Shown: positions 1 through 64,000 of the stretch, in pieces
How positions within the stretch are numbered: position 1 is the stretch's first letter
Layout: each line of letters opens with the position of its first letter
NCBI RefSeq assembly: GCF_001424665.1
Contig: NZ_LMQS01000002.1
Location: 558,001-622,000 of the forward strand
Length of the DNA: 64,000 nt
From: Methylophilus sp. Leaf416
GTDB taxonomy: Bacteria > Pseudomonadota > Gammaproteobacteria > Burkholderiales > Methylophilaceae
Direction of reading: 5' to 3'
The notes under the pieces: generated by a model
Told to the model about the DNA's origin: nothing
What the model saw: only the letters and a program-made list of their open reading frames with translations
The model's database searches: none
Position numbers and translations under genes: made by a program

Positions 1-1
1 A

Positions 2-394
2 ATTGTGGATAGGCAGCGCAACTTTTTTGAGCACGGTGACATTGCCATGCGCCCGCTGGTATTACGTGAGATTGCTGAAGAACTCGAATTGCACGAAAGC
101 ACCATTTCCAGGGTGACTACGCATAAGTACATGCTCACACCACGTGGCGTCTATGAACTGAAATACTTCTTCGGCAGCTCGGTTGCGACAGATGCTGGTG
201 GTTCCTGCTCGGCGACGGCGATCCGAGCACTGATCAAACAGATGGTCGCAGAAGAAAACGTCAAAAAACCATTATCAGATAATCAGATTACCGACACCCT
301 GGCACAACAGGGCATTGTGGTAGCGCGCCGGACCATTGCCAAATATCGTGAATCATTGAGCATTCCACCCGCCAATTTGCGTAAGTCACTTTAA
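2..394 (+). CDS. rpoN: RNA polymerase sigma-54 factor RpoN, C-terminal part
   Basis: This is the C-terminal end of sigma-54, which directs RNA polymerase to -24/-12 promoters and needs an AAA+ activator. The reading frame runs in from the left edge, so the N-terminal part lies outside the window. The visible 130 residues contain the helix-turn-helix region (HESTISRVT, which contacts the -12 element) and, near the end, the RpoN box [10 protein letters not shown] that reads the -24 element. The stop is followed by a bidirectional terminator shared with tyrS. It matters for the rest of the window because an NtrC-type activator and a good sigma-54 promoter lie near 43-52 kb. The RpoN box makes the assignment close to certain. 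Confidence 0.97.
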
Positions 395-413
395 AACGCA
401 ATCTCTATCTTTC

Positions 414-442
414 AGAAAAAAGCCGCTAAGAAGCGGCCTTTT
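414..442. terminator. Bidirectional intrinsic terminator between rpoN and tyrS
   Basis: A 6-bp GC-rich stem (GCCGCT / AGCGGC, loop AAGA) has an A-run on its left and TTTT on its right, so it can end transcripts from both convergent genes. Confidence 0.85.
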
Positions 443-458
443 ACTTTCAAGCAGTTAA

Positions 459-1697
459 TTACTTAATGGTTATTTTGGCGAACTTGCGTTTGCCAACTTG
501 GGCCACCACCACGCCTTTTTCCAATTGCTGATTTTTGTCTTCCACTTTTACGCTATCCAGTTTCACGCCACCTTGTTGAATAGCACGCATCGCTTCACTG
601 GTGCTTTCTACCAGGCCAGCCAGTTTCAGTAACTGGCTGATACCAATACTCTCGCCTTCAATAGCCACTTCCACTTCCGGCACATCATCAGGGATACCAC
701 CTTTGGCGCGCGTCTGGAAATCTGCCAGTGCTTTTTCTGCTGCTGCCTGACCGTGGAATCGGGCTACGATTTCCTGCGCAAAACCTACCTTGATATTACG
801 CGGGTTTTCGCCACCGGCAACTTGCGCCTTCCATTCGGCGATGGTTTCCAATGAGGCAAAAGACAGCAAATCAATATAGCGCCACATCAGCGTGTCGGAG
901 ACAGACATGATTTTGGCAAAAATTAATTCGGGTGCCTCGCTGATACCAATATAGTTGCCCAGCGATTTGGACATTTTATTAACGCCATCAAGACCTTCCA
1001 GCAATGGCATCATCAGCACACACTGCTGCGCCATTCCTGCCTGCTTCTGCAACTCGCGGCCCATCAGCAAATTAAATTTTTGATCGGTGCCGCCCAACTC
1101 CAGATCGGACTGCAAGGCGACAGAATCGTAGCCCTGTAACAACGGGTATAAAAACTCGTGAATCGCAATCGGCTGATTACCTTTGAAACGCTTGGAAAAA
1201 TCATCACGCTCCAACATACGCGCCACAGTATGGCTGGCAGCCAGTTTAATCATGCCAGCTGCACCAAGCTCGCTCAACCATTTGGAGTTGAACACAATTT
1301 CAGTCTTAGCCGGATCCAGGATTTTGAATACTTGCTCTGAGTAAGTGTCCGCATTGATTTTGACCTGCTCTACCGTAAGCGGCGGGCGGGTAGTGCTTTT
1401 ACCAGTGGGATCACCTATCATGCCGGTGAAGTCACCGATCAGGAATAAGATCTGGTGACCAAGATCCTGCAACTGGCGCAATTTATTGATAAGTACCGTA
1501 TGGCCTAAATGAAGATCAGGTGCGGTTGGGTCAAAACCTGCCTTGATGCGCAGTGGCTTACCGGTTTTGAGCTTTTCAACCAATTCTTGCTCGATCAGCA
1601 ATTCATCCGCACCGCGTTTGATAATAGCCAGTGCTTTGGCAATCTCGGGGGAAATTTCCGTGCTGATCGCCTCGGCTGAAGGTTTTGAGTCTGTCAT
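459..1697 (-). CDS. tyrS: Tyrosyl-tRNA synthetase
   Basis: Class I aminoacyl-tRNA synthetase that charges tRNA-Tyr with tyrosine in the cytosol. The 412-residue protein has the HIGH-type signature as HLGH at residues 63-66 and the KMSKS loop at 241-245. A C-terminal S4-like RNA-binding domain covers roughly the last 65 residues. The spacing of the signatures and the KMSKS form (rather than KFGKT) fit the TyrZ-type bacterial enzymes, but I use the general symbol. It is transcribed leftward, divergently from anmK, and ends at a terminator shared with rpoN. The start at 1697 gives a conventional N-terminus. No defects are seen. Confidence 0.97.
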
Positions 1698-1826
1698 AAA
1701 TACATTTCTGTCACGCTGTTAGCGAAGATACTTCTTAACAGCATGGTTTAAATTAAAGCGGCTATTTTAACGTAATCTGGTGCATTACTGTAGGCATATC
1801 CCGCGACGATGTTACTATGTGGGCCT

Positions 1827-2954
1827 ATGATTTCACAGTCAGCAGTCCCCGATACGCGTTACTTTATTGGCATCATGTCAGGCACCAGCCTGGACGGTGT
1901 TGATGCGGCATTGGTCGCGCATACCGGTGATTGCTTTGAACAAGTTGACCAGGCATTTGTACCATATCCATCCGTCATCAAACAGGCATTGCTGGCGTTG
2001 CACCAACCTGCCATCAATGAACTGCATGATGCAGCACTGATGGCAAATAGTTTGGCCGAGCTCTACGCAGAGTCTGTATTAAAAATTTTGCAGCAAAGCC
2101 AATTGCCGGCATCAGCAATTACCGCGATTGGCTGCCACGGGCAAACCATACGCCATTGCCCGGACCTGCCAGATGGCCAGGCTTATACCTTACAAATAGG
2201 TAACCATGCCCGGCTGGCAGAACTCACGAATATCACAGTAATAGGTGATTTCCGCAGCCGGGATATGGCAGCAGGCGGTCAGGGCGCACCTTTGGTACCG
2301 GCCTTTCACCAGGCGGTGTTTGCCAGCCTTACTAAAAACCGCGCTATTATCAACATCGGCGGCATTGCCAATATTTCGTGGTTACCAGTGGATGGGCAAG
2401 TGACCGGATTCGATTCCGGCCCCGGCAATATGTTGCTAGATCAATGGACGCAACAACACACAGGTCAGGCCTTTGACGCCAATGGTGCCTGGTCTGCCAG
2501 CGGACAGGTAAATAATGTTTTATTAGAAGCCATGCTGGCTGAACCCTATCTGGCGCAGACTGCACCAAAAAGTACAGGACGGGATTTGTTTAACCAACAG
2601 TGGCTGGCGCAACATTTAAACGTGGTTGATGACCGCCCGGAAAATATCGCGCGAACCTTGCTGGAGCTTACAGCGCTTAGTATTGCCGATGCCATCAAAC
2701 GCTTTTGCCCGGCTATAGACGAAGCATATGTCTGTGGTGGCGGTGCGCATAACGGCCTATTGATAGAGCGCTTATCCGCACTGATTGGCTGCTGCATTGA
2801 TCCAACCGACAAACTGGGCGTAGAGGTGGATTGGGTAGAGGCAGTAGCGTTTGCGTGGCTGGCGCAACGCTGTGTCGATGGCTTGAGTGGCAACCTGCCC
2901 GCCGTCACTGGCGCACGCGGCCTGCGCGTGCTCGGCGCCATCTATCCCGCGTAG
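1827..2954 (+). CDS. anmK: Anhydro-N-acetylmuramic acid kinase
   Basis: Phosphorylates and opens 1,6-anhydro-MurNAc released during peptidoglycan turnover, giving MurNAc-6-phosphate for cell-wall recycling. The N-terminal phosphate-binding motif [12 protein letters not shown] is present, followed by the HGQTIRH segment, the [16 protein letters not shown] segment and a C-terminal CGGGAHN motif, all typical of the ASKHA-fold AnmK family. The frame is open from 1809, but the ATG at 1827 gives the usual family length (375 residues); the 6-residue-longer form cannot be excluded. It is divergent from tyrS, an arrangement common in beta- and gammaproteobacteria. Confidence 0.95.
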
Positions 2955-3081
2955 CGGATTTTCACGCAAGCAGTGCAACTGCACCATGCTAGCGGTTAAT
3001 TCTGGTGCATGTTTTGACAGCTTTTTCGGTGTTTTCACTTTCAATCTCCCCGCAAGTGCGCATTTTGGAGAGTTGATTGCG

Positions 3082-3087
3082 TATAAT
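3082..3087 (+). promoter_or_regulatory. Candidate -10 element of the gltA promoter
   Basis: A perfect TATAAT sits 37 bases upstream of the gltA ATG in the anmK-gltA intergenic region. No convincing -35 hexamer is found at 16-18 bases, so an activator or a weak promoter is possible. Confidence 0.35.
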
Positions 3088-3123
3088 TTAGCCTTAATCC
3101 CGTCTACCCATTTTGAGTATGTT

Positions 3124-4413
3124 ATGGCAACCAAAGCGACCATTTCTTTTGATAACGACACCCCCGCAATAGAACTCCCGATCCTCAAAGGCTCGCTGGG
3201 CACCGATGTGATCGATATTCGCAGCCTGGGCAAACACGGTATTTTCACTTATGACCCGGGATTCATGTCCACGGCGGCTTGCGATTCTGGCATCACCTTT
3301 ATTGATGGTGAAGAAGGCTTGCTGTATTACCGCGGCTACCCTATTGAAACCCTGGCTGAAAATTGCGACTTCCTGGAAATATCCCACCTGCTGTTACATG
3401 GCGAGCTGCCAAATGCCGCCCAGAGTGAAGAGTTCGTCAACGCGATCCGCAAAAACAGCATGTTGCACGACCAGATGAGCAATGTCTTCCGCGGCTTTAG
3501 GCGCGACGCTCACCCAATGGCCGTGATGATAGCCGTCGTCGGCGCGATGGCTGCTTTTTACCCTGACAACAATGATGTCAGCAACCCGGAGTCACGCAAA
3601 CGCGCGGCAATGCGCTTGCTGGCAAAAGTGCCGACCATTGCAGCATGGAGCTACAAATACAATATCGGCCAACCGTTTATGTACCCTAAAAACAACCTGG
3701 GTTACGCCGAGAATTTCATGCACATGATGTTCGCCACGCCCTGTGAAGAATACGTGCCTAACCCTATCCTGGCGCGCGCGTTCGAACGTATCCTGATCCT
3801 GCACGCAGATCACGAACAGAATGCTTCTACGTCAACCGTGCGTCTGGTCGGCTCCAGTGGCGCGAATCCATTTGCGTGTATCGCGGCCGGGATTGCCTCG
3901 CTGTGGGGCCCTTCACACGGCGGCGCCAACGAAGCCACACTGAACATGCTGGAAGAAATGGGTGACATCAGCCGTATCGGGGAGTTTATCAACCGCGCCA
4001 AAGATAAAACCGACAGCTTCCGTCTGATGGGGTTTGGCCACCGTATCTACCGCAACATGGATCCACGTGCTTCCATCATGCGCAAGACTTGCCATGAAGT
4101 ACTGAATGAATTGGGCTTGCAGGATGACCCTATGTTCAAGCTGGCAATGGAGCTGGAGAAAATTGCATTGGAAGACGAATACTTCGTTTCCCGCAAACTA
4201 TACCCTAACGTCGATTTTTATAGCGGTATCGTCATGCGCGCGATGGGGATTCCTAACTCCATGTTCACCGCGATTTTTGCATTGGCCCGTACAGCCGGCT
4301 GGATTTCACAATGGTGTGAGATGAATGCCGACCCGGAACAAAAAATCGGCCGCCCGCGTCAACTTTACGTCGGCGAAACGCGCCGCGAATTTGTACCATT
4401 GGATCAACGCTGA
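3124..4413 (+). CDS. gltA: Citrate synthase (type II)
   Basis: Condenses oxaloacetate and acetyl-CoA to citrate. The 429-residue protein matches the hexameric Gram-negative type II enzyme in length. The catalytic residues are visible: H265 in GPSHGGAN, H306 in GFGHRIYR and D364 in NVDFYSG. The N-terminal beta-rich domain typical of type II enzymes is also present. The frame stays open far upstream, but the ATG at 3124 gives the conserved N-terminus, and the upstream part overlaps the end of anmK and has no family character. In obligate methylotrophs this enzyme serves biosynthesis because the TCA cycle is incomplete; that role here is inference. Confidence 0.97.
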
Positions 4414-4433
4414 TTTTTGAGTCTGCTAAAAAA

Positions 4434-4461
4434 TAAAAACGCCGGGATCCCGGCGTTTTTA
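4434..4461. terminator. Bidirectional terminator between gltA and erpA
   Basis: A perfect palindrome centred on GCCGGGATCCCGGC is flanked by AAAAAC and GTTTTT, so it acts for both converging genes. Confidence 0.92.
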
Positions 4462-4478
4462 TTGTGCATGAACTAGGG

Positions 4479-4841
4479 TTAAACCGAGAAAGAGCTACCA
4501 CAACCACACGTCGTCGTGGCATTCGGGTTACGAATCACAAACTGGGACCCTTGCAAGCTATCGGTATAATCAATTTCCGCCCCTGCCAGATACTGCAGGC
4601 TCATCGGGTCAATCAATAAAGTAACACCATCTTTATCCACTTGCGTGTCGTCGTCGTTCACCTCTTCTTCAAAGGTAAAGCCGTATTGAAAGCCGGAGCA
4701 ACCGCCACCGCTTACAAATACGCGTAACTTGAGGTCGGGCGTGCCTTCCTCATCAATCAGTTCTTTCACCTTTTTGGCGGCATTATCGGTAAATACCAAT
4801 GGGGTTGGCATTTCAATATCAATCATAGCTTCTGCGGTCAT
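4479..4841 (-). CDS. erpA: A-type iron-sulfur carrier protein ErpA
   Basis: Small cytosolic carrier that hands Fe-S clusters to target apoproteins. The three family cysteines are present: one in [10 protein letters not shown] near residue 50 and two in the C-terminal CGCGSSF. Length is 120 residues. Two adjacent ATG codons compete; the second (4841) is chosen because AGGAG lies six bases upstream, whereas it is only three bases from the first (4844). The gene stands alone between gltA and a bactofilin, the usual place for a housekeeping ErpA rather than an IscA of an isc operon. Known clients of this family, such as Fe-S dehydrogenases, include proteins like GltB/GltD in this window. Confidence 0.93.
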
Positions 4842-4893
4842 CATAGACTCCTGTCAAACTCTCAAACTCAATATGGCGGCGAAATTAAATATT

Positions 4894-5289
4894 TCAAGTT
4901 AATTCTGGTACAGCCACTTCGGGTGGTTGTTCTCCGAGGTAAATCAACTTGCCTTCAATCACAGCGCCGGTATGCATTTCCAGTGACTTGTAGTACAAAT
5001 CACCCACTATCCGTGCCTTGCTTTGCAATTCTATAAATACTGAGGATTTCACCGGCCCGCGGATAATCCCGTTCAACACAATCTTCGAAGCTTCTACTGC
5101 CCCGGTAATAGCGCCATTCTCACTGATAATGAGCGTGCTCGGGTGCTCTCGTTTTTCAATCAGGTTTCCGGCTATCTGGCCATCTACCCGCAAGCCGCCA
5201 GCGAAGTGCATATTGCCTTGAATCTGTGTTTCGTGACCGACTAGTGTATCAATATGGCTGTCGATATGAACGCTTTTTTTGAAAAACAT
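4894..5289 (-). CDS. Bactofilin (polymer-forming cytoskeletal protein)
   Basis: Bactofilins polymerise without nucleotide into filaments that organise cell shape, polarity or wall synthesis. The 131-residue protein has the single central beta-helix domain (about residues 15-115) with the repetitive short beta-strand pattern, including GNMHFAGGLRVDGQIAGN and the VIEGKLIYLG end, flanked by short unstructured tails. It lies 78 bases downstream of a short membrane-anchored coiled-coil protein and argC on the same strand, so the three may be co-transcribed. The arrangement of a bactofilin beside a coiled-coil membrane protein suggests an envelope-linked role, which is inference. Confidence 0.92.
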   Translation of the reverse strand: MFFKKSVHIDSHIDTLVGHETQIQGNMHFAGGLRVDGQIAGNLIEKREHPSTLIISENGAITGAVEASKIVLNGIIRGPVKSSVFIELQSKARIVGDLYYKSLEMHTGAVIEGKLIYLGEQPPEVAVPELT

Positions 5290-5367
5290 GGCATTTCCTG
5301 TTCCGAATCAATTATTCTGAATGCGCGCTTGTTCTAGAACCGATACAAGCAAATATTATGCACATAC

Positions 5368-5730
5368 TTAACGCTTGGTAATTTTCTTGTAAAACACCAG
5401 TTCTTCTTTCAGTTTGATGTTTTCATCTTGCTGGGCCGTGAGCGTTTTTGCTAGATTATTGCTGGTAGCCAGTTCCACCTGTAACTCACGTTGCGAAGCA
5501 ATTAATTTTTTCTGAAACTCAATATTTTCTGAAGTCACCTGACGCAGGCGTTCGCGGACATACTGGCTATTATCATCATGCAGTGCCCAGTAAGCCAGTG
5601 CGAAACCAAGCAACAAATTGATGACAGCCAGTGTACCCTGAAAATACCAAGGCCTGTGTGAACGCACTGCGACTTGCTTGGCTGTTAATCCAAAATGGTT
5701 CCTGAGTCTTCTACGTATGGGTCTTATCAT
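5368..5730 (-). CDS. Short membrane-anchored coiled-coil protein
   Basis: A 120-residue protein with a basic N-terminus, the motif VAVRSHRPWY, one transmembrane helix at about residues 31-50, and then a long heptad-like coiled coil to the C-terminus. The N-terminal half resembles a betaproteobacterial family of about 230 residues (DUF6776-like, from memory), in which the coiled coil is followed by a beta-rich domain. Here the protein stops right after the coiled coil at FYKKITKR, so it is either a naturally short member or a C-terminally truncated one. Its ATG overlaps the argC stop by one base, implying translational coupling, and a bactofilin follows. Function unknown; a structural or scaffolding role at the inner membrane is plausible. 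Confidence 0.75.
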   Translation of the reverse strand: MIRPIRRRLRNHFGLTAKQVAVRSHRPWYFQGTLAVINLLLGFALAYWALHDDNSQYVRERLRQVTSENIEFQKKLIASQRELQVELATSNNLAKTLTAQQDENIKLKEELVFYKKITKR

Positions 5731-6776
5731 TATGGCAATAATGGCAACACTTGCAAACCTGTATCTGACGCCAATCCAAACATGATGTTCATATTCTGAA
5801 CCGCTTGGCCTGAAGCGCCTTTCACCAAATTATCTTGCACGACAATGATCGTCACATAATCATTTGCCTGTGGATATAAAGCCATCCGCAAAAAATTAGA
5901 GCCGCGCACTGAACGTGTTTCAGGCAAAGCACCTACAGGCATGACATCCACAAAATAATCATCCTGGTAATGCTGCTCATACACTGCTTGCAATGCCTGC
6001 TTGGCGCCTTCTGCATTCAGCTTCACATGCAGAGTCGTCAACATACCGCGAATCATCGGGATCAGATGTGGTACAAAGATTAGGTTGACCGCATCATTGC
6101 CCGAGAGTTTCTTCAATTGCGCCAGAATTTCCGGGTGATGCCTATGCCCGGCCACACCGTAGGCTTTGAGGTTATCACTGGCTTCGGAGAATAAAGTGCT
6201 GACTTCGGCTTTTCTGCCCGCGCCGGATACCCCAGATTTGGCATCTGCAATAATTGGTGCAGAAAAATCAATCCAGCCATTTTGCAGTAATGGGGCCAGA
6301 CCCAACAAAACCGTTGTTGGGTAACAGCCTGGATTACCGATGACTTGCGCGTGTGCAACTTCATCTGCATATAACTCCGGCAGACCGTACACCGATTGTT
6401 CCAATATATCGGTACAGCTATGCGGCAGTTTGTACCATTTTTCAAACTCTGCTGCATCCTGCAGGCGGAAGTCCGCCGCCAGATCAATAACCTTCACACC
6501 TGCCGCGACTAACGCTGGTGCCTGGCTCATTGCCACTCCATGCGGGGTAGCAAAAAATACGACATCGCATTGGCTTAAATCAATGGTTGTGGGATCGCTA
6601 AAGGTTAAATCAACCACACCCCGCAAGCTTGGAAACATATCAGCCACCGGCAAGCCAGCTTCACCACGGGATGTAATGACCTGCAATTGCACTTGCGGAT
6701 GCCGTGCCAGCAAACGCAATAATTCAACACCTGTATATCCGGTGCCACCGACAATGCCGACTTTAATCTTTTCCAT
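5730..6776 (-). CDS. argC: N-acetyl-gamma-glutamyl-phosphate reductase
   Basis: Third step of arginine biosynthesis: NADPH-dependent reduction of N-acetylglutamyl phosphate to the semialdehyde. The N-terminal Rossmann motif [11 protein letters not shown] (residues 6-16), the catalytic cysteine C151 in GNPGCYPT, and the GHRHHPEI segment are all visible. The frame remains open upstream to 6857, but the added residues are unrelated to the family, while the ATG at 6776 begins directly before the Rossmann strand and gives 348 residues. It lies downstream of rpsI, separated by a terminator, and is coupled to the coiled-coil gene by a one-base overlap. Confidence 0.96.
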
Positions 6777-6827
6777 AGACTTCAACCAAACTTGCGATTC
6801 ATGCAGAGAAAAATAAAACAATAAATG

Positions 6828-6852
6828 AAAAAGGCCGCCAACGCGACCTTTT
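6828..6852 (-). terminator. Intrinsic terminator after rpsI
   Basis: On the minus strand an 11-bp stem (AAAAAGGTCGC with GCGGCCTTTTT, loop GTTG, one G-U pair) ends in a T-run, 30 bases after the rpsI stop and upstream of the argC start. Confidence 0.85.
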
Positions 6853-6881
6853 TGCACAACTCTCTTGTAACAAACGTGAAA

Positions 6882-7274
6882 TTAACGTTTGGAGAACTGC
6901 TTCCGGCGACGTGCTTTGCGCAGGCCGACTTTTTTACGTTCAACTTCGCGAGCATCACGGGTAACGAAACCAGCGTGAGACAAAGCGCTCTTCAACGCTG
7001 TATCGTAGTCGATCAATGCGCGAGTAATGCCGTGACGCACAGCACCAGCTTGACCAGACTCACCACCACCGTGCACGTTGACCAAAATGTCAAATGTCGC
7101 TGTGTTATTTGTTAATTCCAGTGGTTGACGCAGAATCATGCGAGATGTTTCGCGTGAGAAATAAACGTCAACTGGCTTGTCGTTCACTACGATGTTGCCA
7201 CTACCGGACTTAATGAACACACGTGCCACTGAGCTTTTGCGGCGGCCTGTGCCATAGTTGTATTTACCGATCAT
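6882..7274 (-). CDS. rpsI: 30S ribosomal protein S9
   Basis: Ribosomal protein of the small-subunit head whose C-terminal tail reaches the P-site tRNA. The 130-residue sequence starts with the usual [15 protein letters not shown] and ends in the conserved basic tail [12 protein letters not shown]. It follows rplM by 22 bases, the universal L13-S9 operon, and is followed by an intrinsic terminator. Confidence 0.98.
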
Positions 7275-7296
7275 GCTTTATCCTAATCGTCTGTAT

Positions 7297-7725
7297 TTAG
7301 ATAGTTAATGTTTGCGGTTGCTGAGCAATGTGCTCGTGCTTGTCACCGGCATACACTTTCATTTTCTTGATCATGGCATAGCCCAAAGGACCTTTTGGTA
7401 ACATGCCTTTTACTGCTTTTTCCAACGCACGACCTGGGAAACGGTCTTGCATTTTAGAGAATGTGGTGGTTGTGATACCACCTGGGTAACCGGAGTGGCG
7501 GTGATACAATTTGCCGCCAGCCTTGTTGCCAGTCACTTTAATTTTGTCTGCATTGACGACAACGATATAGTCACCGGTGTCTACGTGCGGCGTGTAAATA
7601 GCTTTATGCTTACCACGCAGGCGGTGAGCAATAGCGCTGGCCAAACGACCCAAGACTAAATCTGTGGCGTCGATCACGAACCAATCACGTTGTACTTCAT
7701 GCGATTTTGCTGAAAATGTTTTCAT
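7297..7725 (-). CDS. rplM: 50S ribosomal protein L13
   Basis: Early-assembly protein of the large subunit. The 142-residue protein has the family segments [16 protein letters not shown] near the N-terminus, the [16 protein letters not shown] segment and the C-terminal region with MLPKGPLGY. It is the first gene of the L13-S9 operon, driven by a strong sigma-70 promoter 42 bases upstream. Confidence 0.98.
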
Positions 7726-7766
7726 TTTATAACTACCGAGTTATAGCGTGTAAATTAAGAGGGCGG

Positions 7767-7796
7767 ATTATAAGCCAGCTTGAGAAAGCTTGTCAA
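7767..7796 (-). promoter_or_regulatory. Sigma-70 promoter of rplM-rpsI
   Basis: On the minus strand a perfect TTGACA (7791-7796) and a perfect TATAAT (7767-7772) are separated by 18 bases. The predicted start lies about 35 bases before the rplM ATG. Near-consensus strength fits a ribosomal protein operon. Confidence 0.85.
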
Positions 7797-8024
7797 CGAA
7801 TTAATCCGAAAAAGAATTGACGGTTACGCCGGATCGCAATCTTTCATGCGTGCTATTTGACCAACATTGTTTTTTCTCGTGTCAATTATGCAAATTAACG
7901 GAAAATAAACCTGGTTTATGGTCAATTCCCCTTGATATTTAGGGGTTTTATACAGTCAAGTGTTATATTAGGCCATTCATTGTGTTTCCAAGCAAGCTTC
8001 AATTTAAAAATAAACATTTGCATC

Positions 8025-9650
8025 ATGCTTTTTTGCAACACGCATACACAAAGCAGACGCTTCGCAGCTTTTCACCGGTTGCGACTTATCTCTTTATTTT
8101 TTCTCGGTTTGGCGTCCGTTTCAAATGCCGCCGAGTTAAATACACTCAGTATCGAATCTGGGTTGAATGAACCGTTTCTCGCGCAATTCAGAATATATAA
8201 CGCACAATCGAGCACAGACCTAAGCTGCTTCACCCTGCAACAACCACCTTCACCTGATCCTATCCAACTCGAATACACCACCTTGAGCAATCAGCAAGGT
8301 AGCATCATGTTGTGGTCAAACAGCCCGATTTCCGCACCACTAAAACTTACCCTTATTGATCACTGCCAGCATAGCAGCCAAACTTTAAGTATCCAGGCCG
8401 ATAATACTGTCACTGTTTCACCGCCAGTTTCCACCAATAAAGTGGTCACTGAGGCTATAACTTTGCAACCTGCAACAGCAGAAACCATTGCTGACACACC
8501 TTCTGTGCAGACTGAGATAATTTCAGCGCCGACCCTGATATCTCCAGATGTTCCACTAGATACTTACAATGCATTGCAGCAACAAATTAACGCACTTCAA
8601 GTCGACTTTAAACAATTACAGAAAAAATCCGACACGCTTTATGCCAGCAATCTTGCCCAGGCAAATATATTAATGACATTAAAAAGCCAGCTAACCCAAC
8701 TGCAAAATGAAAATCACTTGTTGCGTACGCTGGTATTGACACTGAGCCTGGCATTAATCGTCAGCGGCTATTTCTTCGCCGATTGGCTGCGTCGATATGC
8801 AGCGATCCCTAAAACATCCAAAGTGCGCGAGAAAGCTAAAGACAAAACTAGCAATCCTGCACAAACTGGCCATAATCAACCTGCAGATACATTTGCCAGA
8901 ACTCAGCATGCGGCACCTCACACACAATCTCCTTATCAGCCAACAAACCAGTCGACGAACAGACTGCAATCTGTTCCGCTACATGCGAATGATGATGCGG
9001 TATCACCGGCTAGCACACCGCAGAGAATCAGTTCTCAGCAGAATACTAATGCAGTGATGCAGGACGCTTCCCGGCTATTTACCCATGGCCGCGCTAATCA
9101 GGCGATTGAGCATTTGCAGCAGCACCTGGCGCGCCACCCGAAATGTTCACCTTGGATGTGGCTTTATCTACTCGATTTATTATCCAAGGAGGATAAGCAA
9201 CAAGAGTTTGATATTGTGGCCGCGGACTGCAGGAAACACTTCAACCTTAGCGTGGAGCGCAGTCCCGACCTTAAACAGCAGGGAATAGAATCCTATCCTC
9301 GCATCATGAAAGCTTTGCAACAGACCTGGGGTACCCCACAGGTGATTTCACTGATTGACGACCTGGTATACAACACGCGCCTGGTACCGCGAATGGGATT
9401 TGAACGCAGTGTGTTTGAAGAGTTGATGATGCTTAAAGAAGTGGCTTGCCAGACCCAGAATCTGCCTACGGTACAGCCAACGGTCAAGACCACTGCGGAT
9501 GCAGAATCGATGAGTGATAATTTGCGTGAATTGCAAAAACTCTCAGGTGATATTTATGTGCTGGCACCAGTCGACCAAACGCCATTCCAGTACTGGACCG
9601 ATTTCACCTTCGAGCTGGATGAGCCTTCAACGGCACGCAAATCAGCCTAA
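8025..9650 (+). CDS. FimV-like membrane protein
   Basis: Likely envelope protein related to FimV/HubP polar organisers. The chosen ATG gives a signal-like N-terminus ending SVSNA-AEL, followed by a beta-rich domain (LNTLSIESGLNEPFLAQF) like the N-terminal domain of FimV, a Pro/Thr-rich stretch, a coiled coil (about residues 180-235), one transmembrane helix near 240-262, a long Gln/Pro/Ser linker, and a C-terminal TPR-like helical domain (from about residue 345: SRLFTHGRANQAIEHL). The frame is open from 7932, but no start there gives a signal peptide. At 541 residues it is shorter than typical FimV and I see no LysM repeat. Its end overlaps the convergent ubiA by nine bases. Confidence 0.7.
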   Translation: MLFCNTHTQSRRFAAFHRLRLISLFFLGLASVSNAAELNTLSIESGLNEPFLAQFRIYNAQSSTDLSCFTLQQPPSPDPIQLEYTTLSNQQGSIMLWSNSPISAPLKLTLIDHCQHSSQTLSIQADNTVTVSPPVSTNKVVTEAITLQPATAETIADTPSVQTEIISAPTLISPDVPLDTYNALQQQINALQVDFKQLQKKSDTLYASNLAQANILMTLKSQLTQLQNENHLLRTLVLTLSLALIVSGYFFADWLRRYAAIPKTSKVREKAKDKTSNPAQTGHNQPADTFARTQHAAPHTQSPYQPTNQSTNRLQSVPLHANDDAVSPASTPQRISSQQNTNAVMQDASRLFTHGRANQAIEHLQQHLARHPKCSPWMWLYLLDLLSKEDKQQEFDIVAADCRKHFNLSVERSPDLKQQGIESYPRIMKALQQTWGTPQVISLIDDLVYNTRLVPRMGFERSVFEELMMLKEVACQTQNLPTVQPTVKTTADAESMSDNLRELQKLSGDIYVLAPVDQTPFQYWTDFTFELDEPSTARKSA

Positions 9651-10505
9651 CCAGTAAGCCCCTGCAAACCCTGCGGTTAAGGCAGCGCCTATCCACACAT
9701 TATCCAGAAAAGCCTTAAAACACTGTTGTGGATCGCGTTTGCTGATGAGTTTATATTGTCGCGCAATCAACACACACGCCAACAACCAGCCCAGCCAGAA
9801 GGACCATGCGAAACCCGCATATATCGCAACAGCTGCCAGGATCAGCATCATGACAGTAAAACAGCCCATGATTGCCATCACATCAAAGCGCCCGAAGGTA
9901 ATGGCTGACGAGCATATACCAATCTTAAGATCATCTGCACGGTCTACCATGGCATAAGCCGTATCATAGGCAATAGACCAGAACATATTGGCCAGCAATA
10001 ACCACCATGCCACCGCTGGCACCTGCCCTTGCAAAGCAACAAATGTCATCGGGATACCGAAGCCAAATGCCAGCCCGAGATAAGCCTGCGGTATGGCCAG
10101 GAAACGTTTGGTATAGGGATAACTGATGGCAAGAAATAATGCGGGCACCGACCATGCCACTACTTTCCAGCCCAAGGTGCAGACTAGCGCAAAAGCAATC
10201 AGTGCCAGGATGACGGCCACCAGATAAGCTTCTTTGACTGAAATTTCGCCGGTTGCCAATGGCCTCGCCTGCGTACGTGCTACAGCACCGTCCCAATGCC
10301 GGTCCGCGATATCATTGAGTGCGCAACCCGCCGAACGCATAAGGATAGTGCCTAAAACAAAGACAGCCACTACATGCAAATCAGGTTGCCCTTGTCCGGC
10401 AATCAGCAAACCCCATAAAGTTGGCCACATCAATAACCAGATCCCAATGGGTTTATCCAGCCGGGTCAGGCGATAGTAGGCATTCCATTTGGCAAACGAC
10501 AACAT
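9642..10505 (-). CDS. ubiA: 4-hydroxybenzoate octaprenyltransferase
   Basis: Integral membrane prenyltransferase that attaches the polyprenyl tail to 4-hydroxybenzoate in ubiquinone synthesis. The first aspartate-rich motif NDIADRHWD is at residues 64-72 and the second, YDTAYAMVDRADD, near 180-192; both bind the Mg-diphosphate. About eight hydrophobic helices surround them. Its start overlaps the ubiC stop by one base, so the two ubiquinone genes are translationally coupled. Length (287) is normal. Confidence 0.96.
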   Translation of the reverse strand: MLSFAKWNAYYRLTRLDKPIGIWLLMWPTLWGLLIAGQGQPDLHVVAVFVLGTILMRSAGCALNDIADRHWDGAVARTQARPLATGEISVKEAYLVAVILALIAFALVCTLGWKVVAWSVPALFLAISYPYTKRFLAIPQAYLGLAFGFGIPMTFVALQGQVPAVAWWLLLANMFWSIAYDTAYAMVDRADDLKIGICSSAITFGRFDVMAIMGCFTVMMLILAAVAIYAGFAWSFWLGWLLACVLIARQYKLISKRDPQQCFKAFLDNVWIGAALTAGFAGAYWLG

Positions 10506-11071
10506 TATTCTTTTAATCCATTATCGGTATTCGTTAACAGGCTTGGCAGAAAAACTTCAGTGACCAGTAAGTGATGGCGTTGCAGGCAAAATAATGAACG
10601 GCGCGCCCATAATGGGTGGTTTGTCTTGAGCGTCAATTTTTTTGACACTGCTTTGTAAAGAGCGTGCGCAGGAGTGAGTTTTCTAAAATGCAAAGCGCCA
10701 CGCTTAACTTTAGGATTAGCAAACAAAGCGGCCCCCAATGGTAACCTTCCCATTTTGCGCAGGCCATACCATGGACCTCGCAAATCTTTGCGCGCAATCA
10801 CGCTATGTGCAAACACGCGTGGTTGCCGGTCGCCCATCAGCCATACTTCGCGCACCCATGTTTGGGTATCGGCTGGTAATCGCAATAGTTGTCGCTCATC
10901 GACATGTGGCTTGCCCCATGCTTCATGGTAAGGCTGCACAGAAAAATCCGCATACTGCTGTTTTAACTTGGCAGTCAATGAACCGCGCTCTTGCAACCAT
11001 GGACGCAAGGCGCTCCTGATTATCAACTTAGCGTGCCAGCGGGCGTCATTGCGATAATGAACGCGTTGCAT
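10505..11071 (-). CDS. ubiC: Chorismate--pyruvate lyase
   Basis: Removes pyruvate from chorismate to give 4-hydroxybenzoate, the substrate of UbiA. The 188-residue sequence shows the family landmarks WLQERGSLTAKL, REVWLMGDRQP with FAHSVI, and RLPLGAALF. It is somewhat longer than the E. coli enzyme through a basic C-terminal part. The gene overlaps ubiA by one base and starts only five bases after the stop of mltA, suggesting an mltA-ubiC-ubiA transcript. Confidence 0.9.
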   Translation of the reverse strand: MQRVHYRNDARWHAKLIIRSALRPWLQERGSLTAKLKQQYADFSVQPYHEAWGKPHVDERQLLRLPADTQTWVREVWLMGDRQPRVFAHSVIARKDLRGPWYGLRKMGRLPLGAALFANPKVKRGALHFRKLTPAHALYKAVSKKLTLKTNHPLWARRSLFCLQRHHLLVTEVFLPSLLTNTDNGLKE

Positions 11072-11076
11072 CTAGG

Positions 11077-12348
11077 TTACTGTTGGGGCAGTTTAAAGGT
11101 TTTAGGCAACCACACCCACAATTGCCCTTGCTGCCGCATCGCGCCTGCCAGTTTACCGGCAGCTTCGCCGTCACCCCAATAAATATCGGCACGCACACCA
11201 CCTTTGATGGCACCGCCTGTATCTTGCGCCACCATTAGTTGTTGCAGCAGAGCATCCGAATTCGGGTAAGGATAAGTCGTTGCCATGTATACAGGGGCAC
11301 CCAATGGAATATAGAACGGGTCTACCGCAATACTGCGGGCAGGTGTTAATGGCACGCCGAGCGCACCGAGCGGGCCTGATAGACCTGTTGGTAATAATTT
11401 AAAAAATACATAACTGGGGTTGGCATTTAGCAAGCCCTGCAATTGATCCGGATGCTGTTGCCCCCAGGTTTTAATGCCTTGCATGGAGGCTTCGCTGGCA
11501 GTGAGCTCGCCGCGCTCGACCAGCACTTTACCGATAGACTGGTAAGGATGTCCGTTTTGGTCGGCATAACCAACAGGGATACGCTCGCCACTTTCCAGCT
11601 CGACAATGCCTGAACCTTGCACCTGCAGGAAGAATGCTTCCACAGCGTCATTCACCCACAACAATTCATTGCCCAGCAATGGCGACTGTTGCTGCTCAAT
11701 TTCGGTACGGGTGTAATAAGGCACCAGTGTTTGCCCCTGTACACGACCACGCACGCGCTTGTATTTAAGGTCAGGGAATAAATTCGACAGATTGACCGTA
11801 ATCAGGTCTGCGGGCACTTTATACAATGGAACAGGATAACGCTCACTGGCTGCTCTAGCGCCTTTTAATACCGGCTGGTAATAGCCGGTAATCAGCCCCT
11901 GCTGGGTGCCTTCGACTTGCTGTGTGGCATAGACATTGAAATACTGCTGCCAGTAAGCCTTGATCGCATTGGCATCATCACTTTTGACGGTCGGTGCCGC
12001 AGCGCATACGGCTTGCCAGTCAGGTTTTTTCCTTAATCCCTGGCAGCTTTGCAACCATGCTGCCCAACTGGCAACCCAGTTCTCGTTATCGACACCTGGC
12101 ATCTCTGCCCAGCTCGCTGGGGTTAATAATGCATAAGGTGAAGTTGGCACCGGACGGCTGCCTTGTGTGGCTAGGTCAGGCTTTTCAGCCGTCGTAGTCA
12201 CCGATGGTTTGGATGCAGATTTTTTGGGAGGGATAGGCGCAGCCGATTGGCAACCAGCCAGGCCAAAGGCCATCAAAACAGATATCAACAACAGGCCTGA
12301 TTTACTTGCGCTGATTTTTCTTGCTAAAAACACATCAATTAATTTCAC
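11077..12348 (-). CDS. mltA: Membrane-bound lytic murein transglycosylase A
   Basis: Lipoprotein that cleaves the MurNAc-GlcNAc bond of peptidoglycan, forming 1,6-anhydro ends (the kind of product AnmK recycles). The N-terminal signal ends in the lipobox LAGC at about residues 30-33, followed by a Lys/Pro/Ser-rich linker. The MltA domain runs from about residue 150 (LITGYYQP) to 290, with the 3D domain at the C-terminus containing AVDPFYIPLGAPVY and AQDTGGAIKG, including the catalytic aspartate. The gene is upstream of ubiC with a five-base gap. Length (423) fits the betaproteobacterial form. Confidence 0.95.
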   Translation of the reverse strand: MKLIDVFLARKISASKSGLLLISVLMAFGLAGCQSAAPIPPKKSASKPSVTTTAEKPDLATQGSRPVPTSPYALLTPASWAEMPGVDNENWVASWAAWLQSCQGLRKKPDWQAVCAAAPTVKSDDANAIKAYWQQYFNVYATQQVEGTQQGLITGYYQPVLKGARAASERYPVPLYKVPADLITVNLSNLFPDLKYKRVRGRVQGQTLVPYYTRTEIEQQQSPLLGNELLWVNDAVEAFFLQVQGSGIVELESGERIPVGYADQNGHPYQSIGKVLVERGELTASEASMQGIKTWGQQHPDQLQGLLNANPSYVFFKLLPTGLSGPLGALGVPLTPARSIAVDPFYIPLGAPVYMATTYPYPNSDALLQQLMVAQDTGGAIKGGVRADIYWGDGEAAGKLAGAMRQQGQLWVWLPKTFKLPQQ

Positions 12349-12392
12349 TTGAATCTTTTCATGACTAGCTCACCCATGAATGAGCGTCAGCC

Positions 12393-12776
12393 TTAATGTA
12401 ATCCTGCCGCCTGATGCAGCCAGAAAGTCGGGATATCCACCTCAAACCAGTGACCATCAACCGCCACCATCTGGTACGTACCGTACATTTCGCCACTCGG
12501 CGTATTAAACATCACGCTGCTGGTATATTTGTATTCAGCATCGGGCGCCAGCAATGGCTGCTCGCCAATCACCCCCAGGCCTTTGACTTCGCGCACCTGC
12601 TGCATGGCATCGGTGATCACCCAGTGCCTGCTGATCAGTTGCGCCGGTGTTTTTCCGGTATTCCGGATAGTGATGGTATATGCATAAACATATTGCCCGG
12701 CTTCAGGGGACGATTGATCGTGCAGATACTCGGTGATGACCGAAACCTCGCATGCATATAGTTCGTTATCTTCCAC
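12393..12776 (-). CDS. apaG: ApaG domain protein (Co2+/Mg2+ efflux protein ApaG)
   Basis: Single fibronectin-type-III-like domain of 127 residues with the family landmarks YVYAYTITIRNTG, ISRHWVITD, GEQPLLAPDAEYKYTS and GTYQMV. The biochemical role of ApaG is not settled; the name comes from its link to apaH and cobalt resistance in enterobacteria. It starts three bases after the thiG stop on the same strand, so it is part of the thiS-thiG-apaG cluster here, not of an apaH operon. Confidence 0.95.
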   Translation of the reverse strand: MEDNELYACEVSVITEYLHDQSSPEAGQYVYAYTITIRNTGKTPAQLISRHWVITDAMQQVREVKGLGVIGEQPLLAPDAEYKYTSSVMFNTPSGEMYGTYQMVAVDGHWFEVDIPTFWLHQAAGLH

Positions 12777-12779
12777 GGT

Positions 12780-13562
12780 TTACCCAATCATGCCGGTAGT
12801 AGGTGAACTTGGGCTGGCGGAATAAAGCTTTTTCGCCATACGCCCAGCCAGGAATGATTCGCGCCCGGCTTCCACTGCCTTTTTCATGGCACCGGCCATC
12901 AGCACCGGGTCTCGCGCAGCGGCAATCGCGGTATTCATCAACACCCCGGCACAACCTAATTCCATAGCTATCGCGGCATCAGAGGCACAGCCTACGCCAG
13001 CATCCACCAGCACAGGAATCTTGGCGTTTTCAATGATGATCTGCAGGTTCCATGGATTCAAAATCCCCATCCCGGAACCAATCAGTGACGCCAGCGGCAT
13101 CACTGCAACACAGCCGATGTCTTCAAGCTGTTTGGCAATAATCGGATCATCCGAGGTGTACACCATGACTTCAAATCCTTCTTTCACCAATACTTTGGCA
13201 GCTGCAATCGTTTCTGTTACGTTAGGATATAAAGTATTCGGGTCACCGAGCACTTCAAGCTTGACCAGGCGATGATCGTCCAGCAGCTCACGCGCCAGGC
13301 GCAACGTACGCACCGCGTCATCAGCACTATAACAGCCTGCCGTGTTCGGCAGATAAGTAAATTCGGTAAGTGGCAGATAATCCAGCAACGAAGGCTCATT
13401 AGCATTCTGGCCGATATTAGTGCGTCGGATGGCAACAGTCACAATTTCGGTACCGCTGGCATCAATCGCCGCGCGGGTTTCCGCAAAATCTTTATATTTA
13501 CCAGTCCCCACCAGCAGGCGGGATTCATAACTTTTACCGGCAATTACCAGTGCATCACTCAT
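12780..13562 (-). CDS. thiG: Thiazole synthase
   Basis: Forms the thiazole phosphate ring of thiamine from deoxyxylulose phosphate, dehydroglycine and the ThiS thiocarboxylate. The 260-residue TIM barrel shows [11 protein letters not shown] near the start, the Schiff-base lysine K101 in RLVKLEV, and the phosphate-binding segments [12 protein letters not shown] and VDAGVG. The frame is open another 70 codons upstream, but the ATG at 13562 gives the conserved N-terminus. It follows thiS by 73 bases and precedes apaG by three. Confidence 0.96.
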
Positions 13563-13635
13563 GTATTTATTCTCAAAAAATCTTGTTTCTGTAACAGGGA
13601 TAGGATTAGCAAATGCTATTTTGGTTGCAGATGAT

Positions 13636-13839
13636 TCAACCGCCGCCAACCGCGCCAACGATCTCCAGCCTGTCGTTCCCTTGCAGATGCACCTCCGGAA
13701 ACTGGCTGCGCGGCACAATATCACCGTTACGTTCGATGGCAATGCGCTTGCCAACCAATTGCATATGTTCAACCAGTGCCAGCACTGTCATCGCCTCCGA
13801 TGGCAATTGCATGGCTTTACCATTGACAAGAATTTGCAT
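13636..13839 (-). CDS. thiS: Sulfur carrier protein ThiS
   Basis: Ubiquitin-like carrier whose C-terminal glycine is converted to a thiocarboxylate and supplies sulfur to ThiG. The 67-residue protein ends AVGGG, giving the required diglycine. The ATG at 13839 is preferred over one at 13851 because GAAGAG lies before it, and it starts at the usual MQILVNG. It is the first gene of the thiS-thiG-apaG cluster. Confidence 0.93.
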
Positions 13840-13956
13840 CCCACTCTTCATTTTGTATTTATCCAGCCGTTATTTTACGAAATATTGACGCATTTGGCTT
13901 TTAGTTTTTAAGTGCTGTTTTAGGTTGTCATCCAATGGTCATGGCTGTGCGTTAAA

Positions 13957-13986
13957 CTAAGCAAACATGGCATCATGTTTGCTTAG
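13957..13986. repeat. Perfect 13-bp inverted repeat (hairpin or operator)
   Basis: The arms CTAAGCAAACATG and CATGTTTGCTTAG enclose only GCAT, and the whole 30 bases are symmetrical. There is no T-run on either side, so a simple intrinsic terminator is unlikely. It lies in the 300-base gap upstream of thiS and of a small ORF, so it could be an operator or an RNA hairpin. Confidence 0.6.
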
Positions 13987-14154
13987 ATGTTGTAGCGGCG
14001 CAAATACAGCATCGCAATTGGACCAAATTGGGCACTTTAACGTTTAACCCTTTGCTCAATCAGGAACTTTTTGTTAATTTTGTCGCCACAGACACGACGA
14101 ACAAAATTCGTTATGTCGTACTGGAAATATTGAATCCCAAAAGGAAAAATTGAA

Positions 14155-14340
14155 ATGCAAATTGTAGAGTCTTACCAACAAGCTTCGTCTATTCATTTTT
14201 TAACGGACGAAATTTATTCACCAGGCTTAAATACTGCTGCTGATGTGAGTGCTTCAAAAGCTTCGCTTAAAGCTCAGGAACATAAAAAGGCCATTCTCGA
14301 GTTACATCGTTTTCTGGAATCCAGTTGCGATTGCGTTTAA
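14155..14340 (+). CDS. Small hypothetical protein, 61 residues
   Basis: A short frame with an ATG preceded by AAAGGAAAAA at a usable distance. It encodes a 61-residue soluble protein that is helical in its second half (KASLKAQEHKKAILELHRFLE) and ends SSCDCV, with two cysteines close to the C-terminus. It sits alone between thiS and gnd in a gap of about 720 bases and is followed after 140 bases by an intrinsic terminator. I do not recognise a family. Codon use is unremarkable, and it could be genuine or a chance frame. Confidence 0.45.
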   Translation: MQIVESYQQASSIHFLTDEIYSPGLNTAADVSASKASLKAQEHKKAILELHRFLESSCDCV

Positions 14341-14478
14341 AGCTTTAACACACGCTCGACCGTGACCCAGGGTGGGTCAACGTTTTATCTGTGCCATGCG
14401 AAAAAATGATTGACGAAATAAATGATTGATTAGTGCAGTTGCAATATTTCATTTTTCTGCTGCTAACAGATAAAGACA

Positions 14479-14506
14479 AAAAAGATGGCATCTAGCCATC
14501 TTTTTA
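14479..14506. terminator. Bidirectional terminator between the small ORF and gnd
   Basis: Stem AAAAAGATGGC / GCCATCTTTTT with loop ATCTA; A-run on one side and T-run on the other, 66 bases past the gnd stop. Confidence 0.85.
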
Positions 14507-14571
14507 TTTTCTGCCTGACCAACGCGCAGATGCCAAAACGGCATCCACACATCAGATTTAATTACCAGAAA

Positions 14572-16086
14572 TTACTCAATCACCAATTCAGGACGACCTT
14601 GTTCCGGCCAGTCCAGATGGAAGAATTGACCACGTGGATGATCTTTACGCTCATAGGTATGTGCGCCGAAGAAGTCACGCTGGCCTTGTAACAGGTTAGC
14701 AGGCAAGTCAGCACTTCTGTAGCCATCGTAATAGGCCAACGCCGCAGCAAACCCCTGTGCAGGAATACCGTTGGTCACTGCCAGTGCAATCACCTTACGC
14801 CAGCCTGCCTGGCCTTCATTCATTGCATTCGTAAAGTATGGGTCCAGCATCAGGTTTTTCAGGCGTGAATTCAATGCATAGGCATCGGTAATTTTTTGCA
14901 GGAAGCGCGCGCGGATAATACAACCACCACGCCAGATTTGCGCGATTTCACCAAAATTGAGTTTCCAGTTGTAAGCCACTTGTGCTTTATCAATCAGTTG
15001 GAAACCTTGCGCGTAAGCGCAAATTTTGGAGCAATACAATGCATTCTTAATCGCTTCAATAATCGCTGGCTTGTCAGTTTCCTTAACAATCTCCGGACCT
15101 TTCAGAATGCGGCTCGCTTCCACACGTTCTTCTTTGAGGCTGGATAATGCCCGCGCATACACAGCAGCGGCAATCGCGTTGGCAGGTGCGCCCAGCTCCA
15201 AGGCGTTGGCAGCTGTCCATTGACCGGTACCTTTCTGACCCGCAGTATCCAGGATATTATCGACCAGGAAGCCTTTACCCCCCGGATCTCTCTGTTGCAG
15301 GATATCTGCCGTGATTTCAATCAGGAAGCTGGACAGTTCGCCCTTGTTCCATTCCGCAAATACCTTACCGATTTCATCTGCTGGCATACCCAGCAGGTTT
15401 TTCATCAACCAGTAGGCTTCGCAGATCAACTGCATATCGATGTATTCGATACCGTTATGCACCATTTTAACGTAGTGACCGGCACCGTCAGGGCCAATAT
15501 ATTCCGCACAGGAGAAACCGCCTTCTACTGGCTTGCCTGGCTCGCCACCTTCCATAGGTGTACCAGTAACCGGGTCTACCTTGGCGGCGATATCACGCCA
15601 GATCGGCTCCAGGCTGGACCAAGCCTTGCGTGTGCCGGATGGCATCAATGAAGGACCGAAACGGGCACCGGTTTCACCGCCTGAAACACCTGAACCAATG
15701 AACTCAATGCCTTTTGCGGCCAGCTCTTTTTCGCGGCGGATAGTGTCTGTCCACAAAGCATTACCGCCATCAATAATAATGTCGCCCTGCTCTAGGAAAG
15801 GCAATAAAGCATTGATAGTCACATCGGTGGCGCTACCGGCTTTTACCAGTAACACAATTTTGCGTGGACGTTTGATACTTAACACGAAAGAAGCCAGATC
15901 AGCGTGGCCGACTACGCGTTCATGCGATGGCTCCTTGGCCTTGCACTCTTCAATAAAATTCAGCATTTTTTTCGGGTCGCGGTTGTATACCGCAATGGTG
16001 TAACCGTGATCGGCAATGTTCAGGGCCAGGTTTTGGCCCATCACTGCGAGGCCCACCAGGCCGATGTCAGCATTTTTTGTGGTCAT
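14572..16086 (-). CDS. gnd: 6-phosphogluconate dehydrogenase (decarboxylating)
   Basis: Oxidises 6-phosphogluconate to ribulose 5-phosphate and CO2. In ribulose-monophosphate-cycle methylotrophs this step closes the dissimilatory formaldehyde oxidation cycle; that role here is inference. The 504-residue protein has the Rossmann motif [15 protein letters not shown] with NRDP after beta-2, which favours NADP, the catalytic segment [17 protein letters not shown], and [13 protein letters not shown] with the catalytic lysine. The C-terminal tail is longer than in E. coli Gnd. Transcribed alone, with terminators at both ends. Confidence 0.95.
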
Positions 16087-16119
16087 ATCAGTCTCTTAAA
16101 TTTTTGATTTGGTTTAAAA

Positions 16120-16146
16120 AAAAGCACAGGCTTTTGGCCTGTGCTT
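16120..16146 (-). terminator. Intrinsic terminator after the dienelactone hydrolase gene
   Basis: Minus-strand stem AAGCACAGGC / GCCTGTGCTT followed by eight T residues, located between the hydrolase stop and the gnd start. Confidence 0.88.
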
Positions 16147-16228
16147 GGACTTCAAAGTGCAATTGAACGTTCAATGCTTGCTGAAAAACCAATCTTAACA
16201 ACAGTCATTTATCGCTCAACCCAATTAC

Positions 16229-16969
16229 TTATTTTAATGCGTTGCCCAACAAGTGCAGAGCAAGCTGATAACCGATGCCCGCCACCTGCGCATCATATCT
16301 TTCACCCTCATCGCGCATAAAGGCATGTTGCCCGTTGACTTCATGCCAGGTGTAATTCAAACCTGGGATATTAGCGAAGCGGTTGTATAACTCAGCACGC
16401 TTATCGCCAGGAATATGTGGATCCTGTTTACCCCAGATCATCAGCAATTCGCCTTTAATCTCGTTCACCCGTTCCATGCTGTGCTGGCCAGGTTTATTAG
16501 GAATAAGGTTGGTATGTAAATCGGTCGCGTAGAAGCAAGCGGTGGCTTTCACTTCTGGCTGCAACGCAGCACGGAATGCCAGATGACCACCGATACAGAA
16601 ACCGGCTGCGCCCAGCTTACCGCTGTACCATGGCTGCGCATTGAGAAACTCAATCATGGCGCGATTATCAGTGTCGTAAGCCTGCACATCTTTGGCAAAC
16701 TTATCCGCATTCCCCTTATCGCGACCGGCATCGTCATAGCCAAGCACAGTACCAATCGGGTTCAGCTCATGAAACACTTCCGGCACTAACACCGCATAGC
16801 CATGGCTGGCCAAGAAGCGTGCGGCACGTTCGATTGGGCCGGTTTGCTGGAAAATTTCCGAGTAAAACAAAACCGCAGGCACTTTACCATCCTGCTTTGG
16901 ACGATGCACATAGGTGCGCATCACCCCGGTCGGCGTGTCCAAATCAACGATTTCGCTTGTAATCAGCAT
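16229..16969 (-). CDS. Dienelactone hydrolase family protein
   Basis: Cytosolic alpha/beta hydrolase of the DLH family. The nucleophile is C125 in GFCIGGH, the cysteine form typical of dienelactone hydrolases. An aspartate in WGKQDPHIPG (about residue 177) and a histidine in NGQHAFMRDEG (about 213) complete the triad. The 246-residue length is normal. No neighbouring aromatic degradation genes are present, so the natural substrate is unclear; many family members act on unrelated esters. It is monocistronic and ends at its own terminator. Confidence 0.9.
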   Translation of the reverse strand: MLITSEIVDLDTPTGVMRTYVHRPKQDGKVPAVLFYSEIFQQTGPIERAARFLASHGYAVLVPEVFHELNPIGTVLGYDDAGRDKGNADKFAKDVQAYDTDNRAMIEFLNAQPWYSGKLGAAGFCIGGHLAFRAALQPEVKATACFYATDLHTNLIPNKPGQHSMERVNEIKGELLMIWGKQDPHIPGDKRAELYNRFANIPGLNYTWHEVNGQHAFMRDEGERYDAQVAGIGYQLALHLLGNALK

Positions 16970-17119
16970 AACTATCCTTCAACAATCAAAAATATCGGCT
17001 ATTCTAGCGCTGTTTCGCTGGCTTTTCACTGTATTAATGGCTAGTCGCAGATTTTTTTGCATTTTTCGCTTTAAATTAAGTCTCATCATTACCTAGCAAA
17101 ACAGTCACAAGGAGTTGGC

Positions 17120-18136
17120 ATGCGCACTCTGTTTCAAGGCTTTATCGCACTTACATTGTTATGGTCCATAGATGTTGCGTTTGCAGAGCCAGACCGTGAA
17201 CTGGTGTACAAGCTAAAAGCATCCATTGTAAAAGTGCATGTGATCACACAAACAGGAGGTCATGGCGTTGGCACTGGCGTGGTGGTCGCTAAAGACACAG
17301 TCGCCACCAATTGCCATGTACTGGCAAACAGTAACGGCATCAGCATTTCAAAATTCGGCGAGAGTATTAGTCCGGTCGGCATGGTGGCAGATTGGCCGCA
17401 TGATGCGTGTTTGCTTAAGTTCCAATATCTGGAACTGGCACCAGTCAAACTGGCCTCGGCTGACTCACTAAATTATGGAGATGATGTCTTCACCATAGGT
17501 TTTCCCGGCGGACCACCCAAACCACAAACCATCGCCGGCAAAGTACGTGCGCTCTATCCTTATGATGGCGGCACCATAGTGCGCTCAGATGCCGCATTCA
17601 TCATGGGTTCCAGCGGTAGCCCGACTTTCAACCAGGCCGGTGAACTGGTCTCACTGAGTACTTTTAAAAGCCCGGGCAAACACGCGTATTTCTACAGCAT
17701 TCCGGTCGAGTGGGTACAAGCCCTGATGCAGAAGAATAGTGTGTCTACGCCTGCTCCCGATGGCACGCCGTTCTGGGATTTACCACCGCTTGAGCGCCCT
17801 TACTGGATGCAAGTGGTGCAACCCTACCAAAACAGTGACTGGAAAGAACTGGAAGCCATTTCACGCGTCTGGTCCAGCCAGCAGCCCAACTCGGCGGAGG
17901 CGGCTTTTTACCTGGCAAGCGCGCTACACGGGCAAGGGCAACTCGATGCTGCCCAGCAAGCTTATCAGCAGTCCGTTGCACTACAACCCGCCCATATTGA
18001 TGCCTGGATAGGTTTAGCTATCCTCGCCCAGCAGAAGCAGCAAACTCAGGTATCAGCTGATGCCGAAAATCACATCCGGCAACTGGATCCGCAGGCGTTT
18101 GCCGATTTGCAGCAGCGCTTGCAAGAGAATCGCTAG
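17120..18136 (+). CDS. Exported trypsin-like serine protease with TPR repeats
   Basis: Predicted periplasmic protein: a signal peptide ends at about AFA-EPD (residue 22). A chymotrypsin-fold domain follows, with H66 in TNCHVL, D95 in PHDACLLKF and S165 in GSSGSP forming a full catalytic triad. The C-terminal 100 residues hold tetratricopeptide-like helices (AAFYLASALHGQGQLDAA and the following repeat), which probably bind a partner or substrate. There is no PDZ domain, so it is not a DegP-type HtrA. The RBS AAGGAG lies before the ATG. It is followed by hemL after 71 bases, but co-transcription is uncertain. Substrate unknown. Confidence 0.82.
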   Translation: MRTLFQGFIALTLLWSIDVAFAEPDRELVYKLKASIVKVHVITQTGGHGVGTGVVVAKDTVATNCHVLANSNGISISKFGESISPVGMVADWPHDACLLKFQYLELAPVKLASADSLNYGDDVFTIGFPGGPPKPQTIAGKVRALYPYDGGTIVRSDAAFIMGSSGSPTFNQAGELVSLSTFKSPGKHAYFYSIPVEWVQALMQKNSVSTPAPDGTPFWDLPPLERPYWMQVVQPYQNSDWKELEAISRVWSSQQPNSAEAAFYLASALHGQGQLDAAQQAYQQSVALQPAHIDAWIGLAILAQQKQQTQVSADAENHIRQLDPQAFADLQQRLQENR

Positions 18137-18207
18137 TTCCACATCTGCCATCTGGCAACATGCCTCTGATAGAATAACGTTTTTGACGTTTTGATATCCT
18201 CAGGCTT

Positions 18208-19488
18208 ATGACTTCTCGCAATCAGCAACTGTTCGAACAATCCCAAAAACTGATCCCGGGCGGCGTCAACTCGCCAGTCCGCGCTTTCCGCAGTGTTGGT
18301 GGGACGCCGATTTTCTTTATAAAAGGTGTGGGTTCCAGATTATGGGATGCCGATGGCAAGGAATATATCGATTACATCAACTCATGGGGACCGATGATTC
18401 TCGGCCACGCACATCCTGAAGTGGTGGCAGCCGTGCAACAAGCCGCCGCTAACAGCCTGAGCTTTGGCGCCCCTACCGGCCTTGAGCTGGAAATGGCCGA
18501 ACTGATTAATAAGTTAGTGCCAAGCATGGAGCAAGTACGACTGGTCAGCAGCGGTACTGAAGCCACCATGAGCGCCATCCGCGTAGCGCGCGGTTTTACC
18601 AAACGCAATAAAATCATCAAGTTTGAAGGTTGTTACCACGGTCACGCCGATGCGTTACTAGTAAAAGCTGGTTCCGGCTTGCTGACCTTTGGCGAACCAA
18701 GCTCAGCTGGCGTACCTGCCGAAGTTGCGGCGCACACACTGACGCTGGATTACAACAATACTCAAATGTTGAAAGACACTTTTGCCAGCATTGGCGATGA
18801 AATTGCCTGTGTGATTCTGGAACCTGTGGTTGGCAATATGAACCTGATTGTGCCACATCAGGAATTCTTGCAAACGCTACGCGACCTGTGTACTCAGCAT
18901 GGCACGGTACTGATTTTTGATGAAGTAATGACTGGCTTCCGTGTGGCACTTGGTGGTGCGCAGGCGTTGTATAACATCACGCCGGATATGACCACATTAG
19001 GCAAAGTGATTGGCGGCGGCTTGCCTGTGGGTGCTTTTGGCGGTCGCAAAGATATCATGAGCGTACTGGCACCGTTAGGCCCGGTTTACCAGGCAGGCAC
19101 ATTGTCAGGCAACCCGGTAGCTGTCAGCGCGGGCTTGACCACCTTGAAACTGGTGCAGGCACGCGGCTTTTATGAAAAACTGACTGCGCAAACAACCAAG
19201 CTAATGGAAGGCTTCAAAGCTGCAGCGAAAAAAGCGGGTATTACTTTCAACGCACAAAATGTAGGCGGCATGTTTGGACTCTATTTCAGCGAAAACAACC
19301 CAACCAGTTTCGCCGAAATCATGCAATCAGATAAAAATGCATTTAATAAATTCTTCCATAGCATGCTGGATAGCGGCATTTATCTGGGACCTTCAGCTTT
19401 TGAAGCTGGTTTTGTCTCTGCAGCGCATACTGATCAGGATATTGCTGAAACAATTGCCGCCGCAGAAAAAGCGTTTGCGGCTTTGTAA
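18208..19488 (+). CDS. hemL: Glutamate-1-semialdehyde 2,1-aminomutase
   Basis: PLP enzyme that converts glutamate-1-semialdehyde to 5-aminolevulinate, the committed precursor of haem by the C5 pathway. The 426-residue protein shows NSPVRAF at the N-terminus, [12 protein letters not shown], the cofactor aspartate in [10 protein letters not shown] (D238) and the Schiff-base lysine K266 in [10 protein letters not shown]. All diagnostic positions are intact. The later haem gene hemE lies 7 kb downstream on the same strand. Confidence 0.97.
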
Positions 19489-19536
19489 TCCACCTTAGCC
19501 TAATCAAATTGAAGTAATTAAATAGTTTTTAAAAAA

Positions 19537-19575
19537 ATATGTTTAGCCCCGCTTCAATGGCGGGGCTAAACATAT
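19537..19575. repeat. Perfect 16-bp hairpin downstream of hemL
   Basis: The arms ATATGTTTAGCCCCGC and GCGGGGCTAAACATAT enclose TTCAATG. A T-run follows only on the minus strand. On the plus strand, the direction of hemL, the hairpin has no T-tract. It may still end hemL transcription or act as an RNA stabiliser. Confidence 0.7.
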
Positions 19576-19754
19576 CTAGCGCCTGAGTGTGTTTAAAGAC
19601 TTCCCAAGTGATTGGGTAGGTATGCTGAAATGATTTTAGCTAGCAGAAAGGAAGAAGTTAAGTCTTCTTAAGTTTTAAGAAGTACGATCAATTTCCCGAC
19701 TGTTCATAACCATTTATTTTGAATATTTGACTGAATTTTCATACACACCATTGA

Positions 19755-19773
19755 ACAAATGAAAATCATTCTC
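19755..19773. promoter_or_regulatory. Candidate Fur-box-like site upstream of gltB
   Basis: Nineteen bases containing AATGAAAATCATTCTC match 14 of 19 positions of the classic Fur consensus. An overlapping perfect dyad, ATTCTCA-AC-TGAGAAT, follows. GltB and GltD carry Fe-S clusters, so iron control is plausible but unproven. Confidence 0.35.
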
Positions 19774-19794
19774 AACTGAGAATTAAAAATGCAT

Positions 19795-19816
19795 GCCTGC
19801 GTTATTTAACGCAGGC
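19795..19816 (+). promoter_or_regulatory. Leader hairpin upstream of gltB
   Basis: Arms GCCTGCGTT and AACGCAGGC enclose ATTT, about 80 bases before the gltB start. No T-run follows, so it is more likely a leader structure or binding site than a terminator. The 405 bases between hemL and gltB hold no gene. Confidence 0.45.
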
Positions 19817-19893
19817 TAAACGATTGAAATTGCTAAACTTTAACGGTATCATTGAAGGTTCCTCCAAATGTTTTGTAAGTGAAGAATCTGGCA

Positions 19894-22800
19894 ATGGATA
19901 TGCAGCCCGACAACAACCTGATGAGTGCTTCTCAAGATTCCGCAACCGCCCTGGATAGCCAGCTCGGTTTAGCCCCGCAATCGCAGGGTCTATATGACAG
20001 ACGTCATGAGAAAGATAGCTGTGGCGTGGGCTTTGTTGCCCACATTAAAGGCCAAAAGAGCCATGACATTGTCGCCAAAGGTTTGCAGCTCCTCGACAAC
20101 CTGACCCACCGCGGTGCAACGGGCTATGACCCGAAACTGGGTGATGGTGCCGGTTTGTTGATGCAAATGCCAGATACCTTTATGCGTGAAGAAGCTACCA
20201 AACTGGGCATGACTTTGCCGGTGGCTGGTCAATACGCAGTGGGCCAGGCATTTTTGCCACAAAATGCAGAGAACCGTGCTAAATGCGAAGCCATTTTTGC
20301 GCAGATTATTGCAGAAGAAAATCAAACATTATTGGGCTGGCGAGATGTGCCAGTCGACAACAGCAATATTGCTGATGCAGCGCGCGCTGTTGAGCCGGTA
20401 ATGCGCCAGGTATTTATTGCCAGCACAGTGTCTGACAATAATGCTTTTGAGCGCAAATGTTTTGTGATCCGTAAACGTATCGAGCATGCGATTCGCGCGC
20501 TTGCGTTACAGGATAACGCTCAGTTCTACATGCCTTCTTTTTCTTCACGGACAATTGTCTACAAAGGCATGTTGCTTGCGAACGAGGTAGGCGTCTATTA
20601 CAAAGACCTGAAAGACGCTCGCGTTGTGTCAGCGCTAGCATTGGTACACCAACGCTTCTCTACCAACACTTTCCCTGCCTGGGACTTGGCACATCCATTC
20701 CGCATGATTGCGCACAATGGCGAAATCAATACCGTGCAGGGCAACGTCAACTGGATGACTGCACGTCATGAAACGATTAAATCTGTTGTGCTTGGTGAAG
20801 ACCTGGAAAAACTGTGGCCATTGATTGTTGAAGGCCAGTCTGACTCAGCCTGCTTCGATAACTGTCTGGAATTGCTGGTTGCCGGCGGGTACAGCCTGCC
20901 ACACGCGATGATGATGCTGATTCCGGAAGCCTGGAACAACAATCCACTCATGGATGAAGACCGTCGTGCATTCTACGAATACCACGCCAACATCATGGAG
21001 CCATGGGATGGCCCGGCCGCGGTGGCATTTACCGATGGCAAAATGATTGGTGCAACTTTGGACCGCAATGGTCTGCGCCCTGCACGTTACCTGGTGACTG
21101 AAGATGACATCGTCATGATGGCGTCTGAAATGGGTGTAATCACTTTCCCGCAAGAAAAAATTGTCAAAAAATGGCGCCTGCAACCTGGAAAAATGTTGTT
21201 GATCGACATGGAGCAAGGCCGCATTATCGATGACGAAGAAGTCAAAAAAGAACTGGCACAAGCCAAACCTTACCGCCAGTGGATTGAACAAACCCGTTTC
21301 CACGTGACTGAATTGCCTAACGTAGGTTCCGGTGAAGTCACATTGCAAGCCAGCCTGCTGGATACTCAGCAAGCGTTTGGCTACTCACAGGAAGACCTCA
21401 AATTTGTCCTGCAACCAATGCTGGACAACGGTGAAGAAGGTGCTGGCTCCATGGGTAACGATGCGGCTTTGCCGGTGTTATCCAACAAGGCCAAAACTTT
21501 ATACAACTACTTCAAGCAGTTGTTTGCACAAGTGACCAACCCGCCAATTGACCCGATTCGTGAAGAATTGGTGATGTCACTGGTCACCTTTATTGGCCCT
21601 AAGCCTAACCTGCTGGCGGTGGATGAAACTAACCCGCCATTGCGTCTGGAAGGTAGCCAGCCCGTATTGAGTTTGGATGGCCTGGAAATACTGAAACAAA
21701 TTGATACTTTAACCAAAGGCCAGTTCAAATCCATCGTGTTGGACCTGACATACGATGCGTCCTTGGGTAAAAATGGCATGAAACAAGCGCTGGACACGCT
21801 GCATGACCAGGCTGAAAAAGCGGTACATGATGGTTACAACATATTGATCCTGTCAGACCGCACGGTATCAGCTACGCGCGTTGCAATTCCTGCATTACTG
21901 GCCTGTTCGGCAACACATGAATTCCTGGTGAAAGCTGGTTTGCGTACCAGCACTGGCTTGGTGATTGATACCGGTTCTGCACGTGAAGTGCATCACTTTG
22001 CCTTATTAGCCGGTTACGGTGCTGAAGCAGTATGCCCATGGCTGGTGTATGAAACCATGAAGACCATGACCGGCGATGCGGAAAAAGCTGGCAAAAACTT
22101 TATGAAAGCAATAGGCAAAGGCTTGTATAAAGTCATGTCCAAAATGGGTATTTCTACCTATCAGTCTTATTGCGGCGCGCAGATTTTTGAAGCGATTGGT
22201 TTGAACAGCCAGTTCGTGAATGACTACTTCACCGGCACAGTCAGCCAGATCGAAGGTATAGGCCTGGAGCAAGTGGCTGAAGAAACCATGCGCATGCATG
22301 ATCAGGCATTCGGCAATGACCCCACCTTATCCAACTCACTGGAAGCGGGTGGTGAATATGCCTTCCGTGTGCGTGGTGAAGAGCACTTGTGGACTCCGCA
22401 ATCTATCAGCAAACTGCAAAGCGCTACCCGTACCGGCCAGTACGACACCTATAAAGAATATGCAGCGCTTATCAATGACCAAAGCCGCCGTCATATGACA
22501 CTGCGTGGCCTGTTCGAGATCAAACCGGCTGCGGCAGCGATTCCGCTTGAGCAAGTTGAATCTGCGAAAGAGATTGTTAAACGCTTCGCTACCGGCGCGA
22601 TGTCACTGGGCTCTATCTCTACAGAAGCACATGCGACTTTGGCAGTAGCGATGAACCGCATTGGCGGTAAATCCAATACTGGTGAAGGTGGTGAAGACGT
22701 TAAACGCTTTATCCCGGTGCAAATCGATTCCAGCATTGCCAAAGTATTGGGCAGCGAATTGATTGAGGCAGATGTGCCATTGAAAGCCGGCGATTCTATG

Positions 22801-24570
22801 CGTTCACGCATCAAGCAAGTGGCTTCCGGCCGCTTCGGTGTGACGGCTGAATACCTGAGTAGCGCCGACCAGATCCAGATCAAGATGGCGCAAGGTGCCA
22901 AGCCTGGCGAAGGTGGCCAGTTACCTGGTCACAAAGTATCTCCATACATTGCGAAACTGCGTTTCTCAGTGCCTGGCGTAGGTTTAATTTCACCGCCACC
23001 GCACCATGATATTTATTCGATTGAAGATTTGGCTCAGCTGATTCATGACCTGAAAAATGCGAATCCACAAGCCTCAATTTCGGTAAAACTGGTATCAGAA
23101 ACCGGGATTGGTACTGTGGCAGCGGGTGTGGCAAAAGCCAAATCTGACCATATTGTGGTCGCTGGCCATGACGGTGGTACTGGTGCATCCCCATTATCTT
23201 CAGTTAAACATGCTGGTACTCCTTGGGAGCTCGGTCTGGCTGAAACACAGCAGACTTTAGTTTTGAACCAGTTGCGTGGCCGAGTCGTACTGCAAGTCGA
23301 TGGCCAGATGAAAACTGGCCGTGACGTACTGATTGGTGCCTTGCTGGGTGCGGATGAGTTTGGTTTTGCCACCGCGCCACTGGTGGTTGAAGGCTGTATC
23401 ATGATGCGCAAGTGTCATTTGAATACCTGCCCGGTTGGCGTAGCGACACAAGACCCTGAATTGCGCAAGAAATTCACCGGCCAGCCAGAACACGTGGTGA
23501 ACTACTTCTTCTTTGTAGCTGAAGAGTTGCGTGAGTTGATGGCAAGTATTGGTATCGCCAAGTTTGAAGACCTGATTGGCCGCGCTGACTTGCTGGATAT
23601 GAAAGCCGGTATCGAGCACTGGAAAATCAATGGCCTGGATTTCAGCAAAATTTTCCATCTGCCAGACATGCCAGCCAGCGTATCGCGTAAAAACAATGAC
23701 ATTCAAGACCATGGCATTGCCAAGGCGCTTGATAATCAACTGATTGCCCTGTCGCAAGCGGCCCTGGAAAAAGGTGAAAAAGTTATCCTGGACCTGCCGA
23801 TCATGAATACCAACCGTACTGCCGGCACCATGCTATCGCATGAAGTTGCACGCCGTTACGGTAATGATGGCCTGCCACATGACACCATCCACGTTAACTT
23901 TACCGGTACGTCAGGCCAGAGCTTTGCTGCTTTCCTGGCTAAAGGCATCACCTTTGAATTGACTGGTGAAGGCAATGACTACGTTGGTAAAGGTCTGTGT
24001 GGTGGTCGCATCATTATCAAACCACCAACCACCTTCCGTGGCCTGTCTTACGAAAACATCATTGTCGGTAACACTGTGATGTATGGTGCAACCACCGGCG
24101 AAAGCTTCTTGAGTGGTGTGGCTGGCGAACGCTTCGGTGTACGCAACTCAGGCGCGACTGCGGTTATTGAAGGCGTAGGCAACCACGGTTGTGAATACAT
24201 GACCGGCGGTACTGTGGTGGTGCTGGGTCAAACCGGCCAGAATTTTGCTGCGGGGATGAGCGGTGGTATTGCTTATATTTACGATGTCGACGGCCAATTC
24301 TCCAAGCGCTGCAATATGAGCATGGTGTCACTGGAAAAAGTCGAAGCCGCTGAAGCCGATGTCGGTAAGGTACAGCATTTGGGTCAGCCTGATGAAGTGA
24401 TTCTGAAAGGCCTGATTGAGCAGCATGCAGCCTTGACAGGTAGTCCGCGTGCCAAAGACATCCTGGCAGACTGGCCGGCTGAACGCGCAAAATTCGTCAA
24501 GGTGTTCCCGAACGAATATAAACGCGTGCTGACCGAAATGGCTGCGGCCTCTGCCAAACAAGCCGCTTAA
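19894..24570 (+). CDS. gltB: Glutamate synthase large subunit
   Basis: Alpha subunit of NADPH-dependent GOGAT: takes ammonia from glutamine and adds it to 2-oxoglutarate, giving two glutamates, together with GltD. Domain order: propeptide of about 42 residues, class II glutaminase with the N-terminal nucleophile C43 (DSCGVGF), central domain, FMN-binding synthase domain with the 3Fe-4S cysteines C1168, C1174 and C1179 ([14 protein letters not shown]), and the C-terminal beta-helix with its glycine-rich repeats ([16 protein letters not shown], then [10 protein letters not shown]). The frame is open from a GTG at 19879; the ATG at 19894 is chosen because GAAG lies upstream, and an ATG at 19900 is also possible. 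The length is close to 1560 residues. The next gene, gltD, follows after a hairpin. Confidence 0.97.
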
Positions 24571-24589
24571 TCGTTGTTGTTATTGAATG

Positions 24590-24611
24590 CCCCGCGTCTG
24601 CGCGGGGTTTT
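24590..24611 (+). terminator. Intercistronic hairpin between gltB and gltD
   Basis: Stem CCCCGCG / CGCGGGG, loop TCTG, then TTTT. This looks like an intrinsic terminator placed inside the gltBD unit, so it may reduce gltD relative to gltB or isolate a gltD promoter. Confidence 0.75.
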
Positions 24612-24657
24612 GTTAAGGTTGTGCCAGACTGGCACAATAGGGAAGAGATAATTTCAC

Positions 24658-26085
24658 ATGGGTAAAGTCACAGGTTTTATGGAGTTTGACCGACTGGCAG
24701 AAGACAATCTGCCGGTTCCGCAACGCGTCAAAAACTACAAAGAGTTTGTTCTGCATTTGACAGACGACCAGGCCAAGCAACAAGGTGCTCGTTGTATGGA
24801 TTGTGGCATTCCGTTCTGTACTACCGGTTGCCCGGTCAACAATATTATTCCTGACTGGAATGACCTGGTCTATCACCAGGACTGGCGTAATGCGATTGAT
24901 GTATTGCATTCCACCAATAACTTCCCGGACTTTACTGGCCGTATCTGCCCTGCCCCTTGCGAGGCGGCTTGTACGCTCAATATCAATAATGACCCGGTCG
25001 GCATTAAATCGATTGAACACGCGATCATCGATAAAGCCTGGGAAAACGGCTGGGTCACCCCAGAAATTAATCCGAACAAAACCGGTAAAAAAGTTGCCGT
25101 GGTTGGTTCAGGCCCGGCAGGCCTGGCTGCAGCACAACAGCTCGCACGCGCCGGTCATAACGTGACGGTATACGAGAAGAATGACCGTATCGGTGGCCTG
25201 CTGCGTTATGGCATCCCTGATTTCAAACTGGATAAATCCAATATTGACCGCCGTATTACCCAGATGGAAGCCGAAGGCGTGACCTTCAAGGTGAATCAAT
25301 ACGTAGGTGAAAACGTCAGCGCCGCTGACCTCGAGCGTGATTACGACGCAGTAGTATTGGCCGGTGGTGCAGAGTTACCACGTGACCTGCCGGTCACTGG
25401 TCGCGAACTGGATGGCGTACATTTTGCCATGGATTTCCTGACACCAAATAACAAAATGGTGGCAGGTGACAACGTGCCTGACCAGATCAAAGCCACTGGT
25501 AAACACGTGGTGGTAATTGGTGGTGGTGATACCGGTTCTGACTGTGTTGGTACATCCAATCGCCATGGCGCAGCTAGCATTACGCAATTTGAATTAATGC
25601 CGCAACCGCCGGAAAAAGAAAACAAACTCATGGTATGGCCAAACTGGCCACTGAAAATGCGTACTTCCAGCTCTCACGAAGAAGGTGCTGCCCGTGACTG
25701 GTCTATCACTACCAAAGAGCTGATCGGCGAGAATGGCAAACTGACCGCACTGAAAGGTGCACGCGTTGAATGGAAAGACGGCAAAATGGCTGAAATTCCA
25801 GGGTCTGAATTCACCATCAAAGCTGACCTGGTATTTTTGGCAATGGGTTTTGTTTCCCCTATCCAGAAAGTACTGGATGCATTCGGTGTGGAAAAAGACA
25901 ACCGCGGCAATGCCAAAGCGACTACCGATGGCGAAGGCTGCTACAAAACCAGCAAAGCCAAAGTGTTTGCCGCCGGTGATATCCGTCGTGGGCAATCACT
26001 GGTGGTATGGGCAATTCGTGAAGGTCGCCAGTGCGCACGTGAAGTGGATGCTTTCCTGATGGGAAGCTCAACCCTGCCACGTTAA
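24658..26085 (+). CDS. gltD: Glutamate synthase small subunit
   Basis: Beta subunit of GOGAT: passes electrons from NADPH through FAD and two 4Fe-4S clusters to GltB. The N-terminal cysteine sets are C46, C49, C54 and C58 ([13 protein letters not shown]) and C97, C101 and C105 (CPAPCEAAC). The FAD dinucleotide fold [13 protein letters not shown] starts near residue 148, and the NADPH fold [12 protein letters not shown] is near 286. A C-terminal [16 protein letters not shown] closes the FAD site. The 475-residue length is normal. It lies 87 bases downstream of gltB with a hairpin between and ends at a strong terminator. Confidence 0.97.
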
Positions 26086-26102
26086 TTGCTGACGTAAGTC
26101 AT

Positions 26103-26137
26103 TCAACGCCGATGGGTTAAACTCATCGGCGTTTTTA
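26103..26137 (+). terminator. Intrinsic terminator after gltD
   Basis: Stem AACGCCGATG / CATCGGCGTT with a nine-base loop, followed by a T-rich tail, 18 bases after the gltD stop. Confidence 0.9.
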
Positions 26138-26192
26138 TTTGTGCCAGCGCAAAAAAACAGCATTCTTTCAGGTGAAAACTGACTGTGCACTT

Positions 26193-26198
26193 TATAAT
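26193..26198 (+). promoter_or_regulatory. Candidate -10 element for hemE
   Basis: A perfect TATAAT lies 90 bases before the hemE ATG, after the gltD terminator. I see no good -35 hexamer at the right distance. Confidence 0.35.
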
Positions 26199-26287
26199 GC
26201 TATTTTGAATTTTTAACGGTTCAATCACTCACCAGCCAGGCCCGAAAGCTTGCTGTGTTAAATGTGGACCGGGACCTTGTGATCTAT

Positions 26288-27352
26288 ATGAGCCAACTGC
26301 AAAACGATACCTTTTTACGCGCACTGCTGCGCCAGCCAACCGACTATACACCGGTATGGATGATGCGTCAGGCAGGCCGCTATTTACCTGAGTATCGGGA
26401 AAGCCGTAAAACGGCAGGCAGCTTTATGCAGTTGTGCCAAAGCCCGTCGTTTGCCACTGAAGTCACCTTGCAGCCACTGGATAGATACCCGCAGCTGGAT
26501 GCCGCAATTTTGTTCAGTGACATCCTGACTGTGCCGGATGCCATGGGCCTGGGTCTTTATTTTGAAGAAGGTGAAGGCCCGAAATTTGAGCGTACCTTGC
26601 AGGCTGAGGCCGATATCCTCAAGCTTGAAATTCCGGATATGTCTAAACTGCAATATGTGTTTGATGCAGTGAGCAGTATCCGCAAGGCACTGAATGGCCG
26701 TGTGCCACTGATTGGTTTTTCCGGCAGCCCGTGGACACTGGCGACCTATATGGTGGAAGGCAAAGGCGGTACGGACTTTTTAAATACGAAGAAAATGGGC
26801 TATGCCAGGCCGGAACTGCTACACCGCATTCTGGAGATTACTGCGCAGACAGTAATCCAGTACCTGAATGCACAGATTGCCGCAGGCGCACAGGCAGTGA
26901 TGATTTTTGATTCCTGGGGCGGCGCGCTGTCACACAACGCCTATACTGAATTTTCACTCAACTATATGCGGAAAATTGTCGCCGGCCTGACCAAAACTGC
27001 CGAAGGCCGACAAGTACCTTGTATTGTTTTTACCAAAGGTGGGGGCTTGTGGCTGGAAGCCCAGGCAGCCATTGGTGCAGATGCCCTTGGCCTGGATTGG
27101 AGTATGGATGTAGGCAATGCCCGCCAGCGGGTTGGCAACAAAGTCGCACTGCAAGGCAATATGGACCCGGCGATTTTATTGAGTTCACCAGCAGCGATTG
27201 AAAAAGAAGTGGCTAGCATTCTGGCCAGTTACGGTCACGGCAATAGCCATGTATTCAACCTTGGCCACGGCATCACGCAATGGACCCCGCCTGAACATGC
27301 AGCCTGTATGCTGGAAACCGTGCGCAAGCTGAGCCCGCAATATCACCAGTAA
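26288..27352 (+). CDS. hemE: Uroporphyrinogen decarboxylase
   Basis: Decarboxylates the four acetate side chains of uroporphyrinogen III to give coproporphyrinogen III in haem synthesis. The signature [16 protein letters not shown] (residues 22-37) is complete, as are [18 protein letters not shown] and the C-terminal NLGHGI. The frame is open 11 codons upstream, but the ATG at 26288 gives the standard N-terminus ([14 protein letters not shown]) and 354 residues. It is the last core gene before the accessory island, whose left inverted repeat begins 21 bases after its stop. Confidence 0.97.
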
Positions 27353-27407
27353 ACTGTTAGATTAAAAAAACAATATAAAAAAATCCCGCTACGCAATGAG
27401 CGAGGCG

Positions 27408-27436
27408 TTCAAATAAAGTGTTGGTACTGTTAAAAT
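27408..27436 (+). promoter_or_regulatory. Promoter-like sequence inside the left repeat
   Basis: TTCAAA (27408-27413) and TAAAAT (27431-27436) are 17 bases apart, and TG precedes the -10 as TGTTAAAAT, an extended -10. It points into the island, towards the transposase-like gene. Confidence 0.4.
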
Positions 27437-27437
27437 C

Positions 27438-27466
27438 CCCCCTAGAACCTTAGGGGGATTTTTTTT
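27438..27466 (+). terminator. Terminator hairpin at the inner edge of the left repeat
   Basis: Stem CCCCCTA / TAGGGGG, loop GAACCT, then A and eight T residues. It would stop transcripts entering from hemE and also those from the promoter-like sequence just upstream, before the transposase-like frame. Confidence 0.85.
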
Positions 27467-29225
27467 GGCTTCACAAAGGATACATAGAGTTCCGATCGCC
27501 TACCATGAGCTGCAAGTGAATTGCTGCAGAAATGTGCTGTGTGAAAATTTCGGAAAAATCCCTATTTTTGTTTTATCTGGCAAATATAAATTTGCCAAAT
27601 CTGAGTCCTATCTAATTATCGGTGATAAGAGTCAAGCTAAGTTGCAATGCAAGTTATGTAAAGCATTCACAAGACTTAAAAGTAACAAGGGTGTTTATGA
27701 AGAGTTAATCCGAATTCGCGGAGACTGGTTAGGTGACCAAGCTAGTGAAATGTTAGCCTGTCCTAAACAAGGTTGCGATGCCACTGGAACGGATTTTATT
27801 ATTCGGCATGGAACAACTAAATCTGGTTCCATTCGCTATAGATGCAAGCAATGTGGTACAACGTTTGTGCCTTCACCGAGGAAGAATCGTAAACAAAAAA
27901 AGCCTGAAATTACCGAGCTAGTTTTTCGATTACTGATCAATAAAATGCCCATGAGGCGCATTTGCGAAACTGCGGACATTCAACCTGCAACCCTCTATAG
28001 CAAGATTGATTTGATACATAGATGCTGTATTAACTTTGCCTACGCGAAGGAGCTGGTTTGGCGTCAACAACCAGCCGTTGATAGGGTTTATCTTTCCCTA
28101 GATCGCCAGGAGTATATTTTTAACTGGGGAACGCAGCTTGACAGGACTAATACTAGTCTTACTTCGATTACGAGTGTAGACAATCGAACGGGTTATGCCT
28201 TTTCGTTGACTCTGGACTTTGACCCAACACTTAACGCGGATCAAATAGAGGCGGAGGCCGTCAAGATAAATGACTATGATTTACCATACCCTTATCGCAA
28301 CTTTGCCAGACTTTGGATGTTAAGAGACTATTCAGATGAATACATTCTATCCAATAGGCTGGAAAGACATAACACACTCGGCACTAGTGGAGGAGAGACG
28401 GCGCAAAAATATCGCGACATGCTTAATGCAAAGAATGCATCTGACACTGAAGTCATAGAATTACCTAGTGGCAGGCGTCCGTCGCAAGGGATGCAGGTCC
28501 GCTCTGACTACGCCTTGTATGGGCACTTGTTCTTTTTGGAGGAAATGCTGCGAAATGTGTCAAAGGTAAGATTTTTCATGGACAGGGAAACCGGTGTATT
28601 TCCTGCATTTGCAGCGGCATTCGGCCCGCGCATTATCGAACGCACTGCTGATGCATTTTTCGTACGCATGAAGAAAAGCTTATCAGTAGACAAGAAAAAA
28701 CTCCTTAAGGCGGCCGCACAAACAAGACTAAATAAGTGGGTGGACGAGCATCCCGAATTTGATGGCCAAAATGCCGTGCACCATGTTTTGCGTGAAATAT
28801 TGGATTCAGCGATATCACAAGGTAGCTTGAATGGGGAGTGGATCATGCACCCGCTTTCAGATATGGCGGAGCCTAACAAAGAAGTTGCATACTTAACAGA
28901 TCTCGGTGGCTATGACCTTGACCACCTCGCTCACCTCTACAATATGGCCAGTTTGAAAGGGGTTGACCGTTTCTTGATGCTAATTCGACGTAGACTATCT
29001 CTATTCGAAAGGCCAATTCATACAGCGAATGCACAGAACCGCAGCTGGTATGGTTACAGTGGGTACAATCCAGCGGTGGGTGCGAAGCTGCTAGCCATCT
29101 TCAGGACGGCCTATAATTACTGCTTGCCAGGAGATGATGGGAAAACACCTGCGATGCGTGTCGGAACCTGTGACCATGTTGTTACCCTGGGTGAGGTGCT
29201 GGGCGAGTTTAACTCAAAACCCTAA
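27465..29225 (+). CDS. Zinc-ribbon DDE-type transposase-like protein
   Basis: A protein of about 586 residues with two N-terminal zinc ribbons (first: CC at 20-21, C26, C62, C65; second: C99, C104, C127, C130), a helix-turn-helix at about 153-190, then a catalytic-like core. D213 (SLDRQEY) lies before a beta-hairpin with VDNRTGYAF, D373 (FFMDRE) is the likely second acid, and the C-terminal part VDRFLMLIRRRLSLFERP resembles the conserved helix after the last catalytic residue in IS1/IS1595-type transposases. The third acid is not certain. No ATG fits: the frame can start at TTG 27465, in the T-run of the terminator, or at GTG 27516, which would cut into the first zinc ribbon. The gene abuts the left repeat, as a transposase gene would. 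Confidence 0.6.
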   Translation: MASQRIHRVPIAYHELQVNCCRNVLCENFGKIPIFVLSGKYKFAKSESYLIIGDKSQAKLQCKLCKAFTRLKSNKGVYEELIRIRGDWLGDQASEMLACPKQGCDATGTDFIIRHGTTKSGSIRYRCKQCGTTFVPSPRKNRKQKKPEITELVFRLLINKMPMRRICETADIQPATLYSKIDLIHRCCINFAYAKELVWRQQPAVDRVYLSLDRQEYIFNWGTQLDRTNTSLTSITSVDNRTGYAFSLTLDFDPTLNADQIEAEAVKINDYDLPYPYRNFARLWMLRDYSDEYILSNRLERHNTLGTSGGETAQKYRDMLNAKNASDTEVIELPSGRRPSQGMQVRSDYALYGHLFFLEEMLRNVSKVRFFMDRETGVFPAFAAAFGPRIIERTADAFFVRMKKSLSVDKKKLLKAAAQTRLNKWVDEHPEFDGQNAVHHVLREILDSAISQGSLNGEWIMHPLSDMAEPNKEVAYLTDLGGYDLDHLAHLYNMASLKGVDRFLMLIRRRLSLFERPIHTANAQNRSWYGYSGYNPAVGAKLLAIFRTAYNYCLPGDDGKTPAMRVGTCDHVVTLGEVLGEFNSKP

Positions 29226-30094
29226 CTGACTTCCCCACCTATTTTATATCTCTCAGCTAAGGATGGGTTTTTAAGAGCAATAAATGGTGAGTGCGCATCT
29301 TTATCCAATCTCAACCAGTACAAAAAATATGGGACGAGACATCGTTTCATAGTGGTTTCCCACACGAACTCATTTTGGATGGCTTTCATGCCATATTCGC
29401 TAGCAATGACACGAGCCTGATTGACTGATAACGAAGCTGATGGAATCACTTCGACCAGCTCTTCCTGATGCCATTCGACATCATTTTTAGTGTCCTGGGG
29501 GCATTTTACCTTAGAGGCTTTAGCTGTCAGTATCCTCTGCAAAACAAAATCACCAAAACACTCACGTAAACTATCATACGCCCTGACGTGCCATCTTAAT
29601 CCGGCATAGACCAACGCATGCGGCCATAAAGTGCGTTCTCTTGGCGCTTCATGCGACATGGATTGATAACGAATTTTGAGTCCATGTCCCTGGCGCAAGG
29701 CTCTTGTGATTTCTCTGAGGACAGCCGCATCGATTTCGGATTTTGGTACGGGCAATCCAGTTGCTACTATGCCATCACCAATTGCTGATAAAACTGCAGT
29801 CGAGTGTCCCTCTACATGGGTGCGCAATAATGAAAGGTACTCATCAGCAGAGCCCGTGCCAATATATGGGCGGAATTTCCTGCTTGGCCGATAACTTCGA
29901 GCACTCACATCATAGTCTAATTGATCTGGGAAGGCCTTCCTATATAGGCTAAAGTCCTGCGTGATGTGATTCTCGGAAACATCAAAAACAGAGGATATTC
30001 TTTTTCTTCCGACCAATCCCTCCCAATACGCAACAGACTCTATGTACTGTAAACGTTGACGTTGGGCGAAACCTATGTGGTCTATACTGTGCAT
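29222..30094 (-). CDS. WYL-domain transcriptional regulator (BrxR/CapW-like)
   Basis: A 290-residue regulator with an N-terminal winged-helix part (RKRISSVFDVSENHITQDFSLYRK, about residues 30-53), a WYL-type beta-barrel in the middle (LKIRYQSMSHEAPRERTLWPHALVYAGLRWHVRAYD, split here across 154-190) and a C-terminal WCX-like extension. This architecture is that of the BrxR/CapW family, which represses BREX, CBASS and other phage-defence operons and is thought to respond to a nucleic-acid-related signal. It is divergent from the methyltransferase gene, with two inverted repeats in the shared promoter region. Its 3' end overlaps the convergent transposase-like gene by four bases. Confidence 0.82.
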   Translation of the reverse strand: MHSIDHIGFAQRQRLQYIESVAYWEGLVGRKRISSVFDVSENHITQDFSLYRKAFPDQLDYDVSARSYRPSRKFRPYIGTGSADEYLSLLRTHVEGHSTAVLSAIGDGIVATGLPVPKSEIDAAVLREITRALRQGHGLKIRYQSMSHEAPRERTLWPHALVYAGLRWHVRAYDSLRECFGDFVLQRILTAKASKVKCPQDTKNDVEWHQEELVEVIPSASLSVNQARVIASEYGMKAIQNEFVWETTMKRCLVPYFLYWLRLDKDAHSPFIALKNPSLAERYKIGGEVS

Positions 30095-30103
30095 GCCAAG
30101 GCA

Positions 30104-30133
30104 ATATTACACCACATTTTTCATGTGTTACAA
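30104..30133 (-). promoter_or_regulatory. Candidate promoter of the WYL regulator
   Basis: On the minus strand TTGTAA (30128-30133) and TAATAT (30104-30109) are 18 bases apart. The predicted start is within a few bases of the ATG at 30094, so the transcript would be leaderless or nearly so. Confidence 0.4.
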
Positions 30134-30150
30134 CTATTATAATTAACACA
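30124..30150. promoter_or_regulatory. Operator-like inverted repeat 1
   Basis: TGTGTTA and TAACACA are separated by 13 bases in the divergent region. The left arm overlaps the candidate -35 of the regulator, which suggests autoregulation. Confidence 0.45.
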
Positions 30151-30160
30151 CTATTATTAA

Positions 30161-30189
30161 TTGACCTACATGTTTTATGTAGGTATTAT
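30161..30189 (+). promoter_or_regulatory. Promoter of the methyltransferase operon
   Basis: TTGACC (30161-30166) and TATTAT (30184-30189) are 17 bases apart, a good sigma-70 promoter. The predicted start is near 30196, only just before a short leader frame. Confidence 0.65.
30165..30183. promoter_or_regulatory. Operator-like inverted repeat 2, in the promoter spacer
   Basis: CCTACAT and ATGTAGG enclose GTTTT and occupy the space between the -35 and -10 of the methyltransferase promoter. A bound repressor would block RNA polymerase directly. Confidence 0.55.
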
Positions 30190-30196
30190 TTACCCT

Positions 30197-30232
30197 ATGA
30201 ATGCCCCATCCATTAACGGATTATTGGAATGA
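30197..30232 (+). CDS. Possible 11-residue leader peptide
   Basis: A short frame, MNAPSINGLLE, starts at or next to the predicted transcription start and ends in TGA that overlaps the methyltransferase ATG (ATGA). If translated, ribosomes would be delivered to the methyltransferase start, which otherwise has only a weak ribosome-binding site. No comparative support is available. Confidence 0.3.
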   Translation: MNAPSINGLLE

Positions 30233-33200
30233 CTGCGCCTCATATCACGCGATGGATTGATGCGCTTGGATATTCTGCCGCAGGAGTTTCGGCTTATCTG
30301 CAGCCTGGCGATGCCCCGGCAGATCATCCGTATGGACGCGAGATTGATATATTGCTGGGCGACTTAACATCGACAAGTGATGCAGCAGTCATTGATATTG
30401 AACAAACACCAACCATATTATTTGTCGATGCTAGCCAGCAATCCAATCCCCTGGATCATAATCAGATATTAAAATTGCGGCAGCATATCTGGAATCAGAA
30501 CCTAGTTTCAATCATCATCAGCATCGATGGCGATCATGCCGACGTGTTTCCCGTGACTAATAAACAAAGTGACGGTCAGCGCTACTATTTATCGGATTTG
30601 CATGAATCTGGCCCACTTTCCTTCACTGATATTGCGACCGGGAATATCCAGCAACGACTGCCCAACTGGTTCGACATCGATTCAAGAGTAGACCGCGAGT
30701 TGCTGCATAACCTTGGCCTGACTTTGCAAAAGATGGAATTGCAAAAAATCCCGCGCTCCGAATCCCAACTTATCCTTGGGCGAGTATTATTCGTGTCTTA
30801 TCTTGAGCATCGCGGCATTATTGGCAATTACTACAAAAAACAGCGCAATGTTGATTCTTTGCATGCCTTAATTCATCAAAGAAATCGAGAAGGCCTACGG
30901 ACTTTGTTCAAGTCATTAAAGAAAGATTTTAATGGCGACTTCCTCGAAGTAGAGGGCGAGACTCATATTGAGTGGAATGAAATTGCGGATAGCACTTTCA
31001 TGTTGCTGGACGCATTTCTTTCAAGAGTCAGTATGGAAACTGGTCAAACCAGTCTATGGAATTATGATTTCCGTTACATCCCAGTGGAACTTCTGTCCGG
31101 AATTTATGAGACCTTCCTGAATGAGGAAAAGCGAGCCAATGGGATTTATTACACGCCAAGACACTTGGCGAATCTTGCAGTTGATCTTGCCTTCCTGGAC
31201 AAGGCTCATCCGGAAAATGAAGTCGTCTACGATGCGGCATGTGGCTCCGGCATTTTACTGACCACGGCCTTTCGCCGAATGCTGCGTTCTGCTGAACACC
31301 GGCATGGGGATGTACTACCGATTGATAAACGAATCGACTTGCTTCTGGCGCATATTCGCGGTTCCGATTTGAGTGAAGCCGCCTGCAGAGTGACTGCATT
31401 CAGCTTGTACCTCGCCCTGATGGAAGATATTGCACCTGCAGACATTGCCCGGCTTTGTGATGATGCTAACGTAAAGCTTCCGCCACTGCTGGGACGAATA
31501 TTAATTGGTAGCACTGAAGGCGACTTTTTTAACAAGGGCAATAAGGTCGCTACGAAGGCACCCGAGGACGTCACAATCTTGCTTTCAAACCCGCCTTGGG
31601 GCGAACCAAAAGGCAACGACTCCCATTTATACGAAAGTTGGGCTGCAGAGTACAAGCTTAAGTTACCGCACAGAAACATAGCTGCGGCATTCGCTCACAA
31701 GGCAATAAAATCTGTCACCGCCAATGGCAGAGTGTGCCTGATTTTACCCGTTAAGTTATTTGCTTCAGATACCAGCCGTGACTTCTTGCATCAATGGATT
31801 TCTTCAATCCAAATCAAGCGCATCATCAATTTTTCTGATATTCGTCGGCTTTTATTCCCAAGTGCTATCCATCCCTGCGTTGTCGTTATTGGGGATGTGC
31901 GTGACCCATCAAATCTCGGGAGAATTCCAGCCCGTGAAATGATTGAGGTATGGCATGCCAAAGCGGATGTCAGCCTTGCATTTGGGCGATTGAGTGTCCA
32001 TGGCATTGATCGCCACACCATTCTGGCTTCACGCCTTGCAGATGATCCTGAAACATTCAGGGCTTCGACTTGGGGAATACAGTCAGACAGAGCAGTGATT
32101 GGTCGGCTTAGATTGTTTGGTGTACTTTCTGATCTGTTAACTGGAAAGCCAGCCAGATGGCAGCTTATCAAAGGATTCAATCAGACCCGTCATAGCTCAG
32201 AAAAACTGGACCCAGGCTTTCTCAAAAGCATGCGGTTTCTTGATACAAGAAACATCAGTAGAGAATTGCCTGTTCTGGATAATTCTATACTTGAAGAGTT
32301 TCCGGAGAGCATCACTTCAGTCGTATCACGTGGCAGCCAAAATGGTGCGGCATTCCATGGCGCAAGAGTATTATTTCCAGATGGCGCTGCCAGCAGTTTT
32401 AATGCTTATGCCATTTTTGCAAAGGGCGACTTCTGCTTCCGTCACACTTTAGCCGCACTCTGCGGCCCTGATGAAGATGAGGATATCTTGCGCTTTGTCG
32501 CAGTTTATCTCCGATCTCCATTGGCGGCATACTGCTTACTACACAATGCCTATGCTCTGACCTCAGAACGCACGCGAATAACCTTGGACGAAATCGAGTC
32601 ATTGCCATTTGCACTGCCAGAGCGGACTGGTAATCCAGAGAAAGCATGGAAAATCATCCATCACGTTGCGGATTTAACACGTGAAATTGAAACGATTGAT
32701 TTTGGGCGGGAAGAGTATTGGCAGAATCTCTCTCCGAAGATCAACAAACTGGTATATCAATATTTCGGCGTAAGCGAGAGAGAACTACCGCTAATCGAAG
32801 ATGCTTGCAATGCATTGATTCCAAGTGTTCAGCCCGGTACATATAAAGACATCCGGACTCCATTATCTGGTAGCCCTAGGCCACATGAAGTATCTGCATA
32901 TTTTGAGCGCCTGACATCCGAGTTATGTCTATGGCGCGACCGTATGGGTGGTCACGGCCAACTTATGACCTTTAATGATGCATCCCATGCCCAGAATAAT
33001 GCTGCAATCGGAATAGCTACGGTCGAACTAGTTGGACAATTGGAGCAAACTGAAGCCAAGGTTTCGAGGTCCAGAGTAGTGAATACCATGGAGTCGATTC
33101 GTGATGCAGGACTATGGCCAATGCAAGCCACGCGTGATTTGGCGTTATCCTCCGACTTCCTGATTTATGATGGTCCGCGAATTCATATTGTTAAACCTAT

Positions 33201-33285
33201 GGTGAGACGATATTGGCTCGAGAGACAAGCTTTTGATGACGCACGACGTATTGTCGAAGCCATAGGTGTTGCAACTCATGGATAA
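30229..33285 (+). CDS. N6-adenine DNA methyltransferase (large, restriction-modification type)
   Basis: A 1018-residue methyltransferase. An N-terminal region of about 300 residues precedes the core: SAM-binding motif I DAACGSG at 335-341 and catalytic motif IV NPPW at 454-457, the gamma-class adenine N6 arrangement of HsdM and type IIG enzymes. After the core, residues of about 620-830 look like a target-recognition region (FNQTRHSSEKLDPGF, then DTRNISREL), and the last 150 are helical. There is no helicase and no PD-(D/E)XK motif in this chain. The nuclease gene overlaps its end by eight bases, so the two probably form one restriction-modification unit. PglX-like and type I HsdM relatives are alternatives, but the usual partner genes are absent. 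Confidence 0.82.
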   Translation: MTAPHITRWIDALGYSAAGVSAYLQPGDAPADHPYGREIDILLGDLTSTSDAAVIDIEQTPTILFVDASQQSNPLDHNQILKLRQHIWNQNLVSIIISIDGDHADVFPVTNKQSDGQRYYLSDLHESGPLSFTDIATGNIQQRLPNWFDIDSRVDRELLHNLGLTLQKMELQKIPRSESQLILGRVLFVSYLEHRGIIGNYYKKQRNVDSLHALIHQRNREGLRTLFKSLKKDFNGDFLEVEGETHIEWNEIADSTFMLLDAFLSRVSMETGQTSLWNYDFRYIPVELLSGIYETFLNEEKRANGIYYTPRHLANLAVDLAFLDKAHPENEVVYDAACGSGILLTTAFRRMLRSAEHRHGDVLPIDKRIDLLLAHIRGSDLSEAACRVTAFSLYLALMEDIAPADIARLCDDANVKLPPLLGRILIGSTEGDFFNKGNKVATKAPEDVTILLSNPPWGEPKGNDSHLYESWAAEYKLKLPHRNIAAAFAHKAIKSVTANGRVCLILPVKLFASDTSRDFLHQWISSIQIKRIINFSDIRRLLFPSAIHPCVVVIGDVRDPSNLGRIPAREMIEVWHAKADVSLAFGRLSVHGIDRHTILASRLADDPETFRASTWGIQSDRAVIGRLRLFGVLSDLLTGKPARWQLIKGFNQTRHSSEKLDPGFLKSMRFLDTRNISRELPVLDNSILEEFPESITSVVSRGSQNGAAFHGARVLFPDGAASSFNAYAIFAKGDFCFRHTLAALCGPDEDEDILRFVAVYLRSPLAAYCLLHNAYALTSERTRITLDEIESLPFALPERTGNPEKAWKIIHHVADLTREIETIDFGREEYWQNLSPKINKLVYQYFGVSERELPLIEDACNALIPSVQPGTYKDIRTPLSGSPRPHEVSAYFERLTSELCLWRDRMGGHGQLMTFNDASHAQNNAAIGIATVELVGQLEQTEAKVSRSRVVNTMESIRDAGLWPMQATRDLALSSDFLIYDGPRIHIVKPMVRRYWLERQAFDDARRIVEAIGVATHG

Positions 33286-33991
33286 CCAAGATGATAAAAT
33301 TGCTGCATATGGCAGGCTGGCTCCCGCCTGGAATCAAGTTTATCCTGATGACGAATTCGGCAAAGTAGCTAAGTTTATTCAAGATCAATGGGTGAAAGTA
33401 GTCAGCCATAGGCCGGTGCACTTTCATCTAGGCAGCCATGAGAGCAAGCTGACCAAATTCTTTAATAGCATCCTTGAACAATTCAAAAGCGAAGCGGGCT
33501 TTATTGGCCATTTCACCAGTGAAGCAGTACATGGGGTTCCTGATCTTGAGCAGGGCTTATTGATGGATGAGCGACGCACGGATATCAGGTATTTATCCTC
33601 ACGTAGTGACCTGACAGTTACTTTTGAGTTTAAGAAACTAAAAGACAATCGTGATAGCAGACTTAAGTACTATGGTAAGAGTGGTGTATTACGCTTTGTA
33701 GAGGGCCATTATTCCAAAGAAAACTCTATAGGTGTGATGGTGGGCCTAGTGGGTAACAATTTCCCAGCTACTGTAACCAGCTTGCAGCGTGCTTTTGCCA
33801 TGACTGGAACCCATTCGCTTTTGCATATGATTCCTTGCCCACAAGGCAGGTATGTCCGGGACCCTTCAGATGCACTGCCAAGCATTGCTACCTTTGATAC
33901 TGAGCATTCCAGAGCTGTTTATGATGGGCGGCCTGAAATCCTTCTGTGCCATATGTTTCTCAATACACCGGACGCTAAACCTAAAACCTAA
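33278..33991 (+). CDS. Putative PD-(D/E)XK restriction endonuclease
   Basis: A 237-residue protein whose ATG lies within the methyltransferase stop region (eight-base overlap), implying coupled translation. It shows a PD-(D/E)XK-like arrangement: E54 in the helix SHESKLTKFF, D102 in RRTDIRYL, then E117-F118-K119 in LTVTFEFKK after a hydrophobic strand. This spacing and the strand context fit a restriction endonuclease-like fold. There are no other recognisable domains. An earlier GTG (33266) would add four residues. The function as the cleaving partner of the upstream methyltransferase is inference from position and motif. Confidence 0.65.
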   Translation: MDNQDDKIAAYGRLAPAWNQVYPDDEFGKVAKFIQDQWVKVVSHRPVHFHLGSHESKLTKFFNSILEQFKSEAGFIGHFTSEAVHGVPDLEQGLLMDERRTDIRYLSSRSDLTVTFEFKKLKDNRDSRLKYYGKSGVLRFVEGHYSKENSIGVMVGLVGNNFPATVTSLQRAFAMTGTHSLLHMIPCPQGRYVRDPSDALPSIATFDTEHSRAVYDGRPEILLCHMFLNTPDAKPKT

Positions 33992-34141
33992 GTATTGACC
34001 AGATTTACTGTCTTGCCCATAAATTGCACTGAGCTCTAAGTTGGACGACTTTCGCATTTAGCAAATAATGCAATTGCATCATCGCAATATTTGCAATCGC
34101 CCTGGCAACAGTCATGCATTAAAAAAGCCACTAAACAGATA

Positions 34142-34321
34142 GTGCTGTCACAAGAAGGATTTCAATTATCGTCAACTGAATCATATATCACTTACATAGA
34201 TGAAGACCTCGAAGACTGGGATGCGGTTTGGGATGGAATGAAGCAACATCTCGAGGCCTTAGACGCGCCAGAGCAATTGGAACTTGCTCTATTGAGTGCA
34301 ATTTCCTCGTCTTTTGCATAG
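34142..34321 (+). CDS. Doubtful small acidic protein
   Basis: A 59-residue frame from a GTG; a longer form from TTG 34091 is also open. The protein is acidic (YIDEDLEDWDAVWDGM) and helical, with no family I recognise. It occupies part of the 449-base gap between the nuclease and the acetyltransferase operon; the rest of that gap shows no gene or clear signal. The acidity recalls antitoxins or inhibitors, but that is weak. Confidence 0.3.
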   Translation: MLSQEGFQLSSTESYITYIDEDLEDWDAVWDGMKQHLEALDAPEQLELALLSAISSSFA

Positions 34322-34440
34322 CATTAAGGGATATACAACTTCATCAAAATGGTGATGACGATTGGGAATTAATTGACCAATAATGGTGTTATAGTGGTAA
34401 AAATATCTATCAAATAAAATACAACAAATATGGGTGCTGC

Positions 34441-35499
34441 ATGCGCAATCTTACTTACTGTGAGTTTGGAGATGTTGATTTAGGTGACAAATTTTTTGAT
34501 TCCTTAAAAGCGGATTACCCAAAATTTGTTGGCTGGTTTAATACTAAAGCCGCCTCTAAAGAAAAGGCTTATGTTTTTTACCGAATCAAAGACAATATTG
34601 ATGGTTTTTTGTATTTGAAAATCGAAGAAGGTGAGGTTAATGAAGTCATTCCTCCCTTACCCAATGGTAAACATCTTAAGGTTGGCACTCTAAAGATTAA
34701 CGCTCACGGTACAAAACTGGGCGAAAGATTTATCAAAAAGCTATTGGACTACGCTGTCTTGCAAGATGTAGATGACATATACGTAACAGTATTTGAAAAA
34801 CATGCTCCGTTAATTGATCTTTTAACCCGCTATGGATTTGTGCAAGTTGGCATTAAGAAAAACGATCAAGGTGAGGAGATTGTTCTTGTTCGTGATATGT
34901 CAGTTACAAGTGGGGACATATTAAAAGATTACCCATTCATCTTACCCAATCAGGGTGATCCTTATTTGTTAGCAATTTGGCCAAAATACCACACAAAGTT
35001 TTTGCCAGATTCTAAGTTGAATAATGAATCATTTGATATCTTAGAAGATGTCTCACATACAAATAGTATCCATAAAGTTTATATATCTGGAATTCCAGCA
35101 ACTGGAAAACTAAAACAAGGCGATATTTTAGTACTTTACCGAACCACCGATAAATCGGGAAAAGCTTATTTTAGGTCTGTTGCAACGTCTATATGCGTTG
35201 TACAAGAAACAAGAAAAGTGAATAGCTTTGGAACATTTAAGGAATTTATTAAATATGTAAAACCATACAGTGTGTTTAGTCATGAAGAACTGAATGAGTA
35301 TTACACAAAAAAAGCTAAATATAATGTGATCAAGTTTACGTACAATGCCGCTTTGGTAAAAAGAGTAATTCGTAAGTTGTTGTTGGAAGAAGTTGCTGTT
35401 TCGGTCCAACCAAGGTGGGACTTTAGAAAATTGTCAAATAAGCAACTTGAAAAAATTATTAGTATTGGAAGTCTAGATGAAAATTTTATTGTCGATTAA
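34441..35499 (+). CDS. GNAT acetyltransferase fused to a PUA/ASCH-like domain
   Basis: A 352-residue two-domain protein. Residues 1-152 form a GNAT fold with the acetyl-CoA loop in HGTKLGERFIKKLLDYA (89-105) and a final strand YGFVQVGIKKND. Residues of about 165-350 form a second domain with mixed strands (LLAIWPKYHTKFLPD, KVYISGI, KLKQGDILVLYRT) that resembles the PUA/EVE/ASCH group of modified-nucleic-acid binders; this part is less certain. The gene overlaps the following ASCH gene by 23 bases. Its GNAT part shares the YPKFVGWF / G..ERF pattern with the third gene of the operon, so the two are probably paralogues. It is AT-rich compared with its neighbours. I infer a role in modification of RNA or protein. 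Confidence 0.7.
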   Translation: MRNLTYCEFGDVDLGDKFFDSLKADYPKFVGWFNTKAASKEKAYVFYRIKDNIDGFLYLKIEEGEVNEVIPPLPNGKHLKVGTLKINAHGTKLGERFIKKLLDYAVLQDVDDIYVTVFEKHAPLIDLLTRYGFVQVGIKKNDQGEEIVLVRDMSVTSGDILKDYPFILPNQGDPYLLAIWPKYHTKFLPDSKLNNESFDILEDVSHTNSIHKVYISGIPATGKLKQGDILVLYRTTDKSGKAYFRSVATSICVVQETRKVNSFGTFKEFIKYVKPYSVFSHEELNEYYTKKAKYNVIKFTYNAALVKRVIRKLLLEEVAVSVQPRWDFRKLSNKQLEKIISIGSLDENFIVD

Positions 35500-35884
35500 A
35501 CCTGAGTTTGCCCTTAAGATTTTGAATGGGGACAAAAAATTTGAGTTCAGAAAATCAGCATTTGCGAATGTAGGTGCGACGTGTGTAGTTATATATGCCA
35601 CTAAGCCACTGGGAATGATCATAGGCGAGTTCGATGTCTCTGAAGTTTTTATAGATGCACCAGAAAATATATGGGAAAGAACAAAAAAATTCGCAGGTAT
35701 AGGTAAAGTCAAATTTGATGAATATTATTTAGGTAGAGAGACTGCCGTTGCATTAGTAGTCGGTGAGGTGAGAAAGTATGACGTCCCTTTAGAGCTCGGT
35801 GACCTAGGCGAAAAGATTACTCCACCTCAGTCATTTAGGTACTTGAATGAATCATTTCAACATGCACAACTCCAACTAATTTAG
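35477..35884 (+). CDS. ASCH-domain protein
   Basis: A 135-residue single-domain protein. The N-terminus LLSIKPEFALKILNGDKKFEFRK is the ASCH signature (S-x-K-P near the start, G-x-K then E-x-R-K; residues 5-26), a PUA-like fold that binds RNA or modified bases. One ASCH family member, E. coli YqfB, hydrolyses N4-acetylcytidine; whether that activity is shared here cannot be judged from the sequence. It overlaps the upstream acetyltransferase by 23 bases and precedes another acetyltransferase by ten, so the products probably work together. Confidence 0.8.
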   Translation: MKILLSIKPEFALKILNGDKKFEFRKSAFANVGATCVVIYATKPLGMIIGEFDVSEVFIDAPENIWERTKKFAGIGKVKFDEYYLGRETAVALVVGEVRKYDVPLELGDLGEKITPPQSFRYLNESFQHAQLQLI

Positions 35885-35894
35885 AATTTACATT

Positions 35895-36392
35895 GTGAAA
35901 ACTATTTTTCTAAATCAAGAGTTATTACTTAATGCACCAGAGTACGCAGAATTGCTCGTTGATGAATCGAGAAAGATGCTCCTCGATATGTCTAACTATT
36001 ATCCGAATTTTACGGATTGGTTTGATCAAACGGTGATTCCTGGGCTTGAGTCTGGTGAACGTACTATCATCTTGCTTAAAGATATGAATAAGCCTATTGC
36101 TGGGCTTGGTATTGTTAAAGATACCCTAGAAGAAAAGAAATTATGCTGCCTAAGAGTTAGAGACCAATACAACGGGTCTGGCCTAGGGGTTCGTCTATTC
36201 AAACATTCATTTGCTGAGCTTGGTACTGACATGCCGTTATTGTCAGTTTCTTCTGAAAAACTACCAGAGTTCAAACGTGTTTTTGATTATTTCGGGTTTG
36301 AATTCGGCGAAGAATATACGGGAATTTACAGGCCTAAGAAAAAAGAGATGAGCTTCAATGGTGAGCTCCTAAACACTAAATACTCATTTTGA
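35895..36392 (+). CDS. GNAT acetyltransferase (second of the operon)
   Basis: A 165-residue GNAT protein starting at GTG. The motif-A loop is LRVRDQYNGSGLGVRLFKHS (86-105), and YFGFEFGEEYTGIYR forms the C-terminal strand. It shares several local patterns with the N-terminal domain of the first gene of this operon (YPNFTDWF versus YPKFVGWF). No N-terminal targeting signal is present. It ends in a nine-base convergent overlap with the membrane-protein gene. Substrate unknown. Confidence 0.78.
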   Translation: MKTIFLNQELLLNAPEYAELLVDESRKMLLDMSNYYPNFTDWFDQTVIPGLESGERTIILLKDMNKPIAGLGIVKDTLEEKKLCCLRVRDQYNGSGLGVRLFKHSFAELGTDMPLLSVSSEKLPEFKRVFDYFGFEFGEEYTGIYRPKKKEMSFNGELLNTKYSF

Positions 36393-37580
36393 TTTAAGTT
36401 TAGTCAAAATCTGAATAACTTTGTCCAGTGTTGCGTTGTATCGGCTACTACGCTGCAACGCAGCAAAGATACTGGGGCTAAAAATTGCTAGCATTCCAAG
36501 TGCTATAACTCCAATTATCAACCAGTAATCTTTGTTGGTAGCCTGATGGGGATCAGATAGTATTTCCCATAGACCATTCCCTGCCATACCAAACCCTAAG
36601 CCTAAAAATATAAATCTGCAAATATGTAAAATTCCGGAACTGGTTTCAGAGAATCTACCAAGTGCCACTAAGTCTTTGACTGGATAGTTTTCATCTTGGA
36701 TGTTGGACTTGGTCCATTGATAACCTAAATAATTCCGTACTGAATCTCTAACATCCTTATCAGAATCGGAATGGCTTTCAACGTAATAATTCCATATTTC
36801 CTCATCTGTTAAAGATCTGCAGCCCACAAAGTTCTGGCCTTGAAAAATACACTCCTGATTTCTATTGATTGTTAGAAAGAAATGAATTTTCTTTAGTGGA
36901 GGAAATATCACTTTGTCACTGTTGATTAGCAACTCTTTAGGGATGCCTCTTCTGACGTTGATTCGAAAGTCAACTATTCTTGTACTTACGTAAGAGCTCA
37001 AAATATTACTATCGGGCTGGCAAAAAATGGACTGATAAAAATTTCTTGGAATGTTGATGATTCGAAAACGGACGTAAAGTCGATCAATATTTTCTTTATA
37101 AATCTCATAAGGCTTTAAAGCTGGAATCTTAATTTTTAAATTTGTAATTTCATCTTTAGTGGAGAGATTGGTATAGGAGATAGTGATGTCTTGTGGAGCT
37201 AATCTCAATAATAAAAATTTATTTTGAATCGCGGTCGACTGATTCGCTATGTCCTCTGCATTCTTTAACAAGTGAACTAAAGCTATATTGGTATCGGCTC
37301 TCCCATTGTATTGAACCGATTCATTAAAAATAGCAGCAATACTTTGCTCACTATTTAACGATGTTCCTAAATCATAGACATTTGAGTCATCCAGTCTCCA
37401 AGGAATAGTAATTTCAATTGAATCAATTTCTTTCCACTGAGAAATCATTAGACCCATATCAATAAATGGCTTTCCGATTTCCCATAAATTGATATGAAGC
37501 TCATCTAATGGCTTTATAGGCTGTGTGAAGCCATCCTTAAGATGATATCTAATTAAAATTCCGGTGAATGTTTTATCCAT
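36384..37580 (-). CDS. Membrane protein of unknown function, paired with a P-loop kinase
   Basis: A 398-residue protein. Residues 1 to about 310 look soluble and beta-rich, with no family I recognise. The C-terminus has two transmembrane helices (FIFLGLGFGMAGNGLW and WLIIGVIALGMLAIF) and a short basic tail. The gene begins six bases after the P-loop kinase gene on the same strand, so they form a two-gene unit. A large soluble sensor or effector domain anchored by a two-helix membrane hairpin is common among abortive-infection effectors, but this is inference. It is very AT-rich compared with the core genome. Confidence 0.7.
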   Translation of the reverse strand: MDKTFTGILIRYHLKDGFTQPIKPLDELHINLWEIGKPFIDMGLMISQWKEIDSIEITIPWRLDDSNVYDLGTSLNSEQSIAAIFNESVQYNGRADTNIALVHLLKNAEDIANQSTAIQNKFLLLRLAPQDITISYTNLSTKDEITNLKIKIPALKPYEIYKENIDRLYVRFRIINIPRNFYQSIFCQPDSNILSSYVSTRIVDFRINVRRGIPKELLINSDKVIFPPLKKIHFFLTINRNQECIFQGQNFVGCRSLTDEEIWNYYVESHSDSDKDVRDSVRNYLGYQWTKSNIQDENYPVKDLVALGRFSETSSGILHICRFIFLGLGFGMAGNGLWEILSDPHQATNKDYWLIIGVIALGMLAIFSPSIFAALQRSSRYNATLDKVIQILTKLKSK

Positions 37581-37585
37581 GTGAT

Positions 37586-38113
37586 CTATTCTTTTAGAAG
37601 ATTATTGACCGCTTCATTGAAATCTTTTTGGGATGGGCTATTTAATTTTATAAGTGGTATTTCTATCTTTTTACAAATATATTCGGCACGCGCACGCTCT
37701 TTTGAGAAAAATAAGTCTAAATCCACTTCAGCAGAAATACCATCACGGTTCATTAATCTCTCCGTAACTGTCGGTAAATCAGTTTCTATTAATATGCATG
37801 CAGAAAATTTGGCTTGAACAAAAATGTTTTCAGGCACACATTCAAACTCATTTGCTGACTTCAATAAAACAAAATGACCATCTAAGAGAAGAAGTTCATT
37901 CCCTTGAAATCTTTTCAATGCCTCCAACAAGGCTGTTTGATTACGATCGATATCAGAAACATATTTATCTGCTCCCCAATTTTCAACTTTTAGCTGCTGC
38001 TTTATCAATTGGCTGGCTGATGAATGAATCGCATTTTCATGTTCATTTTCAGAATAAGCCTTACATAAATAAGATTTTCCTACTCCATGAATGCCCGCCA
38101 CAAATATAATCAT
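37586..38113 (-). CDS. P-loop NTPase of the kinase type
   Basis: A 175-residue protein with a perfect Walker A, GIHGVGKS, next to the N-terminus after one strand, and a Walker B-like LLLLDGHFV near the middle. The helix with RLMNRDG and KERARAEYICKKI is like the lid region of adenylate- or shikimate-type kinases. The start at the ATG 38113 is chosen over a TTG at 38125 because GAAG lies at a good distance upstream. The gene is directly followed by the membrane-protein gene. Its substrate cannot be read; a small nucleotide or nucleoside is plausible. Confidence 0.78.
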   Translation of the reverse strand: MIIFVAGIHGVGKSYLCKAYSENEHENAIHSSASQLIKQQLKVENWGADKYVSDIDRNQTALLEALKRFQGNELLLLDGHFVLLKSANEFECVPENIFVQAKFSACILIETDLPTVTERLMNRDGISAEVDLDLFFSKERARAEYICKKIEIPLIKLNSPSQKDFNEAVNNLLKE

Positions 38114-38248
38114 TTTTATCTTCAATTAATATGTTTTGCAAGTATAGTAATCTAAATTGTTAATTATTGAACCTTTCAAATCAAGGTTGTGTGAAATCTT
38201 TTAGCTGATGTTATCGTCAGTCCTTAATTGTAAAAGTTAGAGTATCCA

Positions 38249-38758
38249 ATGCATCGACCAGAAGAGCATGATCACTACTTAGATTTCGAACAGATCAAAA
38301 GGAACGCATTTGTCCTTTTGAATCTTGGCTATGGGTTAAATCGGCTTTTAGAAGACGGGGAAGGTGATGTTGCGTACAGAAAAGATTCCGCATTATTTCG
38401 TGAGTACGGGAAGATGTATGAAAGCGAGATTTCAACTCGGTTATTGAGCGCTGCCGTAACAGCAAGAGTTTTAGATGACAAGCTGATTAATTCAAAATCA
38501 GATGGTACGGCCACCAAATTTCCTCACGGAGAATATATGCTTGGTGATGACGAGAATGGTGAACCTATCAACTTAAGGCAGTGCTTCAATAAAATCATTC
38601 ACGCCTCCCGGATTTACCACGAGTTAATGCAACTCCCAGAGGTTTATTTGTCTGGCAAACAGCAAAATGAAAAGGAATGGCATATCCGGCTATTCTTATT
38701 GCCCTTCTGTACGGCGTTATATCAATGGGTCGATCATTATCAACGCGACCACACTTAA
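38249..38758 (+). CDS. All-helical protein of unknown function
   Basis: A 169-residue soluble protein that appears all alpha, with a long central helix (SEISTRLLSAAVTARVLDDKL) and the segment LRQCFNKIIHASRIYHEL. The NKIIHA pattern, with an arginine a few residues before it, recalls HEPN-type helical bundles (R-x-H), but the spacing is seven rather than four to six, so this is only a suggestion. It is divergent from the P-loop kinase unit and upstream of the antitoxin-like gene. No family is recognised. Confidence 0.65.
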   Translation: MHRPEEHDHYLDFEQIKRNAFVLLNLGYGLNRLLEDGEGDVAYRKDSALFREYGKMYESEISTRLLSAAVTARVLDDKLINSKSDGTATKFPHGEYMLGDDENGEPINLRQCFNKIIHASRIYHELMQLPEVYLSGKQQNEKEWHIRLFLLPFCTALYQWVDHYQRDHT

Positions 38759-38850
38759 CAGAGGTACAATAAAATTTCAACGCTATACTTAGATGACAAG
38801 TCTACTTAGTTGCGTAAGGTAGCAACACTCTTTATTTAAGGAGTTCACGG

Positions 38851-39057
38851 ATGAACAGTGAAAGTCTTTCTTTAAGCTGGGGGCGTATACGTTCTTTAGC
38901 AATTGATACATTTAGTTCTGAGGCAAAAGCAGATGCATGGCTCAATAAACCTCACACAATATTAGGGAATACTCCGATTGCTACTGCCGAATCATCCTAT
39001 GGGTACGCAGAGGTTGAGAGAATGCTTCACGCTATTGGCTTTGGTGGAACTGTTTAA
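38851..39057 (+). CDS. Solitary MbcA/ParS/Xre-type antitoxin domain
   Basis: A 68-residue protein consisting almost only of the toxin-binding domain of MbcA/ParS/Xre antitoxins (DUF2384): EAKADAWLNKPHTILGNTPI, then YGYAEVERMLHAIGFG. In known systems this domain neutralises RES-domain NAD-degrading toxins. No RES gene lies beside it, and the N-terminal Xre helix-turn-helix is missing. The strong AAGGAG nine bases before the ATG shows that it is meant to be translated. It may be an orphan antitoxin that protects the island or the host, or a relic. Confidence 0.75.
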   Translation: MNSESLSLSWGRIRSLAIDTFSSEAKADAWLNKPHTILGNTPIATAESSYGYAEVERMLHAIGFGGTV

Positions 39058-39100
39058 GCAATCTACAATCATTTGATTTTGAAATTACGGATGCGTGAAA

Positions 39101-39319
39101 ATGAACTATCAAAGCAAGAAACCTAAATCGCCTTCCATTACGCCCTCGACCGCAAAACTCATGCAACTGCGGGCTGGTAAGGGGCTTGGAATGTTGAGCC
39201 AGGAAGAAATCGAATTATTACGAAAAAGTAAGAAGGAGATTTCTGAAATGTGCAGGAAGTATTCAAAATTAATAATCCAGAAATCAGATAAGTTTATCGC
39301 TAAAGTTATGCCGCGGTAG
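39101..39319 (+). CDS. Small basic hypothetical protein
   Basis: A 72-residue lysine-rich protein with the helical segment SQEEIELLRKSKKEISEMCRK. It begins 43 bases after the antitoxin-like gene on the same strand and may be its partner, though it shows no toxin motif. No family is recognised; the frame could start two codons earlier at a GTG. Confidence 0.4.
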   Translation: MNYQSKKPKSPSITPSTAKLMQLRAGKGLGMLSQEEIELLRKSKKEISEMCRKYSKLIIQKSDKFIAKVMPR

Positions 39320-39363
39320 TACTCTTTTTCTGAAAAAGCTCATGCTAAACTCCAAAGGAAAAC

Positions 39364-41127
39364 TTATCCTTTAAACCGGTTTTTTTGCACATCTAAAATG
39401 TTTGTACCGATCAGGCCAATTGCCTCAGCGTAGTTATGAATCATTTGTTGGCCTTGCTTAAGGTAAGACAAATCTTGGTCTATGCCAGCCAGTTTTATAG
39501 CGTCATCAATTTTGGAGCTTGTCGGGTGTGCATCACCATTTCGCATGTCATATACGCCAATAATCACTCCGAAGAGTTCACGTGCTTTATCAGGCCCAAT
39601 TATTTGCGTCAAAATATCTTCAAGAAGCTTGATCGAGCCCAGTTCCTTATTGCGAGCATGGGTACGAAGTCCTGGAATATTCAATCGATCAGAAAATACC
39701 CGAACTAGTTCTTTAGCAAGTCTTAATAATGAGGGCTTATCTTTGCTAGCAAAACGAGAAACGACCTTTAACGTTTCTATTATATTAATGGGATGGTTAA
39801 AAAGTGGTGTTTTGTATTTTACTAAAAATGCATGTTCAACCATCTCTAGATTTTCAATCAGCAAATTTTCTGCCGCTTTTGTTTTCGCTGCCCTACCTTG
39901 AGCATGAGCTAAAAGTAGCTCTTTTGAAACCTTACCTTCTGGGACGATACTTTGCGCTGCCCAGATTGCTTGTTCCCAGGGTTCAAGACGGGGAATATCG
40001 CACCCATAAACTGAAACCAAATCAGAACCATTGAGTCCGAAATGAGTTGCACGATCCGACGTTGAGCAAATACCACCAGTTTCCGCTGTATACCATTGCA
40101 ATGAAAAGCCCCGGTGTCCCAGTAAGTGATTGATGATTTCCGGCTTAAAAAATAGCCATCTGCCAATATCCTCGTCGTTTAGTTCAGCAGAGGTCATTCT
40201 TTTAGCATCTGTCTCTACGACAAATGAAGGAAGTTCCGTATTCACATCTCCACGAACTCGGATACTTTGACCTTTGTGTTCAATCCATTCTTCTCGTCTA
40301 AACTGACTTTCAATACGAACCCCTTTGAATCCAGATATATACCCTCTAGTTTGTTCGGACTCGGTGTTGTCATTGGTTTCTGGACCCATCACAGGTGCAT
40401 CTTCTTCACCATCAACGTCGGTACGCCCCACGCGGAATGTTGCAAAGGTACCGCCATAAACAGAGTCCAGCGACCGAATGATTAGTTCGAAATGCCCTCC
40501 GTCCCTTGCTTCCTCAAGTGAAACTAACCCTTGGTAAGGGCTCCCTTTTAAAGAAGGTACATTTTCTACTCGCATGCGAAACGTGGCCATACGAAGTGAT
40601 AAATTTCTGGCAGCTAGATAATCCATTAAAAATTCTCGTTTGATTTCGATTAAGTAATGATTACCCTCTGAATCGACCCTCTCTCGAGCAACTTCTGTGA
40701 AATCTTCTACAGGCCTGACCCAACTATTGCCTTCTTTTATTAGATCTAGTGCGACCACAAGATCCGGGTTAAGTATCCAATGGCGTTTACCGATCACAGA
40801 CTGAATGTGCTCAAAAACAAGCTCAACTCCGATGGTTTCATCATTGTATTGATAGTGATCAATGGGAGTGTACCTACCATCCGAATGTACATATGGATCC
40901 GTACGATGACCACCTAAATCATTAAAATCTAACCGGTTCCCAATCTTTATATATTCAGGATGAATAGCAGCTGTACCTACCCCTAAATATTCCTCTAGAT
41001 AGCCAATTTTTTGTACATCACCTTCTTGGTCAGGAACGGATGCTCTTAATGGCACCCATGTGGCAGTAGAGTAAACACGTCGTGTCTCACTAGCTTGTAA
41101 TATCCAGTCTTTATTCTTTTTACACAT
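39364..41127 (-). CDS. Large protein with a C-terminal HEPN-like domain
   Basis: A 587-residue soluble protein. The first 400 residues are beta-rich with WYL- or fold-like pieces I cannot name. The last 190 are helical and contain RNGDAH at residues 529-534, an exact R-x4-H motif as in HEPN ribonucleases, in the context YDMRNGDAHPTS, which is typical of the active-site helix of that superfamily. A large N-terminal sensor with a C-terminal HEPN domain is the layout of several anti-phage proteins such as ApeA, but I see no clear ApeA homology. The gene stands alone on the minus strand at the right end of the island. Confidence 0.6.
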   Translation of the reverse strand: MCKKNKDWILQASETRRVYSTATWVPLRASVPDQEGDVQKIGYLEEYLGVGTAAIHPEYIKIGNRLDFNDLGGHRTDPYVHSDGRYTPIDHYQYNDETIGVELVFEHIQSVIGKRHWILNPDLVVALDLIKEGNSWVRPVEDFTEVARERVDSEGNHYLIEIKREFLMDYLAARNLSLRMATFRMRVENVPSLKGSPYQGLVSLEEARDGGHFELIIRSLDSVYGGTFATFRVGRTDVDGEEDAPVMGPETNDNTESEQTRGYISGFKGVRIESQFRREEWIEHKGQSIRVRGDVNTELPSFVVETDAKRMTSAELNDEDIGRWLFFKPEIINHLLGHRGFSLQWYTAETGGICSTSDRATHFGLNGSDLVSVYGCDIPRLEPWEQAIWAAQSIVPEGKVSKELLLAHAQGRAAKTKAAENLLIENLEMVEHAFLVKYKTPLFNHPINIIETLKVVSRFASKDKPSLLRLAKELVRVFSDRLNIPGLRTHARNKELGSIKLLEDILTQIIGPDKARELFGVIIGVYDMRNGDAHPTSSKIDDAIKLAGIDQDLSYLKQGQQMIHNYAEAIGLIGTNILDVQKNRFKG

Positions 41128-41344
41128 TTATTAATCTACGTTCTTATTGGAATAAATTTGATGAAAGCAATATAACTTTAAGTACTGAATGTGTATATGT
41201 CTAAACAGTTAGAATTTTTTTGAGTGACCTTGTCTGGGTATTAGGCATATCTTTTATGCTAGTTAAAACAAAAATACCGATTATTCAGAACTCTTACAAA
41301 ACACATTTTTGCAGCTCATGAATGGGTGGCTATGACTTTGGGAA

Positions 41345-41430
41345 GAAAAAATCCCCTAAAACTCTAGGGGGCTTTAACAAAACCAACACTTTAGTTGAAC
41401 GCCTCGCGCAATGAGCGGGATTTTTTTATA
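41345..41430 (-). repeat. Right inverted repeat of the island
   Basis: Reverse complement of 27374-27468 with small gaps. Its hairpin (CCCCTA / TAGGGG at 41353-41370, T-run on the minus strand) faces into the island and would end transcripts from the cytochrome gene outside. The rest of the 315-base gap before the cytochrome gene shows nothing else. Confidence 0.85.
41346..41372 (-). terminator. Terminator inside the right repeat
   Basis: Six-base-pair GC-rich stem, six-base loop and a minus-strand T-run; it insulates the island from outside transcription as the left copy does. Confidence 0.75.
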
Positions 41431-41442
41431 CTGTGCAGATGA

Positions 41443-42039
41443 TTATTTGAGCGTCATACGCGACAGGGTTTTATCTTTATCAATAAAGTAATGCTTGAGT
41501 GCGCCGACAATATGCAGGGCAATCACAGCGAGCAAGATCGTCGCAAACAACTCGTGTGAGTCTTTGAAAATATCGCGCAAATCTGCATTATCCAGTCCAC
41601 CAAAGACTTCCAGCCCAAACCACTTCAATCCATATTTGCTATAGAGGGTCATTAACACACCACTCAACGGCATTGCCACCATCAACACATACAGGAAGTG
41701 ATGTGCAGCAGTCGCCAGTTTACGTTCCAAAGTCGGATAGCTGCTCAGCATGGCAGGTGGCGTATGGCTCACGCGCCAGAACACGCGGAATACCACCAGC
41801 CACAACAAAGTGAAGCCTAGTGATTTGTGCAAATTGAAATACAGGGTGCGGGCACTGCCCGGCTCATCCATCTGCCAGGTATAGATACCCCAGCCAAATA
41901 AATCGAATTGCGTTTCTTTAGGGCCATCTTTCGGTAGCCCGGTCATATACCACCCCAGTGCAAACATCCCGGCGATGGCCAAAGCAATCAGCCAATGCAA
42001 AATAACGGCAACTTTGGTATATCGTTGCGTAGAACTCAT
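41443..42039 (-). CDS. Cytochrome b561 family protein
   Basis: Four-helix inner membrane dihaem cytochrome of 198 residues. Haem-ligand histidines are seen in VILHWLIALA (helix 1), FNLHKSLG (helix 2), HHFLYVLMV (helix 3) and ALHIVGALKH (helix 4). Such proteins pass electrons between the quinone pool and other carriers; in methylotrophs they are often of the YodB/CybB type. It is transcribed leftward toward the right repeat and is divergent from the metallo-hydrolase gene. A link between them is suggested only by position. Confidence 0.92.
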   Translation of the reverse strand: MSSTQRYTKVAVILHWLIALAIAGMFALGWYMTGLPKDGPKETQFDLFGWGIYTWQMDEPGSARTLYFNLHKSLGFTLLWLVVFRVFWRVSHTPPAMLSSYPTLERKLATAAHHFLYVLMVAMPLSGVLMTLYSKYGLKWFGLEVFGGLDNADLRDIFKDSHELFATILLAVIALHIVGALKHYFIDKDKTLSRMTLK

Positions 42040-42130
42040 GTCTTCTCCTTGAAATCCCTTGTGACAACGATCACTTTGTCATCACGAATGTATTGATTAT
42101 GATGTATGAAACATTCATGGGTGAGTCAGC

Positions 42131-43060
42131 ATGTTATCAAAAATAAAGCTATCGTGTGTTGGTGTTACATTCGGGTTTGTAACGTTTTGTAGTCATGTGT
42201 GGGCAGACACCTTTGAATTAAAAAAAGTTGCTGAAGGGATTTATGTACATCACGGCCAGCATCAGGATATTGACGACGGTTACAAGGGAGATATCTGTAA
42301 CCTGGGCGTCATTATCGGCAACCAGTCGATTGCAGTGATTGACAGTGGTGGCAGCAAACACACCGGCGAGCAATTGCTGCAAGCTATCCGCAATATCAGC
42401 AAGTTGCCGATAAAATATGTGATCAATACCCATGTGCACCCAGACCATACTTATGGTAATGCTGCTTTTCAGGGAGAGCCTGTCCACTTCGTCGGCCATG
42501 AAAAACTGGCCAACACCATGTTGCTACGCAAAGAGCAGTACGAAAAACTTAATGCCAATCTGCTGGGCGAGGCAGGCAAAGCCAGCACCACTATTCCTCC
42601 CGATACCGCTGTGCATGACCAATTATCACTGGATTTAGGCGACCGCGTATTACAACTGAAATCGCAAACGGTCGCGCATACGCATACCGACCTGACCGTA
42701 CTAGATGTGAAAACCAACACCTTGTTCACCGGCGACCTGGTATTTGCGCAACGCACGCCGGTGCTAGAGGGGGATATTAAAGGCCTGATTGCTGCATTGG
42801 AGAAAATCAATCAGACTCAATACGCACTGATTGTGCCAGGTCACGGCTTGGAAAGCCCTGACCAGAAAACGATTATTGGTGATGAATTGCGTTACCTCAA
42901 CCTGTTGTTAGCCGACGTCCGCGCCAGCATCAAAAAAGGTATCAGCATGGAGCAAACCATGGACACTGCTGCCGAATCTGAACGCCAAAAATGGCTATTG
43001 TTTGGTATTGCCAACCGCCGTAATGTGAATGTGATTTACCCGCAGCTCGAATGGGAGTAA
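42131..43060 (+). CDS. Periplasmic metallo-beta-lactamase-fold hydrolase
   Basis: A 309-residue exported protein. The signal peptide ends at about VWA-DTF (residue 25), and the zinc site HVHPDH (101-106) is followed by H183 (AHTHTDLTV), D202 (GDLVF) and H238 (PGHG), so both metals can bind. The sequence resembles the quinoprotein relay system zinc hydrolases that accompany PQQ-dependent dehydrogenases in methylotrophs, from memory; SoxH- or NDM-like relatives are alternatives. No dehydrogenase gene lies nearby. It is followed by a terminator. Confidence 0.82.
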   Translation: MLSKIKLSCVGVTFGFVTFCSHVWADTFELKKVAEGIYVHHGQHQDIDDGYKGDICNLGVIIGNQSIAVIDSGGSKHTGEQLLQAIRNISKLPIKYVINTHVHPDHTYGNAAFQGEPVHFVGHEKLANTMLLRKEQYEKLNANLLGEAGKASTTIPPDTAVHDQLSLDLGDRVLQLKSQTVAHTHTDLTVLDVKTNTLFTGDLVFAQRTPVLEGDIKGLIAALEKINQTQYALIVPGHGLESPDQKTIIGDELRYLNLLLADVRASIKKGISMEQTMDTAAESERQKWLLFGIANRRNVNVIYPQLEWE

Positions 43061-43097
43061 GGCATTACCTTATAACAAGAGATATTCACTTACCTTT

Positions 43098-43125
43098 AAA
43101 ACCCTGCAAAATTTGCAGGGTTTTT
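43098..43125 (+). terminator. Intrinsic terminator after the metallo-hydrolase gene
   Basis: Stem AAACCCTGCAA / TTGCAGGGTTT followed by a T-run, 38 bases after the stop. Confidence 0.9.
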
Positions 43126-43157
43126 CTACTTTGAGTCTGTCGTTTCTGCAAATCATG

Positions 43158-43182
43158 CATAAAGCTGCATGCTGCCTTTATG
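43158..43182. promoter_or_regulatory. Dyad upstream of the sigma-54 promoter (candidate activator site)
   Basis: CATAAAG and CTTTATG are separated by 11 bases; the inner bases GCATGC are also symmetrical. The centre is about 120 bases upstream of the predicted start, the normal distance for an NtrC-type activator. Confidence 0.45.
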
Positions 43183-43261
43183 ACATCAACACAGACAAAA
43201 AAACAAAAAACCAATTAAATATCATATAGTTAAAGACGAATCACTTTTAAATAATCTTCTA

Positions 43262-43277
43262 TGGCATAGCGCTTGCA
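43262..43277 (+). promoter_or_regulatory. Sigma-54 (-24/-12) promoter of the lipid A operon
   Basis: TGGCATAGCGCTTGCA contains the -24 TGGCA and the -12 TTGCA in exact register (consensus TGGCACG-N4-TTGCW). It lies 42 bases before the GTG of the first gene. Confidence 0.75.
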
Positions 43278-43319
43278 AAGATACCCCTGAATTTATCAAA
43301 AATACTTAGGGAAGTCTTT

Positions 43320-45026
43320 GTGAAGCATCCATTCTTACGCGCCTATGGCCTGTTTCTGCTGCTGGGCGGTTTAACACAATTCCTGCTTTGGTTATTTGGC
43401 GCATCATCCCTGGAAGGATTCAAGGATGCCGTCATTGTTTCCACTTTGTGGTTGATTCCGCTGTGGTGGCAACCGCAACGGTTGCGCTTTTGGAGCGCAG
43501 CGATTGCAATTTTTATCGGTATCTCTGCCTTACCTGGTATCGCTTACTTTTTAATTTATCGTCAAGAGCTGACCCAGAGCTTGATGATGATTTTGTTTGA
43601 ATCAAACAAAAGTGAATCTCAGGAATATCTGCACAACTATTTTTCCTGGTGGATCTTGCTGGTACTGCTGGCTTGTATTGTCATTCCCGCGCTTTACTGG
43701 CGCACATTAAAACCGGCGCAACTGTCGAAATCACACGCAGCGGTTTATTCATTAATTACTGTGTTGATCGCTTTTTCCTCCCCGTTAAAACATGTGGTTA
43801 ACAATCAATGGATGTACGCTTACAAGAGCTTTAACAAGCATTTCAGCGGCGTGCCACCTTACCAGTTAGCACTCGGTTACCTGAATTACCAGCAGCAGTT
43901 GGATGAAGTTAACCATACCCTGCTGACCATGAATAAGATTCCGCCTCTGGCGCAATTATCTGAACAAGCCAAGCCGGGGCCAACCACTGTGGTGCTGGTG
44001 ATTGGTGAATCTACTTCGCGTTTGCATATGGGTTTATATGGTTATGGCCGCGATACCAATCCTGAACTCAACAAAATCAAACATGAGCTGACAGTGTTTG
44101 AAAATGTATATTCTCCACGCCCGAACACCATTGAAAGCCTGCAGCAGGTGCTGACATTTGCCAATCAGCAGCATCCTGACGATTACAAGACTAAGCCATC
44201 ACTGGTGGCGATGATGAAACAGGCTGGCTACCACACTACCTGGATCACCAACCAGCAGACCCTGACTGGCCGCAACACCATGCTGACGACGTTCGCCAAA
44301 CAGGCAGACAAACAATATTTCCTGAATAACGAGCGCCGGCAGAATGCTTACAGCTTTGATGAAAAGGTATTGGCACCGTTTGCTGAAAGCCTGAACGATC
44401 CGCATCCGAAAAAACTGATCGTGGTGCACCTGCTAGGCACACACATGAAGTACAGCTACCGCTATCCGGAAAAGTTTGATGTGTTCAAAACCACCCAAGG
44501 TTTGCCTGCCACCGGGCTGGATGAAGAGAAAACTGCATTGATTAACAGCTATGACAATGCTATCCGCTATAACGACTGGATCATGTCACAGCTGATTTCT
44601 ACACTGAAAGCCAAGCAACAACATAGTCTGCTGGTTTACTTCTCCGACCACGGTGAAGATGTGTACGACACTGCGCCGCACGACTTCCAGGGACGTAACG
44701 AAGCCGCGCCTACCTTACCTATGTACAGCATACCGCTGATTATCTGGCATTCGGATAACTGGTTTAACGCCAAGAAAGTGTTAGCTAATGTGGATACGCA
44801 TCAGCAATATGACAATGCCGACCTGATATATACACTGGCCGACCTAGTTGGACTGTCATTCGATGGTTTTCGCCCGGATGAGAGTATCGTCAACGCGCAA
44901 TTTCTACCTGACAGCATCCTGGTGGGCGACCCCTATATCGGCAAATTGCAAACGTTACCGGGCACAAAACATTTCCCTGACAGTGAGGTCGCCACGTGGA
45001 ACGCTGGCTTACCAACAAGGGATTAG
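43320..45026 (+). CDS. Phosphoethanolamine transferase (CptA/EptC-like)
   Basis: A 568-residue inner membrane enzyme with about five N-terminal transmembrane helices and a periplasmic sulfatase-fold catalytic domain. It transfers phosphoethanolamine from phosphatidylethanolamine to an envelope glycolipid. The nucleophile threonine is in IGESTSRLHMGLYGYGRDTNP-type context (about residue 232), and the metal-binding end is YFSDHGEDVYD. It starts at GTG after AGGGAAG and is preceded by a sigma-54 promoter. Its 3' end overlaps the PAP2 gene by 31 bases. The substrate, lipopolysaccharide core or lipid A, cannot be decided from sequence. Confidence 0.85.
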   Translation: MKHPFLRAYGLFLLLGGLTQFLLWLFGASSLEGFKDAVIVSTLWLIPLWWQPQRLRFWSAAIAIFIGISALPGIAYFLIYRQELTQSLMMILFESNKSESQEYLHNYFSWWILLVLLACIVIPALYWRTLKPAQLSKSHAAVYSLITVLIAFSSPLKHVVNNQWMYAYKSFNKHFSGVPPYQLALGYLNYQQQLDEVNHTLLTMNKIPPLAQLSEQAKPGPTTVVLVIGESTSRLHMGLYGYGRDTNPELNKIKHELTVFENVYSPRPNTIESLQQVLTFANQQHPDDYKTKPSLVAMMKQAGYHTTWITNQQTLTGRNTMLTTFAKQADKQYFLNNERRQNAYSFDEKVLAPFAESLNDPHPKKLIVVHLLGTHMKYSYRYPEKFDVFKTTQGLPATGLDEEKTALINSYDNAIRYNDWIMSQLISTLKAKQQHSLLVYFSDHGEDVYDTAPHDFQGRNEAAPTLPMYSIPLIIWHSDNWFNAKKVLANVDTHQQYDNADLIYTLADLVGLSFDGFRPDESIVNAQFLPDSILVGDPYIGKLQTLPGTKHFPDSEVATWNAGLPTRD

Positions 45027-45736
45027 CCGGGTTATGGCTGCTGCTGGGTGCAAGTGCCATGGCGATTTTCGCCATGGCGAATTACACCCCGCTCGACTTG
45101 ATGCTTGCAGACTGGATGTTCGACTTTAGCCGCGGCCAGTTTACTGACCAGCACGTATTTTTCTATGACACGGTCATGCACAGTTATGCCAAATATTTGC
45201 TACTGAGCGTGTGGCTGGTGCTATTGGTGTTTGCCATGTTTCCGGCAAGATTGCGTCCAAGCTGGTTATCTCCTGCACAACAATACCGCTTGCGTTGGGT
45301 AACCGCACTGGCCATCGCGCACAGTAGCCTGGTGTCATGGCTTAAACATCAGATGCCGCATGCCTGCCCGTGGGATATTACGCGTTATGGCGGCACTGTA
45401 GACTGGTTTCCTGCATTTGCTGCACACACTTCCCAAATGGCTGGCCATTGTTTCCCCGCCGGGCATGCCAGCAGTGGCTTATGGCTTTCTGCCCTGTGTT
45501 TATGCTGGTTACCGCACCACCCACGTAAAGCTTTGGCGGTGATGGTAGCCGGACTATCGGTTGGTTTTATGCTCGGCTGGAGCCAGCAACTTCGCGGGGC
45601 GCATTTCCTCTCGCATACGCTGACATCCATGTGGCTGATGTGCGCTTTGCTGTTGTGCGTATTGTCATTTTCCAGCAGCAATTACCTCATTCGTATTTAC
45701 CCGAATAACGCTTACTCTAAACGCAGTTGCCCATGA
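44996..45736 (+). CDS. PAP2-family membrane phosphatase
   Basis: A 246-residue integral membrane protein with about six helices. The three phosphatase motifs are recognisable: KHQMPHACPW near residue 113 (a divergent KX6RP), PAGHASSG (PSGH-like), and RGAHFLSHTLTSMW with the catalytic histidines. The family includes lipid A phosphatases and undecaprenyl pyrophosphatases. The gene starts at GTG inside the end of the previous gene and its TGA overlaps the next ATG (ATGA), so all three are coupled. Placed between two phosphoethanolamine transferases, it most likely removes or moves a lipid A phosphate. Confidence 0.82.
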   Translation: MERWLTNKGLAGLWLLLGASAMAIFAMANYTPLDLMLADWMFDFSRGQFTDQHVFFYDTVMHSYAKYLLLSVWLVLLVFAMFPARLRPSWLSPAQQYRLRWVTALAIAHSSLVSWLKHQMPHACPWDITRYGGTVDWFPAFAAHTSQMAGHCFPAGHASSGLWLSALCLCWLPHHPRKALAVMVAGLSVGFMLGWSQQLRGAHFLSHTLTSMWLMCALLLCVLSFSSSNYLIRIYPNNAYSKRSCP

Positions 45737-47547
45737 AAAAATTTTCCTTGTCCGCGGTATTCCGCCACTTATTCACCCCACAGATATTAATGATCTGGGG
45801 TGTGACGTTGTGGCTGATGGCCTTTGACAACTATGCTCTGGTTTCACATTTAAGCCAGCTGTATCCGCCACTAGGTGGCCAAAGCGGTTTGCTGCTCAGC
45901 CTGTTGCTGTTTTTTACGCTGGTTACCGCCATCTGGCTATTGCTGATCAGCCATGGCCGCAGTGCGCGCTGGCTATTGGCATTGATACTGTTAAGCAGTG
46001 CATTCGCCGGTTTCTACATGCAGGAGTTTGGCATCATCATCGATACGGTGATGCTGGACAACTTGCTACAAACCGACAATAAAGAGATTGTCGGTCTGCT
46101 CTCCTGGGATATGATCTTTTTTGTCATTGCAATTGGAGTAGTGCCTGCTTTATGGATGCTGTTCAGAGCGCCGCAAGAATGGTTTCAACGTGATAGCCTG
46201 CGAATTCGCGCTCTGCACCTAGGGTTTTTAGTGGTGGTGATGGTGGCGACTGTGTGGCCGAACTCTGCAGGATACGCCAGCTTTATCCGTGAGCACAAAC
46301 TGGCCCGCATGTATGCAAACCCCAGCTTTATGCATTACTCATTAATTAAATGGACTAACCAGCACCTCAGCATTCCCGAGAGTCAGGCGCTGGAACAGGT
46401 CGCCACAGATACACAAAGAGTTGGCGCTAACACTAAACACGAGCTGGTCATCATGGTGGTCGGTGAAACCGCGCGCTATGACCGCTTCTCGCTGAATGGC
46501 TACCATAAACTGACTAATCCGCGCTTGCAGCAGGAAGATGTAGTCAGCTTTAAACAGGTGACTTCGTGCGGTACTTCTACCGGTGTATCGGTACCTTGCA
46601 TGTTTTCCATGCTGGGCAGGCAGCAGTATTCGGCGAAAAAAGCCAGACATATGGAGAATGCGCTGGACATTTTGAAAGAACATAATGTCAATGTGTTATG
46701 GCGTGATAACAATTCAGACTCAAAAGGTGTGGCTACGCGTATGGCTTACCAGGATTTTCAATCACCGGCACAGAATACAGTCTGCGATACCGAATGCAGG
46801 GACGTTGGTATGTTAAATGGCCTGGACCAGTACATCCAGTCTCACCATGGCCAAGACATCATGATCGTATTGCACCAGATGGGAAATCATGGGCCGGAGT
46901 ATTATCGTCGTTATCCGAAAGCATTCGAAAAATTCACTCCGGTGTGCCGCAGCAGCGATTTATCCAAATGCAGCCAGCAGGAAATCGATAATGCCTATGA
47001 CAACGCTATTTTATATACCGATTACTTCCTGAGTGAAGTCATACAGCTTCTGAAAAAATACGACAACAGTCATGAAACCGCCATGTTATATGTAGCTGAC
47101 CACGGAGAATCTCTGGGAGAGCATGGGCTTTACCTGCATGCAGCACCTTATATGATTGCGCCTAAGGAGCAGACTCATGTACCGGCCATTTTATGGCTGG
47201 GCAAACAGTTTGATTATTCGATTAACCAGATCAGGCCTTACCAAAATTACCCGCTTAGTCATGATGACGTGTTCTGCACACTCTTGACAGCCTATGAACT
47301 CAAATCCAGCACTTGCCATTCGCATTACAGTTGGCTGGTCGCAAACCCGGTGGTGCGTGCAGAGCTCAAATTGCCGCCGCTGCCATTAAAGCCGGAGCAG
47401 CCACTTGCGCCACCTGCTGTCGTTATCCGTGAGCAGCCAGGTGGGAATCTACAGACAAAGCTGGATCAACCACCGGCGCCGGAACAGGCAGGCAGAATGA
47501 AGGCGATAAAAAATGCCGCATTAAGGCGTAGCAGTACTGCAACGTAA
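45733..47547 (+). CDS. Lipid A phosphoethanolamine transferase (EptA-like)
   Basis: A 604-residue inner membrane enzyme that adds phosphoethanolamine to lipid A phosphate, lowering its negative charge; relatives (EptA, MCR) give resistance to polymyxins. Five N-terminal helices are followed by the catalytic domain with VGETARYDRFSLNGY, the nucleophile T281 in CGTSTG, cysteines for the family disulfides, and YVADHGESLGEHGLYLHA with the zinc ligands. The ATG overlaps the stop of the PAP2 gene. A Pro-rich tail of about 60 residues at the C-terminus is unusual. Its end overlaps the convergent periplasmic protein gene by 27 bases. Confidence 0.9.
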   Translation: MKKFSLSAVFRHLFTPQILMIWGVTLWLMAFDNYALVSHLSQLYPPLGGQSGLLLSLLLFFTLVTAIWLLLISHGRSARWLLALILLSSAFAGFYMQEFGIIIDTVMLDNLLQTDNKEIVGLLSWDMIFFVIAIGVVPALWMLFRAPQEWFQRDSLRIRALHLGFLVVVMVATVWPNSAGYASFIREHKLARMYANPSFMHYSLIKWTNQHLSIPESQALEQVATDTQRVGANTKHELVIMVVGETARYDRFSLNGYHKLTNPRLQQEDVVSFKQVTSCGTSTGVSVPCMFSMLGRQQYSAKKARHMENALDILKEHNVNVLWRDNNSDSKGVATRMAYQDFQSPAQNTVCDTECRDVGMLNGLDQYIQSHHGQDIMIVLHQMGNHGPEYYRRYPKAFEKFTPVCRSSDLSKCSQQEIDNAYDNAILYTDYFLSEVIQLLKKYDNSHETAMLYVADHGESLGEHGLYLHAAPYMIAPKEQTHVPAILWLGKQFDYSINQIRPYQNYPLSHDDVFCTLLTAYELKSSTCHSHYSWLVANPVVRAELKLPPLPLKPEQPLAPPAVVIREQPGGNLQTKLDQPPAPEQAGRMKAIKNAALRRSSTAT

Positions 47548-48012
47548 AGCGGGCGCTTCACCCAGTATCTTATTGGCCGTGACCCATATGACCGGCTTCA
47601 CTCGCTCATCGACCTTACAGGCATCTATGTAGCCGATAGCGCTTTCGGTGTAAGCGACGTAACGGATCATCGCTTCTTGTGATTCCACGGTATACGGCGG
47701 CTGGATACCGTGGAAATACTGCTCATTCCAGTAACCTACCTGCGACCTGGGACTACTGTGCAATACCTGCTGCGAAAAGCGCAAGCGTAACGGATGGTCA
47801 CTGGACAAATTGGCCGGATGTAAAGGTTTACCATGGTTGTCATACAGCTTCTTGCGCCAATAAACGGATGCCAGATCATTGGTAGCCACCGGCACCGTAT
47901 AGGCAGCCTGAGCTGACACAATCACCGCAATCACCGGCTCGTCAGCCAGGGCGAGGCCGGGCAAAAAGCCAGCGACTATGATCCAGATGCTGAGCAAATA
48001 GAAACGCATCAA
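47521..48012 (-). CDS. Periplasmic phosphate-binding-like protein
   Basis: A 163-residue exported protein with a signal peptide ending LALA-DEP, followed by a compact single domain like half of a PstS-type periplasmic binding protein (YWRKKLYDNHGKPLHP, FSQQVLHSSPRSQVGYWNEQYFHG, and VAYTESAIGYIDA). Such short PstS-like proteins are often next to porins and sensor kinases. It overlaps the upstream porin gene by four bases and is likely co-transcribed with it. Ligand binding has not been shown for this subgroup, so sensing is inference. Confidence 0.75.
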   Translation of the reverse strand: MMRFYLLSIWIIVAGFLPGLALADEPVIAVIVSAQAAYTVPVATNDLASVYWRKKLYDNHGKPLHPANLSSDHPLRLRFSQQVLHSSPRSQVGYWNEQYFHGIQPPYTVESQEAMIRYVAYTESAIGYIDACKVDERVKPVIWVTANKILGEAPALRCSTATP

Positions 48013-49031
48013 TACATCATCGCAAACGAAGTAGTGAATCCGCGCGGTATATCCTCATATTCGCCATTACCGCCTACGACTTCAAATTTTAGTAACTGGT
48101 TTGGTTTTAGCCTTTTGGTTACCCCTATGATCCAGCGCTCGGCGTTGGAGGTGTCAGGCTGATGCAGGCTTTCCAGCCGGGTGATCCAGTACCAGTCATT
48201 TTTGATCAGGTAGGCACTTTGCAGGTAAAAACCACTGCCGCCACCCTGGCCATGGTCAATCTTGCGGGTATACGCTTCGCCACTCAGTTCCCAGCGGTTA
48301 AACTCGATCAGGAAATCCACACCGAGCAGGCTGTATTTAGGTCCAAACGACTGTTCTTCGCGATACGTGGCGTAATTCAGGCCTATGGTATTCAGGCCGG
48401 CATTTTCATCAGTGAAATTGAATACATTATTGAGGGCAACCCGTGCACCACGCATGTCCTTGTACTGCGTTTCACCGCGGCTTTCCGGTTGCGCATTCAT
48501 AGTCGCGCTGTAAATCTGGTAATCCAGCGAGCGCTCCTGAAAAGGCAATGTGCCAAAAAACTGTATGCCGCTGGTAAAGGTGGGAAACAGCTCAGTAGTT
48601 GCCAGAGGCCGGCTAGCTGTCCATACCAGTGGCGATGCATGCAACTGGTTCCATCGGCCTAACGGTGTGAGGAAACGGCCCAGTCGTACGTTGGCACGTT
48701 CGGTTAGATTCACATCAAAATACAGACGCTCGGGATTGATATAGGCATCGCGGAAATCCAGTCCCTGGCGGTGGTTATAACTGGCTACATCTTCCAGGTC
48801 CAGTTCGCCGAAAAACTTGATACGGGTGTTTTTATCCCAAGTCACGATCATCGCCAACTCGTTCCAGTTCAGCCGGGTGGTTTCTGTGCGTGGTATATGC
48901 AAATCCACACTGGTATATCCCCCAATGCGGAAGCCATCCCAGAAAGAGGAATCTTCCTCCGCCAACAGTGGCTTGCACATCATGCACAGGCTGATTACAC
49001 TGACCGCGCAACGCAGTAAAATAGTGGACAT
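48009..49031 (-). CDS. Outer-membrane beta-barrel protein (porin-like)
   Basis: A 340-residue exported protein with a signal peptide ending PLLA-EED. It then has many amphipathic beta strands of the porin type (RIKFFGELDLEDV, NVRLGRFLTPLGRW, LLKFEVVGGNGEY and others) and an aromatic C-terminus. The ATG at 49031 is preferred to the GTG at 49037 because GGAAAG lies at the right distance. It overlaps the next gene by four bases (ATGA). A candidate sigma-54 promoter lies about 20 bases upstream, and the histidine kinase gene is divergent. No substrate can be inferred. Confidence 0.78.
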   Translation of the reverse strand: MSTILLRCAVSVISLCMMCKPLLAEEDSSFWDGFRIGGYTSVDLHIPRTETTRLNWNELAMIVTWDKNTRIKFFGELDLEDVASYNHRQGLDFRDAYINPERLYFDVNLTERANVRLGRFLTPLGRWNQLHASPLVWTASRPLATTELFPTFTSGIQFFGTLPFQERSLDYQIYSATMNAQPESRGETQYKDMRGARVALNNVFNFTDENAGLNTIGLNYATYREEQSFGPKYSLLGVDFLIEFNRWELSGEAYTRKIDHGQGGGSGFYLQSAYLIKNDWYWITRLESLHQPDTSNAERWIIGVTKRLKPNQLLKFEVVGGNGEYEDIPRGFTTSFAMMY

Positions 49032-49048
49032 ACACACTTTCCGATTAA

Positions 49049-49063
49049 GCTAATGCAACGCCA
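49049..49063 (-). promoter_or_regulatory. Weaker candidate sigma-54 promoter of the porin gene
   Basis: On the minus strand TGGCGTTGCATTAGC has TGGC at -24 and TAGC at -12 in correct register, but the -12 lacks one consensus base. Its position 18 bases upstream of the ATG is suitable. Confidence 0.35.
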
Positions 49064-49092
49064 ATAGTAGAAACCGTATTTTCTCATATTCC

Positions 49093-50748
49093 ATGCAAAA
49101 ACATTCGCCTTTAACCATCCGAAAAATGCTGCTAATCGCATTTTTGCTGGCAGGATTATTGCCGGCACTATTGGTGAGTGTGCTCAGCTTTTACCAGGCA
49201 CGCACCGCGTTGCGCACCGAAATAAAACATGACCTGAAAACGACAGGTAAAGCAGTAGGCGAACACATAGACCGCGTGCTGTTTGAACGTGTGCAAAACG
49301 TGCGCAGCTGGAGCCAGCTGGCGATTATGCAAGACATGCAAATTGGTGACATTGATAAGCGGCTATCTGTCTTTCTCGAAGAAACCCACTTAAGCTATGC
49401 CGCTCAATATATTTCGATTGACGTGGTCGACCTGCAATCCATCATTGTTGCCTCCAGTAATCCGCAGCACATCAACCAACGGCTTACCAGCCCGCCAGTC
49501 TGGTTCTCGTTTAAAGATGACGATCAGCCAATCACCATCTATCATTTGCAAAATGATCAGTTGATGATTGCTACGCCCGTTTATTCTGATTTGACCCTGC
49601 AACCTATCGGCCACCTGATTGCCACGTTTAACTGGTCAGTGATCCAGAACTTGCTTAACCATGCCGCTCAACACTCCACTGAGCTTGCCTTGGTAGATGA
49701 ACATGGCCGACTGCTGGCACAGTCCAGAAACTGGTCACAACCACGCTACAACCTGCATACGCATATCCCCATTGAAAGCACACTGCCAATTTACGGCTGG
49801 GAAGTAAAACTCAACAAAGAACATGATGTTGCCGTCGCTCCGGTACACCGCCTGGGGCTTATTTTCATGATCCTTTTAGTGGTGATCCTGTTTTTCTCTT
49901 TACTGCTGGTGCGGCCGATTGCAAAGCGCATCACGCAACCGCTGGAAGAACTGATCCGCTTTGTACAGCAATTGCGGCGTCCGAATGTGGTTGCCCCGCC
50001 GCTGAGTGGCCCTGTGGAGGTACAGGCACTGCATCAGACATTCACTAAAATGGCCGCCGAACTGGCCGAGTCTGAACAACAATTGACACGCGCAGCCAAA
50101 CTGGCAGTGGTTGGGGAAATGGCCGCGGCCATGAGTCATGAGGTGCGTACACCATTAGGCATCATGCGCTCATCGGCTGATGTACTGAAACGCGAACCTA
50201 CACTGAGTGAAGATGGCCGCGAAGTATTGGGATTTATTATTTCCGAGACCGAGCGCCTGAACAAACTGGTGACGTCGCTGATTGATTCGGCCAGGCCGCG
50301 CTTGCCGAGCAAAACGCCACTGGAGCTGCAATCTCACTTGCAACATGTTTGCGATATGTTGCAAAAACAGGCACAGGATAAACATATCCAGCTGTCGTTA
50401 AATGCACCCGAACCAGTGACCATTGCCGCCGACCAGGACCAGATGACCCAGGTACTGGTCAACCTGATTATCAATGCCATTCAGATATTGCCCGAGCATG
50501 GCCAGGTAGCCATTTCTTTATCTCATGACCCGCTTTATGCCTATCTATCGGTGGCAGATAATGGGCCTGGCGTGCCACCAGCGCAGCAGGCACATTTATT
50601 TGAAGCTTTTTTTACCCAGCGTGCCGGTGGTGTAGGGTTGGGCCTGGCGGTGGTCAAACAAATCGTCGAAGCGCACGGTGGTACAATCACCTACAGCACC
50701 AGTCCGTGGCAAGGCGCACAATTCAACCTTGCCTTTCCGTTTGAATAA
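49093..50748 (+). CDS. Sensor histidine kinase with extracytoplasmic cache-like domain
   Basis: A 551-residue membrane kinase. A first transmembrane helix (residues 16-36) is followed by an extracytoplasmic cache-like region to about 255, a second helix (LIFMILLVVILFFSLLLV), a HAMP domain, and the dimerisation helix with the phospho-acceptor H349 in MSHEVRTPLG. The ATPase domain has the N-box NLIINAIQILP, G1 DNGPGVPP and G2 GGVGLGLAVVKQIVEAHGG. It is separated by 28 bases from the NtrC-type regulator, with which it forms a two-component pair. The signal is unknown. Confidence 0.92.
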   Translation: MQKHSPLTIRKMLLIAFLLAGLLPALLVSVLSFYQARTALRTEIKHDLKTTGKAVGEHIDRVLFERVQNVRSWSQLAIMQDMQIGDIDKRLSVFLEETHLSYAAQYISIDVVDLQSIIVASSNPQHINQRLTSPPVWFSFKDDDQPITIYHLQNDQLMIATPVYSDLTLQPIGHLIATFNWSVIQNLLNHAAQHSTELALVDEHGRLLAQSRNWSQPRYNLHTHIPIESTLPIYGWEVKLNKEHDVAVAPVHRLGLIFMILLVVILFFSLLLVRPIAKRITQPLEELIRFVQQLRRPNVVAPPLSGPVEVQALHQTFTKMAAELAESEQQLTRAAKLAVVGEMAAAMSHEVRTPLGIMRSSADVLKREPTLSEDGREVLGFIISETERLNKLVTSLIDSARPRLPSKTPLELQSHLQHVCDMLQKQAQDKHIQLSLNAPEPVTIAADQDQMTQVLVNLIINAIQILPEHGQVAISLSHDPLYAYLSVADNGPGVPPAQQAHLFEAFFTQRAGGVGLGLAVVKQIVEAHGGTITYSTSPWQGAQFNLAFPFE

Positions 50749-50776
50749 AGTCCTGGAATTTAAGTCAGAATAAGGC

Positions 50777-52123
50777 ATGACAACCCCAATCACTATCCTC
50801 GCCGTTGATGATGAGCCGAATATGCGGCGCCTGCTGGAAATCAGCCTGCGCCAGGCCGGTTATCGTGCCCTTTCAGCTGGCAATGGCCGCGAGGCGATGG
50901 CGTTTATCCAGCAACAGCAGATAGACCTGGTAGTCAGTGATTTACATATGCCAGGCATGAATGGCCTGCAATTGCTGGAAACCTTGCGCAAAGAACATGA
51001 GCATTTGCCCTTCATTATGGTGACTGCACAAGGTGAAATTAAGACCGCAGTTGCAGCGATGAAACTGGGTGCCAGCGATTATATTTTGCGCCCGTTTGAG
51101 CTGGAAACACTGGAAGTCGCCATTGATAAAGCCCTGACGCTCAAACGTATCAAGCAGGAAAACAGGTTTTTCAAAGAAACCCAGCAACCGGATATTACCG
51201 GCCTGGTAGGCAATAGCCCGGCCATGCAATCACTGAAACAGATGATTCAACAAGCCGCGCCGGAAAAGGCAACGGTATTTATCGTCGGTGAAACCGGCAC
51301 TGGCAAGGAGCTCGTTGCCAAAGCCCTGCACGAAGCATCTCCCCGCAATTCGGCGTTATTTGTAGCCATCAACTGCGCAGCTATCCCGGCAGATATTCTC
51401 GAATCCGAATTGTTTGGGCATGAGAAAGGCGCTTTCACCGGCGCAGTGAAAGAACGCATCGGTAAATTTGAACTGGCCAATGGCGGTACGCTTTTTCTGG
51501 ATGAAATTACCGAAATGCCTATTCAATTACAGTCAAAATTACTGCGGGTATTGCAGGAAAATGTCGTCGAGAAACTAGGTGGTAACCGGCAGGTTGCGCT
51601 CGATGTGCGGGTAGTTGCCGCAACCAATCGCGACCCGATACAGGCGGTCAAGGAAGGCAAGCTACGCGAAGATCTTTATTACCGCCTGAACGTGCTGCAA
51701 TTGCAGATTCCGCCATTGCGTGAACGTAACGACGACATAGGATTACTGTCGGAGTTTTTTCTTGGTAAACGTCAGTGCCGGCTGAGTGAGAGCGCCAGGC
51801 TTTGCCTGCAACATTATGCATGGCCAGGCAATGTCCGTGAACTGGAAAACATTCTCGAACGCGCCGCGATTCTGGCAGCGAACCAGACCATACAGCCACA
51901 ACATTTGCCAGCGGATATTGGTAAACAACTCCCTGAGTCATCAAGTGAAGTAGCATCAGATAGCAATGCGCTTTCCATCCCCCGCACCACGGAAGCCATG
52001 GAAAAGCGACTGATTTCACAGGCTCTGGAAGCTTGTCAGGGCAATAAAACCAAAGCGGCGAAGCTGCTAGAAATCAGTGAGCGGTCACTCTGGAATAAAC
52101 TCAACCAATATGGGCTCCGTTAA
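50777..52123 (+). CDS. NtrC-family response regulator (sigma-54 activator)
   Basis: A 448-residue activator. The receiver domain has the phosphorylation site D55 in VSDLHMPG. The AAA+ domain contains Walker A GETGTGKE (about 170), the sigma-54 contact loop GAFTGA, Walker B LFLDEITE and the arginine region NVRELEN. The C-terminal Fis-type helix-turn-helix is KTKAAKLLEISERSLWNKL. Together with RpoN it can open -24/-12 promoters, such as the one at 43262 and possibly that at 49049. It is cotranscribed with the histidine kinase. Confidence 0.94.
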   Translation: MTTPITILAVDDEPNMRRLLEISLRQAGYRALSAGNGREAMAFIQQQQIDLVVSDLHMPGMNGLQLLETLRKEHEHLPFIMVTAQGEIKTAVAAMKLGASDYILRPFELETLEVAIDKALTLKRIKQENRFFKETQQPDITGLVGNSPAMQSLKQMIQQAAPEKATVFIVGETGTGKELVAKALHEASPRNSALFVAINCAAIPADILESELFGHEKGAFTGAVKERIGKFELANGGTLFLDEITEMPIQLQSKLLRVLQENVVEKLGGNRQVALDVRVVAATNRDPIQAVKEGKLREDLYYRLNVLQLQIPPLRERNDDIGLLSEFFLGKRQCRLSESARLCLQHYAWPGNVRELENILERAAILAANQTIQPQHLPADIGKQLPESSSEVASDSNALSIPRTTEAMEKRLISQALEACQGNKTKAAKLLEISERSLWNKLNQYGLR

Positions 52124-52154
52124 GTGATTTCACATTCTTTACTAGCTGTTTAAA

Positions 52155-52925
52155 TCAGTCTTCCCACACATAAGCATCCATAGCCAGAATGCCGTAAGTG
52201 GTTTCCGGCGTAAATCTTTTTGGTACACCCTGCCCACTGCCTGCCGCGACAAACAAAGGCATCAGGTGATCTTCGCTCGGGTGCGCTCGTATGCCTTGAC
52301 GATTCTCCGTGCGGTAATTTAATAATGTTTGTGCTTGTTCTCCAGCCAGCTGATCGGCAATCCAGTCGGCAAACGTATTCACATAAGCTAACGGTGCTGC
52401 ATCTCGCTGCCCGGTAAAAAAGTCTGACAAGTTGTGCGTGATAGCACCCGAAGCAAGGATCAGCACATTCTCATCATGCAAATCCTGTAGTGCCCGGCCC
52501 AGCGCGAATTGCGCTGCCGGTGTACTGCGGCTCTGTATCGATAGTTGCGTCACCGGAATATCGGCTTCGGGATACATCAGCGCCAACGGTACCCAGGCAC
52601 CATGATCCAGGCCACGATCGGCTTGCGTTTGCGCTTGAATATCATGTGCCGCTAATAACTCAACCACTTTGTTAGCCAATGCGGGTGCGCCAGGAGCCGG
52701 GTAATGAATGGCATATAATGCCGCCGGAAATCCGGCAAAATCATGAATGGTTGGTGGATGCACTGCCAGACTGACCATAGGCACGCGCGTATCCCAATGT
52801 GCAGAGATGACCAGTATAGCGTCCGGCCTCGGCAAGGATGCTGCCAGGGTTGACAGCATTTTGCCGGTCTCCCCTGGTTCCAGCGCCAGCGTCGGCGCCC
52901 CATGCGAAACGAACAAGGTCGTCAT
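52155..52925 (-). CDS. LigB-family extradiol dioxygenase (DODA/YgiD-like)
   Basis: A 256-residue class III ring-cleavage dioxygenase relative with H8 in SHGAPTL, SAHWDTR, the HHE-type segment around DRGLDHGAWVPL, and a C-terminal domain. These are the non-haem metal ligands of the 4,5-DOPA dioxygenase group. The gene is followed upstream by a DoxX-family gene on the same strand (24 bases), a pair that is common in proteobacteria and often under LysR control. The substrate here is unknown. Confidence 0.88.
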   Translation of the reverse strand: MTTLFVSHGAPTLALEPGETGKMLSTLAASLPRPDAILVISAHWDTRVPMVSLAVHPPTIHDFAGFPAALYAIHYPAPGAPALANKVVELLAAHDIQAQTQADRGLDHGAWVPLALMYPEADIPVTQLSIQSRSTPAAQFALGRALQDLHDENVLILASGAITHNLSDFFTGQRDAAPLAYVNTFADWIADQLAGEQAQTLLNYRTENRQGIRAHPSEDHLMPLFVAAGSGQGVPKRFTPETTYGILAMDAYVWED

Positions 52926-52949
52926 CTAGCAGCCCCCGGCTTTGTGACT

Positions 52950-53342
52950 TTATGAACGACGGCGATTATCCAGACTGTAAGCACCGGCGCCGAACGCGAC
53001 TACCAGCAATAAACCACCCACAATCGTCAAGTTTTTCAGGAACATGATCTGTTGCATCTGGTCAGCCAGATTGAAATGGAACAGAAACGCCGTTGCCAGC
53101 GTAAACAGGGCAATACCGGCAGCAGCCCAACGTGCTTTAAAGCCCACCAGCAAAGCAATACCTAGCACCAGCTCTACAAACAATGCTATGCCATAAGCGA
53201 CTTCCGGCATAGGTGCGCCTACACTTTGAATGTAGCCTATGGTCCCTTCAGGATTGGCTGCTTTACCAAGGCCGCTGATAATAAAAATGTGTGATAACAA
53301 AACACGGCCTAAAACGCTGACTGCTGATTGAAATGAATTCAT
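52950..53342 (-). CDS. DoxX-family membrane protein (first copy)
   Basis: A 130-residue protein with four transmembrane helices and the family motif FIISGLGKAANP near the N-terminus. DoxX proteins are linked to thiol/redox stress or to quinone oxidoreductase systems, but the reaction is not settled. It lies between the dioxygenase gene (same strand) and the divergent LysR gene. A second, clearly related DoxX gene lies 1050 bases away at 54392. Confidence 0.88.
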   Translation of the reverse strand: MNSFQSAVSVLGRVLLSHIFIISGLGKAANPEGTIGYIQSVGAPMPEVAYGIALFVELVLGIALLVGFKARWAAAGIALFTLATAFLFHFNLADQMQQIMFLKNLTIVGGLLLVVAFGAGAYSLDNRRRS

Positions 53343-53406
53343 GTTCTACTCCTCCTGTGAATGAGTGGGCATTAGCCATTGAAATAATCTTGTCATGCTG
53401 ATGACT

Positions 53407-53424
53407 AATACGATGTATTGTATT
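53407..53424. promoter_or_regulatory. Candidate LysR operator between DoxX and lysR-type genes
   Basis: AATAC and GTATT are separated by eight bases in the 147-base divergent region, 65 bases from each gene, where an autoregulated LysR protein would bind. Confidence 0.35.
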
Positions 53425-53489
53425 CCTGAATGGAAAAATTGATAATCCCTGTTATTTAAGTATCACTGTCTCATTTAAGTTGACAATAT

Positions 53490-54398
53490 ATGCCTTCATT
53501 TGAAGAAATGCGCTTTTTTATTGAAGTGGTCAAACATGGCAATTTCACCAGTGCAGCTAAAGTGCTGGGGATTTCCAAACAGCTGGTCAGCCGTCGTATC
53601 ATTGCGCTTGAAGCGCGCTTGGGTGTGCGTTTATTGCAACGCACCACGCGCAAGTTATCACCCACAGAAACGGGAAAAGTTTTTTTCCAGCGTGCTCAGC
53701 ATATTTTGCAAGCCATGCACGACGTAGAAGTTGAAATCAGTCATCGTTCGGATAAATTACGCGGCTTACTCAAAATCTCCACCCCGCTTTCATATGCCAA
53801 CTTGAGGTTGGCGCCTGCGCTGACCTCCTTTATGCAATTGCATCCCATGCTTGAAATCTGGCTGGATGCAGATAACCGGCAAGTGGACATCGTCAGTGAA
53901 GGTTATGACATGGTCATTCGTGTCACTGACCAGCCGGAAGAAGGGATGGTGGCGCGCAAACTGGAAGATGCTGCCATGCGTTTTTGTTGCAGCCCGGACT
54001 ACATCGCGCGTCATGGCGCCCCCCTATCTCCACATGCATTAACATCACATGCGTGCCTGACACACCGTGCCAGCGAGTGGATATTCAATGAAAACGACCA
54101 GCTGCAACGCATTCATATACAACCACGCTTAAGATCCAACCATGGTGAGGTGTTGCGCGATGCCGCGATTGCAGGACTGGGTATCACAGGCTTACCCGCA
54201 TTTTATGTGATGGAGGCGCTGCAAACCGGAAAGCTGGTAGAGGTGCTGGCTGATTACACCATACAACAGGCGGGTATTTATGCCATGTATCCTTACCATA
54301 AGCAGGTTTCTGCGAACGCGCTGGCATTGGTGGCACATTTGCAGCAATGGTTCGGATCAGGTGAAACCAGATCCGAACTATTGAGCGCTGATCACTGA
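53490..54398 (+). CDS. LysR-family transcriptional regulator
   Basis: A 302-residue regulator with an N-terminal winged helix-turn-helix (NFTSAAKVLGISKQLVSRRIIALEA, in pieces at residues 17-41) and a periplasmic-binding-fold effector domain (TPLSYANLRLAPAL and onward). It is divergent from the first DoxX gene and the dioxygenase, and convergent with the second DoxX gene (seven-base overlap), so it most likely controls the first pair. The effector is unknown; the DsdC/AaeR-type motif in the helix-turn-helix is general. Confidence 0.9.
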   Translation: MPSFEEMRFFIEVVKHGNFTSAAKVLGISKQLVSRRIIALEARLGVRLLQRTTRKLSPTETGKVFFQRAQHILQAMHDVEVEISHRSDKLRGLLKISTPLSYANLRLAPALTSFMQLHPMLEIWLDADNRQVDIVSEGYDMVIRVTDQPEEGMVARKLEDAAMRFCCSPDYIARHGAPLSPHALTSHACLTHRASEWIFNENDQLQRIHIQPRLRSNHGEVLRDAAIAGLGITGLPAFYVMEALQTGKLVEVLADYTIQQAGIYAMYPYHKQVSANALALVAHLQQWFGSGETRSELLSADH

Positions 54399-54796
54399 TT
54401 AAGAACCAATCGCTTGCCGTGATCCACGCTGTAACCGCCAGGCCCAAAGGCGATGACGACAAGTAGCCCGCCAATAATAGTGATGTTTTTCAGAAACATG
54501 ATGACCTGTACCGGATCGGCCATATTGCTATGAAACGTCAGCGCCGTGACAAAGGTAAAAATGGCGATCCCCGCTGCCGCCAGTTGCGACCGGAATCCGA
54601 CTAATAACGCTATGCCTAATCCCAGCTCCACGAACAATGCCACCGCATAGGCTATCTGCGGTAATGGTAAATGAGCACTTTCAATATAGGCGATAGTACC
54701 CGCAGGATCCAACAATTTAGTAATGCCGCTGATAACAAAAATTAAAGACAATAAAACACGCCCCATAAAACTAACCCAACGCTGCCGAACATTCAT
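54392..54796 (-). CDS. DoxX-family membrane protein (second copy)
   Basis: A 134-residue four-helix protein very similar to the first copy (FVISGITKLLDPAGTIAYIES versus the same region there, with the shared IMFLKNITIIGGLLLV end). It is convergent with the LysR gene and preceded by its own upstream region. The two copies flanking one regulator suggest a local duplication with later divergence. Confidence 0.88.
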   Translation of the reverse strand: MNVRQRWVSFMGRVLLSLIFVISGITKLLDPAGTIAYIESAHLPLPQIAYAVALFVELGLGIALLVGFRSQLAAAGIAIFTFVTALTFHSNMADPVQVIMFLKNITIIGGLLVVIAFGPGGYSVDHGKRLVLNQ

Positions 54797-54980
54797 ACTG
54801 AATCGCTCCTAATCGTTTTTGGACTCGCCGCCCGCTCGATTCTTTGATCGCTACGGACATCGGTATGATGCATGCCGGTGAAAGACAGAGTTTGTTACCA
54901 CTCAGCTAATCAGCCTCCCTGAACACCGGTGTATCACATTTGTTACTCTGCACCATTCTTGGCTGAAATGCCAGCATGAT

Positions 54981-55009
54981 TTGACTTTGTTATTTAACGA
55001 TGTTAAGTT
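54981..55009 (+). promoter_or_regulatory. Candidate promoter of the TetR-MFP-RND operon
   Basis: TTGACT (54981-54986) and TAAGTT (55004-55009), 17 bases apart, with TG just before the -10. The predicted start near 55016 favours the later ATG of the TetR gene. Confidence 0.45.
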
Positions 55010-55020
55010 AACGATGTTAA
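54994..55020. promoter_or_regulatory. Tandem operator, two copies of TTAACGATGTTAA
   Basis: The 13-base sequence is repeated exactly with a one-base spacer (54994-55006 and 55008-55020). Each copy is itself an inverted repeat (TTAAC-GAT-GTTAA). It covers the -10 and start region of the TetR gene, as an autorepressor site would. Confidence 0.6.
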
Positions 55021-55043
55021 CAATAAATTCCGCTATCGAATTC

Positions 55044-55682
55044 ATGCCCCCAAAAGTAAAAACAGATGCTGAAAAACTGGCTATCCGCACTGTCATCATT
55101 GATGCGGCACGAGACTTGTTTATTCATCACGGGGTAGATGCAGTGACCATGCGAGGCGTGGCTAACAAGATCGGCTATTCAGCCACCAGCATCTACCTTT
55201 ACTTCAGTGACAAGGAACAATTACTACGTGCAGTAGTGGATGCCGACGCCCTTAAGCTGGCACAGGCGCTGCACTCAACTTTAGCCATCAGCGATCCGCT
55301 GGAACGGTTTTTGCAGTTTGCCCAGCATTATGTGCAGTTTGCGCTGGCTAACCCCAATCATTACCGCATGATGTTTATGACGCCACATCTTCCTTGCGAC
55401 CCGGCCTTGTCAAGCATTGAACAACATAACCCTGAACAGGATGGCTATGCCCAGCTCATAGGTGTGGCTACCAGCGCTTGCGCAGCCGGCATATTTAAAG
55501 ATGAATTTAATCATCCTGTTCTCCTGGCACAAACCGTATGGGCATCCATGCATGGGTTGTGCGCATTGCAGATCAACATGGCCGATGATGCCTGGATCAA
55601 TTGGCAGCCAATCGAAGCCCGTATCGATTTCATGATGCGCATGTGTTTACAAGGATTGTTGAAAGTTACTCCACATGAATAA
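55044..55682 (+). CDS. TetR-family regulator of the efflux operon
   Basis: A 212-residue repressor with the N-terminal helix-turn-helix GVDAVTMRGVANKIGYSATSIYLYF (split across residues 28-52) and a C-terminal ligand-binding helical domain. The frame is open from 54981, with ATG codons at 55014 and 55044; the latter is chosen because it follows the operator and promoter. The gene overlaps the membrane-fusion protein gene by eight bases and is part of the same operon, the usual autoregulated arrangement. The inducer is unknown. Confidence 0.88.
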   Translation: MPPKVKTDAEKLAIRTVIIDAARDLFIHHGVDAVTMRGVANKIGYSATSIYLYFSDKEQLLRAVVDADALKLAQALHSTLAISDPLERFLQFAQHYVQFALANPNHYRMMFMTPHLPCDPALSSIEQHNPEQDGYAQLIGVATSACAAGIFKDEFNHPVLLAQTVWASMHGLCALQINMADDAWINWQPIEARIDFMMRMCLQGLLKVTPHE

Positions 55683-56754
55683 CGCTTTTTTACTTACGTT
55701 ATGCTTCAGCCTTCTACTGGGTGCCTGCCACAAGGAAAACCAGGAAGTTGCCGCCCCACGCCCGGTATGGGTGATGAAGGTGGGTACTACAGATACTCAT
55801 GCAAGTGGAAGTTACACCGGTGAAGTTCGCTCGCGCTACGAATCCAGCATCGGCTTCCGCATTGCCGGCAAGATTACTTCTCGTGATGTGAATGTGGGAG
55901 ACATGGTTAAGAAAGGCCAGTTGATTGCACGGCTGGACCCGAATGATTCCCGGCTTAACGCGCAGGCAGCCAGTGCCGAGGTGCAGACTGCGCAGGCCAA
56001 CCTGTCACTGGCAAAATCAGAACTAGCCCGTCGCGAGCAGCTTTACCAAAAACAATTCATTTCCAAATCCGCACTGGAAAGCTACGAGACCCAGGTCAAA
56101 ACCTCGCAGGCTCGCCTGGCACAAGCCCAATCGCAAGCGGCAGTCAGCCAGCACCAAACCGCCTACACACAATTACTCGCTGATCGTGAAGGGGTAATCG
56201 GCATGATTCAGGCAGAGCCCGGACAAGTGGTTGCCGCCGGGCAGACCGTTGCGCAGATTTATGATTTGCAGACACTTGAAATCCAGATTTCTGTACCGGA
56301 AACCACCATAGCGGAGCTGAAGATCGGGGATACGGCACTGGTCACGCTTAAGGAATCAGCACAGCCATATACCGGACGTATCCGTGAAATTTCACCAGCG
56401 GCTAACAGCCAGACACATGCTTTTGATTTACGTATCCAGCTACTCAATATTGATCATCGCATCAAGCTGGGAATGACTGCAGACGTAATGTTCTCTGAGG
56501 CGAATACCGCGCAAAAAATTATCGTCCCTTCCACCGCGGTGACGCAAAATGGTCAACAAGCAGCAGTCTGGGTAATTGATCCGCAACAGCAAGTACATCT
56601 GCGCCCGGTCACGACCGGCTTACTCAGCGAACAAGGGATAGAAATTACTTCTGGCCTGCAAGCAGGCGAAATTATCGCTACTATCGGCGTGCATACATTG
56701 ACCGAAGGCATGCAAGTACAAGCGGTGACGCCTGCACCCGAGGTGCTTCGCTAA
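55675..56754 (+). CDS. RND efflux periplasmic adaptor (membrane-fusion lipoprotein)
   Basis: A 359-residue lipoprotein (lipobox LGAC at about residues 16-19) that bridges an RND pump to an outer-membrane channel. The lipoyl/barrel-sandwich halves flank an alpha-hairpin coiled coil (SAEVQTAQANLSLAKSEL and partner), then the beta-barrel and membrane-proximal domains. The overlap with the TetR gene and contact with the RND gene (adjacent stop and start) show one operon. The outer channel is probably the TolC homologue encoded at 60737. Confidence 0.92.
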   Translation: MNNAFLLTLCFSLLLGACHKENQEVAAPRPVWVMKVGTTDTHASGSYTGEVRSRYESSIGFRIAGKITSRDVNVGDMVKKGQLIARLDPNDSRLNAQAASAEVQTAQANLSLAKSELARREQLYQKQFISKSALESYETQVKTSQARLAQAQSQAAVSQHQTAYTQLLADREGVIGMIQAEPGQVVAAGQTVAQIYDLQTLEIQISVPETTIAELKIGDTALVTLKESAQPYTGRIREISPAANSQTHAFDLRIQLLNIDHRIKLGMTADVMFSEANTAQKIIVPSTAVTQNGQQAAVWVIDPQQQVHLRPVTTGLLSEQGIEITSGLQAGEIIATIGVHTLTEGMQVQAVTPAPEVLR

Positions 56755-59700
56755 ATGACTGCACCTAATATGCCGGATAACCAGCAGCACCCAGAGCTAC
56801 ACCAGCGCTTTAACCTCTCGACCTGGGCATTGAAAAATCAGGCCTTGGTGCTGTATTTTATTATCCTGACGCTGATAGGCGGTGTACTGGCGTATACCCA
56901 CCTCGGGCAATCTGAAGACCCGCCATTTACTTTCAAGGTCATGCTGGTCCGCGCCAGCTGGCCAGGGGCCTCAGCCCAGGAAGTCGAGCAGCAAGTCACT
57001 GACAGGATAGAGAAAAAACTGCAGGAAATTCCCTCTATCGATTACACCAGCAGCTATTCAAGACCTGGTGAATCGGTGGTTTTCATTGTGATCCGTGATA
57101 ATACTTTCTCGGAGAAGATTCCCGAATTATGGTATCAAATACGTAAAAAGATAGGCGATATCCGCCACACTTTTCCCGGCGACCTGCAAAGCCTGACCTT
57201 TAACGATGAGTTCAGTGATGTCTACGGCACTATGTACGCCATCACGGCCGATGGCCTTAACCCGCAGCAACTGAAACGGCAGGCTGAATGGGTACGGTCA
57301 CGCCTGCTCAAACTACCAGATGTGGAAAAAGTCGATCTCTTCGGTGAACAGCCACAGAAAATTATTATCGAGATCTCCAACCAGAAACTGACCTCGCTGG
57401 GAATCAGTCCGGCCCAACTGGCGCAGATGCTGAAACAGCAAAACACAGTCATCGGTTCAGGCACATTTGATGCAGGGCCGGAACGCATCAGGCTCAGCGT
57501 GAGCGGGCGCTTACAAACACTGGAAGATTTGCGACAGTTTCCTATTCGCGCCGGTAATCAAAACCTGACCCTGGGGGAGATTGCTACCATCAAACGCGGT
57601 TACGCTGACCCGCCTTCGCAACGCATACACTTCAACGGTCAGTCGGCATTATTGATTGGTGTCAGCATGCAGCAAGGCGGCGATGTGATTGCACTGGGTG
57701 AAGCGTTGCAACAAAACATCACCAGCGTACAAAAACAGCTTCCGGTAGGTGTGCAACTGCACTCTGTGACGTCACAGCCGGATATTGTCCAGCACTCGGT
57801 ACAAGACTTTGTACATTCCCTGACCGAAGCCTTGATCATTGTGCTGGCTGTCAGCCTGCTCTCTCTAGGCTGGCGGACCGGCATCGTGGTCGCGGTGGCA
57901 ATCCCGATCGTACTCGCAGGCACTTTCCTGATGATGGACTGGTTTGGCATAGGCTTGCACAAAATCTCGCTAGGGGCCTTGATTCTGGCATTGGGCTTGT
58001 TGGTGGATGATGCCATTATCGCGGTAGAGATGATGGCATCGAAAATGGAACAGGGCTGGGCGCGTATGGACGCGGCCTCATTTGCATTCACCTCCACCGC
58101 GATGCCTATGCTGACCGGCACGCTGGTCACTGTAGCCGGTTTTTTGCCTATTGCTATCGCGGTGTCCTCAACCGGAGAATATACCCGTTCCATTTTCCAG
58201 GTATCTGCAATCGCGTTGACTTTATCGTGGGTGGCTGCGGTGATCGTCGTGCCGTTTTTAGGCTATCACCTGTTACCTGATGCTGCACAACAAACCAGTG
58301 CGCCTGGCGGAGTAATGCAAAAAATAAAGTATTTCCTGGGTTTTAAAAACAAGCCTGAAAGCGAAGCAAGCGCTCACCACCACGATATCTATGAGACCAA
58401 ATTTTACAAGCGCCTGCAGGGTATTGTCAGCTGGTGTGTGATGCACAAAGGTATTGTGATTATCGCCACTATCATTCTGTTTGTAGTGTCCATGTTCAGT
58501 TTTGGCAAGGTACAACAGCAGTTTTTCCCAGACTCCACCCGGCTGGAAATTGTGGTCGATTTGCGCCTGGCCGAAAATGCCAGTGACCAGTCCACCGATG
58601 AGGCGGTGAAAAAGCTTGAGCATTGGTTACAGCAATGGCAAAAAAATCATGCGCCGGTACAAAATGTAGTGTCTTATGTCGGCTCAGGAGCCCCGCGTTA
58701 CTATTTGCCCCTGGATGTGCAACTGCCTCATCGCGCGTTTGCGCAACTGGTGATTCTCTGTGACAACTTACACCAGCGGGAATCTTTACGTAACGACCTG
58801 CTGACATTGTTCGAACATGACTTCCCGCAACTGCGTGCGTCTATCCTGCGGCTGGAAAATGGTCCGCCAGTGGGTTTCCCGGTGCAATTTCGTGTCGACG
58901 GCCAGAATCTGCAGGCAATCAGGGAGGTTGCACACAAGATTGCCGATGCCATGCGCGCCAACCCACATTTGCGTAATGTACAGCTAGGCTGGGAAGAGCC
59001 AAGTAAAGTGATTCATGTGGATATCGACCAGCACAAAGCCAGGCTGTTAGGGGTGAGTTCGCCCGATATCGCGCAATTGCTGAATACGCAGTATTACGAA
59101 CAAGTAGTCAGCGAATTCAGGGAAGGCAATGAACGGATAGACCTGGTGATGCGCAGTACCGGGGCAGAACACAGCAAGCTCTCGCAACTGGCGCAACTCA
59201 CGGTATTAAGCCAGCGTGGCGAGCGTGTCCCCCTGGCGCAGGTTGCCAATATCCATGACGGGTTTGAAGAAGGCGTGATCTGGCGGCGTAATCGCGTGCC
59301 TTCGCTCACGGTGCGCGCCCACTTGCGAGGCAATATGCAAGCGCCGGTAGTGTCTACACAAATCACGCAAGCGATTCAGCCCATATTGCAGAAGCTGCCT
59401 GCTGGCGTGACTGTAGAAACTGGCGGCGCGATAGAAGAATCAGCCAAAGGTGCCAAATCAGTGGCCAAAGGTGTGCCCTTGTTTTTCGCGGCGGTTTTTA
59501 CTTTACTGATGCTGCAGTTACGCAGTATCTCGAATGTTTTACTGGTGGTGCTCACTGCCCCATTAGGGATGATAGGCATCACCTTCGCCCTGTTGTTGTT
59601 TAATATGCCGTTTGGCTTTGTGGCCATGCTCGGCAGCATTGCATTATCCGGCATGATCATGCGCAACTCGGTGATTCTGGTCGACCAGATTAACCAGGAT

Positions 59701-59943
59701 ATCGAAGAAGGTGCTTCGCTGGAACAGGCAGTTGTGCAATCTACCGTACGCCGCTTCCGACCTATCGTGCTCACTGCCGCCGCTGCCATTTTGGCGATGA
59801 TTCCGCTGACACGCAGTGTGTTCTTCGGACCGATGGCTGTCGCCATTATGGGCGGCTTGGCAGTGGCTACTGTGCTTACCATTTTGTTTGTACCAGCCCT
59901 GTATACATTCTGGGCAAGGCTTACCGCAAGAACCGCGAAATGA
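56755..59943 (+). CDS. RND-family efflux pump, inner-membrane transporter
   Basis: A 1062-residue proton-driven RND pump with the usual duplicated topology: a first helix (LVLYFIILTLIGGVLAY), a large periplasmic loop (with LGQSEDPPFTFKVMLV), a helix bundle with the proton-relay aspartates in ILALGLLVDDAIIAVE, the second loop, and the second bundle. The GxSxGxT-like region and the C-terminal bundle (LPFGFVAMLGSIALSGMIMRNS) are intact. Its similarity to the heavy-metal versus drug branches is undecided, though the DD in the relay fits the drug/hydrophobe (HAE1) branch. It follows the adaptor directly. Confidence 0.94.
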   Translation: MTAPNMPDNQQHPELHQRFNLSTWALKNQALVLYFIILTLIGGVLAYTHLGQSEDPPFTFKVMLVRASWPGASAQEVEQQVTDRIEKKLQEIPSIDYTSSYSRPGESVVFIVIRDNTFSEKIPELWYQIRKKIGDIRHTFPGDLQSLTFNDEFSDVYGTMYAITADGLNPQQLKRQAEWVRSRLLKLPDVEKVDLFGEQPQKIIIEISNQKLTSLGISPAQLAQMLKQQNTVIGSGTFDAGPERIRLSVSGRLQTLEDLRQFPIRAGNQNLTLGEIATIKRGYADPPSQRIHFNGQSALLIGVSMQQGGDVIALGEALQQNITSVQKQLPVGVQLHSVTSQPDIVQHSVQDFVHSLTEALIIVLAVSLLSLGWRTGIVVAVAIPIVLAGTFLMMDWFGIGLHKISLGALILALGLLVDDAIIAVEMMASKMEQGWARMDAASFAFTSTAMPMLTGTLVTVAGFLPIAIAVSSTGEYTRSIFQVSAIALTLSWVAAVIVVPFLGYHLLPDAAQQTSAPGGVMQKIKYFLGFKNKPESEASAHHHDIYETKFYKRLQGIVSWCVMHKGIVIIATIILFVVSMFSFGKVQQQFFPDSTRLEIVVDLRLAENASDQSTDEAVKKLEHWLQQWQKNHAPVQNVVSYVGSGAPRYYLPLDVQLPHRAFAQLVILCDNLHQRESLRNDLLTLFEHDFPQLRASILRLENGPPVGFPVQFRVDGQNLQAIREVAHKIADAMRANPHLRNVQLGWEEPSKVIHVDIDQHKARLLGVSSPDIAQLLNTQYYEQVVSEFREGNERIDLVMRSTGAEHSKLSQLAQLTVLSQRGERVPLAQVANIHDGFEEGVIWRRNRVPSLTVRAHLRGNMQAPVVSTQITQAIQPILQKLPAGVTVETGGAIEESAKGAKSVAKGVPLFFAAVFTLLMLQLRSISNVLLVVLTAPLGMIGITFALLLFNMPFGFVAMLGSIALSGMIMRNSVILVDQINQDIEEGASLEQAVVQSTVRRFRPIVLTAAAAILAMIPLTRSVFFGPMAVAIMGGLAVATVLTILFVPALYTFWARLTARTAK

Positions 59944-60063
59944 TGACGCAATAAACTATAATACTGAGACCAGACAGGCATTAAATGCAGGGCAGGATTT
60001 AAAAGGTAATTGCCTTGAATTCTGCAACTAGATGGACATTGAACTTACACACAGGACTAGACC

Positions 60064-60720
60064 ATGACAGACCAGGCAACCGCACGTTTTAACATGATTG
60101 AGCAACAGATCCGCACCTGGGAGGTGCTGGACCCTAAAGTACTGGCAACACTCAACAGTATCCCGCGTGAAAACTTTGTCCCGGATGCTTATCGCGGGCT
60201 GGCCTTTGCCGACATTGAGATTCCCTTGGCGCATGATCAGCAAATGCTGAGCCCTAAAGTGGAAGGCCGTTTTTTACAGGCTTTGCAATTGCAGGCGACG
60301 GACAAAGTATTACTGATAGGCGCTGGCAGTGGCTATTTGGCAGCCTTGATGGCGCAACACGCTGCGCAAGTGACCGCGCTTGAGATATTCCCTGACTTGT
60401 GTGAATTAGCCAGCCAGAACCTGAGCAAACAAGGCATCCAGAATGTGCAGGTGATAGAAGCTGATGGTCATAGCGGATTGGAATCCAATGCGCCGTTTGA
60501 CGCGATTGTGTTTACTGCCTCAAGCCCTGTAGAGGCTGAAGGCGTCCGTCGCCAGCTGAGCATAGGTGGTCGCATGTTGATTGTGCTGGGTAAAGCCCCG
60601 GTCATGCAGGCAACCTTGATCCAGCGCCTGGCAGAGCACAGCTACAAACAGGACGTGCTGTTTGAGACCAGCCTGACTGAAATGCAGAACGCACCGCAAG
60701 CACAAGCATTCTCTTTCTAA
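60064..60720 (+). CDS. Protein-L-isoaspartate O-methyltransferase-like protein
   Basis: A 218-residue SAM-dependent methyltransferase of the PCMT family, with motif I VLLIGAGSGYLAALM at about residues 82-96 and the N-terminal SAM-PCMT segment (VLDPKVLATLNSIPRENFVP). The family repairs isoaspartyl residues. However, it lies immediately upstream of the TolC gene, as in many beta- and gammaproteobacteria, where this relative is a conserved neighbour of the outer-membrane channel; a direct link with export is unproven. The gap to the TolC gene is 16 bases. Confidence 0.88.
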   Translation: MTDQATARFNMIEQQIRTWEVLDPKVLATLNSIPRENFVPDAYRGLAFADIEIPLAHDQQMLSPKVEGRFLQALQLQATDKVLLIGAGSGYLAALMAQHAAQVTALEIFPDLCELASQNLSKQGIQNVQVIEADGHSGLESNAPFDAIVFTASSPVEAEGVRRQLSIGGRMLIVLGKAPVMQATLIQRLAEHSYKQDVLFETSLTEMQNAPQAQAFSF

Positions 60721-60736
60721 GCTACATTAACGCGCT

Positions 60737-62074
60737 ATGAATATCTTGTCACGGGTTTTGCTACTGACCGCCTTGTGCATACCGCAAGCCATTCTGGCAG
60801 CGTCACAAAGCTTGATGGACGTGTATCAGGAAGCCAAAGCCAATGACCCGGTGCTCGCTTCTGCTGGGAGTGCGAATCAGGCCGCGCAGGAAATCATAGA
60901 ACAAGCCAAGGCCGGCTATCGGCCTTCAGTTAATTTTCTGGCGGGCGCCAATGCCAACCGTACCGATTTAAAGATTATTGGTAGTCCGGCGCCTTTCCCC
61001 GGCGGACGCAATAACTTTGAAGGCTACCAGGCCCAGCTGCAAGCCAGGCAACCAATCTTTCGCAAAGAAAACCTGGAACGCATAGACCAGAGCAAAGTGC
61101 AGGTCAGCATTGCAGACAAGCAATATCACCTTGCCCAGCAAGGGCTGATGTTGCGCACTACGCAGGCTTACTTTGATATGTTGCTTGCGCAAGATCGCAT
61201 CACCTTGATCGAAGCGCAGAAAAAAGCCATTCAACGCCAGTTGCAACAGGCGAATGCGAATTTTGAAGTAGGTACCGCCACCGTGACCGATGTCAATGAA
61301 GCGCAGGCGCGTTATGACCTGATTGCCGCACAAGAACTTTCTGCGCTAAATGACATGGAAATTGCCAGACGCAGCCTGCAGGCGATCACAGGCAAACTGC
61401 CGGAGCAACTCGCAAGCGTTCGCGAAGATATACAGGTCACACCCAATCTGAAAGCCATGCAGGAGTGGCAGGATGTCACCAATGCCAGCAACCTCAATAT
61501 CCAGATCCAGCAGGAAACCGTGCAGGTCAGTGAAAAAGACATTGAAATTGCGCGGGCCGGACATTACCCGGCAGTAGATGCGGTTGCCAGCTACCAGGAT
61601 AGTTACAGCAATGGCGGCCAGTACGGGTTTGGCGGCGACCTGAAAAGCGCCAGTATTGGTGTGGAAGTCTCCATGCCACTATACCAGGGCGGCGCCATTA
61701 CCTCCCGCGTGCGACAGGCCGCTTTAAACCGGCAAAAAGCACTGGATGACTTGCAGAATGCATTGCGCCAGACCACACTGGAAACCCAGCGCGCCTATTT
61801 GAACCTGAATACCAGCATCGCCCAAGTGAAAGCGCTGGAGCAGGCGCTCAAAAGTAGCCAGAGCCAGATGGACTCCACCCAGCTAGGTTACGAAGTCGGT
61901 ATACGCACCAGCGTAGATGTGCTCAACGCACAACAGCAATATTTCAGCGCCAACCGTGACTTATTGCAGGCGCGCTACAACTATCTGGCCAATATCATCC
62001 GCCTCAAAACCGCCAGTGGCATTGTATCGGAAGCGGATTTGCGGGATATAGACCAGCAATTGGCAAGGAAATAG
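60737..62074 (+). CDS. tolC: TolC-family outer-membrane channel
   Basis: A 445-residue exported protein with a signal peptide ending ILA-ASQ, two repeats of the outer-membrane efflux protein domain (SLMDVYQEAKANDPVLASA, then ASNLNIQIQQETVQV) and long coiled coils. It forms the trimeric channel through which MFP-RND pumps such as the one just upstream and type I exporters discharge. It follows the Pcm-like gene by 16 bases and is followed by the isochorismatase gene with a one-base gap. Confidence 0.92.
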   Translation: MNILSRVLLLTALCIPQAILAASQSLMDVYQEAKANDPVLASAGSANQAAQEIIEQAKAGYRPSVNFLAGANANRTDLKIIGSPAPFPGGRNNFEGYQAQLQARQPIFRKENLERIDQSKVQVSIADKQYHLAQQGLMLRTTQAYFDMLLAQDRITLIEAQKKAIQRQLQQANANFEVGTATVTDVNEAQARYDLIAAQELSALNDMEIARRSLQAITGKLPEQLASVREDIQVTPNLKAMQEWQDVTNASNLNIQIQQETVQVSEKDIEIARAGHYPAVDAVASYQDSYSNGGQYGFGGDLKSASIGVEVSMPLYQGGAITSRVRQAALNRQKALDDLQNALRQTTLETQRAYLNLNTSIAQVKALEQALKSSQSQMDSTQLGYEVGIRTSVDVLNAQQQYFSANRDLLQARYNYLANIIRLKTASGIVSEADLRDIDQQLARK

Positions 62075-62075
62075 T

Positions 62076-62630
62076 ATGAATACCATCATAGCAAGCACGG
62101 ACGCCGTCTGGATGCTGGTCGATGTGCAAACACGCTTATGTGCAGTCATGCAAAAAGACGCCATGTCAGCCGTGGTGAATAACATTCAGCGCCTGATCCA
62201 GGGCGCACAACTCCTCAATATTCCCCTATGGGTGACTGAGCAGTATCCGGAAAAACTGGGCGAAACGCTGCCGGAATTGCAGGCTTTGTTACCAGAGTAC
62301 ACACCACGTTTCGGCAAGCTGGCTTTCTCCGCCTGGCATGAAGCAGCCTTGCAGGAATCTTCCGTCAGCGTCGCACCACAAGTTGTACTGTTTGGCTTGG
62401 AAGCCCACATCTGTGTATTGCAAACCGCATTAGATGCACTGGCTTCCGGCAAGCAGGTATTTGTGGTTGAAGACGCAGTGATCTCACGCAATGAAGCCCA
62501 TCGTTTAAATGCGTTGGCGAGATTACAGGCAGCAGGTTGCATCATTACCAATACTGAATCTGTGTTATTCGAGCCTATGCAAGGTGCAACGCATCCGCAA
62601 TTCAAAGCGATCTCTGGGCTGATTCGCTAA
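62076..62630 (+). CDS. Isochorismatase-family hydrolase (YcaC-like)
   Basis: A 184-residue cysteine hydrolase with D in MLVDVQTRL (about residue 14), a lysine in YPEKLGET (about 62) and the catalytic cysteine in GLEAHICVLQ (about 111), the expected triad. The family hydrolyses varied amides and ethers; no isochorismate-related gene is near. It lies downstream of TolC with a one-base gap and may be cotranscribed. Confidence 0.9.
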   Translation: MNTIIASTDAVWMLVDVQTRLCAVMQKDAMSAVVNNIQRLIQGAQLLNIPLWVTEQYPEKLGETLPELQALLPEYTPRFGKLAFSAWHEAALQESSVSVAPQVVLFGLEAHICVLQTALDALASGKQVFVVEDAVISRNEAHRLNALARLQAAGCIITNTESVLFEPMQGATHPQFKAISGLIR

Positions 62631-62647
62631 CTAGACTTACTGCAAAA

Positions 62648-62986
62648 ATGAATCAAATCGAATGGAGTGACTTCACCAAAGTAGAGTTACGCGTGGGACG
62701 CGTACTTTCTGCAGAGATATTTCCCGAAGCGCGTAAACCCGCCTATAAGTTACAAATCGATTTTGGTGCTGAGATTGGTATCCGCAAATCCAGTGCCCAA
62801 ATCACAGCGCACTACACCCCGGAAGTACTGGTAGGAAAACTGGTCGTCGCGGTGGTCAATTTCCCCCTTAAACAAATTGGGCCGTTTATGTCTGAATGCC
62901 TGGTCACTGGCTTTCACGATGCGGAAGGCAATGTCACATTGTGCATGCCGGAACATGAAGTGCCTTTAGGTAGCAAATTGCTGTAA
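62648..62986 (+). CDS. CsaA-like tRNA-binding-domain protein
   Basis: A 112-residue OB-fold protein with the EMAP/tRNA-binding pattern: KVELRVGRVLSAEIFPEARKP, then YKLQIDFG, and SAQITAHY and FPLKQIGPFMSECL further on. CsaA was described as a chaperone or export-related protein in Bacillus; here its partner is unclear. It sits 17 bases after the isochorismatase gene and forms a run of small genes in the same direction. Confidence 0.88.
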   Translation: MNQIEWSDFTKVELRVGRVLSAEIFPEARKPAYKLQIDFGAEIGIRKSSAQITAHYTPEVLVGKLVVAVVNFPLKQIGPFMSECLVTGFHDAEGNVTLCMPEHEVPLGSKLL

Positions 62987-63013
62987 CACAAGACTTACAG
63001 AAGAAAGTCATCG

Positions 63014-63505
63014 ATGCATATCCGTGAAGCAACTCTGGAAGATTTTGAGCAGATCTGGCCATTTTTCCATGAGATCGTTTCTGCTGGTGAAACCTATGCC
63101 TACCCGCGTGACACAACCCGGGAACAGGCGATTACATTATGGATGGAGACGCCAAGAAAAACCTTTGTCGCAGAAGAAAACGGGCAGATATTAGGTAGCT
63201 ATTACATCAAAACCAACCAGCCTGGTGGCGGTGATCATGTCTGCAATTGCGGTTATATGGTGTCATCCACTGCGCGTGGTTTAGGTCTTGCGACAACCAT
63301 GTGCGAGCACTCGCAGCAATTGGCAAAATCATTGGGTTACCAGGCCATGCAGTTCAACTTTGTTGCCTCCAGCAATGAAGGTGCTGTGCGCTTATGGACC
63401 AAACTGGGATTTGAAACAGTAGGCAGGTTGCCAAAAGCATTCAGACATCCCAGCAAAGGCTATGTCGATGCACTGGTGATGTACAAATGGCTATCAGAAC
63501 GATGA
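63014..63505 (+). CDS. GNAT acetyltransferase
   Basis: A 163-residue acetyltransferase of the GNAT superfamily, with the acetyl-CoA loop in STARGLGLATTMCEHSQ and a C-terminal segment NEGAVRLWTKLGFETVG, which is typical of the phosphinothricin-type and aminoglycoside-type acetyltransferases. N-terminal residues MHIREATLEDFEQIWPFFHEI are the usual first strand and helix. The target is unknown. Confidence 0.9.
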   Translation: MHIREATLEDFEQIWPFFHEIVSAGETYAYPRDTTREQAITLWMETPRKTFVAEENGQILGSYYIKTNQPGGGDHVCNCGYMVSSTARGLGLATTMCEHSQQLAKSLGYQAMQFNFVASSNEGAVRLWTKLGFETVGRLPKAFRHPSKGYVDALVMYKWLSER

Positions 63506-63518
63506 AAGGAGAAAGGTC

Positions 63519-63866
63519 ATGACCTATAAAGGCAGCTGCCATTGCGGCAATATTGCATTTGAGGTGCAAGGTGAAATCACCAGCGCGTTAGCCTGTAACT
63601 GTTCCCTTTGTCAGCGCAAGGGGTCTTTGCTCTGGTTTGTACCCTTCACAGAATTAAAGTTGCTGACTCCTGAGTCCGCTATCAGCACTTACACATTCAA
63701 TAGACACGTCATCAAACATCATTTCTGTCCTATATGCGGCATTCACCCTTATGGTCAGGGTATGGATGCGAAAGGTAATGCCATGGCTGCTATCAATATC
63801 CGCTGCATTGAAGATATCGATCTGGGCAGTATCCCTGTGCAACATTACGATGGTCGTTCCGCTTAA
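63519..63866 (+). CDS. GFA-family (Mss4-like) zinc protein
   Basis: A 115-residue protein of the GFA family (glutathione-dependent formaldehyde-activating type). Zinc-binding cysteines are visible: C7 and C9 (SCHCG), C26, C28 and C31 (ACNCSLCQ), and C70 and C73 (FCPICGIHP). The family name comes from a Paracoccus enzyme that was proposed to speed the reaction of formaldehyde with glutathione; most members are of unknown function. In a methylotroph a formaldehyde link would be attractive but is not shown. Confidence 0.88.
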   Translation: MTYKGSCHCGNIAFEVQGEITSALACNCSLCQRKGSLLWFVPFTELKLLTPESAISTYTFNRHVIKHHFCPICGIHPYGQGMDAKGNAMAAINIRCIEDIDLGSIPVQHYDGRSA

Positions 63867-63886
63867 CAAAGTGCTCCTCATAAGGA

Positions 63887-64000
63887 ATGGCCCTGAAATT
63901 TCCTTGCTCGTGTGATTACGATCCTCAACAGTTGGCGACATTATCTGCTCAGGATATCAGCGCGATTGCGCAAGCTTGTAAACTCAATAAAAAAAGCCCG
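63887..64000 (+). CDS. Possible partial small ORF at the right edge
   Basis: An ATG after AAGG opens a frame of 38 codons without a stop to the end of the window (starts MALKFPCSCDYDPQQL). No family is recognised. The last bases, AAAAAAAGCCCG, look like the left part of a terminator, so it may end very soon. Confidence 0.2.
   Translation, partial: MALKFPCSCDYDPQQLATLSAQDISAIAQACKLNKKSP

Follow-up and report, generated by a model that had tools for sequence, protein, structure and literature searches.

A transposon of 14,006 bp in Methylophilus sp. Leaf416 carries a methyltransferase gene and an adjoining small ORF which most probably (at a rough probability of 0.7) form a two-subunit restriction-modification system of split-Type-IIG build, repressed by a WYL protein. 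In the proposed mechanism, the 1018-aa protein would recognise a DNA motif and methylate an adenine within it, while the 241-aa protein would provide a PD-(D/E)XK cutting site. As the latter is hardly large enough to include its own recognition domain, it would most likely dock on the methyltransferase and cut DNA bearing the unmethylated motif. A BrxR-like WYL protein would bind an inverted repeat in the promoter of the methyltransferase gene and so repress the operon, keeping self-cutting low and permitting induction. The whole element would be moved by an IS1-like transposase with duplication of 9 bp, and has landed here in an intrinsic terminator.

The window is a stretch of 64,000 nucleotides, within which an earlier note had proposed a regulator, an adenine methyltransferase and a small nuclease as a minimal restriction-modification unit of a little-known type. 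ORF reading found all three frames open where the note had placed them. Its interval of 29222-33991 proved too narrow, since the trio is part of an element of 14 kb and is linked to a fourth gene, to its left (Table 1). The family scans took in ten ORFs between 27465 and 41127, leaving out the 169-aa ORF at 38249-38758.

Table 1. Features of the element and its borders, in window coordinates.
Feature	Position	Strand	Basis or remark
Left 9-bp target-site duplication copy, CGCAATGAG	27392..27400	.	
Left terminal inverted repeat, begins CGAGGCGTTCAAATAAAGTGTTGGT	27401..27464	+	end-region alignment
IS1-like transposase, 586 aa, zinc ribbons	27465..29225	+	NCBIfam; relatives with inverted repeats
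BrxR/CapW-like WYL repressor (predicted), divergent from methyltransferase	29222..30094	-	Pfam, PDB comparison
Promoter-like TTGACC-17-TATTAT	30161..30189	+	candidate operator covers spacer
Candidate operator, perfect 8-bp inverted repeat ACCTACAT/ATGTAGGT, 5-nt spacer	30164..30184	.	repeat search
N6-adenine DNA methyltransferase, Type IIG-like, 1018 aa	30229..33285	+	Pfam, PADLOC, alignment
PD-(D/E)XK-type nuclease subunit (predicted)	33278..33991	+	likely start ATG 33278; ORF open from GTG 33266
PDC-M11A candidate defence protein	34441..35499	+	PADLOC 464 bits
PDC-M11B, ASCH-like	35477..35884	+	PADLOC 153 bits
Weakly acetyltransferase-like ORF	35895..36392	+	below Pfam cut-off
398-aa ORF, no family (Pfam, PADLOC, NCBIfam)	36384..37580	-	
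P-loop kinase-like protein	37586..38125	-	AAA_17 44 bits
169-aa ORF	38249..38758	+	
587-aa ORF, no family (Pfam, PADLOC, NCBIfam)	39364..41127	-	
Right terminal inverted repeat	41346..41406	-	
Right 9-bp target-site duplication copy	41407..41415	.	

The methyltransferase and its predicted nuclease partner

The assignment of the large protein as an adenine methyltransferase was borne out by Pfam, where N6_Mtase was matched with 55.1 bits and Eco57I was also matched, and by the alignment of 21 relatives, at least 20 of which keep each of D335, C338-G341 (DxxCGSG) and N454-W457 (NPPW). The PADLOC model PDLC03623, labelled 'Type IIG', covers residues 7-1010 with 745 bits and matches all nine aligned members (window included). 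The DxxCGSG motif is followed by NPPW and then by about 560 more residues, and this C-terminal part is the predicted recognition region. Foldseek with the structural model returned the Type IIG enzyme BpuSI as the best match (E 2.9e-11 over 996 columns, with a TM of only 0.31-0.35), and MmeI and DrdV were likewise among the matches. Residues 616-750 were poorly modelled, and the first 140 residues were modelled with a pLDDT of about 76 as an alpha/beta domain comprising helix 36-44, strands 52-57 and 60-67, helix 77-90 and strand 95-100.

The small ORF is 241 aa long when counted from GTG 33266 (33266-33991, plus strand), a start that gives a 20-nt overlap with the methyltransferase gene, and the in-frame ATG 33278 gives an overlap of 8 nt. 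The E..D..E-x-K arrangement pointed out in the earlier note was found again as E59, D106, E121 and K123, identical in all 29 partners in a MAFFT alignment; in the hmmalign version E59 is present in 28 of the 29, locus L044 being gapped. Identity to the protein in the window falls to about 16-20% in some of these partners. Judged from these alignments, the pattern is more than chance, and the four residues are the putative active site of a PD-(D/E)XK-type nuclease.

The protein has no family in Pfam, PADLOC and PHROGs, nor in NCBIfam when the window protein alone was searched, and no relative in the phage collection. Profile searches of the PDB retrieved no nuclease (best E 0.77 with eight sequences and 0.11 with 27). 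An AlphaFold model built from five sequences reached a pLDDT of 42, for which reason its matches were discounted, both those by Foldseek (best E 0.049; protein kinases and a complex of a secretion chaperone) and those by VIA-align (best Z 5.3).

In total, 30 loci with this methyltransferase family were examined, and 29 of them (24/25 and 5/5) bear the small ORF directly 3' of the methyltransferase gene in the same order, the genes mostly overlapping or touching. Where the methyltransferase alone served as the query, 18 of the 19 retrieved loci possess the partner. Thirteen of these loci had played no part in building the partner profile, and all 13 match it (E 3.5e-83 to 9.3e-5, or 4.6e-15 to 7.8e-10 for those searched with filters off). 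The five most distant loci, L047-L051, were hand-picked from the 39 weaker matches listed (H40-H78), the remaining 34 being left out. A contig scan gave one relative only, because it used a single query sequence and exact peptide words. The pair recurs in Alpha- and Gammaproteobacteria. The one methyltransferase lacking a partner, in L015, is itself a shortened ORF. Several plasmid copies look decayed, since the methyltransferase is broken into two ORFs in L004 and L005 and has lost its N-terminal half in L003. As far as these comparisons reach, the conserved core is the methyltransferase with the small predicted nuclease and not the whole trio.

What the small protein does within the operon could be construed otherwise. 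It is unlikely to be a separate effector, for example an abortive or DNA-degrading one, that acts independently of the methyltransferase and merely shares its operon: the ORF is free-standing and locus L009 has part of a partner but no methyltransferase that can be recognised, but the same-order adjacency across such divergent loci argues for a shared function. Very unlikely is a large protein that is by itself a full Type IIG enzyme, its N-terminal nuclease being active and the small ORF an accessory factor. The PADLOC label of restriction enzyme-methyltransferase speaks for it, as does the modelled N-terminal domain, inside which the structural alignments to DrdV and BpuSI start; the alignment to PacII, a Type I M subunit, starts there too, so that this structural likeness does not single out Type IIG. 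The N-terminus of the 21 aligned members shows no conserved D..ExK set, where W88 and N89 alone are kept in at least 90% over residues 1-150, against the four invariant predicted catalytic residues of the partner. Because hhalign found no detectable relation between this N-terminus and the nuclease family, the notion of a decayed nuclease domain draws only on the predicted topology and the position in the chain. The pair has the look of a Type IIG-like restriction-modification system split in two and accompanied by varying regulators; its two proteins would form a complex that cuts unmethylated DNA.

The WYL regulator and its candidate operator

The divergent gene encodes a BrxR/CapW-like regulator, as the earlier note had recognised, with a WYL domain scoring 50.4 bits against a Pfam cut-off of 21.8. 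Among solved structures it comes nearest to BrxR 7t8k (E 1.1e-34, residues 14-239) and to CapW 7tb6, 9c5g and 7tb5, and a second BrxR/CapW alignment spans residues 7-263 (E 2.3e-32). Between the regulator and methyltransferase genes lies the candidate operator, an inverted repeat of a kind which arises in 0.35% of 2000 shuffles with a 5-nt spacer and in 5.25% with any spacer up to 12, by which wider measure it is modest. Loci L002 and L038 have no perfect inverted repeat of the same size. The promoter-like site over which it lies is suggestive only, since a scan of 27300-34500 gave 15 such sites versus 14.2 expected from shuffles, showing no excess. The BrxR sites described in PMC9122601 have a 5-bp spacer.

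The regulator is one of several that accompany the pair: a WYL gene was detected in 3 of 25 loci, by a profile built from two seed sequences only which distant WYL genes may escape, and a MerR-like gene in 14 of the 25. The minimal unit of the earlier note is upheld in part, a small restriction-modification unit being likely and the trio not being fixed. Its type is little known on one side only, for the nuclease is without a library family while the methyltransferase is known to PADLOC.

A BREX-like or modification-dependent system, in which methylation marks self and the nuclease, or an unseen factor of the host, would stop replication or target modified DNA and would not cut unmethylated sites, is barely credible. 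BrxR homologues are commonest with BREX and Type IV systems according to a survey (PMC9122601), and a PADLOC PglX model reached 29.4 bits, the best PglX score among the matches listed; against this, a predicted cutting site is present and no PglZ, BrxC or helicase was found by Pfam, PADLOC and NCBIfam in the ten ORFs scanned. For the same ten ORFs, the claim that the helicase, phosphatase and ATPase genes of BREX, DISARM or Type I systems are lacking holds.

The transposon carrying the locus

The element spans 27401-41406; its ends match, it is flanked by a 9-bp target duplication and it encodes an IS1-like transposase. Its end regions align with a score of 111 (an alignment that takes in terminator arms just beyond the element), the highest score among 2000 random pairs from the window being 28. 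The insertion site is a terminator hairpin between two genes that lie side by side in 11 of 21 congeners. The earlier note made no mention of a transposon vehicle.

The 586-aa protein scores 31.7 bits with the NCBIfam model IS1_IS1595_Zn (cut-off 28) and 41.4 bits with the IS1 model, below the cut-off of 100. Candidates for the acidic catalytic triad of a DDE transposase are, by alignment, D213, D253 and D373, present in eight of eight sequences, and E469, present in seven of eight. The relatives, about 520-650 aa long, occur alone and closely flanked by inverted repeats, with exact 9-bp duplications in L024 and L026, ends without duplication in L023 and ends without an exact 9-bp duplication in L027; these related insertion sequences of 2 kb have ends of the same kind as the 14-kb element. 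L002, a Cellvibrionaceae contig, has all four genes as well, and its left end matches. Relatives of the 586-aa protein were found in three other genomes of the class (4 of 340 counting its own), and it is absent from all 60 relatives searched (1 of 61 counting its own).

It is highly improbable that the 586-aa zinc-ribbon protein is a defence component instead of a transposase. Linkage of the gene to the trio is seen in two genomes far removed from each other, those of the window and L002, and in both the ends of this gene and of the WYL gene overlap. Yet its lone relatives are bounded by inverted repeats and partly by exact duplications, and the element ends just outside the gene on one side and 12 kb off on the other. 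The gene had been entertained as a fourth defence gene until the inverted repeats were found. The repeats at both termini, the duplicated target and the adjacency of the flanking genes in congeners show the trio genes to be cargo of a transposon, which may still be mobile.

Wider meaning and relation to known systems

At even odds, the locus represents a widespread and unnamed restriction-modification class, which in this genome travels on an unrecognised family of IS1-related transposons. A Type IIG-like methyltransferase would have lost its own cutting site and would be served by a dedicated nuclease subunit of a library-absent family; the regulators would be interchangeable, either MerR-like or WYL; and the transposons, from 2 kb to 14 kb, could hold defence cargo and would often enter intrinsic terminators. 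If so, loci annotated as one-gene Type IIG would be two-gene systems, and the nuclease family, the members of which carry the database labels 'hypothetical protein' or 'Fis family transcriptional regulator', would have been overlooked. The pair would also offer a natural experiment on the splitting of fused restriction-methylation enzymes, or on their origin by fusion. Carrying two defence modules, the IS1-like transposon would make a mobile defence island whose ends are precisely known.

The trio has no exact match among the named systems in PADLOC. DISARM comprises the DrmA helicase with DrmB and DrmC, and no such PADLOC match appeared among the ten ORFs scanned. PDC-M11, a phage-defence candidate of PADLOC, is represented by both of its proteins at 34441-35884, which constitute a separate cargo module outside the restriction pair. 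Like IS1/IS1595 elements, the transposon has a zinc-binding N-terminal domain above the NCBIfam cut-off and a 9-bp target duplication (window, L024 and L026), but its transposases are about 520-650 aa compared with the 199 positions of the IS1 model, and one copy bears 12 kb of cargo. No description of such a 14-kb IS1-like transposon was met in the portions of the literature searched, ISfinder lying outside the search.

The regulator resembles BrxR/CapW over most of the protein, in divergent placement and in the 5-nt-spaced inverted repeat, but adjoins a two-gene pair and not BREX or CBASS. In a survey, BrxR homologues are said to adjoin diverse systems, restriction systems included (PMC9122601). 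Type IIG enzymes combine cutting and methylating domains in one chain, as stated in a review (PMC4081073). In BpuSI, MmeI, DrdV and PDLC03623 the N6-adenine methyltransferase is comparable in size and in the order of its motifs; the pair in the window departs from their one-chain layout, the sole conserved cutting site found being, by sequence, that of the second protein. A further trait of Type IIG enzymes is AdoMet-stimulated cutting at a set distance from the motif.

For the methyltransferase and nuclease pair as a class, the parts of the literature searched (REBASE lying outside) gave no description, the closest being a hypothesised split Type IIG pair of Haloferax volcanii. HVO_A0006/HVO_A0237 are described as a 219-aa PD-(D/E)XK protein (PD-X14-E-X-K) and a methyltransferase without a nuclease region, their genes lying at a distance of 231 genes from each other; the authors consider HVO_A0006 a fragment (PMC4389544). 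The spacing equals that of D106-X14-E121-X-K123 in the window, a likeness of motif spacing and not of compared sequences. In contrast to the Haloferax pair, the methyltransferase and nuclease genes described here are adjacent and recurrent.

Features of the window discussed in the text
Feature	Position	Strand	Detail
Transposon	27401-41406		14,006 bp; flanked on both sides by CGCAATGAG
586-aa protein with an IS1/IS1595-type zinc-binding domain	27465-29225		left of the WYL gene; 31.7 bits (cut-off 28)
WYL regulator	29222-30094	-	
Candidate operator	30164-30184		perfect inverted repeat, 8-bp arms, 5-nt spacer
Methyltransferase	30229-33285	+	1018 aa
Small ORF (partner)	33266-33991	+	241 aa
PDC-M11 candidate phage-defence pair A/B (GNAT-like, ASCH-like)	34441-35884		PADLOC 464 and 153 bits

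The methyltransferase and its downstream partner

The three ORFs were found where an earlier note had placed them, and its reading of the large gene as an adenine methyltransferase was borne out by a family scan, which makes the 1018-aa protein an N6-adenine methyltransferase. Among 25 loci counted (the window, L002-L008, L012, L014-L016, L018-L021 and L038-L046), the partner lies directly downstream of the methyltransferase in 24, as it does in all five further, more distant loci (L047-L051). The sole exception among the 25, L015, has a shortened methyltransferase, and the partner of L014 runs off the contig end. The subset of 19 loci retrieved by the methyltransferase only, which guards against selection by the partner itself, retains the partner in 18. 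When 3295 ORFs, overlapping loci included, were scanned with the partner profile, all matches at E 1e-4 adjoined a methyltransferase ORF except a fragment on a Rhizobium plasmid (L009).

Relatives of the methyltransferase (E up to 1e-60) were found in 6 of 399 genomes from the order and in 5 of 398 from the phylum. Those of the small ORF come from 18 plasmid records, one Cellvibrionaceae contig, two viral contigs and 2 of 369 whole genomes of the class; all three genome counts include the own genome. The pairs of the two viral contigs L012 and L016 stand amid phage structural-type genes, with terminase- and portal-like ORFs recognised by eye, which suggests prophage carriage. In a Pseudosulfitobacter plasmid (L003, 6364-7989), an ORF with a start that looks MerR-like by eye runs on into the methyltransferase's C-terminal half, as if from an internal deletion, with the nuclease ORF retained. 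Near the distant pair of a Sinorhizobium plasmid (L048), the stretch 8301-9254 carries the annotation of a Shedu immune nuclease gene.

The small ORF of the window has no match in Pfam, PADLOC or NCBIfam. Across 16 scanned family members no PADLOC match appeared at E 1; Pfam gave four families (best E 0.17) and PHROGs two (best E 0.07), each hit by a single member only. The E..D..E-x-K arrangement noticed earlier proved invariant, with E59, D106, E121 and K123 present in 29 of 29 partners aligned by MAFFT, likewise W42, T63, F144, M158 and H229; 13 of the 29 were not among the builders of the profile that retrieved them. With hmmalign, D106, E121, K123, F144 and M158 are again kept in 29/29 and E59 in 28/29. 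The predicted model (pLDDT 42) has a strand and helix order that would be compatible with a nuclease fold. A putative restriction mechanism of the pair is likely.

Regulators and a candidate operator

The WYL protein, described earlier as BrxR/CapW-like, is indeed kin to BrxR and CapW proteins of solved structure (phmmer E 1.1e-34 and 2.3e-32). A WYL gene oriented divergently from the methyltransferase was detected in 3 of the 25 loci (the window, L002 and L038), and a 68-aa WYL fragment precedes the methyltransferase in L014. Upstream of the methyltransferase, 14 of the 25 have a MerR-like HTH gene, and seven of these 14 seeded the MerR-like profile; Pfam MerR_1 scores were 21.1, 12.1 and 21.7 bits against a cut-off of 21.6, at or below that level. 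The regulator of the pair thus seems to be exchangeable.

Between the WYL and methyltransferase genes there is one promoter-like site on the plus strand, and the candidate operator covers its spacer. Among shuffles, 0.35% gave arms of 8 bp or longer when the spacer had to be exactly 5, and 5.25% when any spacer up to 12 was allowed. BrxR operators are described in PMC9122601 as 10-11-bp repeats with a 5-bp spacer. No perfect inverted repeat of the window operator's size was found in L002 or L038.

A transposon as the vehicle

The 586-aa protein scored 41.4 bits against the IS1 model (cut-off 100). A terminal repeat starts just outside its gene and has a reverse match at 41346-41406; alignment of the two end regions scored 111, terminator arms outside the element included, whereas none of 2000 random pairs exceeded 28. 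The end sequence has only these two genomic occurrences with up to 3 mismatches allowed. Without the element, the insertion site reads as a terminator hairpin. The neighbouring genes, which we take to be hemE and a cytochrome b561 from their sequences, are separated by about 55-170 bp in 11 of 21 congeners; in 5 the distance is about 1.9 kb, with another gene between, in 3 it is roughly 100 kb or more, and 2 are not comparable. The gap differs among species because five congeners (L060-L064) hold a 1.9-kb stretch there, with a 517-536-aa membrane-protein-like gene.

The transposon reading is well supported, also by plasmid relatives of the 586-aa protein. Six of these relatives (L023-L028), which number 125 plasmid records at E 1e-5, were opened. 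L024 and L026 are insertion sequences of 2010 and 2043 bp with matching ends, each flanked, like the window element, by an exact 9-bp duplication. The 6082-bp version in L023 has no duplication, in L027 the ends are clear but no exact 9-bp duplication was found, and no ends were found within the stretch examined for L025 and L028. Compared by eye, L023, L024, L026 and the window have ends that resemble one another. Intrinsic terminator hairpins are the target in L024 as in the window and the L023 flanks look similar, while the L026 target does not look like one. The window, L023, L024, L026 and L027 form an insertion-sequence family whose transposases, about 520-630 aa long, carry IS1-like zinc ribbons and whose ends are inverted repeats.

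The Cellvibrionaceae contig L002 shares four genes with the window in unchanged order (39, 47, 41 and 36% identity), and its left end differs from the window right end at 4 of 29 positions; the four-gene unit is therefore seen twice in this transposon type. Up to the point where the contig stops, no right end was found. In a Polaromonas plasmid (L025, 6956-14260), a transposase relative is followed by genes for a large AAA-domain protein and an HNH nuclease, which may make it a further copy with cargo. Recognition of the PDC-M11 pair by PADLOC supports the idea that the transposon is a mobile defence island; among the remaining cargo the family scan gave matches for only two ORFs, one P-loop kinase-like and one weakly acetyltransferase-like.

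Comparison with Type IIG enzymes

The PADLOC Type IIG model PDLC03623 covers residues 7-1010 of the methyltransferase (745 bits), and its top Foldseek match is the Type IIG enzyme BpuSI (E 2.9e-11, 996 columns, TM 0.31-0.35). In VIA-align the core is closest to CamA (Z 19.8) and also matches Type I M subunits, MmeI, BrxX, BpuSI and DrdV. The N-terminal 140 residues, the place of the nuclease in Type IIG enzymes, are predicted at moderate confidence (pLDDT about 76) to form an alpha/beta domain. This domain is kept as a region across members, but W88 and N89 are the sole positions within residues 1-150 that at least 90% of 21 members retain, and no D or K there is common to the nine closest members.

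A review (PMC4081073) describes nuclease and methyltransferase of Type IIG enzymes as joined in one chain, a defining feature that the pair here lacks, although its mode of action may resemble theirs. The one split Type IIG proposal in the literature examined concerns a complex from two distant genes of Haloferax volcanii (PMC4389544). The window spacing D106-X14-E121-X-K123 is the same as that reported there for HVO_A0006.
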